IMG/VR virus record: IMGVR_UViG_3300032315_001487 | Span: 1 to 37,321 of that record | DNA from: a virus | Strand: one strand, 5' to 3' | Length of the DNA: 37,321 bases | The notes under the pieces: model-generated | What the model was told of the DNA's origin: nothing | The model's input: only the letters and a program-made list of their open reading frames with translations | Databases searched by the model: none | Shown: in pieces, positions 1-37,321 of the stretch | How positions within the stretch are numbered: the first letter of the stretch is position 1 | Layout: each line of letters starts with the position of its first letter | Position numbers and translations under genes: made by a program

Positions 1-1
1 A

Positions 2-349
2 AATGCAGCAATCAAAACTGATGGAACCTTATGGACTTGGGGAACTAATACTAATGGACAACTAGGAAATAATACAGGAACCCAAAGAAACACTCCAGTC
101 ACTACATTTGCAGGAGGAACCAACTGGAAACAAGTTGCTGCCGTCGGTGCTCATACTGCAGCAATCAAGACTGATGGAACATTATGGACTTGGGGTCGTA
201 ATACTACTGGACAACTAGGAATCAATAATACAACCGATAGAAACACTCCAGTCACTACATTTGCAGGAGGAACCAACTGGAAACAAGTTGCTGGTGGAAG
301 TTCTTATATAGCAGCAATCAAAACTTCAGACGATCTATTAGGCATCTAA
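2..349 (+). CDS. RCC1-repeat beta-propeller protein, C-terminal part (5' end outside window)
   Basis: Open reading frame 2 runs in from the window edge and stops with TAA at 347-349. It contains the ends of at least two to three RCC1-type repeats: motifs AAIKTDGTLWTWG and TTFAGGTNWKQV recur with a 153-bp spacing (the ctggaaac word is at 124 and 277), exactly the period of the complete RCC1 gene at 4673. The C-terminus diverges at the last repeat (KTSDDLLGI). RCC1 repeats fold into a beta-propeller. In a phage tail/accessory region, a role as surface adhesin or receptor-binding protein is inferred, not shown. The start, the number of blades and any N-terminal attachment domain cannot be seen here. 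Confidence 0.85.
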   Translation, partial: NAAIKTDGTLWTWGTNTNGQLGNNTGTQRNTPVTTFAGGTNWKQVAAVGAHTAAIKTDGTLWTWGRNTTGQLGINNTTDRNTPVTTFAGGTNWKQVAGGSSYIAAIKTSDDLLGI

Positions 350-352
350 ATA
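346..352 (+). promoter_or_regulatory. T4-type late promoter box CTAAATA
   Basis: CTAAATA lies 24 bp before the ATG at 377 and contains the TAA stop of the upstream RCC1 gene. It resembles the T4 late promoter (TATAAATA), read by the phage late sigma with gp33. The same word precedes several other genes in this window. Function is inferred from recurrence and position. Confidence 0.5.
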
Positions 353-376
353 CTTAAAATACATTATTATTACTGA

Positions 377-1726
377 ATGAACCCTCTTGAATTAGTTGCA
401 AAGACATTATATTCTTTTCAAGAACATCAACTAACATTTGAATTACTAGATGCCTTTGGTAAAAGAGCACAAGTATTCCAGCAATATGATGAGATAGCAA
501 AGTGTTTCTTTGAACTTAAGAACTTCTCCAAGGCAATTGAGTATGGAGACCAATCACTCAAATTAGCACAAACAAAGGAAGAGAAATATACAACAGCAAA
601 GAATCTGATTAATGCTTATAATCAGTCTAATATTCCAGAGAAATCAATTACTCAAATTGAAAAACTAAAGAAACAAAATCCTCAAGATACTGAACTTCTT
701 TTGGAAGAAACTTTTGCTTATTCTGCAATTAATCAAAAAGACAAAGCAGAAAAATTACTCTTTAATCTTCTTCAAAAACAACTACCAGAAGAGATTGAAA
801 GGAAGGCATATCACAATCTATCTGGGCATTATTTTCGCAAGGATGATTTGCATACAGGACTTCAACACTTTCTCAAAGCAGGAGAAGTAGAAGCATATAA
901 AAATCAAAAGCATCCTGATTATGAAAAATGGGACGGAACCATTACTCCCGGAAGAACGATTATTGTAGATAATCAGTGTGGTGCTGGTGATGAAGTGATT
1001 CATATTCGGTTTATGAAGCATCTCAAAGAACTTGGAATGAAACCAATCTGGAGTTCAACCAGAAAAGAACTTGTAGAACTATTCAACTATAATGGTTATG
1101 ATGCTGTTTGTGTTTGGGATAAACCAGAGTTTCCTAAAGATGCCTGTTGGGTTTATGGACTTGCACTTCCTTATTATCTCAATCTAAAAGTAGAAGATTT
1201 AGGACAGAAACCTTATCTTCAAACCATTCCAAAGTATGATGAAAAATGGAAATGGATGCAAGAAGACACTGAATATAAGATTGGAATGTTCTGGGCATCT
1301 AGTTCTGGATTTGAACAGAACTCCTTTAGAAGTGTAGAACTCAAAGATTATATGAATGTTCTTGGAAACAAAGGATACTCACTGTATTCATTGCAAACTC
1401 ATACTGATAATAAGGATGCTGATGAGTATCCAGAAATCAAACAATCACTTTCAGTTAAAGGTAGAGAGTTTGCCGATACATTTTCTATTATTAAGAACCT
1501 TGATATGGTTGTGACTTCTTGTAGTTTTGTAGCACACGTTGCAGCATCAATGGGAAAAGAAGTCTGTGTCTTTGTTCCGATTATGGAATATTATGTTTGG
1601 ACAAGTTCAACAGGAAAATCTATGTGGTATGGAGATAATGTACATCTCTTCCGTCAAAAGAAACCAAGAACTTGGGATGCTCCCATTAAACAATTTGGAG
1701 AGTTTATGAATGATAGAGCAGTATGA
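377..1726 (+). CDS. TPR-containing glycosyltransferase-like protein
   Basis: A 449-residue protein. The first ~170 residues are helical and repetitive, resembling tetratricopeptide repeats (for example FFELKNFSKAIEYGDQSLKLA and LLLEETFAYSAINQKDKAEKLL). The rest (~190-449) resembles the C-terminal domain of GT-B type transferases of the heptosyltransferase/O-GlcNAc transferase kind: IIVDNQCGAGDEVIHIRFM near 192, and near 375 a nucleotide-sugar-site-like segment DMVVTSCSFVAHVAASMGK. This TPR plus transferase layout suggests sugar transfer to a protein or glycan acceptor. It is first in a chain of overlapping genes (next start at 1710) and follows a late-type promoter box. The exact donor and acceptor cannot be told. 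Family-level assignment is moderately sure. Confidence 0.6.
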   Translation: MNPLELVAKTLYSFQEHQLTFELLDAFGKRAQVFQQYDEIAKCFFELKNFSKAIEYGDQSLKLAQTKEEKYTTAKNLINAYNQSNIPEKSITQIEKLKKQNPQDTELLLEETFAYSAINQKDKAEKLLFNLLQKQLPEEIERKAYHNLSGHYFRKDDLHTGLQHFLKAGEVEAYKNQKHPDYEKWDGTITPGRTIIVDNQCGAGDEVIHIRFMKHLKELGMKPIWSSTRKELVELFNYNGYDAVCVWDKPEFPKDACWVYGLALPYYLNLKVEDLGQKPYLQTIPKYDEKWKWMQEDTEYKIGMFWASSSGFEQNSFRSVELKDYMNVLGNKGYSLYSLQTHTDNKDADEYPEIKQSLSVKGREFADTFSIIKNLDMVVTSCSFVAHVAASMGKEVCVFVPIMEYYVWTSSTGKSMWYGDNVHLFRQKKPRTWDAPIKQFGEFMNDRAV

Positions 1727-2168
1727 TTTATCTTTTCTCAATCTTAATGCGATTGAGAATAAACTTTTACAAATAGAAACCAATTCTCACGGACTTGTGA
1801 GTAAAGGTGTTTCCACTTATAATCACGGAATACCTGTTCTAATGTATCCAGAAATGATTGGATTGAAAAATACAATCAAACAATACGTTAGATTGTATTG
1901 CAATAAGTATAATATTTCACCTCTAAAGTTTATTAATAGTTGGTTTAATATTTCACAACCAGGAAATAAACTCAAAGCACATAAACACGAAGAAAGTATT
2001 ATAAGTGGAGCATTTTATATCTCTGGAAAAACTCCTTTGATATTTCCGGATACATCAATCAACCCTTATCCCGGAATGTTAGTCATCTTCTCAAGTGATT
2101 TGGTTCATTATACAGAAGAAGAAACAGAGCAAAGAATAGTCATTAGTTTCAATACAGATTACCTATGA
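1710..2168 (+). CDS. putative 2OG-Fe(II) oxygenase (PF13759-like)
   Basis: A 152-residue protein with the layout of small phage 2-oxoglutarate/Fe(II) oxygenases: NSWFNISQPGNKLKAHKHEES (H91, H93/E94 as candidate metal ligands), then SGAFYISG, a PYPGMLVIFSSDLVHYT segment with distal His133, and TEQRIVISFN carrying the arginine expected to bind 2-oxoglutarate. The family usually hydroxylates proteins or small substrates; many T4-like cyanophages carry one, often with unknown target. The start overlaps the preceding gene by 17 nt and the stop overlaps the next start (ATGA), so it is co-translated with neighbouring sugar-transfer genes. The substrate is unknown; modification of a sugar or virion protein is an inference. 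Confidence 0.7.
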   Translation: MIEQYDLSFLNLNAIENKLLQIETNSHGLVSKGVSTYNHGIPVLMYPEMIGLKNTIKQYVRLYCNKYNISPLKFINSWFNISQPGNKLKAHKHEESIISGAFYISGKTPLIFPDTSINPYPGMLVIFSSDLVHYTEEETEQRIVISFNTDYL

Positions 2169-2848
2169 GATTTCATACATTTTATACAAAAAATCTTCCA
2201 CTTAAACTACTAGAAGACCATAAGAAAGTCTGCAATCATATCGGTATTGAAGTTCAATATCATATTCACGATGCGATTGAAAATTATGATGAAGTCTATA
2301 CTGCTCACGGAAAGTTTATGACTTCTGTGGTGGAGCAGGAAGAAGTTGCTTGTTTTCTGGATATTGATTGCCTTCCTCATAACAAAGAACTTTTAGAGAA
2401 ATCATATTCTTGGGCAGTAGAAAATAAATCATTTGTAGGCAATGCTCAAAATATTTCTCATACTTCTATGAGAAATCATATCTATGCTGCTGCTTCTTTT
2501 TTGATTGTATCTAAAGATGCTTGGAATACATTAGGTAATCCAGATTTTTCTTGGTTTATGCAGAATGGGGTGCAAATAGATACAGCACAACTTTTAACTT
2601 TAAGGGCAGATCAAATTGGAATGAATTATCAGTTGATGTATCCAATTGGTTATGATGGTCCAGAAGAATACAAACTTTCTGGTTATGGTCAGTATGGAAC
2701 AGGAACTTTATATCCAGCAACTTGGCATTATTTTAGAATCAGTAAGTTTAAAGATTCAATTCCAGACCTTTGGACAACTCGTGTAAATAATGTATTAGAA
2801 GATCAAAAAATCATTCCACATTATTCATCGTGTTTTTATGAACTATAA
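2165..2848 (+). CDS. putative GT-A type glycosyltransferase
   Basis: A 227-residue protein starting at the ATGA overlap with the 2OG oxygenase. Its main clue is FLDIDCLPHNKELLE near residues 59-73, a DxD-like motif (D-I-D) following a hydrophobic strand, as in GT-A transferases that bind a metal-nucleotide-sugar. Later segments AAASFLIVSKDAWNTLG and GTLYPATWHYFRISKF fit an acceptor-side region of such enzymes. I do not recognise a precise family. Its position among other transferase-like genes supports a role in glycan assembly. It could also be an inactive transferase fold. Confidence 0.5.
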   Translation: MRFHTFYTKNLPLKLLEDHKKVCNHIGIEVQYHIHDAIENYDEVYTAHGKFMTSVVEQEEVACFLDIDCLPHNKELLEKSYSWAVENKSFVGNAQNISHTSMRNHIYAAASFLIVSKDAWNTLGNPDFSWFMQNGVQIDTAQLLTLRADQIGMNYQLMYPIGYDGPEEYKLSGYGQYGTGTLYPATWHYFRISKFKDSIPDLWTTRVNNVLEDQKIIPHYSSCFYEL

Positions 2849-3605
2849 GTTTTTGTTTTTAGTTGGGTCTGCGATTAATCATTTTAAAGAAGATGATTTA
2901 AGTGCTTTCAAGGCAGAAGAAAGATTTCAACAGACACTGGATACTATCCAATCCATCAAAGATAAAGTTCCTGATGCTTATATTCTAATCTATGAGGGAT
3001 CTGAAACTTCCATTAAACAAGAATACAAGGATAAATTTATTGAAGAAAGTGATTTATTTCTTGAGTTTGGAAATGATCCATATATGAAATCTCTCTATGA
3101 AAATCTTCATAGAGATCCAGATAAATTTACCTTTGTGAAGTCTATGCTTGAGTGTAGATGTTTGGAACTTTCTTTATATTATATGAGAGAGCACAATGTC
3201 TTTAATGATGCTACACGAGTATTCAAATTGAGTGGTAGATATAAACTCAATGAATATTTTGATATTGATGATTATAAGAGTAGGTTTTTAACAAATAAGT
3301 ATGTGATGAAGTATTATGATTATGAAGAAAGATTTGAAGACATTGAAAACATTTATTCCACTCTTTATGGGTGTAAAGGTAGTATTGTGACTGGTTTGTG
3401 GTCATTTGATAGATTTTTGTTTAATGATATTTTCAGTGTGCTTCAAAGAAGTTTTCAATATATGGAAAGAGCAATTCAATTGACTGCCGGAATTGATATT
3501 GAGCATTCTTTCTATCACTTTATTAATCGGGACAATATTGTAAATGTTCCAATACTTGGACTAGATTTGATTAAAGGTATGGATGGAGATAAATATTCGC
3601 TATGA
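2838..3605 (+). CDS. uncharacterised cassette protein, possibly glycosyltransferase-related
   Basis: A 255-residue protein overlapping both neighbours (11 nt upstream, 4 nt downstream). It begins with a hydrophobic strand (YKFLFLVGSAIN) followed by helices and a second strand DAYILIYEG, a Rossmann-like start. A segment RVFKLSGRYKLNEYFDIDDYK near residues 130-150 resembles viral and bacterial glycan-region proteins annotated as hypothetical or transferase-like; FDIDD could act as a DxD-type site. I cannot name the family. The tight coupling to flanking transferase-like genes argues that it takes part in the same decoration pathway. Confidence 0.45.
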   Translation: MNYKFLFLVGSAINHFKEDDLSAFKAEERFQQTLDTIQSIKDKVPDAYILIYEGSETSIKQEYKDKFIEESDLFLEFGNDPYMKSLYENLHRDPDKFTFVKSMLECRCLELSLYYMREHNVFNDATRVFKLSGRYKLNEYFDIDDYKSRFLTNKYVMKYYDYEERFEDIENIYSTLYGCKGSIVTGLWSFDRFLFNDIFSVLQRSFQYMERAIQLTAGIDIEHSFYHFINRDNIVNVPILGLDLIKGMDGDKYSL

Positions 3606-4306
3606 AAATTGCAATCTTTTATCATACCTTTCAATCTGGTATGGGTGCTTTTGTTTATCAATCTCAAATTCATAGATTGTATTGTTCTGGATTGATTGAT
3701 GCTGCTGATTATATTCATATTGGCGTGAATGGAGATCAGGAAATGTTTAATGTTCCAGAAAAGGCAAAGGTGGTGTATAATACTAATTGGAAAGAAGAAA
3801 CAGAAACTCTAATTGCACTCAAGAACTTTGTATATGAAAATCCAGATTATAAGATTCTATATTTTCATATGAAGGGGGCAAGCAAAGAAACTCTTGTTGC
3901 TAATTCTTGGAGACTGATGATGGAATATTTTGTCATTGATAAATGGAAAGAGTGTGTAGAATATTTGAATGATTATGATTGTGTAGGACAGACATTCAAA
4001 CCACTTGGACCAACAATATGGAGTGATGGGACTACCACTTCTAATGACGGTATGAGTTGTTATTGTGGAAACTTCTGGTGGGCAAATGCCTCTTATATTC
4101 AAACATTAGATCATAATTATTTGAATACTGATTATCGTTTTGATAGGGAGTTTTGGATAGGAACTAATAAGAATGCAAAGGCAAAGTCTTTTATGGAATA
4201 TGGTCAAGATGATTATATTGCTGATAATCATCCCATTCCATTAAAAAAAGGTATGAGTGATTATGAACCTTATACTCATTACTTTAGAGAGGTAGAATAC
4301 TTATGA
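3602..4306 (+). CDS. putative glycosyltransferase-like protein
   Basis: A 234-residue protein in the same overlapping gene chain (ATGA at both ends). The N-terminus MKIAIFYHTFQSGMGAFVYQ and the middle segment YKILYFHMKGASKE near 80-95 resemble small glycan-biosynthesis proteins found in surface-polysaccharide loci and in giant/phage genomes. A tryptophan- and cysteine-containing stretch (SCYCGNFWWANASYIQTL, ~140-158) looks like a substrate pocket (the NFWWA word recurs in related proteins I recall). No clear DxD is visible. A transferase function is an inference from similarity of style and context; the acceptor is unknown. Confidence 0.45.
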   Translation: MKIAIFYHTFQSGMGAFVYQSQIHRLYCSGLIDAADYIHIGVNGDQEMFNVPEKAKVVYNTNWKEETETLIALKNFVYENPDYKILYFHMKGASKETLVANSWRLMMEYFVIDKWKECVEYLNDYDCVGQTFKPLGPTIWSDGTTTSNDGMSCYCGNFWWANASYIQTLDHNYLNTDYRFDREFWIGTNKNAKAKSFMEYGQDDYIADNHPIPLKKGMSDYEPYTHYFREVEYL

Positions 4307-4671
4307 GACCTTGCAAAGAATGCACTGCCTGTTGCACTTGGTTGAAAGGAAGTGCATATGGTTATGAGTTTGGTGGTGGAAAGTCTTGTAAGTTTTTATG
4401 TGAAACTGGATGTGATGTTCATAAGGCGCGACCGAAAGTATGTGAAGGATATTTTTGTGCGTGGTCGCAAGAGTTACTTCCAGAAGAAATGAGACCTGAT
4501 AAGTGTGGTGTTCTTGCTTCTGTTGAAAGAAATGGAAATGGTCAATACTTAAAATTAACTTCAATTGAAAATGAAATAAATACAGATATATTAGAATATT
4601 TTAAGGAGTGGGGAAAAATAATGAACACTCCAGTTTTGTATCTAAAAAATAATATCTGGGAAGTACTTTAA
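4303..4671 (+). CDS. YkgJ-like cysteine-cluster protein
   Basis: A 122-residue protein with many cysteines in the first half: CKECTACCTWLKG at the N-terminus (C-x2-C-x2-CC), then a GGGKSCKFLCETGCDVHKARPKVC-type block and YFCAW. This pattern matches the YkgJ/zinc- or iron-sulfur-binding family (PF03692), which is thought to bind a metal or Fe-S cluster. Its role in phages is unknown. It is the last gene of the overlapping chain before the RCC1 gene (1 bp gap to 4673). It may act in metal handling for the neighbouring 2OG oxygenase or as a maturation factor; that is speculation. Confidence 0.65.
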   Translation: MRPCKECTACCTWLKGSAYGYEFGGGKSCKFLCETGCDVHKARPKVCEGYFCAWSQELLPEEMRPDKCGVLASVERNGNGQYLKLTSIENEINTDILEYFKEWGKIMNTPVLYLKNNIWEVL

Positions 4672-4672
4672 G

Positions 4673-5839
4673 ATGCCTACTTTCTATAACTATAGAGAAA
4701 ACGGAGTAGTATATGCTTTTGATGATGTCTTTGTACCTGCTGATGCTTTTAGGGAAGGAACTTTATTTACTTGGGGATTTAATGGTAATGGACGACTGGG
4801 AGACAATACAACAACCCAAAGACTTACTCCGGTCACCACATTCGTAGGAGGAACCAACTGGAAACAAGTTTCTTGTGGATATTTTCATACTACAGCAATC
4901 AAGACTGATGGAACTTTATGGACTTGGGGATTTAATGGTAATGGACAACTAGGAGACAATACAACAACCCAAAGACTTACTCCAATCACAACATTTGCAG
5001 GAGGAACCAACTGGAAACAGATTGCTGGTACAAGTGCTCATACTGCAGCAATCAAGACTGATGGAACCTTATGGACTTGGGGATTTAATGGTAATGGACG
5101 ACTAGGAGACAATACAACAAGCACTAGACTTACTCCAGTCACTACATTTGCAGGAGGAACCAACTGGAAACAAGTTTCTTGTGGATATTTTAATACTGCA
5201 GCAATCAAAACTGATGGAACCTTATGGATTTGGGGACGTGGCACTGAGGGACAACTAGGAGACAATACAACAGTCAATAGATCCACTCCAGTCACCACAT
5301 TCGCAGGAGGAGCAAACTGGAAACAAGTTTCTTGTGGATATTTCTTTATATCAGCAATCAAGACTGATGGAACCTTATGGACTTGGGGAAATAATGGTAA
5401 TGGACAACTAGGAAACAATACAGTAACTAATAGATCCACTCCAGTCACAACATTCGCAGGGGGAACTAACTGGAAACAAGTTGATGGTGGAAAAGAATAT
5501 ATATCAGCAATCAAAACTGATGGAACCTTATGGACTTGGGGATTTAATGGTAATGGACGACTGGGAGACAATACAACAACCCAAAGACTTACTCCGGTCA
5601 CCACATTCGTAGGAGGAACTGACTGGAAACAAGTTGATGGTGGTGTATTTCATACTACAGCAATTAAGACTGATGGAACCTTATGGACTTGGGGACTTAA
5701 TAGTTATGGACGACTAGGAGACAATACAACAACCCAAAGACTTACTCCAGTCACAACATTCGCAGGGGGAACTAACTGGAAACAAGTTACTTGTGGATAT
5801 CATACAGCAGCAACCACATACATAGATAGTTACCAATAA
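4673..5839 (+). CDS. seven-bladed RCC1-type beta-propeller protein
   Basis: A 388-residue protein. The first ~33 residues (TFYNYRENGVVYAFDDVFVP...) form a non-repeat head resembling phage adhesin N-termini. The rest is seven near-identical 51-residue repeats, each with IKTDGTLWTWG, a GDNTTTQRLTPVTTF-type turn and GGTNWKQV. The ctggaaac word occurs at 4858, 5011, 5164, 5317, 5470, 5623 and 5776, exactly 153 bp apart. Seven RCC1 repeats make a complete seven-bladed propeller, as in eukaryotic RCC1. Bacterial and phage members are usually extracellular or of unknown function. Beside tail and glycan genes, an adhesin/receptor-binding role is the best inference. High repeat identity suggests recent expansion or gene conversion, and homology with the gene at 2-349. 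Confidence 0.85.
   Translation: MPTFYNYRENGVVYAFDDVFVPADAFREGTLFTWGFNGNGRLGDNTTTQRLTPVTTFVGGTNWKQVSCGYFHTTAIKTDGTLWTWGFNGNGQLGDNTTTQRLTPITTFAGGTNWKQIAGTSAHTAAIKTDGTLWTWGFNGNGRLGDNTTSTRLTPVTTFAGGTNWKQVSCGYFNTAAIKTDGTLWIWGRGTEGQLGDNTTVNRSTPVTTFAGGANWKQVSCGYFFISAIKTDGTLWTWGNNGNGQLGNNTVTNRSTPVTTFAGGTNWKQVDGGKEYISAIKTDGTLWTWGFNGNGRLGDNTTTQRLTPVTTFVGGTDWKQVDGGVFHTTAIKTDGTLWTWGLNSYGRLGDNTTTQRLTPVTTFAGGTNWKQVTCGYHTAATTYIDSYQ
4757..5827 (+). repeat. seven tandem 153-bp RCC1 repeats
   Basis: Seven in-phase copies of a 153-bp (51-codon) unit, with long stretches shared word for word between copies (such as gcaatcaagactgatggaac). The phase start is approximate; the period was read from the spacing of ctggaaac. 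The same unit continues in the truncated gene at 2-349, in the same orientation, so the two loci form direct repeats about 4.5 kb apart. Confidence 0.9.
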
Positions 5840-5855
5840 AACATCATTCTTTATT

Positions 5856-6638
5856 ATGAAAACATTATTCTTTCTTTCTGGTCTTCCAAGATCAGGTTCT
5901 ACTTTACTTGGATCAATTCTTTCACAACATCCAAAACTACAAGCAACTCCAACATCACCACTTGCAGATTTACTTTGTTGGATTGAACAAGGTTTTGCAA
6001 AATTAGATCTTCAATATACTTATGATAAGCAACAGATACAATATAATACTTACAATTCTATTTTAGAAAACTTCTATAATCATATAGAAAAACCTTGTGT
6101 TCTTGACAAACATCGTGGTTGGTGTAAGAATGTTTCTTCTATTGAAAAATTTCTACATCAAACTCCAAAAATTATTGCAACCAATCGTAGAATCAGCGAA
6201 GTTCTTGCTTCTTATATTTTACTCATTCAAAGAAATAAGGAAGCAGATAATTTTGTAGATGCTCATTTAAGAAGAGAAGGAAAACTAATCACAACAGACA
6301 ATCGTATTGAATGTCTTTGGAAAAATTATGTCTGCGATCCTTATGAAAGTTTGGTGTATGGATTAACTCATAATCGTTCAAATATTCATCTAGTGGATTA
6401 TAATGATCTTACACAAAAACCAGAAAGAGAACTGAATAAAATCTATGAGTTTCTGGAAATAGAACCACATACACACGATTTTTCTAGCATCTTTAATACT
6501 TGTGCCGAAGAAAAAGATCACGAATGGGGTATTGATAATCTTCATCAAATTCGCCCAAAACTTCAAAGAACTTCACCACCACCAGAAGAAGTGATTGGTG
6601 AAGAAAACACTAAACTTTATGATAAATTTAACATATGA
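5856..6638 (+). CDS. sulfotransferase
   Basis: A 260-residue protein with a clear 5'-phosphosulfate-binding motif at residues 7-17 (SGLPRSGSTLL), the P-loop-like signature of PAPS-dependent sulfotransferases. A second region near 105-125 (KIIATNRRISEVLASYILL) fits the 3'-phosphate-binding segment (R...S). The C-terminal part NLHQIRPKLQRTSPPPEEV resembles other bacterial/phage sulfotransferases. It would transfer sulfate from PAPS to a sugar or protein hydroxyl. Sulfotransferases occur in several cyanophages. It follows the RCC1 gene by 16 bp and overlaps the next gene (ATGA at 6635), linking it to the decoration cassette. The acceptor is unknown. Confidence 0.8.
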   Translation: MKTLFFLSGLPRSGSTLLGSILSQHPKLQATPTSPLADLLCWIEQGFAKLDLQYTYDKQQIQYNTYNSILENFYNHIEKPCVLDKHRGWCKNVSSIEKFLHQTPKIIATNRRISEVLASYILLIQRNKEADNFVDAHLRREGKLITTDNRIECLWKNYVCDPYESLVYGLTHNRSNIHLVDYNDLTQKPERELNKIYEFLEIEPHTHDFSSIFNTCAEEKDHEWGIDNLHQIRPKLQRTSPPPEEVIGEENTKLYDKFNI

Positions 6639-7321
6639 TTGAAGTATTTTTAAGACATTGTTATACATCCAAAGTCAATCTTTCAGGAGCAAATCGTCCA
6701 GATTGGTGGGATAAAGAAAAAGTATTCCATAATTTCAAGAATACACTCAATCCAGAAACGACTAATTACACAATCATCTTTGATGAATGTTATGGAAAAC
6801 AGGAAGATACTTTCCTCAAAGATGAAGAAGTAGTTACAATCAACTGTGGAAAAGAAAGTTCTAGTTTTTGTAAGACCCTAAATCATATTCTTTCACAAGA
6901 CTTTGATGACGATACAATCATTTATTTTCTTGAGGATGATTATGTGCATCGTCCAGAATGGGATAAGGTTCTTATGGATGCATTTACTCTTCCGGTGCAG
7001 TATGTGACCTTATACGACCACGGAGACAAGTATCAGGAGATGTATAATGACTTTATGACTAAAGTTCTAGCAACCAAATACTCCCACTGGATGCCCACAC
7101 CTTCAACCACAAATACTTTTGCAGTGAAGTTTAAGACTCTTAAAGAGGATCAAGAAATTCATAGGCACTTCTCAACTGGTTATGAACCTTCTGCGGATCA
7201 CGGTAAATTTTTAGAACTACATAAGAGAGGAAGGAATTTAATCTCAAGTATTCCCGGTTATTCTACACATTGCCATTCACAATTTTTATCACCTTGTATT
7301 GATTGGAGCACATACTTATGA
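6635..7321 (+). CDS. putative glycosyltransferase (GT-A-like)
   Basis: A 228-residue protein. After an N-terminal strand (MIEVFLRHCYTSKVNLSG) it has a segment DDDTIIYFLEDDYVHRPEWDKVL near residues 91-112; the EDD following a hydrophobic strand is a DxD-type metal/nucleotide-sugar motif of GT-A transferases. A later stretch SADHGKFLELHKRGRNLIS with H/D residues could belong to the catalytic side, and a final IPGYSTHCHSQFLSP is typical of the ends of such proteins. It overlaps both neighbours (6635 ATGA; stop 7319-7321 overlaps the next ATG). Donor and acceptor are unknown. Confidence 0.6.
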   Translation: MIEVFLRHCYTSKVNLSGANRPDWWDKEKVFHNFKNTLNPETTNYTIIFDECYGKQEDTFLKDEEVVTINCGKESSSFCKTLNHILSQDFDDDTIIYFLEDDYVHRPEWDKVLMDAFTLPVQYVTLYDHGDKYQEMYNDFMTKVLATKYSHWMPTPSTTNTFAVKFKTLKEDQEIHRHFSTGYEPSADHGKFLELHKRGRNLISSIPGYSTHCHSQFLSPCIDWSTYL

Positions 7322-8856
7322 AAGTAACACTATATGCAATCGCAAAAAACGAAGAAAAGAATATTGAAAAGTTTCTCAAGAATGCAGAGAAGTTTGATGA
7401 TGTAGTAGTAGTTGATACGGGAAGCACAGATGATACGGTTCAACTACTCAAAGATGCTGGTATTAAAGTTTATGAGCACCCACAAACCAGAGAAGAGTTT
7501 GATTTTTCAGTTGCAAGAAATCAGGCACTGTCTTATGTAGAAACTGATTGGGCATTTGCACTTGATTTTAATGAGGATGTTGATGAGTTTCATCCAGAAG
7601 GATTTGCAGTCATTGCAGATGAATTTACTACATTCAGGCATTTAAGATTTGATGATAATGGAACTGGTGAACCTGTACAGTCTAATGAAGTTCATACTCG
7701 TTTTCATAGAACCAAGAATTATACTTGGGTCAATGCAGTCCACGAAGTTCCAAACTTTATTCCAACAGAGGAATATCTAAATGAAATTGGTGTAGATACG
7801 ACGATTAAGATTACGAAAAAAATTCATAAGACTGTAGATAAGGAATTATTCTATTTCAGTATCTGTGAAAGGGAACATAAAAAAGATCCAACTAACTGGT
7901 ATTGGATTTGGTTTATTTTCAGTCATTATTTCAATGTCCAAAATAGAGAAAAGGCACTTGAGTATGGGCAAGAGTTTTTGAATGTATCTAAACCATATTT
8001 TGATAGTTTTAGAATTATTGCTTTTATTCGTCTTAGCCAAATTCTATTGAGTATGGGTGATATGCAAAGAGGAATGAATTATGCTTTCCACGCAGTCAGT
8101 GAAGGTATGAATATGGGAGGCAGTCATTTATCTCAAGCATTTGGATATTTGTTTGAACTTTCCAAGAAATTAAATAATCCCAATCTTACAATTTTTGCAA
8201 CTGGTTTTAATCCAGATATGCTTTCATCAACAGAAAGAATTGATGCAATCGATAGATTGTTTTTAACTAATCTTGACGATATCCCATCATGCTGGAAAGG
8301 ACACCGCAAATTTGCTGAATGGTTGGTATCTCAAATTCAACCAAAAGTAACTGTTGATCTTGGAGTTGACTTGGGATTCTCCACATTCTGTTTTGGTATG
8401 CCACGGATTGGACATGTTTATGGTATTGATACCTTTACAGGAGATTCATTTACTGGTCCGGCACACCACGATTCTTACGAGCGTGTTTTGAATAAGCAAG
8501 AGAAATTGTTTATGACAAATAACGTAACTTTCATTAAAGGTTTATTTGATGATGTTGCAAAAACTTGGGATAAACAAATTGACATTCTTCATATTGACGG
8601 TGATCATGCTTATGAATCTGTAAAAAATGATTATGAAACATGGAGTCCTTTTTTGAAGGAAAATGGCGTAATCCTTTTTCACGACACTTGTGTTGAAGAA
8701 TTGAATGGAAATCATTATGGTGTAAAGAAGTTCTTTGAAGAACTTGATCTTCCAAAAGTAACCTTTACTCATACCTTTGGTCTTGGAGTTGCTTCAAAGA
8801 ATAAGGAATTGATTGAGTTCATTAAGAATAATTTTGATTTGAATAATCCATTATGA
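7318..8856 (+). CDS. GT2 glycosyltransferase fused to a class I methyltransferase
   Basis: I chose the ATG at 7318 (ATGA overlap) over a TTG five codons upstream; this gives 512 residues. The N-terminal ~1-130 is a GT2 domain: MKVTLYAIAKNEEKNIEKFL, VVVDTGSTDDTV near 30-41, and LDFNEDVDEF in the DxD position. The middle (~180-300) is helical, TPR-like (HYFNVQNREKALEYGQEFL). The C-terminal part is a class I SAM methyltransferase (Methyltransf_24-like): TVDLGVDLGFSTFCFGM near 344, YGIDTFTGDSF, and ILHIDGDHAYESVKNDYETW near 422, followed by GVILFHDTC. Such fusions may transfer a sugar and then O-methylate it. Neighbours DUF6165 and RmlB point to nucleotide-sugar/glycan work. The order of reactions is inference. 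Confidence 0.75.
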   Translation: MKVTLYAIAKNEEKNIEKFLKNAEKFDDVVVVDTGSTDDTVQLLKDAGIKVYEHPQTREEFDFSVARNQALSYVETDWAFALDFNEDVDEFHPEGFAVIADEFTTFRHLRFDDNGTGEPVQSNEVHTRFHRTKNYTWVNAVHEVPNFIPTEEYLNEIGVDTTIKITKKIHKTVDKELFYFSICEREHKKDPTNWYWIWFIFSHYFNVQNREKALEYGQEFLNVSKPYFDSFRIIAFIRLSQILLSMGDMQRGMNYAFHAVSEGMNMGGSHLSQAFGYLFELSKKLNNPNLTIFATGFNPDMLSSTERIDAIDRLFLTNLDDIPSCWKGHRKFAEWLVSQIQPKVTVDLGVDLGFSTFCFGMPRIGHVYGIDTFTGDSFTGPAHHDSYERVLNKQEKLFMTNNVTFIKGLFDDVAKTWDKQIDILHIDGDHAYESVKNDYETWSPFLKENGVILFHDTCVEELNGNHYGVKKFFEELDLPKVTFTHTFGLGVASKNKELIEFIKNNFDLNNPL

Positions 8857-9209
8857 AAATTACAATTCCAGTATCAGTTGGAGAACTTTTAGATAAGATT
8901 TCTATTCTTCAAATTAAATCTCAATACACTGATAATGAATATGTTCAAAAAGAACTTCAAGATCTAATTCAAATTGCGCAAGATCTTGAAGTTTATGATG
9001 AAACACATTTGCATTTACTTTTTGAAGTGAATAGTGTATTATGGGGAGTGGAAGACAAAATTAGAGAAAAGGAAAAACTTCAAGAGTTTGATAATGAATT
9101 TATTGAACTTGCTAGATCTGTCTATAAAACCAATGATAGAAGATCAGAAATAAAACGAATGATTAACGAAGAAACAAATTCCCATTATAAAGAAATTAAA
9201 CTGTATTAA
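8853..9209 (+). CDS. DUF6165-like protein
   Basis: A 118-residue protein beginning MKITIPVSVGELLDKISILQI, a start I associate with DUF6165, a small family found in bacterial surface-polysaccharide loci and in Prochlorococcus/Pelagibacter-type genomes and phages. It is helical with heptad-like stretches (KELQDLIQIAQDLEVYDE) and a conserved-looking VLWGVEDKIREKE. The biochemical role is unknown. It overlaps the GT/methyltransferase gene by ATGA and sits 2 bp before rmlB-like, in line with glycan biosynthesis. Confidence 0.55.
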   Translation: MKITIPVSVGELLDKISILQIKSQYTDNEYVQKELQDLIQIAQDLEVYDETHLHLLFEVNSVLWGVEDKIREKEKLQEFDNEFIELARSVYKTNDRRSEIKRMINEETNSHYKEIKLY

Positions 9210-9211
9210 TT

Positions 9212-10234
9212 ATGAAACGTGCTCTTATTACTGGTGGTGCAGGATTTATTGCCCATCATTTGATTGGTCAGATTCTTAAGAATACTGATTGGGAAATTAT
9301 CACTCTTGATAGATTGGATTATAGTGGAAACTTAAATCGTCTTCATGATCTTATGCTCTCCTTTGATCCTGAAGTTCGTAAGCGTGTAAAAATAGTACAC
9401 CACGATCTCAAAGCAGACCTTAATCCTTTGATTAGGACTGAAATTGGGCAAGTTGAATATATTCTTCATCTTGCTGCGGGTTCTCACGTTGATCGTAGTA
9501 TCGAATATCCAATGGAATTTGTGTTGGATAATGTTGTGGGAACTTGTAATATTCTTGAGTTTGCTAAAACACAAAATAATCTGGAACGTTTTGTTTATTT
9601 CAGCACTGATGAAGTTTTTGGTCCTGCTCCAAATGGAATTAAGTATCAGGAGAATGATCGTTATAATTCCACAAATCCTTATAGTGCAACTAAAGCGGGT
9701 GGAGAAGAACTTGCTGTTGCTTATGAGAATACTTATGGACTTCCAATCTATATTACTCATACGATGAATGTATTTGGGCAAAGGCAACATCCAGAAAAAT
9801 ACATTCCCATGTGTATTCGTAAAATTAATAATGGAGAAACTGTAACAATTCATAGTGATTCGACAAAAACTATTCCAGGATCAAGACACTATGTTCACGC
9901 AGAAGATGTTGCATCTGCTGTTCTATTTCTTTTAAATTATTCAGGTAAATTTGAACCTACTTATGGTGGTGCCAAGTGCCCTAAATTTAACATTGTTGGT
10001 TCTGAAGAATTGAATAATCTTGAACTTGCTCAAATTATTGCAGATGCTCAAGGAAAGGATCTTAAGTATGAACTTGTAGATTTTCATTCTTCACGTCCAG
10101 GTCACGATTTGCGTTATGCTCTAGCTGGAAGTAAGATGAAAGAAATGGGATGGGTTCCTTCAAAGTCTGTAAAAGAAAGGATTGTTGAAGTTGTCAATTG
10201 GACTCTTACGAATGATCGTTGGATCACTGTATAA
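9212..10234 (+). CDS. rfbB: dTDP-glucose 4,6-dehydratase-like NAD-dependent epimerase/dehydratase
   Basis: A 340-residue extended SDR enzyme. The NAD-binding glycine motif is GGAGFIAHHL at residues 7-16, where the usual third glycine of GxxGxxG is alanine. FSTDEVFGP (~130) matches the catalytic Thr-Asp-Glu of dTDP-glucose dehydratases, and YSATKAGGE (~156-164) gives the Tyr-x3-Lys pair. Later motifs HTMNVFGQRQHPEKYIP and HYVHAEDVASAVLFLL also fit RmlB. It would make dTDP-4-keto-6-deoxyglucose, the precursor of rhamnose and other deoxysugars, for the transferases upstream. No RmlA, RmlC or RmlD is in the window, so the host may supply or use the product. Related 4,6-dehydratases acting on other nucleotide sugars cannot be ruled out. 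Confidence 0.8.
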   Translation: MKRALITGGAGFIAHHLIGQILKNTDWEIITLDRLDYSGNLNRLHDLMLSFDPEVRKRVKIVHHDLKADLNPLIRTEIGQVEYILHLAAGSHVDRSIEYPMEFVLDNVVGTCNILEFAKTQNNLERFVYFSTDEVFGPAPNGIKYQENDRYNSTNPYSATKAGGEELAVAYENTYGLPIYITHTMNVFGQRQHPEKYIPMCIRKINNGETVTIHSDSTKTIPGSRHYVHAEDVASAVLFLLNYSGKFEPTYGGAKCPKFNIVGSEELNNLELAQIIADAQGKDLKYELVDFHSSRPGHDLRYALAGSKMKEMGWVPSKSVKERIVEVVNWTLTNDRWITV

Positions 10235-10239
10235 ATCTG

Positions 10240-10268
10240 TTGACATTTCTCATAAAACCTGCTATAAT
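10240..10268 (+). promoter_or_regulatory. consensus sigma70 promoter (TTGACA-17-TATAAT)
   Basis: TTGACA at 10240-10245 and TATAAT at 10263-10268 are both perfect consensus hexamers, separated by the optimal 17 bp. Transcription would begin near 10275. The only thing between this start and the terminator ending at 10377 is a structured non-coding segment, so the promoter appears dedicated to a small RNA. Confidence 0.85.
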
Positions 10269-10274
10269 ATCAAG

Positions 10275-10377
10275 GTCTTCAACATCCTTGTATCTTTGGG
10301 ATTGAAGACCCTCTTCGGTGGTGTGAAGAGGTGATGTTGGTGGTATAATAAGAGGAGAGAAATCTCCTCTTTTTTTC
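10275..10377 (+). ncRNA. candidate structured small RNA (~100 nt)
   Basis: The segment between a perfect sigma70 promoter and an intrinsic terminator has no convincing ORF but strong pairing potential. GGTCTTCAA (10274-10282) pairs with TTGAAGACC (10302-10310). CTCTTC (10311-10316) pairs with GAAGAG (10325-10330). The terminator hairpin is at 10352-10369. CAACATC (10280-10286) is also fully complementary to GATGTTG (10333-10339), which would compete with the first helix or form a longer-range helix/pseudoknot. I do not recognise it as a known riboswitch or cyanophage RNA. It could be a trans-acting sRNA, or a leader/attenuator of the glutaredoxin gene at 10410 if the terminator is read through. 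Confidence 0.6.
10352..10377 (+). terminator. rho-independent terminator
   Basis: GAGGAGA (10352-10358), a GAAA tetraloop, TCTCCTC (10363-10369), then seven T residues (10370-10376). This is a strong intrinsic terminator ending the candidate sRNA. The same 18-nt hairpin recurs after gp32. Confidence 0.9.
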
Positions 10378-10380
10378 TTA

Positions 10381-10388
10381 TATAAATT
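10381..10388 (+). promoter_or_regulatory. late-promoter-like TATAAATT before glutaredoxin
   Basis: TATAAATT matches the T4 late consensus TATAAATA at seven of eight positions and lies 21 bp before the ATG at 10410, just after the sRNA terminator. It would give the glutaredoxin gene its own late start. Weak on its own in AT-rich DNA. Confidence 0.35.
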
Positions 10389-10409
10389 ATTAATAAATCT
10401 TGATGAACA

Positions 10410-10652
10410 ATGAATTTTACAGTTTATTCTAAAGAAGATTGCCCCTTCTGCTTCAAAGTTAAAAAAGTATTAGAGTTGACAAATAGCAACTTTGTGACTT
10501 ATAATCTCAATGAGCATTTCACTAAAGAAGAGTTTTATGCTGAATTTGGTGAAGGATCGACATTTCCACAAGTTGTTTGTGATGATCAAAAATTAGGAGG
10601 ATCAGTTGAAACAATTCAATACCTCAAAGAGCAACAGATTATCAAATCCTGA
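10410..10652 (+). CDS. glutaredoxin
   Basis: An 80-residue protein of typical phage glutaredoxin length. The redox motif is CPFC at residues 11-14 after the first strand (NFTVYSKEDCPFC), and the cis-proline segment TFPQVVCDD near 50-58 is present, followed by a G-G-S turn (KLGGSVETIQYL). It would reduce disulfides with glutathione, probably as electron donor for ribonucleotide reductase, the usual role of T4 NrdC and cyanophage glutaredoxins. No nrd gene is in the window. The 3' end may overlap the next ORF (ATG 10606). Confidence 0.85.
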   Translation: MNFTVYSKEDCPFCFKVKKVLELTNSNFVTYNLNEHFTKEEFYAEFGEGSTFPQVVCDDQKLGGSVETIQYLKEQQIIKS

Positions 10653-10827
10653 CCTAAATAAAACTGAAGATCATTTCAATCGTGGTGTTGAATTGATACT
10701 CAATAATGGAGGTAAAAGAAAGCAAACTCAACCATTTCACATTATCTTTGAGAAGATAGTTTGCTTTCTAAAACGGGAAGTCACTATCTATTTTGAATTT
10801 TCTTTAAAGTCAAAAAAGAAAAAGTAA
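10606..10827 (+). CDS. small basic cyanophage protein, start uncertain
   Basis: The longest reading is 73 residues from ATG 10606, which overlaps glutaredoxin by 47 nt in another frame. The part that looks real starts around EDHFNRGVELILNNGG and ends in a run of basic residues (KSKKKK). This resembles small cyanophage proteins of the form HFNRGVE...FKRE...EFSL that I recall near glutaredoxin genes. No ATG follows 10606 in frame; a TTG lies near 10690. A late-type box at 10654-10660 would start transcription inside the ORF and favour an unseen downstream start. Function is unknown. Confidence 0.5.
   Translation: MKQFNTSKSNRLSNPDLNKTEDHFNRGVELILNNGGKRKQTQPFHIIFEKIVCFLKREVTIYFEFSLKSKKKK
10654..10660 (+). 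promoter_or_regulatory. T4-type late promoter box CTAAATA
   Basis: CTAAATA just after the glutaredoxin stop codon (10650-10652). It falls inside the 5' part of the ORF drawn from 10606, so either it drives the membrane-protein gene at 10845, or the small ORF starts later, or the match is chance. Confidence 0.35.
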
Positions 10828-10844
10828 TTTCCCGGAGAAAACCA

Positions 10845-11087
10845 ATGTTAGCAGTTAGTCTAGTCGTCGCATCATTTTTAACTGTATTATTTCTCATAGT
10901 GGGAGTCGTGCTTGGTTGGGTTGCTAGAGACTATATGATGACTTATCAAGAAGGTCCAAAGCAAATTGCTTACCATCCAGAGTTTTATGATAAGGATGGT
11001 GAGTTAATCGATCAAGAAATTGTATCAGTAAGATTTGAATCAGGATACTTCGAAGATGATTTTGAAATGGAAGAGGATGAAGATTAA
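10845..11087 (+). CDS. small single-span membrane protein (cyanophage type)
   Basis: An 80-residue protein with a GGAG ribosome-binding site at 10834-10837, 7 bp before the ATG. Residues ~2-27 (LAVSLVVASFLTVLFLIVGV...) form one strong hydrophobic membrane span, followed by an acidic tail ending EEDED. The HPEFYDKDGELIDQEIVSVR segment is typical of a conserved cyanomyovirus membrane protein. Probably inserted in the host inner membrane with the tail in the cytoplasm. Function is unknown; a role in infection takeover or superinfection exclusion would be a guess. Confidence 0.7.
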   Translation: MLAVSLVVASFLTVLFLIVGVVLGWVARDYMMTYQEGPKQIAYHPEFYDKDGELIDQEIVSVRFESGYFEDDFEMEEDED

Positions 11088-11089
11088 TT

Positions 11090-11097
11090 CATAAATA
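11090..11097 (+). promoter_or_regulatory. T4-type late promoter box CATAAATA
   Basis: CATAAATA lies 32 bp before the ATG at 11130 and just after the stop at 11085-11087. It matches the T4 late consensus TATAAATA at seven of eight positions. Confidence 0.5.
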
Positions 11098-11129
11098 ACC
11101 CTAATAGTATTCAACATTCTGTTACTTGT

Positions 11130-11735
11130 ATGACAACGACAACAAAAGCAAAAACCGCAGTTAAAAAGACTGCTCCAAAAGCAAAACCAGTAGAAGCACC
11201 GATTCAGGACCTCCCTGCAAATCCTTTTCTATTTGAGATCCTGAATCTTGTGGTGAAGCAAAGAACTAACGCTAAAAAAATAGAAGTTTTAAAGAAATAC
11301 GAGCATCCTTCCTTAAAATCAATCTTCATTTGGAATTTTGATGAAAGTGTAACATCGTCACTTCCTCCTGGTGATGTTCCTTATGCTGCCGTTGATGAAA
11401 TGGATTCATTTAAAGGGACATTAAGTGAGAAGATTCAGGATGCTGTAGAAAAAATGGAAGAAATTGGATCCAATTCTCTTGGATCTCAAGACCAAGGACG
11501 CTCATCCATTCGCAAAGAATATTCAAAGTTTTATAATTTCGTAAAAGGTGGCAATGATGGATTGAGTTCTCTCCGTCGTGAAACTATGTTTATCAATCTT
11601 CTTCAAGGACTTCATCCTCTTGAAGCAGAAATTATTGTTCTTACAAAAGATAAGAAACTGAATACGAAATATAAAATTACAAAGGAAATTGTTGCAGAAG
11701 CATATCCTGATATTCAATGGGGTGGTAGAGGTTAA
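11130..11735 (+). CDS. DUF6433-like cyanophage protein
   Basis: A 201-residue protein. The first ~25 residues are a low-complexity Lys/Thr/Ala-rich tail (TTTKAKTAVKKTAPKAK), likely disordered and nucleic-acid or protein binding. The body has SIFIWNFDESVTSSLPPGDVPY and, toward the end, FYNFVKGGNDGLSSLRRETMF and GLHPLEAEIIVLTKDKKL. These I associate with DUF6433, a family common in T4-like cyanophages and related viruses, of unknown function. It is preceded by a late-type box. Possibly a virion or DNA-associated protein; not established. Confidence 0.65.
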   Translation: MTTTTKAKTAVKKTAPKAKPVEAPIQDLPANPFLFEILNLVVKQRTNAKKIEVLKKYEHPSLKSIFIWNFDESVTSSLPPGDVPYAAVDEMDSFKGTLSEKIQDAVEKMEEIGSNSLGSQDQGRSSIRKEYSKFYNFVKGGNDGLSSLRRETMFINLLQGLHPLEAEIIVLTKDKKLNTKYKITKEIVAEAYPDIQWGGRG

Positions 11736-11758
11736 TTTTATAAAGTGGATTGGTCATT

Positions 11759-12133
11759 ATGGAAAAGAAACTTATAGAAAGACCGAAGATGCCATCAGAA
11801 AAAGAAAAAGCATCCAGCGAAGATTTAAATCATATCTGGACTCCTGAAGAAAAGGAATTATTTAAATCAAGGTATGGGTGTGAGGTTCTGAAACAAAACT
11901 GCACACTTGAAGAAGCACAGGACCCTTCTGTTCCTACTGATGCTTATATTGTGACTTATGAAATTGATGGCAAGGTCTTTTACGATTTGACACGATGCGG
12001 TAAGAGAATAAATCTTTTCGATATGTATTATGATAATCTTGGACCAGTCGTCCGGAATATTGACTGGGGTTGCGGAAAAGTTAGTCCAAAACTCTGGGGG
12101 TATAAGGCACCCGAAAAGAAAAAGCGAAAGTGA
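11759..12133 (+). CDS. conserved cyanophage hypothetical protein
   Basis: I prefer ATG 11759 to a TTG three codons upstream; this gives 124 residues. The N-terminus is charged (MEKKLIERPKMPSEKEK). The core has FYDLTRCGKRINLFDMYYDNLG and a WGCGKVSPKLWGYKAPEKKKRK end with a basic tail. It resembles a conserved cyanomyovirus family whose end reads GYGKVNPK(L/M)WGYKAPE. Function is unknown. It is followed by ~200 bp that hold a promoter and a riboswitch-like RNA, so it is probably the last gene of its transcript. Confidence 0.6.
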   Translation: MEKKLIERPKMPSEKEKASSEDLNHIWTPEEKELFKSRYGCEVLKQNCTLEEAQDPSVPTDAYIVTYEIDGKVFYDLTRCGKRINLFDMYYDNLGPVVRNIDWGCGKVSPKLWGYKAPEKKKRK

Positions 12134-12218
12134 TTTCCCAGATAGGGTAAAAAAATTCCCCCAAAATTTTCTCACGCGAAGATTTTATAAAATTGTATCA
12201 CATTATACAAAATAAGTC

Positions 12219-12247
12219 TTATAAATTTACTAGGAGTATGATATAAT
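12219..12247 (+). promoter_or_regulatory. extended -10 promoter for the riboswitch/peptide unit
   Basis: TATAAT (12242-12247) is preceded by TGA (12239-12241), an extended -10 element. TTATAA (12219-12224) sits 17 bp upstream as a weak -35. The predicted start (~12254) falls directly at the first base of the aptamer-like RNA. The -35 region also overlaps a late-like word TATAAATT (12220-12227), so late transcription is possible as well. Confidence 0.7.
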
Positions 12248-12254
12248 ACTTCTA

Positions 12255-12303
12255 ATCGTTGGCTGGAACTCCAGTGGAAGTACCATTCAGGGAAGCAACG
12301 CAC
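12255..12303 (+). promoter_or_regulatory. glutamine riboswitch (Downstream-peptide/glnA-type aptamer)
   Basis: The segment folds into the three-helix plan of the glutamine aptamers. P1: CGTTG (12257-12261) with CAACG (12296-12300). P2: CTGG (12263-12266) with CCAG (12271-12274). P3: CC (12283-12284) with GG (12291-12292). The conserved GGAAGTA loop word is at 12276-12282 and GGGAAG...CGCACC closes the motif. From memory, the family shows CGTTC/GAACG in P1; here it is CGTTG/CAACG, a compensated change. Downstream-peptide and glnA RNAs are glutamine riboswitches of cyanobacteria and their phages. Here the RNA lies 30 nt before a 28-codon ORF, as the Downstream-peptide class requires. Control probably acts on translation of that ORF. 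Confidence 0.8.
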
Positions 12304-12332
12304 CAATACCCAAAAAGTAAAGGAGCAAACCA

Positions 12333-12419
12333 ATGGCACTGATTTTGATTAAACAAAAAATGCTGAAAGAACAGCGTCTTCGTGAAGCACAATTGTTTAT
12401 GGCATCAAGACTTGCTTAA
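12333..12419 (+). CDS. 28-residue riboswitch-controlled peptide
   Basis: ATG 12333, TAA 12417-12419, with a good AGGAG ribosome-binding site at 12321-12325 (7 bp spacing). The peptide starts MALILIKQKMLKEQRLREAQ and ends in ...MASRLA. It has a short hydrophobic head, then a basic, probably helical body with six Lys/Arg (K7, K9, K12, R15, R17, R26) against two Glu. It sits between the glutamine aptamer and an intrinsic terminator, so it is the sole product of that transcript. In cyanobacteria, glutamine riboswitches control small basic glutamine-synthetase inactivating factors (GifB/IF17). A phage peptide with similar action is possible, but sequence similarity is not evident by eye. Confidence 0.75.
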   Translation: MALILIKQKMLKEQRLREAQLFMASRLA

Positions 12420-12426
12420 TAAATCG

Positions 12427-12455
12427 GAGAGGGACTTGACTCCCTCTCTTTTTTT
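12427..12455 (+). terminator. rho-independent terminator
   Basis: GAGAGGGA (12427-12434), loop CTTGAC, TCCCTCTC (12441-12448), then seven T (12449-12455). It ends the aptamer-peptide transcript eight bases after the peptide stop codon and just before the next gene (ATG 12463). Confidence 0.9.
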
Positions 12456-12462
12456 ATGTAGA

Positions 12463-12639
12463 ATGACTGAAGATAGTAGTATCTCTATGGATAAAGACAG
12501 ATTAAAATTGATTGTCCGAAATTTAGAACTCTTGGTGGATTCTTTGAAAGCAGAGATTTATTCTGATGTTTCTGTATCTAAACCCCCAAAAAGAGTGATT
12601 GGTGATTACGATGAAATTTTCGAGGAATATGACGACTAG
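12463..12639 (+). CDS. small conserved cyanophage protein
   Basis: I chose ATG 12463 because the longer reading from 12382 would overlap the peptide gene and run through the terminator. This gives 58 residues. The helix MDKDRLKLIVRNLELLVDSLKAE-type is followed by a short acidic end DYDEIFEEYDD. The pattern LxxIVxNLELLVxxLKxEIYSD recurs in cyanomyoviruses as I recall. Function is unknown. Its 3' end overlaps the start of the next small gene. Confidence 0.6.
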   Translation: MTEDSSISMDKDRLKLIVRNLELLVDSLKAEIYSDVSVSKPPKRVIGDYDEIFEEYDD

Positions 12640-12796
12640 AGCAAAAAAACTGGTTAAACTGCTGGAAAGAATGTTGAAACAGGACCATCTGTTTTCGGCA
12701 GACCAAATAGTAGAAATGAAAGCACAATTGCGAGTAGTAAAACAAGAACTTGCAGAACTTGAGACACAAACATCAAAAGGATTTGGAAAGAAATGA
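12629..12796 (+). CDS. small conserved cyanophage protein (coiled coil)
   Basis: From ATG 12629 (GAGG at 12622-12625) the protein has 55 residues: MTTRAKKLVKLLERMLKQDH..., then VEMKAQLRVVKQELAELETQ, a strongly helical, heptad-like sequence with a KGFGKK tail. An alternative ATG at 12611 would add six residues. Its TGA overlaps the ATG of thyX (ATGA at 12793), so it is translated with it. Function is unknown; likely a small oligomeric helper protein. Confidence 0.6.
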   Translation: MTTRAKKLVKLLERMLKQDHLFSADQIVEMKAQLRVVKQELAELETQTSKGFGKK

Positions 12797-13545
12797 AACC
12801 AATTAAAGCAAAAGACCTTCTAGAATTGGATAAAAATCTTGAAGTGGTAATGCTTCAGTGCTATCCACTTCCAGAGCAAGTCATTTATCAAGCAGGAAAG
12901 TGTGACTATTCGGAAACACCAATTCACAATCAGGATATCCCTTCTAACTCTCAATGTGGTGAATGGGTTGTAGAGCGTCTCTTGAGTAATGAGAAAGGGC
13001 ACTGGGGACCGCTAGAGCACCCTGCAATTACTTTTTCGGTGTCTGGGTATGTCCATAACGTTGCAATGCAAGCAAGGACTCATAGAGTGGGTGTTACGTT
13101 TGATGTTCAATCTCAACGATATACTGGTAAGAGAGTCATTAAAGTTGCAAGTGGAGAACTGAAACCAGAAGATGTTTTCTATGTTCGTCCTCCTGGTTTT
13201 TATACAAATCGTTACGGTAAAAAATATGATTGGACTCTTGCTGATTATAATGATGAACTAGACTTCATTTACGAAAGTTGTAAACGTTATGCAACAAAAT
13301 ATGAAAAAGGAATGTGTGAAGAGCACATTAGGGACTATCTTGCACAAGCAATTCGTCAGAACTTTGTGGTTTCTTTTAACCTTCGTTCTGTTCTTCACAT
13401 TATGGATCTGCGAGCAAAGATGGATGCTCAATTAGAAATTCAGGCACTTTGTGAACAATTTGTTCCTCTTCTTCAGAAATGGGCACCTAATGTTTGGAAG
13501 TATTATGAAGAGAAGCGTCTTCACAAGGCACGGTTGAGTCCTTGA
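12793..13545 (+). CDS. thyX: flavin-dependent thymidylate synthase ThyX
   Basis: A 250-residue protein, typical ThyX length. The signature region is QARTHRVGVTFDVQSQRYTG (~95-114), the cyanophage version of the RHR-x7-S ThyX motif. FNLRSVLHIMDLRAKMDAQLE near 195-215 holds the second conserved helix (R...D...A..E). It makes dTMP from dUMP with methylene-tetrahydrofolate and FAD/NADPH, supplying DNA precursors during phage replication. It is coupled by ATGA to the preceding small gene; the next gene follows after 13 bp. Confidence 0.93.
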   Translation: MKPIKAKDLLELDKNLEVVMLQCYPLPEQVIYQAGKCDYSETPIHNQDIPSNSQCGEWVVERLLSNEKGHWGPLEHPAITFSVSGYVHNVAMQARTHRVGVTFDVQSQRYTGKRVIKVASGELKPEDVFYVRPPGFYTNRYGKKYDWTLADYNDELDFIYESCKRYATKYEKGMCEEHIRDYLAQAIRQNFVVSFNLRSVLHIMDLRAKMDAQLEIQALCEQFVPLLQKWAPNVWKYYEEKRLHKARLSP

Positions 13546-13558
13546 ATATAGTAGATAG

Positions 13559-14233
13559 ATGAAAAGATTTCCTATTACTATTATTGACAATTTTTATGAA
13601 AATCCAGATCTTGTCCGAAATTGGGCACTATCTTTAAAATATCAACAAGATTTTGAAGGAAAAACTCCAGGAAAAAGAACAGAAAATTTACACAATCATC
13701 CAAAATTTTTTAACAATTTTTGTGAAAAGTTGTTTTCAGTGTTTTATGATTTTAATCACACTCAACTTGAATGGAATGTGGCTACTTGCTTTCAATCAAT
13801 TTCAAAGTATTCTGAAAATCCAAAAAGTAAGTTAAATGAAGGATGGATACATTCTGATACTGATGTTTTTTCTGGAGTCATTTATTTAAATCCAGATGGG
13901 CACTTGTACAGTGGAACAAGCGTTTATGAAAAATTAAATAATGATTCGAAAGAGACTCATCAAGAAGAAAAATATCATCTATATTCTGGAATTGGCGTAG
14001 ATGAGGAAAAATATGAGAAATCAATTACTGCAAATAATAGTCAGTTTATTGAAACAATACGTGTAAAAAATCGTTATAATCGTCTTGTATTATTTGAAGG
14101 TAAAGTTCCTCATGGAGTTCCAAGTTTTTATTCTTCATTAGATGAACCTCGTTTGACTCAACCATTTTTTGTCTTAAATATGAGATCGTCATCCAGTTTT
14201 GAACCTTTAGTCAGAGTCAAAACTATCTACTAA
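13559..14233 (+). CDS. DUF6445-like protein, probable 2OG-Fe(II) oxygenase fold
   Basis: A 224-residue protein beginning FPITIIDNFYENPDLVRNWA. Features of the cupin-like oxygenase fold are present: WIHSDTDVFSGVIYLNPDG (H-x-D candidate metal ligands, ~97-115), GTSVYEKL, then NRYNRLVLFEGKVPHGVPSF with a distal His (~184) and RLTQPFFVLNMR with the 2OG arginine. This pattern matches DUF6445 proteins of cyanophages and marine bacteria. The substrate is unknown. Its TAA stop lies inside a CTAAATA late promoter box. Confidence 0.65.
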   Translation: MKRFPITIIDNFYENPDLVRNWALSLKYQQDFEGKTPGKRTENLHNHPKFFNNFCEKLFSVFYDFNHTQLEWNVATCFQSISKYSENPKSKLNEGWIHSDTDVFSGVIYLNPDGHLYSGTSVYEKLNNDSKETHQEEKYHLYSGIGVDEEKYEKSITANNSQFIETIRVKNRYNRLVLFEGKVPHGVPSFYSSLDEPRLTQPFFVLNMRSSSSFEPLVRVKTIY

Positions 14234-14236
14234 ATA
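14230..14236 (+). promoter_or_regulatory. T4-type late promoter box CTAAATA
   Basis: CTAAATA contains the TAA stop of the preceding gene (14231-14233) and lies 23 bp before the ATG at 14260. Confidence 0.5.
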
Positions 14237-14259
14237 AATTATCTTGGTTTTGTAACTTC

Positions 14260-14502
14260 ATGGCAATATATCCCATTATTAACAAAGAGACTGGTGAGAC
14301 GAAAGTGATTGAAATGAGTGTCCATGATATCACACAGTGGTATGTGGACAATCCAGAATGGCAAAGGGATTGGTCACAAGGATGTGCCACACCAGGTGAA
14401 GTTGGTGAATGGAGGAATAAATTAACTTCCAAACATCCTTCATGGAACACTGTCCTAGAAAAAGCAAGCAAAGCACCAGGTTCAACCGTAAAGAAACTCT
14501 AA
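14260..14502 (+). CDS. small conserved cyanophage protein
   Basis: An 80-residue protein: AIYPIINKETGETKVIEMSV, then DITQWYVDNPEWQRDW and a Lys-rich C-terminal tail PGSTVKKL. The plan (a Y..xN..TGE..., D...QWLxxNPEW motif, basic tail) is common in cyanophages as a hypothetical protein near PhoH; some relatives start like zinc-ribbon FmdB proteins, but no cysteine pairs are seen here. Function is unknown. It lies 1 bp before phoH. Confidence 0.6.
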   Translation: MAIYPIINKETGETKVIEMSVHDITQWYVDNPEWQRDWSQGCATPGEVGEWRNKLTSKHPSWNTVLEKASKAPGSTVKKL

Positions 14503-14503
14503 A

Positions 14504-15262
14504 ATGGCAAGAAGAAAAAGAGGAAACACCGACCAACCAACCGGAGTTGGTCTGACTGCTAAACAGGCAAAGAGAAAAAAACCATTAAGTTCTGAATATT
14601 TGGTTGATATTGAACCTCTTACAGATAATCAAAAGCGTCTGTTTGATTCTTATGCGGACGGTAAGCATATCATCGCTTATGGTTGTGCTGGAACGGGTAA
14701 GACATTCATTACACTCTACAATGCTCTTGTAGATGTTCTTGATGAAAAAACTCCTTATGAGAAAATTTATCTTGTCAGATCTTTAGTTGCTACAAGAGAG
14801 ATTGGATTCTTGCCTGGCAGTCACGATGATAAGGCAGATATTTACCAGATTCCTTATAAGAATATGGTGAAGTATATGTTCCAAATGCCTTCTGATGCTG
14901 ACTTTGAAATGCTTTATGGGAATCTAAAGTCACAAGAAACAGTTAAGTTTTGGAGCACCTCATTCTTAAGAGGCACAACTCTCGATAATGCAATCATCAT
15001 TGTGGATGAATTCCAAAACCTTTCATTTCACGAATTGGATTCTATCATTACTCGTGTGGGTGAAAATACCAAGATTTGTTTCTGCGGTGATGCTTCTCAA
15101 TCAGACTTACAGAAAACAAACGAGCGTAATGGTATTGTAGATTTTATGTCGGTATTGCGTAAAATGCCATCTTTTGATATAATAGAGTTTGGTGTAGAAG
15201 ACATTGTTCGTTCTGGACTTGTTAAAGAATACATTATTGCTAAATTGGATGCTGGTTTTTGA
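14504..15262 (+). CDS. phoH: PhoH-like P-loop ATPase
   Basis: A 252-residue protein with Walker A CAGTGKT (~62-68), Walker B AIIIVDEFQNLS (~162-173), and sensor-like CFCGDASQSDL (~188-198), all typical of PhoH. The length and an N-terminal basic tail (ARRKRGNTDQPTG) fit cyanophage PhoH proteins, a marker gene of marine phages. PhoH is a predicted ATPase/RNA helicase-like enzyme; in phages its function, despite the name, is not firmly tied to phosphate. It overlaps the next gene (TGATG at 15260-15264). Confidence 0.92.
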   Translation: MARRKRGNTDQPTGVGLTAKQAKRKKPLSSEYLVDIEPLTDNQKRLFDSYADGKHIIAYGCAGTGKTFITLYNALVDVLDEKTPYEKIYLVRSLVATREIGFLPGSHDDKADIYQIPYKNMVKYMFQMPSDADFEMLYGNLKSQETVKFWSTSFLRGTTLDNAIIIVDEFQNLSFHELDSIITRVGENTKICFCGDASQSDLQKTNERNGIVDFMSVLRKMPSFDIIEFGVEDIVRSGLVKEYIIAKLDAGF

Positions 15263-15939
15263 TGTTTAATCATATTGATATTAATCTCCCAAAGTTGGAG
15301 CGTGAAACAATTGATGGAATCAGGTATTATAAAGTACCTGATGAAGAACTTCTCAAATTAGTTTCAATCACATCCGTTACAAGTCATTTCAATCGTGAAA
15401 TATTTGTCAAGTGGCGTAAAAAGGTTGGTGAAGAAGAGGCGCAGAAGATTACTAAAGCGGCTACTTCTCGCGGTACAGATATGCATTCTCTTGTGGAGAA
15501 TTATCTTTATAATAAGAATCTCCCGCCTGTTCCGCCGCTTCCGGATTTTCTTTTTAAGATTGCGAAGACGGAACTTAATAAGATAAATAATATTTACGCC
15601 CTTGAAGGGTCCCTATATAGTAAGCAATTGGGAATCGCCGGTACAGTCGATTGTATTGCAGAGTACAATGGTGAATTAGCAATAATTGACTTTAAGACTT
15701 CTAAAAAACCAAAACCACGAGAGTGGATTGAACACTATTTTGTTCAATGTATGGCATATGGAGCAATGCTTTATGAAATTAAGGGTATTGCTATTAAAAA
15801 ACTTGTAATCATCATGGCGTGTGAAAATGGAGAATGTGTCGTTTATGAAGAATATGACAAATCAAAGTACCTCAAACTACTTACCCAATATATTAGAACA
15901 TTTGTTAGAGACAAACTCGAACTCTATGGAACCGAATAA
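15262..15939 (+). CDS. MGME1/Cas4-like PD-(D/E)XK exonuclease
   Basis: I chose ATG 15262, overlapping the phoH stop, over a TTG one codon earlier; this gives 225 residues. The nuclease core is visible as HSLVENYL (~75), then GIAGTVDCIAEYNGELAIIDFKTSKKPK (~124-150) with catalytic D and D-x-K, and YFVQCMAYGAML (~160) as the QxxxY helix. This is the pattern of the PD-(D/E)XK superfamily and of MGME1-like exonucleases in T4-like cyanophages. It would cut ssDNA ends or flaps in replication/recombination. It sits between phoH and gp33, inside the DNA module. Confidence 0.8.
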   Translation: MFNHIDINLPKLERETIDGIRYYKVPDEELLKLVSITSVTSHFNREIFVKWRKKVGEEEAQKITKAATSRGTDMHSLVENYLYNKNLPPVPPLPDFLFKIAKTELNKINNIYALEGSLYSKQLGIAGTVDCIAEYNGELAIIDFKTSKKPKPREWIEHYFVQCMAYGAMLYEIKGIAIKKLVIIMACENGECVVYEEYDKSKYLKLLTQYIRTFVRDKLELYGTE

Positions 15940-16186
15940 AGAATTAGAACAAGTCATAGAAAATAAGTTTCTGACTCCTTCAAAGTTTGCTCTAGAAATA
16001 GAGAAAATTGTAATTGAAGAAAACTTCAACTATATTGATGCAATTTGTCATTATTGTGAAATCAATAGTCTTGAAGTTGAGTCAGTTACAAAACTTATTT
16101 CAAAACCTTTGAAAGAGAAGTTGAAATATGATGCGATTAGTTTAAACTTTATGAAACGCACATCGAGAGCAAAATTGCCTTTATGA
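15926..16186 (+). CDS. 33: late transcription coactivator gp33
   Basis: I chose ATG 15926 (MEPNKELEQ) because longer readings run far back into the nuclease gene; this gives 86 residues. FLTPSKFALEIEKIVIEENFNYIDAI...CEINSLEVESVTKLISKPLKEKLKYDA matches the small cyanophage gp33 family. T4 gp33 bridges host RNA polymerase and the sliding clamp to activate late promoters. Its position directly before gp59 and near gp32 agrees with the T4 order 33-59-32. It links to the late-type CTAAATA boxes in this window. Confidence 0.75.
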   Translation: MEPNKELEQVIENKFLTPSKFALEIEKIVIEENFNYIDAICHYCEINSLEVESVTKLISKPLKEKLKYDAISLNFMKRTSRAKLPL

Positions 16187-16779
16187 TTGTGACACCTTTT
16201 GAAACCTATCAACATTATCTGTCACTTAAAAATCATTTCACAAATTCAAAATACGATTTCTTCAAGTATGGTGCGAAGACCCGTGCCAGTATTGCTTCCT
16301 TTAACAAAAGGCGCGATAAATACTGGTTCGAAAAAACAAGTCGCAAATATACTGATAAAGAAGTCGTAGATTTTTTAGTATCAAACTTTGTAGCATCAGA
16401 TTCTCCGGGAAACTTATGGATTGGCACAATTATAAATTCTGGGGAAAGAACTTACACAGAGTGGATGCGACGACAGCAGAGTTTGAGTTACTTGTTCAAG
16501 GAACAAAGCAACGAATTGTTCTCGCAGACAAAATTAGAGGATGCCTTGAATTGCTCCAAAGGACATCCACCAGTTCTCAAAAGTTTTTTAAGCGGTAAAA
16601 TTTGCTTGGAAACTTTGGTAATCTATGATAAAATATTTGGGTTTAGTAAAAAGTTTGATAAGAAACTTTTAGATCCAGTGTGGGAAACCGTCAGTTTGAA
16701 GATTTCAAAGTATGCTCCTTTTCTAAATATTGACATATTCCAGTTCAAGCGTATTTTGCGGGAAATCATCGATGAGTAA
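16183..16779 (+). CDS. 59: gp59 DNA helicase loader
   Basis: A 198-residue protein, close to T4 gp59 (217). The conserved region KYDFFKYGAKTRASIASFNKRRDKYWFEKTSRKY (residues ~24-57, shown only in part here as KRRDKYWFEK) lines up with the same part of T4 gp59, and SNFVASDSPGNLWIG with its SNLVANQ...WIGD. gp59 loads the gp41 helicase onto gp32-coated DNA at forks and recombination intermediates. It overlaps gp33 by ATGA and the next gene by eight nt, in the T4-like 33-59-32 block. Confidence 0.88.
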   Translation: MIVTPFETYQHYLSLKNHFTNSKYDFFKYGAKTRASIASFNKRRDKYWFEKTSRKYTDKEVVDFLVSNFVASDSPGNLWIGTIINSGERTYTEWMRRQQSLSYLFKEQSNELFSQTKLEDALNCSKGHPPVLKSFLSGKICLETLVIYDKIFGFSKKFDKKLLDPVWETVSLKISKYAPFLNIDIFQFKRILREIIDE

Positions 16780-17104
16780 TTTTTTTGACTCTGATATTAT
16801 TCAGGAAGAACTGAAAGAAATTAATCAGTTACAAGAGAGTATATACGGAAGCATTTTAACTTTTGGTGTTATGTCCCGTGAAGATAAACTGGGGCATATT
16901 GAAAAACTTGAAATGTTACTTGAAAAACAACGAGTAATGTATACAAGACTATCTCTTTCTAATGACCCAGAAGCGGTTGTGATGAAAGAGAATCTTCGTA
17001 AATCAGTTGCTCTGATGGGTTTCCCACCAGAGACTGATATGAATGTTTTGTTTAAAAGTATGACCAGAACGATTCAATCTCTCAAGGAATTCATTGACGC
17101 TTGA
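16772..17104 (+). CDS. DUF1825 family protein
   Basis: I chose ATG 16772 (MSNFFDSDIIQEEL), which overlaps the gp59 stop; this gives 110 residues. The sequence is helical: FFDSDIIQEELKEINQLQE, then MSREDKLGHIEKLEMLLEKQRVMYTRLSLS, and FPPETDMNVLFKSM. It matches the DUF1825 family, which is otherwise characteristic of cyanobacteria and found in cyanophages. Function is unknown. Its place between gp59 and gp32 suggests a part in replication or in host interaction. A sigma70-type -35 for gp32 lies in its last codons. Confidence 0.75.
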   Translation: MSNFFDSDIIQEELKEINQLQESIYGSILTFGVMSREDKLGHIEKLEMLLEKQRVMYTRLSLSNDPEAVVMKENLRKSVALMGFPPETDMNVLFKSMTRTIQSLKEFIDA

Positions 17105-17122
17105 GAGAATCCCTGTTATAAT
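17094..17122 (+). promoter_or_regulatory. sigma70-type promoter for gp32
   Basis: TTGACG (17094-17099), 17 bp, TATAAT (17117-17122). One mismatch to consensus in the -35. The start would be near 17129, giving a ~35-nt leader before the gp32 ATG at 17164. A separate strong promoter fits the high demand for gp32. Confidence 0.8.
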
Positions 17123-17163
17123 ATCCAAGGAATCCAATTTATCCATCGTATCCTAAAAATCTT

Positions 17164-18090
17164 ATGTCATTCGCAAATCTTAAGAAACAGTCTAAACTTG
17201 GTTCTCTCACCGAAAAACTGGTGAAAGAAGTAGAAAAAATGAATAACTCCGAAAGTTCTAGTGATGACCGCTTTTGGAAGTTGACAGTAGACAAAGCAAA
17301 TAATGGTTATGCTGTAATTCGTTTTCTTCCTGCTCCTGATGGGGAAGATATTCCGTTTGTTAAAGTTTATAATCATGCATTTCAAGGTCCTGGTGGTTGG
17401 TTGATTGATACGTGCCTGACTACCGTCAATCAAAAGTGCCCTGTGTGTGAGCACAACTCCGGACTTTGGAATAATGGCACTGATGCTGGCAAAGAAGTTG
17501 CCCGTAAACAGAAGCGCAAACTGACTTATGTCAGCAATGTTTATGTTGTCAAAGATCCTGCCAATCCTGAAAACGAAGGTAAAGTCTTCCTCTTCAAATA
17601 TGGTAAGAAAATCTTTGATAAGATTATGGAAGCAATGCAACCTGAATATGAGGACGAAACTCCAATTAATGCCTTTGACTTCTGGCAGGGTGCTAACTTC
17701 AAACTGAAGGCAAAGAGTGTTGCTGGTTATCGTAACTATGATTCCAGTGAGTTTGCTTCGGTTGGTGCTCTTCTTGATGACGACGATGCAATGGAAGCAA
17801 TCTGGAAGAAGCAGTATTCTCTTACTGAATTTATTGCTCCTGACCAATTCAAGACTTATGATGAACTGAAGAAGCGCCTTGATTCGGTGCTTGGCGCGAA
17901 GTCTTCTGTGCGTCTTGATGAAGAAGTTGATAATGAAGAAGAGTATTCTCGCGGACCTGCAAGGGACCTTGACGATAGTCTTCGTAGCGAACTGAATAAT
18001 CTCCAACCCACTCGTCGTGCTGCTGTAGTTGAGGATGATGAAGATGAAGACTCTGATACTCTTGCATATTTTGCAAAATTGGCAGAGTAA
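17164..18090 (+). CDS. 32: gp32 single-stranded DNA-binding protein
   Basis: A 308-residue protein, near T4 gp32 (301). The structural zinc site is present: His71, Cys84, Cys92 and Cys95 (YNH..., DTC, KCPVC). The His-x12-Cys and Cys-x2-Cys spacings are the same as in T4 (His64, Cys77, Cys87, Cys90). The N-terminus is basic (SFANLKKQSKLGSLTEKLVK), fitting the cooperativity domain, and the C-terminus is acidic (EDDEDEDSDTLAYF), the protein-interaction tail. It coats ssDNA in replication, recombination and repair and recruits gp59. It has its own promoter and is followed by a hairpin terminator. Confidence 0.93.
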   Translation: MSFANLKKQSKLGSLTEKLVKEVEKMNNSESSSDDRFWKLTVDKANNGYAVIRFLPAPDGEDIPFVKVYNHAFQGPGGWLIDTCLTTVNQKCPVCEHNSGLWNNGTDAGKEVARKQKRKLTYVSNVYVVKDPANPENEGKVFLFKYGKKIFDKIMEAMQPEYEDETPINAFDFWQGANFKLKAKSVAGYRNYDSSEFASVGALLDDDDAMEAIWKKQYSLTEFIAPDQFKTYDELKKRLDSVLGAKSSVRLDEEVDNEEEYSRGPARDLDDSLRSELNNLQPTRRAAVVEDDEDEDSDTLAYFAKLAE

Positions 18091-18101
18091 TTTCTAATTT
18101 G

Positions 18102-18124
18102 GGAGGAGAGAAATCTCCTCCTTT
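18102..18124 (+). terminator. hairpin terminator after gp32
   Basis: GGAGGAGA (18102-18109), GAAA loop, TCTCCTCC (18114-18121), followed by only three T. The 18-nt core is identical to the terminator at 10352-10369. It lies between the convergent gp32 and gp53 genes; the read on the minus strand has no T tract. Confidence 0.7.
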
Positions 18125-19040
18125 AAAATGGAATTGAAACCTTTGTATTTTCAGTTTTAATTAATTTATCATTTACATACTGCGATGATCTATCATAAAT
18201 CATCGCTTTTCTTGTATCATTAATAACTTGCTGCAGATATCTTGGTTTTAATACATAGATACTTCTCTTATCGTTATTTTTTCTAACTTCATATTCGTAG
18301 TTTGAAATTCCAGTCACAGGATTTGTTTCTATAAGAATAGTATTGTTAAATTTAAAAGTTAAAGTAGATCCTCCAGAAATATTAATTGGAATTGGTGAGG
18401 ATAAAGTTATTACTTTAGTATTATTAATAATATCATTAGTGGATGATATTACGGGAATATAAATTCCATTAATTAATAATTCATCTCCAATCTTAACATT
18501 ATTTTTTGATAGATTAACTTTAATTATGGATGTATTAATAGGAGTGTTTTCTATAGAAATTTCGGTATAACTTATTTTACTTAAAGTATTGCTATAATTT
18601 TTATCAATATCTGTATAAACAAATGAAAAATCTCTATCAACAATTTGACCTGCAGGAAGAATTAATCGGTCTTCTGAATCTCTAACTTCTTTAGTTTCAT
18701 AATGATGAATTCCATTTAAGTCACTTCCATAAATTGACTCTGCATAATCATAGACTTGTTTATCAGAGAGTGGCCATTCATCTCTTAATCTTGTAATTCC
18801 CGCAGACACAATCACAACCCAATCATATTGAACGCTTCCATAAATCTCTTGTGCCACTAATTCTGGTCTAGAACCATCCGGAATCTGATATTTGTCGAAG
18901 ATGGTAAAGACATTTTGTAAGTCGTCACGAAGTTTAACTCTACGGAATAGATTTTTTACCGTGACATATTGGTCAGAAGATTTAGTTCCTGGCAAAAAGG
19001 ATTGATATTCTAAATTTGGAAGTTCTCTGAAGTATGTCAT
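18123..19040 (-). CDS. 53: gp53 baseplate wedge protein
   Basis: A 305-residue minus-strand protein. The N-terminal part is recognisable as gp53: YFRELPNLEYQSFLPGTKSSD, VKNLFRRVKLRDDLQNVFTIFDKY, and VQYDWVVIVSAGITRLRDEWPLS. T4 gp53 (196 residues) joins wedges to the central hub during baseplate assembly; cyanophage forms are longer, here with a beta-rich insertion (~155-260). The stop is next to the gp32 terminator. It is the last gene of the minus operon gp4-unknown-gp48-gp53, with a 1-nt overlap to gp48. Confidence 0.85.
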   Translation of the reverse strand: MTYFRELPNLEYQSFLPGTKSSDQYVTVKNLFRRVKLRDDLQNVFTIFDKYQIPDGSRPELVAQEIYGSVQYDWVVIVSAGITRLRDEWPLSDKQVYDYAESIYGSDLNGIHHYETKEVRDSEDRLILPAGQIVDRDFSFVYTDIDKNYSNTLSKISYTEISIENTPINTSIIKVNLSKNNVKIGDELLINGIYIPVISSTNDIINNTKVITLSSPIPINISGGSTLTFKFNNTILIETNPVTGISNYEYEVRKNNDKRSIYVLKPRYLQQVINDTRKAMIYDRSSQYVNDKLIKTENTKVSIPF

Positions 19041-19957
19041 TAGTATCCAACTCCTGTTTGTCCTTCTGCACTTCCATAATCTTCGAAGTAAATTGGAGTC
19101 AGCTCTTGGAAGTTAAGTGTAAGATTCATATTTACTGGTGTGCCATCAGAATAAGTAGCATATGTGCCGGAACCAGTAAAGTTTAAACCTAAATTTTGAA
19201 GGGCGCAGATTTTAAATCTATTTAGATATGGGTGAGGTTTTCCACCACTCATATATTGAACTTTAAAAACGCTTGGTGCGGTTAAAAATAAACCTCCTGC
19301 TGATTCTGAAGCAGTTCCTTTTTTAGGAGACATTTCCGCTTTTAGGAAATATACCATTTCTCTTATTACTCTTGCTTCACTAGCATCTCTTGGTGCTAAA
19401 TCGAATGCCAAAGAAAAACCTTCTCTTAAATTTACACCTCTGAATAATAATTCAATATTTTCATTAATGACTGCACCAGTCTCTCTACCTAAAACCTCTC
19501 CAAATAAATCTTGATTTTGACCTAATAGTTGCTCTATTGCTTTTGTTGCAAAAAAGTTTTGAATTGTTTTTTGACCTAATCCAGTCTGTGCTGAACTTGT
19601 TATTTTATTCACTAAACTCCCTACTTGATTAAAAAAAGTTGGTACTGGTTCTTTACTTCCAATTACTTGTTGGGCAGCACCGACACCAGCAGCGGTCAAA
19701 CCACTTAATTGACCTTGACCCCATCCAGCAGATTGAGAATTTGTGGGCAATGATTGTGGCATAGGAAGTAAAAGGGTGCCTCTTACTTTTTTTCCACTTA
19801 AAGATTGGTAATTTTTATCTGAAGTTGGTATTGTAAAATTAGTTGGACCTAATTGACCAACTCCAGGAGGTTCATACTTATAGGCATCTATCTTCACATA
19901 ATCAGTATTCTGATCTATGAGACCCAGTGGATATCTGAATACCTTTGGTTTGGACAT
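19040..19957 (-). CDS. 48: gp48 baseplate tail-tube cap protein
   Basis: A 305-residue minus-strand protein. Key stretches are VFRYPLGLIDQNTDYVKIDAY at the N-terminus, INENIELLFRGVNLREGFSLAF, PRDASEARVIREMVYFLKAEM, and near the end LNRFKICALQNLGLNFTGSGTYATYSDGTP. Together these match the gp48 family of T4-like cyanophages, whose C-terminal half has the tail-tube fold. gp48 caps the hub and starts tube assembly with gp54. A Gly/Gln-rich region (~80-110) is probably flexible. It overlaps gp53 by one nt. Confidence 0.82.
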   Translation of the reverse strand: MSKPKVFRYPLGLIDQNTDYVKIDAYKYEPPGVGQLGPTNFTIPTSDKNYQSLSGKKVRGTLLLPMPQSLPTNSQSAGWGQGQLSGLTAAGVGAAQQVIGSKEPVPTFFNQVGSLVNKITSSAQTGLGQKTIQNFFATKAIEQLLGQNQDLFGEVLGRETGAVINENIELLFRGVNLREGFSLAFDLAPRDASEARVIREMVYFLKAEMSPKKGTASESAGGLFLTAPSVFKVQYMSGGKPHPYLNRFKICALQNLGLNFTGSGTYATYSDGTPVNMNLTLNFQELTPIYFEDYGSAEGQTGVGY

Positions 19958-19969
19958 TTATTTTTTGAA

Positions 19970-20344
19970 CTATTTAGTTAGGATGTTGCTGAAAGGCAGG
20001 CGTCTCAAATCATCTATTTCTTCTCTATAGACCTCATAGACAGCACCTGCAACTTCGTCCCAAGTATATTGACGCACTTCTCCCCAGTGATAATTAATTC
20101 CTCTAAATCCCCAGTTAAAAACTTCTGTCACTGCAACTAAAGGATTTTGATCATATCTCACTCCGGGAGTCTTTGCGTTATAAACGAAGATATAAAACTT
20201 ACCTGCCTTTGGTGGTCCTACAGTTTCTGGTAGAATACTCATTAATTCAATCATAATATCATCAGCATTTTCTGTGCCAATTAAATTCTTGACAAGAGGA
20301 GCAATACGACTTTTTTTTCTTTGTTGTAAAGTCTTTCTTGGCAT
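19970..20344 (-). CDS. conserved structural-module protein, unknown function
   Basis: A 124-residue minus-strand protein between gp4 and gp48. It has a basic N-terminus (PRKTLQQRKKSRIAPLVKNL), then GKFYIFVYNAKTPGVRYDQNPLVAV, and FRGINYHWGEVRQYTWDEV. The VYNAK...YD..PL pattern resembles a small protein of T4-like phages encoded near head-completion genes, which I recall as unannotated. The basic N-terminus suggests DNA or capsid-portal contact. It overlaps gp4 by one nt and is in the same late operon, so a head-neck or baseplate part is likely. Confidence 0.6.
   Translation of the reverse strand: MPRKTLQQRKKSRIAPLVKNLIGTENADDIMIELMSILPETVGPPKAGKFYIFVYNAKTPGVRYDQNPLVAVTEVFNWGFRGINYHWGEVRQYTWDEVAGAVYEVYREEIDDLRRLPFSNILTK
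19971..19977 (-). promoter_or_regulatory. late-type box CTAAATA on the minus strand
   Basis: TATTTAG on the plus strand reads CTAAATA on the minus strand, and its last bases adjoin the stop of the upstream gene. It lies only 13 bp before the gp48 ATG (first base at 19957), closer than the other boxes, so it is less certain. Confidence 0.35.
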
Positions 20345-20781
20345 TACTTAATTCCCAATTCGTGTTCAGTAATCACCTTGAATTCATATCCACGATCAGC
20401 ACACCATTCTCTTGCTGCTTCCCACTTTGATTGATTCTTGGCATACTCATAAACCTCTGCAATGTATTGCTTTGTCTGTCTCTTTGGTTTTGGAGGAGGC
20501 ATTGTTTGCTTTGAGGGTTTAATCTCAATCATATATTTTTTAATACTGCCGTCAGATTCTTTGACTTTAATAAGGAAGTCAGGAAAGTATCGATGTATCT
20601 TTCCGTCGATTGGAGAACGATATGGAATTGCTTTTTCTTCACTTTGCCATTCAATTATTTTTTCATTCGTATCACAATAGACGCAAAACTTTCGCTCCCA
20701 CAAAGATCGATAAATGATATTTGTTGGGTCTCCGTTATATTTTTCCGGAAAAGATGGTTTAAATTTACCCTTATATGACAT
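20344..20781 (-). CDS. 4: gp4 (gp50) head completion protein, nuclease-like fold
   Basis: A 145-residue minus-strand protein, similar in length to T4 gp4 (150). The conserved start YKGKFKPSFPEKYNGDPTNIIYRSLWE and the core EWQSEEKAIPYRSPIDG...RYFPDFLIK match gp4. The motif order E (SEEK), PD-x(F) and E-I-K (IEIKPSK) is that of the TnsA/PD-(D/E)XK fold, so a nuclease function is possible. T4 gp4 is needed to finish the filled head before tail joining. It is first in the minus operon, driven by the CTAAATA box at 20815-20821. Confidence 0.9.
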   Translation of the reverse strand: MSYKGKFKPSFPEKYNGDPTNIIYRSLWERKFCVYCDTNEKIIEWQSEEKAIPYRSPIDGKIHRYFPDFLIKVKESDGSIKKYMIEIKPSKQTMPPPKPKRQTKQYIAEVYEYAKNQSKWEAAREWCADRGYEFKVITEHELGIK

Positions 20782-20788
20782 CTAAATA
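20782..20788 (+). promoter_or_regulatory. T4-type late promoter box CTAAATA (plus strand)
   Basis: CTAAATA lies 34 bp before the plus-strand gene at 20823. It is one half of a divergent pair with the minus-strand box at 20815-20821. Confidence 0.6.
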
Positions 20789-20814
20789 CTTAATAATATA
20801 AGACTCGTATAAGG

Positions 20815-20821
20815 TATTTAG
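20815..20821 (-). promoter_or_regulatory. T4-type late promoter box CTAAATA (minus strand)
   Basis: TATTTAG on the plus strand reads CTAAATA on the minus strand, 33 bp before the gp4 start at 20781. Spacing to its gene is nearly the same as for the plus-strand partner. Confidence 0.6.
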
Positions 20822-20822
20822 A

Positions 20823-21677
20823 GTGGCATTTCCCCGCAGAATCGCAGACATTAAACCACTACTAACTAATCTTGCTCAAACCTCTCATTATGAGGTGCAG
20901 TTTGGCACGCTTCCTCCACAGTTAATGCTTTACCTTTCTAGAAAAGGTATTAATCCAAGATTTATTGCCGAAGGTGCTGGTCTTCTTTGTTACTCTGCCG
21001 TCCTTCCAACAACTACTTTGGGGTCTTTTACGGTTGATGGTAATTATATGGGTGTGCAGGAGAAGTTTGCTCACTCAAGAATCTACTCTGAAATTACTTT
21101 AGATTTTTATGTAGATAGTGACTATCAGATGCTTAACTTTTTGGAATGTTGGATGGAGTTTATTGCAAGTGGGTCTTACAATAATCAAGGTCTCGCTGGA
21201 GAAAATGCTCCTATTAATCAAAATATTAATAATTATTTTGTGAGAATGCAGTATCCACAATATTACAAAGCAAATCAAGTTAGAATACTTAAGTTTGATA
21301 GGGATTATCGTAGAGAAATTGAATACGATTTTAGAGGATTATTTCCTTTAAATATGAGTTCAATTCCTGTTTCATATATGACATCAGACACTTTAAAGGT
21401 TTCTGTTTCTTTCCAATATGATAGATACATTGCAGGAAAAACAAATACCTTTAATCAATTTGTTGCGAGAGACGGAAATAATTTTAACCCTCTTCAACCT
21501 CAAAATATTCCATCTGCTCCACAATCTGCTGAAGATATTTCTAGAAAAGCAAAAGAAACATATACTTTTGGAGTCAGCAATAATCAAGCACTTCAAGATG
21601 CATCCAATACCTTATCTTCAAATCCTTTATCTGCCCAAGCAAATTCAAATTTAATAGGTGAGAGAAGAACGGTCTAA
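20823..21677 (+). CDS. tail-tube-like baseplate protein (gp54/gp19-type)
   Basis: A 284-residue protein. The body is beta-rich with the tail-tube pattern: HYEVQFGTLPPQLMLYLS, GLLCYSAVLPTTTLGSFTVDG, RIYSEITLDFYVDSDYQMLNFLECW, and YDFRGLFPLNMSSIPVSY, followed by KVSVSFQYDRY. The C-terminal ~60 residues are Gln/Asn/Ala-rich and probably flexible. This fold is shared by gp19 (tube), gp48 and gp54. Next to gp26 and opposite gp48, a tail-tube initiator role like gp54 is likely, but the assignment rests on fold pattern and context. It has a late promoter box, and its TAA stop lies in the next one. Confidence 0.65.
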   Translation: MAFPRRIADIKPLLTNLAQTSHYEVQFGTLPPQLMLYLSRKGINPRFIAEGAGLLCYSAVLPTTTLGSFTVDGNYMGVQEKFAHSRIYSEITLDFYVDSDYQMLNFLECWMEFIASGSYNNQGLAGENAPINQNINNYFVRMQYPQYYKANQVRILKFDRDYRREIEYDFRGLFPLNMSSIPVSYMTSDTLKVSVSFQYDRYIAGKTNTFNQFVARDGNNFNPLQPQNIPSAPQSAEDISRKAKETYTFGVSNNQALQDASNTLSSNPLSAQANSNLIGERRTV

Positions 21678-21680
21678 ATA
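21674..21680 (+). promoter_or_regulatory. T4-type late promoter box CTAAATA
   Basis: CTAAATA includes the TAA stop (21675-21677) of the preceding gene and lies 27 bp before the gp26 ATG at 21708. Confidence 0.5.
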
Positions 21681-21707
21681 ATTTTACTGACGTTTTTATA
21701 GGTCATT

Positions 21708-22427
21708 ATGCCTTTACCCAAGATTTCTACACCAACCTATGAGTTGGAAATTCCTTCATTGAAAAAAAGTGTTAAGTATAGACCTTTTCTTGTGAAAGAA
21801 GAAAAAGTTTTAATCATTGCAATGGAAAGTGAAGATCCAAAGCAAATTGCTGAAGCAGTCAAAACAGTAATTGGCAATTGTATCGTCACTCGTGGAATTA
21901 AGATTGAGCAACTTGCAACTTTTGATATTGAATATCTGTTTCTCAACATTCGTGGAAAATCGGTTGGTGAAACTGTTGATGTTTTAATCACTTGCCCCGA
22001 TGATGGAAATACACAAGTTCCCGTAAGTATCAATCTAGATGACATTCAAGTTGAGTTTAGAGAAGATCATTCAAGAGATATCAAACTTGATGATACTCTA
22101 ACTTTGAGAATGAGATATCCATCGATGCAGGAATTTGTCAAGAGTAATTTTATTGCTGGATCTGAAATTTCTGTTGATGAAACATTTGATATGATTATTT
22201 CTTGTATTGAGCAGATTTATAGTGAAGAAGAGTCTTGGTCTTCTTCTGATGTAACAAAGAAAGAACTTAAGGAATTTCTTGAGCAACTAACTTCTCAACA
22301 ATTTAAGGACATTGAGAAGTTTTTTGAAACAATGCCTAAACTTTCTCATATAATTAAGGTGAAAAATCCAAACACTGAAGTTGAAAGTGAAGTAGTGCTG
22401 GAGGGTCTGACAAGTTTTTTCGCCTAG
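21708..22427 (+). CDS. 26: gp26 baseplate hub assembly protein
   Basis: A 239-residue protein similar to T4 gp26 (208) and cyanophage gp26: PKISTPTYELEIPSLKKSVKYRPFLVKEEKVL at the N-terminus (~5-35), FDIEYLFLNIRGKSVGE, then VLITCPDDGN...VSINLDDIQVE and a helical end (FLEQLTSQQFKDIEKFFETMP). It is the T4 hub/bacterio-assembly factor of the baseplate, made with gp51 and gp27-29. It is followed after two bp by the small gp51-position gene. Confidence 0.85.
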   Translation: MPLPKISTPTYELEIPSLKKSVKYRPFLVKEEKVLIIAMESEDPKQIAEAVKTVIGNCIVTRGIKIEQLATFDIEYLFLNIRGKSVGETVDVLITCPDDGNTQVPVSINLDDIQVEFREDHSRDIKLDDTLTLRMRYPSMQEFVKSNFIAGSEISVDETFDMIISCIEQIYSEEESWSSSDVTKKELKEFLEQLTSQQFKDIEKFFETMPKLSHIIKVKNPNTEVESEVVLEGLTSFFA

Positions 22428-22429
22428 GA

Positions 22430-22603
22430 ATGATGCACGAAGACCTTGCATCATATTACAAGACAAATTTTGCTTTGATTCAGCATCATAAATATTCATT
22501 AACAGAGTTAGAAAATCTTATACCTTGGGAAAGAGAAGTTTATATTACTCTTCTCCAACAGTATATTGAAGAGGAAACCCTGAAGAATCAAGCGAATGGA
22601 TAG
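22430..22603 (+). CDS. small gp51-position hub protein
   Basis: A 57-residue ORF: ATG 22430, TAG 22601-22603. An internal ATG follows immediately at 22433. The core LASYYKTNFALIQHHKYSLT and LIPWEREVYITLLQQYIEEE has the shape of small tail-region proteins found after gp26 in T4-like phages (YY...HH..S..E.E..PxER..Y...L...E). It lies where T4 has gp51, the hub assembly catalyst, but is far shorter, so orthology is uncertain. The stop overlaps the ATG at 22596. Confidence 0.6.
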   Translation: MMHEDLASYYKTNFALIQHHKYSLTELENLIPWEREVYITLLQQYIEEETLKNQANG

Positions 22604-24239
22604 GGCAGAAGCTGGTTTAAGAGCACAAACAGGTGAAAAACCAGGTGGTGGGTATTATACTGGCACGGAAAGAATTACCCTTCAAAAATTTTCTTTAGGT
22701 AGAATTACAACTCTCCCAAGAACTGTTTTTGGTGGGCGTGTAGTTTCTGGCGGCGGTGGCGGTGCTGGAGTAGGTGGAGGAGGCGGTGGTGCTGGTGCCA
22801 CTACCGGTGCAGCAATTGTAGTTAGACCTCAAGTCAGTTTAGTTGATAGAGCACAAGACTTAAGAATTCAAACAACACAGCAATCAGTTGGTGGTATTCA
22901 GCAGAGTCTTGATGTGATTCGTGTGCAAGTCACCGACTTAAATCAGGGAGTGCAAAACACTGCCAAATTATTGCAGGCAGAAAGTGCTTTAGAGCAAAAT
23001 CAAGTTAAGCAAGAACAAGAACAAGAAAGAAGACTAGCAGAGCGTAAAATTCGTCTTGGTAAAGAAAGTGCTCTTGAAAGAGGAATTCAAGCGGCACTTG
23101 CAAGACCAATACTCAAACTTCAACAAACTATTACAAGTTTGTTTGACCGTATTATGGGGTCTCTGACAACATTATTCTTTGGATGGCTTACGAATCAAGG
23201 TATTGAAACTTTAAAAGCACTGACTGAAGGAAATAGTAAAAAACTTGAAGAAATTAAAAATAATGTTATTAAGAATGTTTTATATGCAATAGGTGCTTTT
23301 GCTGCCGTTAAAATAGGATTCGGTCTCTTAATGAGAACGATTACTGGATTAACATTGAGATTGACAGGTCTTGTTGCTAGAATTGCTTTAGCACCTTTTA
23401 GATTGGCAGCGTCAGCAATTGGTGGGTTGCTTGGACTTGGGAAGGCAGCATTAAAAGCACCAGCAAAAGCTATTAGTAAAGTTCCTATTACTGCAAGTGG
23501 TGGAAAAGTTTTATCCAGAAGTGGTGGAGTTTTAAACAAATTTTTGGGTGGGGTAAGAGGTCTTGGAAATATTTTTAAAGGTGGTGGGGCAAAGACGGGA
23601 GCAAAATTTGTGCCTGGATTGGGTACAATGATTTCTGGAGCAGCTGCTGCGTATGATTTTTCAAAAGGTGATATTCTCGGTGGACTATTAAATGTGGGTG
23701 GAATGATTCCCGGACCTCCTGGATGGGCATTCACTGCTGGCAGAGTAGGTCTTGAAGGAAAAAGAATGATAGATGCTAATAAACAAAAAACACCAACACC
23801 AACACCAACAAAAGCAAAAGTAAAATCATCGCAACCACAAACACAAACACCCCCACCTACACCAACTGCACAACCACAAACACCCGCAATGCCACCAGCA
23901 TCTGAAATGAAATTCAGTGTGGATACCGCAAATATGTTACAGGCACCAGCACAACCTTTAGCACAAGAAACAGCATCTCCTTATGACACATTAAACATTG
24001 AAGGATTGATTCAAGAAAAACCAGCGGCAAATATGCAGGCACCACCAAAACCAACTACTCCGGTTGGCACATTGCCTGAAGCAAAACCAAACATCATTAT
24101 GGCAGGTGGTGGAAGAGATAGGACACAAACAATGGTAGCACAACAAGAACCATTGACTGATGTGCCATTCATACCATCTTCCAATACTGATAATTTTTAT
24201 GTGCTTTATTCGCAAATGAATTATAATGTGGTGATGTGA
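22596..24239 (+). CDS. large tail/hub protein, possible tape-measure component
   Basis: A 547-residue protein. N-terminal part ~50-68 is a glycine-rich linker (GGGGGAGVGGGG). Residues ~80-165 form a Gln/Glu-rich helical, coiled-coil-like stretch. Then follow hydrophobic helices (LTTLFFGWLTNQGIE, NVLYAIGAFAAVKIGFGLL, IALAPFRLAASAIGGLLGLG) like the membrane-facing parts of tape-measure proteins. Residues ~395-450 are Pro/Gln/Thr-rich. The end PFIPSSNTDNFYVLYSQMNYN recurs in cyanophage structural proteins. Position between gp26 and the gp27-like gene matches T4 gp28/gp29. Tape measure is the best guess, not proven. Confidence 0.6.
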   Translation: MDRAEAGLRAQTGEKPGGGYYTGTERITLQKFSLGRITTLPRTVFGGRVVSGGGGGAGVGGGGGGAGATTGAAIVVRPQVSLVDRAQDLRIQTTQQSVGGIQQSLDVIRVQVTDLNQGVQNTAKLLQAESALEQNQVKQEQEQERRLAERKIRLGKESALERGIQAALARPILKLQQTITSLFDRIMGSLTTLFFGWLTNQGIETLKALTEGNSKKLEEIKNNVIKNVLYAIGAFAAVKIGFGLLMRTITGLTLRLTGLVARIALAPFRLAASAIGGLLGLGKAALKAPAKAISKVPITASGGKVLSRSGGVLNKFLGGVRGLGNIFKGGGAKTGAKFVPGLGTMISGAAAAYDFSKGDILGGLLNVGGMIPGPPGWAFTAGRVGLEGKRMIDANKQKTPTPTPTKAKVKSSQPQTQTPPPTPTAQPQTPAMPPASEMKFSVDTANMLQAPAQPLAQETASPYDTLNIEGLIQEKPAANMQAPPKPTTPVGTLPEAKPNIIMAGGGRDRTQTMVAQQEPLTDVPFIPSSNTDNFYVLYSQMNYNVVM

Positions 24240-24240
24240 T

Positions 24241-26085
24241 ATGGTAGTAGCATCTCCCCTAAATTTAAAAAAAGTTACGACTTCGGCAAGTGATTCTCAA
24301 AAGAAAGTCACTGAAGCACGAAGCTCTGTAAAAAATATTGGTCAGGTTATTCTAAAAAGAACTAAAGTTAAAAGAGAAGCATTCGCACAGACAAATCTCT
24401 TTAAAAAAAGACGAGAGGAAAATGAAAAAAGAATGATGCTTGAGGATGAAATTGAAGCACCAAGAGTTGCTATTCGTCTTGGTGGTCCTCAAAAACTTAT
24501 TCAGGCAACAGGTGTTGGTGGATTTTTTAATCGAATTTTAGGATTTATTGGATACTTATCTGCTGGTTGGTTGATGAATAATCTTCCAACTTGGATTGCA
24601 ATGGGTAAAGAGTTTGTTGCGAGAATTCAAAAAGCAGGTCAAATTCTTTCAGGATTCTTCAATAATACTGTTAAATTATTTGTCAATGTTGGTAATGTTT
24701 TGGGAGCACTTGGTCAAAATCTGTTACAATTTGATTTCTTTGATACTTCAAACCGTGTCAAAACTGCAATGAGTGATTTGAATTTTAGGATGGAAAATCT
24801 TACAAGTCAAATTGAAGAAGCATATGGACTATTGACAACTCCACTTACAGAAGGTAAGTATAGTGGAGAAAAGATTCCTGAAGTGGGTACACAGCAAACT
24901 GATGAAGGTGCTTATGCAGAACCACCACCTTATAGTGGTGGAGGTCTCCCAGATTCAAAATCTGCAGAAATGTATCGTATTGCAGCAGCACTTACGACTG
25001 AAGGTAGAGCAGGACAGTCTGCTGCTGATATAATGCAGGTTGTCGTAAATAGAAAAGCAAGTGGAAGATACGGAAACACTTACACTGAAATATTTTCTAG
25101 ACCTGGACAATTTGCGGGAGTTACTGATGCAAGGAGTGGTGCATCTTTCAAAAAAATAAAAACATTACAAGATGCTGCTAGATGGTCGGGTCAATCTCCA
25201 GCAACTTTATTGGGAATTATAAGAGATATTCAAGATCCGGCAAAACAAGCGTTAGCAGCAAAACATGTTAAAGGTGCTTTAGAATTTAGAGCAGCACCAC
25301 AATATTATTTGAAAAACGGATTGGTACGTGGTGAAATGGGATCTGATGGTAGATTTTATAATTCTGCTTGGCGTGGTAGTGCGGGAGACAATCAATTTTT
25401 ACAACAGTCTGGAAAAGACCCGATGTTGTCAGGTCCAGCTTCATTTAACTTGCCACAACCATCTCAACAACAGTCTCAACCATCTCAACCAATTAAAGGT
25501 AAAACACCAGGATACTCTCAAGCAGTTGCTTTTGGAAAATCTTTACTTTCCAAAGGATATAAAAATATTTGGCAACATCCAGATTTTAATTGGAATTCTG
25601 GATATACTGGGTCGGGAAAGGAAAGAGTAATGCAAAGAGGATATAATTCATATCATAATTATGGAGAAGCTTTAGATATTAGTGCATTTAATGGGGAAGC
25701 AAAATTAGATGCTCTATATGCACAATTAAATAAAAATAGAAGTAAATATGGAATTGCAGAAATACTTTGGAGAACTAGAGGTCATTATGACCATATGCAC
25801 ATTGCATTTAATAAACTTGGATCAACTTTGTCATCATCTGCAATAACTAAACCATCAACACCGGCACAAATGTCTGCACCACCACAACAAACAAATATGG
25901 TGCCATTGTCACTGACGCAGGAAAGAAGGGGTCAAGATATTATGATTATTGAACCTCAACAACAGCAGAATATCATTACTCCTGCATTTGGTGGTGGAGA
26001 TATGTCACCATCTCCAATCAGTGATTTTCAACTGTTAAATAACTTTATCAAGAATAAACTTCTTTTAGATTTAGCATACGTATAA
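24241..26085 (+). CDS. tail-associated lysin: hub N-terminus, SleB-like hydrolase and M15-like peptidase
   Basis: A 614-residue protein. Residues ~1-75 are helical and basic; ~90-200 are hydrophobic helices (FIGYLSAGWLMNNLPTWIAMG) similar in plan to the preceding gene (FFGWLTNQG). Residues ~240-390 resemble the SleB/cell-wall hydrolase domain (YRIAAALTTEGRAGQSAADI with Glu as candidate catalyst, VVVNRK, RPGQFAGV). After a Gln/Pro-rich linker, residues ~420-525 match M15 peptidases: SYHNYGEALDI fits SxHxxGxAxD, with GHYDHMHIA giving the later His ligands. It would cut glycan and peptide bonds in host peptidoglycan during DNA entry. Overlaps the next gene by TAATG. The two enzyme domains are strong; the tail location is inferred. 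Confidence 0.75.
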   Translation: MVVASPLNLKKVTTSASDSQKKVTEARSSVKNIGQVILKRTKVKREAFAQTNLFKKRREENEKRMMLEDEIEAPRVAIRLGGPQKLIQATGVGGFFNRILGFIGYLSAGWLMNNLPTWIAMGKEFVARIQKAGQILSGFFNNTVKLFVNVGNVLGALGQNLLQFDFFDTSNRVKTAMSDLNFRMENLTSQIEEAYGLLTTPLTEGKYSGEKIPEVGTQQTDEGAYAEPPPYSGGGLPDSKSAEMYRIAAALTTEGRAGQSAADIMQVVVNRKASGRYGNTYTEIFSRPGQFAGVTDARSGASFKKIKTLQDAARWSGQSPATLLGIIRDIQDPAKQALAAKHVKGALEFRAAPQYYLKNGLVRGEMGSDGRFYNSAWRGSAGDNQFLQQSGKDPMLSGPASFNLPQPSQQQSQPSQPIKGKTPGYSQAVAFGKSLLSKGYKNIWQHPDFNWNSGYTGSGKERVMQRGYNSYHNYGEALDISAFNGEAKLDALYAQLNKNRSKYGIAEILWRTRGHYDHMHIAFNKLGSTLSSSAITKPSTPAQMSAPPQQTNMVPLSLTQERRGQDIMIIEPQQQQNIITPAFGGGDMSPSPISDFQLLNNFIKNKLLLDLAYV

Positions 26086-27446
26086 TGTCAATTCAAAAGT
26101 CCATATATGAAGAGTTAGTTTTAGAATCGAGCGATCGTAGTCGAACGATTGACATTTCAACAGGTGCGATTTCGATTGATTATTATGAGGATATTTTCTC
26201 TCCAACCATCACGGCAAAAATCAAAGTTATTAACACTGGAAACACAATTGTTGCAGAAGGTGGCACTGGAAGGCAGTCAATTTATAATGGTCTTCCTTTA
26301 AGAGGTGGTGAAAGAGTTTCGATGAAAATTGCAGGCAACTCTGCAACAAATCCTGGACTAGATTTTACAAAAAGAGTTGCAGATTACTTATATGTTTCAA
26401 GTATCACTGATGTAATTTCAGAAACCAATCAAGAAAGTTTTACACTTCATTTGGTTTCTAGAGAAGCAATTACAAATGAAACTGTAAGAGTTGGTAAAAA
26501 GTTTAAGGTTGATAGTGCAATTAGTGATTCTGTAGAAAATATCTTAACAAATTATCTTAAAACCGAAAAAATAGGTACAATTGATAAATCTTCAAACAAA
26601 TATGGATTTATAGGGAATTTGAGGAAACCCTTTACTCTTTTAGTCTGGTTGGCATCAAAGGCAGTTCCTCAATCTTCTGGAAGTGCAACTGCCGGATTTT
26701 TATTCTATCAAACACAGGATGGATTTCAATTTAGGTCTGTCGATGGATTGATTACACAACCACCCAGAACAGATATAAACGATACCCGTGTTGTTTATAC
26801 CTATAATCAGGTCAATCAGGCATATGATGAAAACAACAATAAGGTAAACAATGATTTTAATATTCTCAATTACTACGTCGAGAAAAATCAAAATCTAATT
26901 GAAAAACTCAAGCTTGGTACTTATGCAAGTCATCGAATGTTTTTTAATCCTTTAGATTTTTCATTCTCCAAACCAGAAGAAGGAAAGTTTAAACTTGAAG
27001 ATTATGCTGGAAAGTCAAATAATCTTGGCAGTCAAATTAAACTACCACCACTATCTGATGGTTCTGATTTAACACTGGGAGATGTGCCAACAAGAATTAT
27101 CACTGCAATTTATGACATTGGAACATTGAATCCTGTAACAAGTACCGAATCTTCGACGCAAATTAATTCAGATCAAACTTTATATCAATCTCAATCTTTA
27201 ATGAGATATAATATTCTGTTTACTCAAACTTTGAGTATTATTGTACCATCCAATACAAATTTACGAGCAGGGGATATTATTGAATGTCAGTTTCCAAAGA
27301 TCACACAATCTGATGCAAAAGAATATGACACGGAAACAAGTGGTCTATATATGATTAAGGAATTGTGTCATCACTTTGATGCGAATCGTTCATATACTTC
27401 TATGAAATTAATCAGAGACACCTTTGGAATTAACAAGAAGGCATAA
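26085..27446 (+). CDS. 27: gp27-like baseplate hub protein
   Basis: A 453-residue protein. The N-terminus SIQKSIYEELVLESSDRSRTIDISTGAISIDYYEDIFSP (~2-40) and the domain after (~90-190: VSSITDVISETNQESFTLHLVSREAITNE) have the barrel-rich pattern of T4 gp27/VgrG-type hub proteins, with FLFYQTQDGFQFRSVDGL (~205) as another hallmark. T4 gp27 (391 residues) forms the trimeric torus at the hub top and carries gp5. It sits directly before the OB-fold gp5-like gene, as in phage tail modules. Name given by fold and context. Confidence 0.7.
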   Translation: MSIQKSIYEELVLESSDRSRTIDISTGAISIDYYEDIFSPTITAKIKVINTGNTIVAEGGTGRQSIYNGLPLRGGERVSMKIAGNSATNPGLDFTKRVADYLYVSSITDVISETNQESFTLHLVSREAITNETVRVGKKFKVDSAISDSVENILTNYLKTEKIGTIDKSSNKYGFIGNLRKPFTLLVWLASKAVPQSSGSATAGFLFYQTQDGFQFRSVDGLITQPPRTDINDTRVVYTYNQVNQAYDENNNKVNNDFNILNYYVEKNQNLIEKLKLGTYASHRMFFNPLDFSFSKPEEGKFKLEDYAGKSNNLGSQIKLPPLSDGSDLTLGDVPTRIITAIYDIGTLNPVTSTESSTQINSDQTLYQSQSLMRYNILFTQTLSIIVPSNTNLRAGDIIECQFPKITQSDAKEYDTETSGLYMIKELCHHFDANRSYTSMKLIRDTFGINKKA

Positions 27447-27449
27447 TAA

Positions 27450-29453
27450 ATGATAGACGAGTCACTTCTTAAAAGTAATTTTATTGGTAGAGACGGATTT
27501 CGTTGGTGGATCGGTCAGATTCCTCCTATAGAGGATATGAGTGGTCAAGTAGATGGAAAGGGGTGGGGAAATAGATTTAAAGTAAGAATTATTGGTTATC
27601 ATCCCTATAGTGAAGCAGAACTTCCAAATGAGGATCTTCCTTGGGCACAGTGCTTAATTCCAACTACGGCAGGAAGTGGTGCGGCAAACGTTGCAACTGG
27701 CGTGCAATTGCAACCCGGTGACACTGTTCTTGGATTCTTTTTGGATGGTGATAATGCTCAAATTCCTGTAATTCTGGCAACATTTGGTAGAACTTTTTCT
27801 GTTCCTTCAAAAAATTATCAGTCTCCATTTGTTCCTTTCACGGGATACTCTAGTAAAGTTCAAAAGGCAAAAGTTACTTCAAATCAAACAAACGAAAATA
27901 GAGAAGATTCGAACCCATCGCCTGCAAGCGTTACTGAAGAGCAAGCAGATGTAATATCTCAAAGAGTTGGGTATCAAGTTTTTTCTGAAAATTCTGCAAT
28001 TGGATATCAGGTTCCATTAGCAAATACTGTTAAAAATACAAGAATTGATAAAATCAAATCAATTGTCAAAAATCTTTTAAGAAAATTAAAAACTCTTCAG
28101 GGAAATATTGCAGCGATAGGACAAACAATTCGTCAAGCAGCAGATAAAATTGTAACTTTATGTAATGATTTGATTGGTGGTATGTTTGATGCTTTAATAA
28201 AGGTGCTCATTGATCTTTTAAAACAAGGACTAGATTTACTTTATAAATTAGTTTTTGCACAAGTTCTTGCCGCTACAGGAAATCCAGTTATTGCACATCT
28301 TGCGGGAGTAGCGGCACAAGAAGCAATGGTAATGCCTGTAAAAGCACTTGAAGAGGCATTTTCTTGTATTGCTGGCACCGCAATTGAAACTATGAAGGGT
28401 TTAGTTTTTGACATTCTAAATTCTGCAATAGATAATGTGGATCGTTTTGTAAGTTGTGCAGCGGATCAATTTGCAGGCACACTTCTTAATTCAATTATTG
28501 GAGTACTTGAGTCATTATTTGAAGGTCCTTTAGCAGCGGTTGCAAGTCTTCTTCAATTCTTTTCCGATTTTAATCTTGGAAATATACTCCGCGAAGGAAT
28601 TGGAATACTATCGGAAATGGGAATAGGATTTGCATGTAATCAAAGTTTAGATAATTATAAAGGTCTTGTGAACGAATGGACTGTAGGTGTTGGACCTTCT
28701 GGATCTGTTTCATCATTAACAAGTTCTTTGGTTGATACTTATACCAATGTTCGTGACATAACAAATATTATTAATTCTGGTGTAGATATTACTTCTGTGC
28801 AGGAATGTTTTACTGGCGCTTTACAGTTTGCAAGTCCGCCAATTATTAATATTTTTGGTGGAAGAGGATCTGGTGCATCAGCAATTCCGATTTTTGGCAA
28901 TCTTGTGACAAATTCGGATGGAAATACAACAGCAAGTGTAATTGGAGTGCAATTAACAAATCCAGGATCTGGATATGCTTTCCCACCATTTATTGAAATT
29001 GTAGATGATAATGAACAAGGATATGGTGCTGTAGCAAGGGCGATTATCAATCAGAATAATGAAATTGAATCTATCTATATGGTTTCTGAGGGTGAAAATT
29101 ATTCAGTTGGAGATATTGCAGAATTCTCCGTCTTGAAAGTGTTGGTTGAGAATGGTGGAAGTGGATATGATGATTTAACAACTGTTGTAACTGATAATCT
29201 TGGAAATGAATATAATTATCAAATTGTTGATGGAAAAATCTCTCAAGTCACACCTCTAAATAATATTGTTGATAGTTTGCCTACTCTCAGTATTGAATCT
29301 GATGAAGGATTTGGAGCAATTTTACGTCCAGTAATTGGTGCTCTAAAAGGATCTGGAAATGTTCCTGCTTCTCCAGATGCAGATCCAAATTCTCCAAATT
29401 CTGCAAATCTATTCGCACAACAAGTTCAAACATCCATAGATTGTCCAATATAA
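27450..29453 (+). CDS. 5: gp5-like OB-fold hub protein without lysozyme domain
   Basis: A 667-residue protein. Residues ~10-115 match the gp5 OB-fold: DGFRWWIGQIPPIEDMSGQ, GNRFKVRIIGYHPYSEAELPNEDLPWAQCLIPTT, PGDTVLGFFLDGDNAQIPVILATFG. No T4-type lysozyme insert follows. Instead ~180-330 is long helices (VKNLLRKLKTLQGNIAAIGQ...), and the C-terminal part has glycine-rich beta repeats (LTNPGSGYAFPPFIEIVDD, VENGGSGYDDL, DEGFGAILRPV). T4 gp5 holds OB, lysozyme and beta-helix in one chain; here lysis seems moved to the gene at 24241 and the beta-helix to the next gene. The C-terminal repeats may face the tail or carry an extra spike. Confidence 0.7.
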   Translation: MIDESLLKSNFIGRDGFRWWIGQIPPIEDMSGQVDGKGWGNRFKVRIIGYHPYSEAELPNEDLPWAQCLIPTTAGSGAANVATGVQLQPGDTVLGFFLDGDNAQIPVILATFGRTFSVPSKNYQSPFVPFTGYSSKVQKAKVTSNQTNENREDSNPSPASVTEEQADVISQRVGYQVFSENSAIGYQVPLANTVKNTRIDKIKSIVKNLLRKLKTLQGNIAAIGQTIRQAADKIVTLCNDLIGGMFDALIKVLIDLLKQGLDLLYKLVFAQVLAATGNPVIAHLAGVAAQEAMVMPVKALEEAFSCIAGTAIETMKGLVFDILNSAIDNVDRFVSCAADQFAGTLLNSIIGVLESLFEGPLAAVASLLQFFSDFNLGNILREGIGILSEMGIGFACNQSLDNYKGLVNEWTVGVGPSGSVSSLTSSLVDTYTNVRDITNIINSGVDITSVQECFTGALQFASPPIINIFGGRGSGASAIPIFGNLVTNSDGNTTASVIGVQLTNPGSGYAFPPFIEIVDDNEQGYGAVARAIINQNNEIESIYMVSEGENYSVGDIAEFSVLKVLVENGGSGYDDLTTVVTDNLGNEYNYQIVDGKISQVTPLNNIVDSLPTLSIESDEGFGAILRPVIGALKGSGNVPASPDADPNSPNSANLFAQQVQTSIDCPI

Positions 29454-29454
29454 A

Positions 29455-30030
29455 ATGACAGAAAGAAATAAAAATATATTTAAAAGACAACTAATCAGTT
29501 TCAATCCTAATTTTAGAATTGATACTGCTAATCCCCAAATGGGAGGATCTGGAACTGATGTTTATAAAATTTATGGAGTAACTGATAGTGGCGATAATCA
29601 GTCTTCGATTAGTTTAAGTAGTGGCGGATTGTTTTCGATTTATAACGATCATACAATTCAAATTTCTGGTGGCACTAAAAATCAGGAAGGAAGAGAAGAT
29701 ATAGTTATTATTGGAAACAATGGTAATGTTTCTATTTCTGCAAATGGAATGATTCGCTTATATGCGACAAATATTATGATTGAAGCGGAGGAAGATATTC
29801 ATTTCAAAGCAGGAAGAAATATTACAATGATGGGTGGTGATGGTCGAGTTATGGTTAAGGGTCAAAGAGTTGATTTAAAAGGAACTAGTGGAAATATTCC
29901 ATCTTTGTTAAACATGGATTTCACTAGTAAAATTTTCGAAGGTAGTTTTGTTGGTATTGATTTAATTAATAGTTTGGTTAGTGGAGTTGTAGATAATATT
30001 GTAGATACAGTTATTGATGCGGTAGTTTAG
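29455..30030 (+). CDS. beta-helix spike protein (gp5 C-terminal-like)
   Basis: A 191-residue protein rich in short beta repeats: SISLSSGGLFSIYNDHTIQISGG, DIVIIGNNGNVSISANGMIRLYATNIMIEAEEDIHFKAGRNITMMGGDGRVMVKGQRV (residues ~80-140, shown in part). Alternating hydrophobic residues on an 8-to-10-residue period fit the triangular beta-helix of gp5/VgrG spikes that punctures the outer membrane. The end is hydrophobic (VDNIVDTVIDAVV). It lies 1 bp after the OB-fold gene and 1 bp before the long fibre gene. Confidence 0.7.
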   Translation: MTERNKNIFKRQLISFNPNFRIDTANPQMGGSGTDVYKIYGVTDSGDNQSSISLSSGGLFSIYNDHTIQISGGTKNQEGREDIVIIGNNGNVSISANGMIRLYATNIMIEAEEDIHFKAGRNITMMGGDGRVMVKGQRVDLKGTSGNIPSLLNMDFTSKIFEGSFVGIDLINSLVSGVVDNIVDTVIDAVV

Positions 30031-30031
30031 T

Positions 30032-33000
30032 ATGTCTGAAGGAATTTCAAGTTGTAAAAAAAATAATGAAGATGAATTACTTAAAAGTATTTTAGATTCT
30101 AATGCAGAATCTTCAGCACAATTATATACTCCACCAGGTCCAGACAGTAAATTTTATGGGTTAGAGTCTCATTTTAACAATAATGTTGTTTTTTATAACG
30201 ATGTTACTGTTCATGGGACGTTAAATTATGATTCTGCCAAAAGTATAAATTCAATATTTCAAAATTTAGTTGTTGTTGGAACTTCAACTTTCTTTGGATT
30301 TGCTGACTTTTATAATGGTGTCTATATTGATGATAATTTAAATGTTGCAGGAATAACTACTGTAAGGCAACAGTTGGATGTTGGGTGTGGAGGAACTACA
30401 TTAACCGCCAGTAGTTTAACGGGACGTGTGGGTATTGCCACAACAAATCCTCAGCAAACATTAGATGTTAATGGAACTGTAACTGTTCGTGAGAGAATTG
30501 GAATAGGAAGTATAAATCCGCAGCAAAAAGTTGATGTTGCGGGTAGCGTTAAAATTGATGAAACCATTTATGATTCTGCAAATGTTCCTGGAAAAAATGG
30601 TTACGAATTAGTAAGGGATCAGCGTGGAATTCGTTGGATCCCATTAATAGCGGAGGCATTGCCTGGTGTTCCTGGAATTCCCGAATCAGGTGCTTTTATA
30701 CTTAATGAAATGCTTCCTCTTGATGCTCCGGGCGAAAGAGACGTATTCTTTGAAGGCACATTAATTCCAACTACATCAGGAACTCTGGATATTGGATCTG
30801 AGACTAAAAGGTGGAATAGTATATACGCTAACCAAATCTATGTTCCCGGTGGAGTTGTAGCATCTTCATCTGCAGAATTCACTAATATAAAAGTTTCTGG
30901 TATTTCCACATTCACCAACGGACCAGTATTCATTGGTTCTGGTACAACGACTGGAACTGCATCACAAAGACTTCAAGTTACTGGTGGTGCTTATATAAGT
31001 GATAATGTTGGAATAGGAACCACAAATCCACAAACAAAATTAGATATTATTGGTGATGTAAGAATTGTAGGTGTTCTCACTGTTGGAACAAATTCCATAA
31101 CTATTGATGGTAAGAATAATACGGTAAAAATTGGTTCTGGAACAACTATTACTGAAAGTGGTGATGCATCTTATTCTGGAAGTATAACCTCCAACTCATT
31201 AAGTATAGGGACGACGCAGGTTATTAGTAGTTCTAGACAACTTCAGAACATTGCTTCACTTGATGCTACGACGACAGCAACAATTGAAGCAGCAATTGCC
31301 AATGCCCCTAATACCTTTACCGATTTGCGGGTTACAGGTATTAGTACTTTAGGTATTACTAGTGTAACTAGTTTAACTGCACAAAATTTAAATATAACTG
31401 GTATTACATCATCTACATCATTTGTTGGACCTCTAACGGGAACTGCAACAACAGCAACTAAATTAGAAAATGCAAGAACATTCCAAATTACTGGTGATGT
31501 TGTTGCTTCTGTTATTTCATTTGATGGTACTGGTAATGTATCATTAGCAGCAACCATTCAACCAAACTCTGTTGCTCTTGGTTCTGATACAACTGGTGAT
31601 TATGTTCAATCAATCACCGGAACTTCAAATCAAATTAATGTAAGTGTAACTTCTGGTGAAGGTTCTACACCGACATTAAGTCTTCCAACAAATTTAGTTG
31701 TTCCACAAGATGCAACAATCACAAGAGACCTTCAAGTTAATCGTAACCTAAATGTAACTGGTAATATTACAATTGGTGGAACAACTGCATTTGTTAATGT
31801 TCAAGAACTGGTGGTTTCTGATCCCGATATTATTCTTGGTTTTAGAACAAATGGATTTGGTAATGATATTTCAACTGATAATACTGCTAATCATGGTGGT
31901 GTTGCTCTTGCTTCCACAGAAGGAAATCCATTAGTCAATCTTTTTATTGCCGGTATTGAAACTAATCCTGCCACATATAAGAAAATTATGTGGTTTAAAC
32001 AAGGTACTTTCACTGGACTGGGAACTGATGCTTGGTTAATTAACTATGCTGTTGGTATTGGATCAACACAGTTTCCTAATGGAACAAGACTTGCTGCTGG
32101 TTCAGTTCAATTTACTGAAAATGATTTAGCAGTCGTAAGAAATATTAATGCTTCTGGTATTACTACTTCTTCAAGACTTCTCCTGAACGGAGCAAATTCC
32201 ACATCAACTGGTGGAGGTCAAATTTATCTGAATGGTACTACTGGAAATAGAATTGACTTTAATCAGAATGGAGTTGCTGCTCCAGCATTCACAACAAGAA
32301 GTGCTGGTACAAAATTGGTTTTGTATCCAGAACTTGGAGCGTCTAATGTAGATTATGCACTTGGAATAGAAAGTGAAACAATGTGGTTTTCCGTTCCACA
32401 AACTACATCCAGACAATTCAAATGGTATGCAGGAACTACTAATATTGCATCTTTATCTGGTACAGGAACTTTCACTATCAGTGGATCTGATCAAAATATT
32501 GTTGCATCAGAATCTGGAACTAGTGGTGCTTGGAGAGGAAGAATACTTTCCAAAAATAGTGCTGCAGACAAGGCATCATTTCTAGGAGTTTATGCAAGTG
32601 CTCCTGGTGTATTTGCTCACAATAATGCATTAAATGCTTGGGCAACTTTATATGTTAATACAACTAGTGGGTCTGATGGTGGGGATGTTATTCTTGCAGG
32701 TAGTGGTAGTGTTGCTATTGGCGCTGCGAGTGCATCATACAAATTAGATGTAACTGGATCTATTCGTGCCACTGGTCAATTTCTTTCAAATGGAAATCTT
32801 GCTGCTTGGAATACTACAACACCAGCAACTGGTGTTGGAGGATTACATTTAGGAGCAGCGTCTGGAACATCAAATGCTGGACCTGCGATTACATTTGGTG
32901 CAAGAGATACTTCTTCTGGGGCAAACGCACAAGCGGGAATTTATGTTAATTCTGATGGCACTTATGGAACCAGAATGTATTTTGCAACAACTGATAGTTA

Positions 33001-35290
33001 TGCAACTGGTTCAAAAACTGCAATGTCTATTAGTGAAACTGGAGTTGTCAATTTTGTAAGAGCAACTCCAACATCAGGAGGAAATACAATTTGGCACGCG
33101 GGTAATGATGGATCAGGAAGTGGTTTAGATGCTGATTTACTTGATGGATTTAATTCGGATAGATTTTTAAGATCTTCAGGATTTCCAGGTTATGGAAATT
33201 GGAATGATTTTGGAAATGATCAACAAACAGTATATGAAGTTTATCAAGAAAATTTTAACGCTGGTACAAATACTGGAAGTTCCAATTTTCCAACAAATAG
33301 AGCTTATTCTTATGGAACTTTAATTAATTTTGGTGCAAATTCTTCAGCAAGAGCACAGATATATATCAGTCATGCCGGAAATGATCTGGTTTTTAGAGGT
33401 GGTTGGGGAACTGGAAGTTGGACTTCTTGGAACAGAGTTTGGACAGATGTTAATGATGGTCCAGGAAGTGGTCTAGATGCTGATTTGCTCGATAGTCTTA
33501 ATAGTTCTCAATTCTTAAGAAGTGATGCATCAACAACAAACTCTGTTGATATTAGGGCACCAATTTTCTACGATTCTAATAATACTGGATATTATGTAGA
33601 TCCTGCAAGTAATTCTTCGGCAAGTTTTGCTGGAAATATAAAAGTTACTCCTCAAAGTGAAGCATGGGCAGAAGGACTACAATTTTATATGCCTTCCTCA
33701 AGTACATGGGGTGGAATTAGATGGGTAAGAAATCGTAGCAATTATTATGGAAGTTGGTATATTGGATGGACTGCACTAGATTCTAGTGATGATCTTGTAT
33801 TTGGTTGTAATAATGGTGGAACACAAGTAGATAATATTTTAAGATTGTATAATGGTACATCAGGTAGTGCTCGTATTGGTAGAGATCTTTATATATCCGG
33901 TCTTACTGGGGGATCTTATGGTAATAGATTAATAGTTGGAAATACTAACACATCTTATACTTTACAAGATAGCAATTTAAGACCAACAATTCAGACTCAT
34001 GGTGCATATCCAGTAATATCTTTAAATCATACCGTAACTTCTAATGCAAGGCATGGTCCTACAATTCAATTTACTTGCAATGGAACTGGAAATCAATTTG
34101 TAATTGGTACGAATGGTACAGGTACTCAATTAGATATTGGCACTGCTTCAAATAGTGATTGGAATCCACATAATGGTATTGATGGTTATCTGGGAACCAC
34201 TGGTTTTAGAATGGATACTAATGGTATTGTTTATAATTTTGTAAGTAATAGATCACCAATCTTCTATGACTACAACAACACCGGATACTACACAGACCCT
34301 GCAAGTACCTCCAATTTGAATAACGTTCAAACCCAAACACTTTGGACAGGATATCATGGTAGTACAGCATATAGTGGTGGAAGTGGTGCATCATTATATT
34401 TTGGAGGAGATACCAGTGGTGCATATAGATTATGGACACAATTTGAAAATTATGGTGGCAATTATACTAAACTAAACATAGATTGGCATACAGGTATAAA
34501 AATTGGTGCTTATTATGCATATGGTGGTATTAGATTTTACGATGATTCTATTGGATATGGTGCATCTAATGGTAGAGGAAATAAATGTTTTTCTGTAGCC
34601 GAAGGAGATACAGGAGTTCGTGCATACTTTGATATGCGTTCTCCAATTTATTATGATCAAAATGATACTGGATATTACTGTGATCCTAATTCAAATTCCA
34701 AATTTAATAGATTATTGTGTGGTCCATATGCAGCATCAACAAGTTCTGGTGATGTAGTACCTCTATCAGTAATGAATAATGGTGGCACGGGGGATAGTAA
34801 TGTAGCAGCAATGTCTTTCCATTGTTCTGGGACTTGGGGTCTTCATATGCATCTTCGTGCAGACAGTTACTTTGGTATTGGTGGTTGGTCTGCATCAACT
34901 TGGAGATGGTATGTTCAAACATCAACTGGAGATATGACTGCTGCAGGAAATGTTACTGCATACTCTGATATAAGACTCAAAGAAAATATCAAACCTTTAG
35001 AGAATTGTGTAACTAAAATAATGAAATTAAATGGTGTTTCTTTTAATTGGAAGAATTTGCCAGATATTGTTGGAAATCCAGGCAAAAAAGATTATGGAAT
35101 TATCGCACAAGAGGTTGAAAAAGTATTCCCGGAAGTAATTCATGAATCTGCACACGAATCTCCAGATGGGGACAAATATAAAACAGTTGCATATGATAAA
35201 CTAGTTCCTGTTCTTTTAGAAGCAATTAAGGAACAGCAGAACGACATAAATAATCTCAAACAACAAATTAAAGAATTGAAATCACTATGA
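30032..35290 (+). CDS. long tail fibre protein with C-terminal S74 intramolecular chaperone
   Basis: A 1752-residue fibre. N-terminal region (~30-130) is an attachment-type domain (FYGLESHFNNNVVFYNDVTVHG); then many GIGTTNPQ.LD..G turns, typical of trimeric fibres, from ~140 to ~400. Two LDADLLDG/S-FNS blocks (~1035, ~1150) flank a pyocin-knob-like domain (~1060-1135). FYDxNNTGYYxDPAS motifs recur four times (~1180-1550). The C-terminal ~110 residues are the S74 chaperone: YSDIRLKENIKPLENCV, GIIAQEVEKVFPEVI, YDKLVPVLLEAIKEQQ and a coiled coil. In S74 fibres this part cleaves itself off at the Ser before DIRLK (about Ser1645). Likely a receptor-binding fibre. Overlaps the next gene by ATGA. 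Confidence 0.88.
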   Translation: MSEGISSCKKNNEDELLKSILDSNAESSAQLYTPPGPDSKFYGLESHFNNNVVFYNDVTVHGTLNYDSAKSINSIFQNLVVVGTSTFFGFADFYNGVYIDDNLNVAGITTVRQQLDVGCGGTTLTASSLTGRVGIATTNPQQTLDVNGTVTVRERIGIGSINPQQKVDVAGSVKIDETIYDSANVPGKNGYELVRDQRGIRWIPLIAEALPGVPGIPESGAFILNEMLPLDAPGERDVFFEGTLIPTTSGTLDIGSETKRWNSIYANQIYVPGGVVASSSAEFTNIKVSGISTFTNGPVFIGSGTTTGTASQRLQVTGGAYISDNVGIGTTNPQTKLDIIGDVRIVGVLTVGTNSITIDGKNNTVKIGSGTTITESGDASYSGSITSNSLSIGTTQVISSSRQLQNIASLDATTTATIEAAIANAPNTFTDLRVTGISTLGITSVTSLTAQNLNITGITSSTSFVGPLTGTATTATKLENARTFQITGDVVASVISFDGTGNVSLAATIQPNSVALGSDTTGDYVQSITGTSNQINVSVTSGEGSTPTLSLPTNLVVPQDATITRDLQVNRNLNVTGNITIGGTTAFVNVQELVVSDPDIILGFRTNGFGNDISTDNTANHGGVALASTEGNPLVNLFIAGIETNPATYKKIMWFKQGTFTGLGTDAWLINYAVGIGSTQFPNGTRLAAGSVQFTENDLAVVRNINASGITTSSRLLLNGANSTSTGGGQIYLNGTTGNRIDFNQNGVAAPAFTTRSAGTKLVLYPELGASNVDYALGIESETMWFSVPQTTSRQFKWYAGTTNIASLSGTGTFTISGSDQNIVASESGTSGAWRGRILSKNSAADKASFLGVYASAPGVFAHNNALNAWATLYVNTTSGSDGGDVILAGSGSVAIGAASASYKLDVTGSIRATGQFLSNGNLAAWNTTTPATGVGGLHLGAASGTSNAGPAITFGARDTSSGANAQAGIYVNSDGTYGTRMYFATTDSYATGSKTAMSISETGVVNFVRATPTSGGNTIWHAGNDGSGSGLDADLLDGFNSDRFLRSSGFPGYGNWNDFGNDQQTVYEVYQENFNAGTNTGSSNFPTNRAYSYGTLINFGANSSARAQIYISHAGNDLVFRGGWGTGSWTSWNRVWTDVNDGPGSGLDADLLDSLNSSQFLRSDASTTNSVDIRAPIFYDSNNTGYYVDPASNSSASFAGNIKVTPQSEAWAEGLQFYMPSSSTWGGIRWVRNRSNYYGSWYIGWTALDSSDDLVFGCNNGGTQVDNILRLYNGTSGSARIGRDLYISGLTGGSYGNRLIVGNTNTSYTLQDSNLRPTIQTHGAYPVISLNHTVTSNARHGPTIQFTCNGTGNQFVIGTNGTGTQLDIGTASNSDWNPHNGIDGYLGTTGFRMDTNGIVYNFVSNRSPIFYDYNNTGYYTDPASTSNLNNVQTQTLWTGYHGSTAYSGGSGASLYFGGDTSGAYRLWTQFENYGGNYTKLNIDWHTGIKIGAYYAYGGIRFYDDSIGYGASNGRGNKCFSVAEGDTGVRAYFDMRSPIYYDQNDTGYYCDPNSNSKFNRLLCGPYAASTSSGDVVPLSVMNNGGTGDSNVAAMSFHCSGTWGLHMHLRADSYFGIGGWSASTWRWYVQTSTGDMTAAGNVTAYSDIRLKENIKPLENCVTKIMKLNGVSFNWKNLPDIVGNPGKKDYGIIAQEVEKVFPEVIHESAHESPDGDKYKTVAYDKLVPVLLEAIKEQQNDINNLKQQIKELKSL

Positions 35291-35490
35291 TTGACCACGA
35301 ATCGCATCTTAAGCAAATTCTTGAAAATCAGAAAACATTATCAAATGAAATTCAAGAATTAAATAATATTCTTTCTATTAAAAGAGAACAATTTTTAAAA
35401 CTGCAAGGAATTGTAGAATATCTTTCTTCTAATGGTATTAAACCTGAAGAAAATGAAAAAGTAGAATTTTCTGAAGGAGATCCTAAATGA
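35287..35490 (+). CDS. small coiled-coil fibre-associated protein
   Basis: A 67-residue protein, start by ATGA overlap with the fibre gene. It is a coiled-coil-like helix (HLKQILENQKTLSNEIQELNNIL, KREQFLKLQGIVEYLSSNG) with an acidic tail. Small coiled-coil proteins just after S74 fibres are common in cyanophages and could help fibre trimerisation or assembly. No known domain name can be given. Overlaps the next gene by ATGA. Confidence 0.65.
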   Translation: MIDHESHLKQILENQKTLSNEIQELNNILSIKREQFLKLQGIVEYLSSNGIKPEENEKVEFSEGDPK

Positions 35491-35879
35491 ATTATACATG
35501 GAAATTAAAGAGTCTTAAGAGAAAAGATTCTGAAGATTTAAAAAACATTATTGTTCAAACCCATTGGGAAAAAATTGGAACCGATGAAGATGGAAATATT
35601 GGTACTTTCAGTGGTGCAACTCCATTTGATTTAACCACAGTGGATCCAAATAACTTTGTTAAGTATGAAGACTTAACTGAAGAAATGGTTTTAAGTTGGA
35701 TTCAATCTGTTGTTGTTGGTTCTTATGAAGAGCACGTAAATGACAAAATTGAAGAACAAATTGAAGCAAAAGTAAATCCAGTGACTGAAGTAACCAGTGG
35801 ATTCCCATGGCAACCAGAAGATGAAGTGACATCACCATCACCAGTAACTGAATCTGAAAATAATAGTACTCCTTCTTGA
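35487..35879 (+). CDS. DUF7936-like phage protein
   Basis: A 130-residue protein. YTWKLKSLKRKDSEDLKNIIVQTHWEKIGTDEDGNIGTFSGATPFDL (residues ~3-49) and EEMVLSWIQSVVVGSYEEHVNDKIEEQI match a small family common in cyanophages, which I associate with DUF7936; it is probably beta-rich. The C-terminal part is disordered (TSPSPVTESENN). It occurs next to tail-fibre genes, so an assembly or fibre part is inferred. The gene at 36412 seems a divergent copy. Stop is 3 bp before the next ATG. Confidence 0.6.
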   Translation: MNYTWKLKSLKRKDSEDLKNIIVQTHWEKIGTDEDGNIGTFSGATPFDLTTVDPNNFVKYEDLTEEMVLSWIQSVVVGSYEEHVNDKIEEQIEAKVNPVTEVTSGFPWQPEDEVTSPSPVTESENNSTPS

Positions 35880-35882
35880 TAA

Positions 35883-36410
35883 ATGGTTCTTCCATCTTCT
35901 GGTCCAATTAGTCTTGCCAGTGTCCAAACTGAATTTGGAGGGTCTAATCCTATTGGAATTAATGAATACTATGGAGTTGCTTCTGGAGTTCCTGCTAGTG
36001 GAACTATAAGTCTTGCAAATTTTTATGGAACTTCTTTTCAATATCAATGGCCTGTTTCTTCTTTTGATTATGTATATGCTTATAGTGGAAGTGTTGCAAG
36101 TGATTATGCATATCCTCCAGGAGGTAGAATAATAACTTTAAATTATAGTTGGAATTGTGTTAATGCAACATCTAATTATATTAGAGCAGCTTTAGTTTAT
36201 GGTTATGATGAAAATGAAGTTTGGACCACTGGATACCAATATGCAGGATCTTCGGGTAGTGGGTCATTTACATTTACTGCAGTTAGTGATTTTTATTATT
36301 TTTATGTTGTTTCGGCAAATTATGCCATAAATGCCCCTAATTATTTTACTGTTAGTAGACCTGGAACAGGAACCCAAGTTTATTATGCACAAATAGGAGT
36401 ATTTGATTAA
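35883..36410 (+). CDS. small tail adhesin-like protein
   Basis: A 175-residue protein with the start VLPSSGPISLASVQTEFGGSNPIGINEYYG and a repeat of the ISL..FYG element (GTISLANFYGTSF), a recurrent N-terminal module of phage tail/adhesin proteins (GPISL..IQTEFGG.N). The rest is Tyr/Ser/Gly-rich beta sequence (YVYAYSGSVASDYAYPPGG), which could be a small receptor-binding head. It lies between the two DUF7936-like genes in the fibre region. Exact function unknown. Confidence 0.6.
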   Translation: MVLPSSGPISLASVQTEFGGSNPIGINEYYGVASGVPASGTISLANFYGTSFQYQWPVSSFDYVYAYSGSVASDYAYPPGGRIITLNYSWNCVNATSNYIRAALVYGYDENEVWTTGYQYAGSSGSGSFTFTAVSDFYYFYVVSANYAINAPNYFTVSRPGTGTQVYYAQIGVFD

Positions 36411-36411
36411 T

Positions 36412-36717
36412 ATGGAATTTTTTACTCAGATAACCAAATTAGATTGTCTTGAATCTAAAGACAATTTTACAAATATAGTTAAAAGAATTCATTGCTCTAT
36501 AATTGGAAGAAAGGGACAAAAAGAAAGAATGGTTAATATTATTATAGATCTTTCTTTAGATACTATCAATTCTTCAAATTTTATTGAATATAAAAATCTT
36601 AGTGAAGATATTGTAAATACTTGGTTGCCAAATCTATCAGGTGTTAAAGAAAGTATTGAAAAAACCATTGATGAAGATCAGAATTCTGAAATTAATTTAA
36701 AACTTCCTTGGATATAA
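36412..36717 (+). CDS. DUF7936-like paralogue
   Basis: I chose ATG 36412 over a TTG three codons upstream; this gives 101 residues. The plan matches the protein at 35487: EFFTQITKLDCLESKDNFTNIVKRI, NFIEYKNLSEDIVNTWLPNLSGVKESIEKTI (~58-88) against its NFVKYEDLTEEMVLSWIQS..., and both end in an (F/L)PW motif. So the two are likely an old duplication around the adhesin gene. Function unknown. Confidence 0.55.
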   Translation: MEFFTQITKLDCLESKDNFTNIVKRIHCSIIGRKGQKERMVNIIIDLSLDTINSSNFIEYKNLSEDIVNTWLPNLSGVKESIEKTIDEDQNSEINLKLPWI

Positions 36718-36772
36718 TATATAATTTATCCTCAAACCCAACAGAGTGACTATACACAACTTCAAATCATTG

Positions 36773-36780
36773 CATAAATA
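36773..36780 (+). promoter_or_regulatory. T4-type late promoter box CATAAATA
   Basis: CATAAATA lies 21 bp before the ATG at 36802 in a ~85-bp gap after the previous gene. It matches seven of eight positions of TATAAATA and probably drives the second fibre gene. Confidence 0.55.
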
Positions 36781-36801
36781 TTTCAACAGAAGTGCTGAGA
36801 A

Positions 36802-37321
36802 ATGACAAGATTTTATGTTCAGGATCAGGGTGTTTTTATACCAACTGGCGATTTAGCACAGGCATTTGCTGCTCTTAACTTTAAGCAAATAAACAGTCTT
36901 GGTGTTGGTACAGATACCTTAATTCCTGCTGTAAATCCTGACAATCCTAATTGGATTGCTGATATTCAAACTCAAGATTTATGGGGATTTATTGGGGCAG
37001 GGCAATCTGCAGGAATTTATAGAAATACAAATGTTGGTATTGGTAGTACATATTTGCCAAATAGATTTCAAGTAGGAACTACTAGTCAAGATTTAGTAGT
37101 TACTATTGGAGGTCTCACTGGGATTGGATTGACAAATCCGGCGTTTAAATTGGATATTAGTGGAGATCTTCATGCTACACAAAGAGTTGAATTTGATTCA
37201 ACATTGGATGTTGATGGGGCAACAACACTTAATAATACTTTAGATGTTGATCTAGCAACAACACTTAATGCAACATTGGATGTTGATGGGGCAACAACAC
37301 TTAATAATACTTTAGATGTTG
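36802..37321 (+). CDS. second tail fibre protein, N-terminal part (3' end outside window)
   Basis: The open frame from ATG 36802 runs to the window end without a stop (173 codons seen). It starts MTRFYVQDQGVFIPTGDLAQ, then NWIADIQTQDLWGFIGAGQS, and near 80-120 shows GIGSTYLPNRFQVGT and GIGLTNPAFKLDISGDL, the same fibre turn as in the 1752-residue protein. From ~130 on it enters a 12-residue tandem repeat (TLDVDGATTLNN). This is a trimeric fibre or tail-collar-type protein. Total length and tip are unknown. Confidence 0.75.
   Translation, partial: MTRFYVQDQGVFIPTGDLAQAFAALNFKQINSLGVGTDTLIPAVNPDNPNWIADIQTQDLWGFIGAGQSAGIYRNTNVGIGSTYLPNRFQVGTTSQDLVVTIGGLTGIGLTNPAFKLDISGDLHATQRVEFDSTLDVDGATTLNNTLDVDLATTLNATLDVDGATTLNNTLDV
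37201..37321 (+). repeat. tandem 36-bp repeats in the fibre gene
   Basis: Repeats of a 12-codon unit (TLDVDGATTLNN and TLDVDLATTLNA alternating). The 49-nt stretch at 37201-37249 is identical to 37273-37321 (72-bp offset, two units). The array continues past the window end. Confidence 0.85.

Follow-up and report, generated by a model that had tools for sequence, protein, structure and literature searches.

Organization of the unit and its viral setting

The DNA analysed here, termed the window, is the whole 37,321-nucleotide stretch of IMG/VR virus record IMGVR_UViG_3300032315_001487. Near position 12,300, it carries a compact series of elements on a single strand, in which a promoter is followed by a glutamine aptamer, a ribosome-binding site, a 28-codon open reading frame (ORF) and an intrinsic terminator (Table 1). 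An initial sequence-only reading had described this series as a self-contained unit, and each of its elements, including the extended -10 promoter, the AGGAG site and the 28-codon ORF, is present. The terminator is as strong as that reading had proposed, except that it begins 6 nt past the stop codon and not 8. Two related contigs, L060 and L059, can be aligned to the window from promoter through terminator; in L059, a hairpin-plus-T terminator of different sequence occupies the same place. Pattern scans of IMG/VR with the aptamer core, the leader and the G-C form of P1, the last of which gave 110 stretches, yielded at least about 20 viral contigs with a peptide of the same MALILI type behind the aptamer, nearly all with a terminator after it.

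Table 1. Features of the riboswitch-peptide unit (window coordinates).
Feature	Position	Strand	Basis or remark
NtcA-like palindrome, site 1, GTATCACATTATAC (GTA-N8-TAC)	12195..12208	+	Half-sites kept in L060, L059 and L370; middle differs
NtcA-like palindrome, site 2, GTATGATATAATAC, over the -10 box	12236..12249	+	Kept as GTATGTTATAATAC in L059 and GTATGCTACAATAC in L370
Extended -10 element TGATATAAT (TG-A-TATAAT)	12239..12247	+	Sequence; kept in L060 and, as TGTTATAAT, in L059
Glutamine-I (glnA-type, RF01739) aptamer	12255..12304	+	RF01739 match, 33.0 bits, E 4e-7, model 1-53; P1 covariation
P1	12257-12261/12296-12300	+	CGTTG/CAACG
P2	12262-12266/12271-12275	+	RF01739 alignment
GGAAGTA	12276-12282	+	Aptamer core
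P3	12283-12284/12290-12291	+	2 bp only in the window
GAAG	12292-12295	+	Aptamer core
Proposed Shine-Dalgarno-sequestering hairpin, GC.CC..UAC/GUA..GG.GC	12300..12326	+	RNAfold; like topology in relatives
Shine-Dalgarno AGGAG	12321..12325	+	7 nt before ATG
28-aa ORF MALILIKQKMLKEQRLREAQLFMASRLA	12333..12419	+	ATG 12333, stop 12417-12419; dN/dS 0.17; homologous host peptides behind glutamine-II riboswitches
Intrinsic terminator (stem of 9 bp, then a T run)	12426..12456	+	Stem 12426-12449; -15 kcal/mol, z -3.5

The surroundings are those of a T4-like cyanophage. Positions 10300-16000 show similarity to 470 phage records, nearly all from Synechococcus, Prochlorococcus or other cyanophages, the best match being S-SRM01 from a Singapore reservoir, and the genes around the unit encode PhoH, thymidylate synthase, an exonuclease, a single-strand DNA binding protein, and baseplate wedge and hub proteins. 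Gene order is conserved, with the 201-aa and 127-aa genes on one side of the unit and thyX/phoH on the other, and relatives share the neighbours as far as phoH. Elsewhere in the window, positions 4673-5839 hold a 388-aa ORF with RCC1-like repeats (WGFNGNGQLGDNTT...), which is unusual for a phage, and a series of ORFs at 377-9209 resembles glycosyltransferase, sulfotransferase and methyltransferase genes.

The aptamer belongs to the glutamine-I class

The window aptamer aligns with the full length of RF01739 with every pair standard, at an E-value of 2.1e-5 when 461 bases were searched against all Rfam families, as compared with the single-family value in Table 1. The Rfam check suggested in the sequence-only reading returned a full-length match 2 bits below the gathering threshold of 35, and so missed the above-threshold hit that this reading had asked for. 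The score is borderline without making the structure doubtful, because the near-identical L060 scores 38.3, members of the peptide family reach 52-56 (L004, 52.2; L042, 56.4), and the riboswitches before DUF4278 genes of alpha-cyanobacteria score between 27 and 42. The same reading had left the class as Downstream-peptide/glnA; the glnA half of this assignment stands, and the Downstream-peptide half is rejected, as no RF01704 hit with an E-value of 10 or better lies within 12100-12560.

The three-helix fold is likewise borne out, with GGAAGTA and GAAG joining P1, P2 and P3 ahead of a conserved 3' tail. By direct count among the matches listed, the fifth P1 pair of 180 distinct phage aptamers is CG in 110, GC in 60 and TA in 8, and 2 aptamers are unpaired there; the compensated P1 that had been noted in the window is therefore formed at this position in 178 of 180. 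The sequences of P2 and P3 are replaced wholesale across the phage aptamers, with pairing kept. The window aptamer is accordingly assigned to the glutamine-I class and is predicted to bind L-glutamine selectively. The earlier suggestion of a link to host nitrogen status appears to have been right. As a separate observation, tandem glutamine-I aptamers precede MTLWTRYC-, MTKYQ- and similar peptides in the phage contigs L019, L023, L047, L076, L094 and L095. Tandem copies also lie before ammonium-transporter-like (~428-aa) and glutamine-synthetase-like (476-aa) proteins in marine Alphaproteobacteria (L129, L132, L141, L166, L179 and others), and ahead of a likely glutamine synthetase in SAR86 contigs.

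A candidate hairpin may link the aptamer to the ribosome-binding site

The candidate Shine-Dalgarno-sequestering hairpin occurs in leaders of the helix family and takes the final base of P1 as its first G. The hairpin is weak (RNAfold, -2.3 kcal/mol with its GC clamp and -0.9 without it). Many leaders of other peptide families and of host genes contain hairpins of similar topology and different sequence; that of host gif-like genes, for instance, is CGCCUC/GAGGCG. The shared G fits an ON switch, in which a glutamine-stabilised P1 would remove the GC clamp. An alternative pairing between the P2-loop CTCC and the Shine-Dalgarno sequence is possible in the window and was dropped, as it is not conserved in relatives. 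When the aptamer was forced in folding, mean accessibility of the Shine-Dalgarno sequence went from 0.46 to 0.40 in units encoding the peptide helix and from 0.53 to 0.57 in the window, values from a model that leaves out ligand and tertiary contacts and that relied on an imperfect automatic parse of P2 and P3. No switch is visible in this folding, and removal of the clamp is thus a step that we infer.

Two other readings bear on this point. The slightly lower accessibility calculated for the helix units would suit an OFF switch, with glutamine shutting down peptide synthesis. Against this, ON switching is reported for glutamine riboswitches of both types in PMC6316151 and again for type 2 in PMC6698751, and NtcA-type repression (see below) would point in the same direction; an OFF switch is thus improbable. 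Alternatively, the aptamer may have decayed or may sense something else, so that expression would be constitutive or would simply follow the timing of the promoter, as could be argued from its sub-threshold score, the short P3 and the lack of a switch in the ligand-free model. The window aptamer, however, retains the core motifs ATCGTT, GGAAGTA, GAAG and ACGCAC, its P1 covaries and its near-identical relative L060 scores above the threshold, and decay consequently seems just as improbable. An ON switch, by analogy with the studied glutamine riboswitches, is the direction that we infer.

NtcA-like sites in the promoter

A sequence scan detected no good -35 box upstream of the extended -10 element, and transcription is predicted to start near 12254-12256. 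The promoter contains the motif GTA-N8-TAC twice, at 12195 and 12236. This motif is the NtcA consensus that was applied to cyanophages by Sullivan et al. 2010 (PMC3037559). At the second site, the -10 sequence itself contributes part of the motif, and both sites are retained in L059 and L370 with altered middles. Given a start near 12254, they would be centred at about -12 and -53. They resemble the host gif promoters without matching their positions exactly, since the NtcA sites that repress gifA and gifB have their reported centres at -30.5 and -7.5 (PMC6316151).

The motif was searched within 90 nt upstream of each unit, where the chance background is 2.7%. Among the matches listed, it precedes 50 of 55 helix units and 29 of 46 units encoding YRG (DUF4278-like) proteins, loci that are related and hence not independent samples, and none of 82 phage glutamine-I units with unrelated short peptides (e.g., L005, L016 and L100). 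In 41 helix units, the motif starts 38-39 nt before the aptamer, which would centre it near -30 if transcription begins at the aptamer; since these units were picked by the motif, their invariant half-sites follow from the choice, and it is the variable middle that stays informative. Among host loci with glutamine-II riboswitches, GTA-N8-TAC lies 21 to 32 nt before the aptamer in 13 of the best 15 and in none of 15 weaker ones (13 of 30 overall). From these comparisons, NtcA may repress the unit through the putative promoter sites, and control of the unit is probably double, combining NtcA-like promoter sites with a glutamine aptamer. The other-peptide units have a character of their own, as TAAATA, the core of T4-like late promoters, stands just before the aptamer in 55 of 78 of them (background, 1.3%); they look as if they were late-driven, possibly in non-cyanobacterial hosts.

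The peptide is under selection and has kin in host genomes

Across 12 distinct coding sequences, the dN/dS ratio is 0.17, and across 36 sequences of the NWQL subfamily it is 0.057; in both, changes fall mostly at third positions. The peptide is thus very probably made and under selection, and it is predicted to fold as a helix. The RNA could conceivably be the product instead, acting as a glutamine-responsive small RNA or a ligand sink with a decorative ORF, an idea that draws on a transcript of just ~200 nt with its own terminator. Such a role is very improbable in view of the strong purifying selection on the frame with its third-position excess, the conserved ribosome site and a peptide homology that holds across different RNA contexts.

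The translated peptide has no match in Pfam or NCBIfam; DUF4278 (PF14105) is among the Pfam families without a match, and there is no YRG within its 28 residues. It matches PHROG 545 weakly (E 0.018), the other half of which is the YRG (DUF4278-like) part. An orphan origin is excluded by profile search. Of 299 genomes from the order to which a Vulcanococcus belongs, 181 contain a match at E<=1 to profile A1, built from the phage peptide family. In an Rfam scan, the best 15 of these host matches all lie directly behind RF01704 on the same strand, and so do all of 15 weaker matches, each riboswitch of the latter scoring above the gathering score. Because a protein search is blind to riboswitches, the presence of RF01704 at 30 of 30 host matches constitutes an independent link. 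An HMM built solely from MALILI sequences placed each of the 15 best host ORFs (E 3e-7 to 3e-3) ahead of 6,700 decoys, with a clear gap to the next value of 1.6, and the window peptide alone as the query gave a like separation (E 0.0006-0.03 against 1.3); as these loci had been preselected by A1, the rankings confirm rather than discover the relationship. The host proteins follow the pattern MNxLxLIRxxILKxxRLxxAQ; some carry a YRG part, which others (L437, L440 and L444) lack. Judged by sequence, the phage peptide is homologous to the helix that opens these small picocyanobacterial proteins behind glutamine-II riboswitches, and by position and company it would belong to the host's nitrogen-excess response.

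Partners and leaders of the helix family

The helix stands alone at 67 phage loci including the window, among the matches listed. In some relatives, it is encoded as a second gene that overlaps or nearly overlaps a preceding YRG gene, in others it comes first, and fusions occur in either order, including the S-CREM1 protein. The description of the peptide as lone therefore holds for the window subfamily and not for relatives that pair or fuse the helix with a YRG/DUF4278-like protein. The leaders vary as well, comprising glutamine-I aptamers in the window and similar contigs, glutamine-II aptamers in S-CBS2 and S-CRES1 (and in PSS2, below threshold), and composite glutamine aptamers. Hence, one peptide family is tied to glutamine sensing by several leader types.

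Apparent composite aptamers show a further peculiarity, in that an ORF of ~50-65 aa can lie inside them (CGTTC..AAGTA..GGAACG-GAN-CGTTCATC-ORF-GACGCAAAcGAC TGA AGGAACG). This was seen in S-SRM01, DSL-LC02, DSL-LC03, S-MbCM6, S-SM1, syn9, S-RSM4, S-H9-2, S-RS29, S-SCSM1 and Sf-CH3 (L001 3917-4133, L123 2798-3009, L124 2580-2804 and L480-L490 ~200-480), with a YRG and/or helix gene downstream. In most, the last codons and stop of the inner ORF are themselves aptamer sequence; the ORF of S-SRM01 reads past them. In S-CREM1 and S-CAM7, a plain hairpin takes the place of the ORF.

Assuming that the unit works as proposed, the target of the peptide can be read in two ways. The peptide may be a viral analogue of IF7/IF17, the glutamine synthetase inactivating factors, that attaches to host glutamine synthetase and lowers its activity when glutamine is abundant. 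This role is attractive because, in cyanobacteria, the same (type 1) aptamer class precedes IF7-like peptides and IF17-like proteins made of DUF4278 and a helix; moreover, a phage cassette or single protein unites a YRG/DUF4278-like part with a basic helix, control of the phage units would be gif-like and dual, and CP12 offers a precedent for small phage inhibitors of host metabolism (PMC7760959). Homology to IF7/IF17 is nevertheless not supported, as a comparison of the two helix-family profiles fell short of significance (hhalign E 0.14, probability 0.4%) and the phage peptides do not retain three arginines that never vary in the IF family; in addition, full-length IFs are reported to be absent from genome-streamlined picocyanobacteria (PMC6316151). 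The inhibitor role is therefore kept as a rival and is rather unlikely. A PDB search for IF7 found nothing.

Alternatively, the peptide may act on PII, PipX or NtcA, or it may stabilise or partner YRG/DUF4278 proteins of host or phage. The repeated helix-YRG operons and fusions in both orders point to a shared complex, and the DUF4278 half of IF17 is reported to affect stability rather than inhibition (PMC6316151). The window copy and ~65 others among the matches listed, however, have no YRG partner directly after them, and this second role is a fair-sized possibility that falls short of even odds.

Comparison with known systems

Glutamine-I and glutamine-II riboswitches, their occurrence in cyanophages and the glnA annotation in S-CREM1 (PMC9964418) were already known, and short ORFs with conserved amino-acid sequence behind Downstream-peptide RNAs were noted by Weinberg et al. 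2010. With glutamine-I systems (glnA RNA, RF01739) such as Synechocystis gifB, the window unit shares the aptamer architecture and conserved core, a small nitrogen-related protein behind the aptamer, an anti-Shine-Dalgarno strand that begins at the end of P1 and an NtcA-like promoter site. It differs in its position 2 bits under the Rfam cut-off, its 2-bp P3 and its product, a phage-borne 28-aa helix with its own terminator and with neither DUF4278 nor an IF signature. With glutamine-II RNAs (Downstream-peptide RNA, RF01704) and their host peptides it has in common the predicted ligand, a homologous helix directly behind and the NtcA-like site found in 13 of the 15 best host loci, whereas its aptamer has no RF01704 match and its peptide lacks the YRG part of many host copies.

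Among phages, S-CREM1 with SCREM1_206 (OP535465; PMC9964418) also combines a cyanophage, an annotated glnA element, the same helix and an NtcA-like site at -39, but its aptamer region is a composite of two parts and its product a 48-aa YRG-helix fusion. The glutamine riboswitch of the methylophage Melnitz (PMC9004378) is phage-borne too, but the host is a heterotroph and the riboswitch is linked to tmRNA. The N-terminal half of PHROG 545 is the same helix, with host proteins matching down to E 1e-16, while its C-terminal YRG part is absent from the window peptide. In the open-access papers searched, no report was found of the kinship of the phage peptide to host glutamine-II peptides, of NtcA-like sites at phage glutamine units or of DUF4278 in phages. 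Thus, the riboswitch class is known, and the arrangement of the window unit appears to be new.

A proposed nitrogen-replete gate

In its best reading, the window unit is transcribed autonomously in a T4-like phage of freshwater cyanobacteria and is gated by nitrogen: lifted NtcA repression and a glutamine ON switch would form an AND-gate for a host-derived regulatory peptide. To this explanation as a whole, we assign a probability of about 0.72. During nitrogen hunger, 2-oxoglutarate-loaded NtcA on the promoter sites would block transcription, as at host gifA and gifB. Any transcript made would begin with the glutamine-I aptamer, and in the absence of glutamine, the hairpin starting from the last base of P1 would hide the ribosome site. 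With glutamine present, P1 would be stabilised, the GC clamp lost and the ribosome site opened, giving a translational ON switch. Expression would thereby be confined to conditions of low 2-oxoglutarate and high glutamine, and the peptide, made only in nitrogen-replete cells, may act on a host protein of nitrogen metabolism, the target being a guess. A bolder version, which we consider speculative and rather doubtful, has cyanophages reconstructing the host gif logic, with its NtcA repression and its glutamine ON switch, for a micropeptide that stands on its own and would curb the nitrogen assimilation of the host when nitrogen is rich; the peptide family would also have been joined to both classes of glutamine sensor and to a composite of them.

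From the perspective of phage biology, the unit turns a riboswitch before an obscure tiny ORF into a testable hypothesis, by way of host kin behind a different class of glutamine riboswitch. The roles of the picocyanobacterial downstream peptides and of the phage unit could be addressed with one set of experiments. The arrangement further suggests that phage gene expression may be subject to both branches of nitrogen sensing in the host, 2-oxoglutarate through NtcA and glutamine through the riboswitch.
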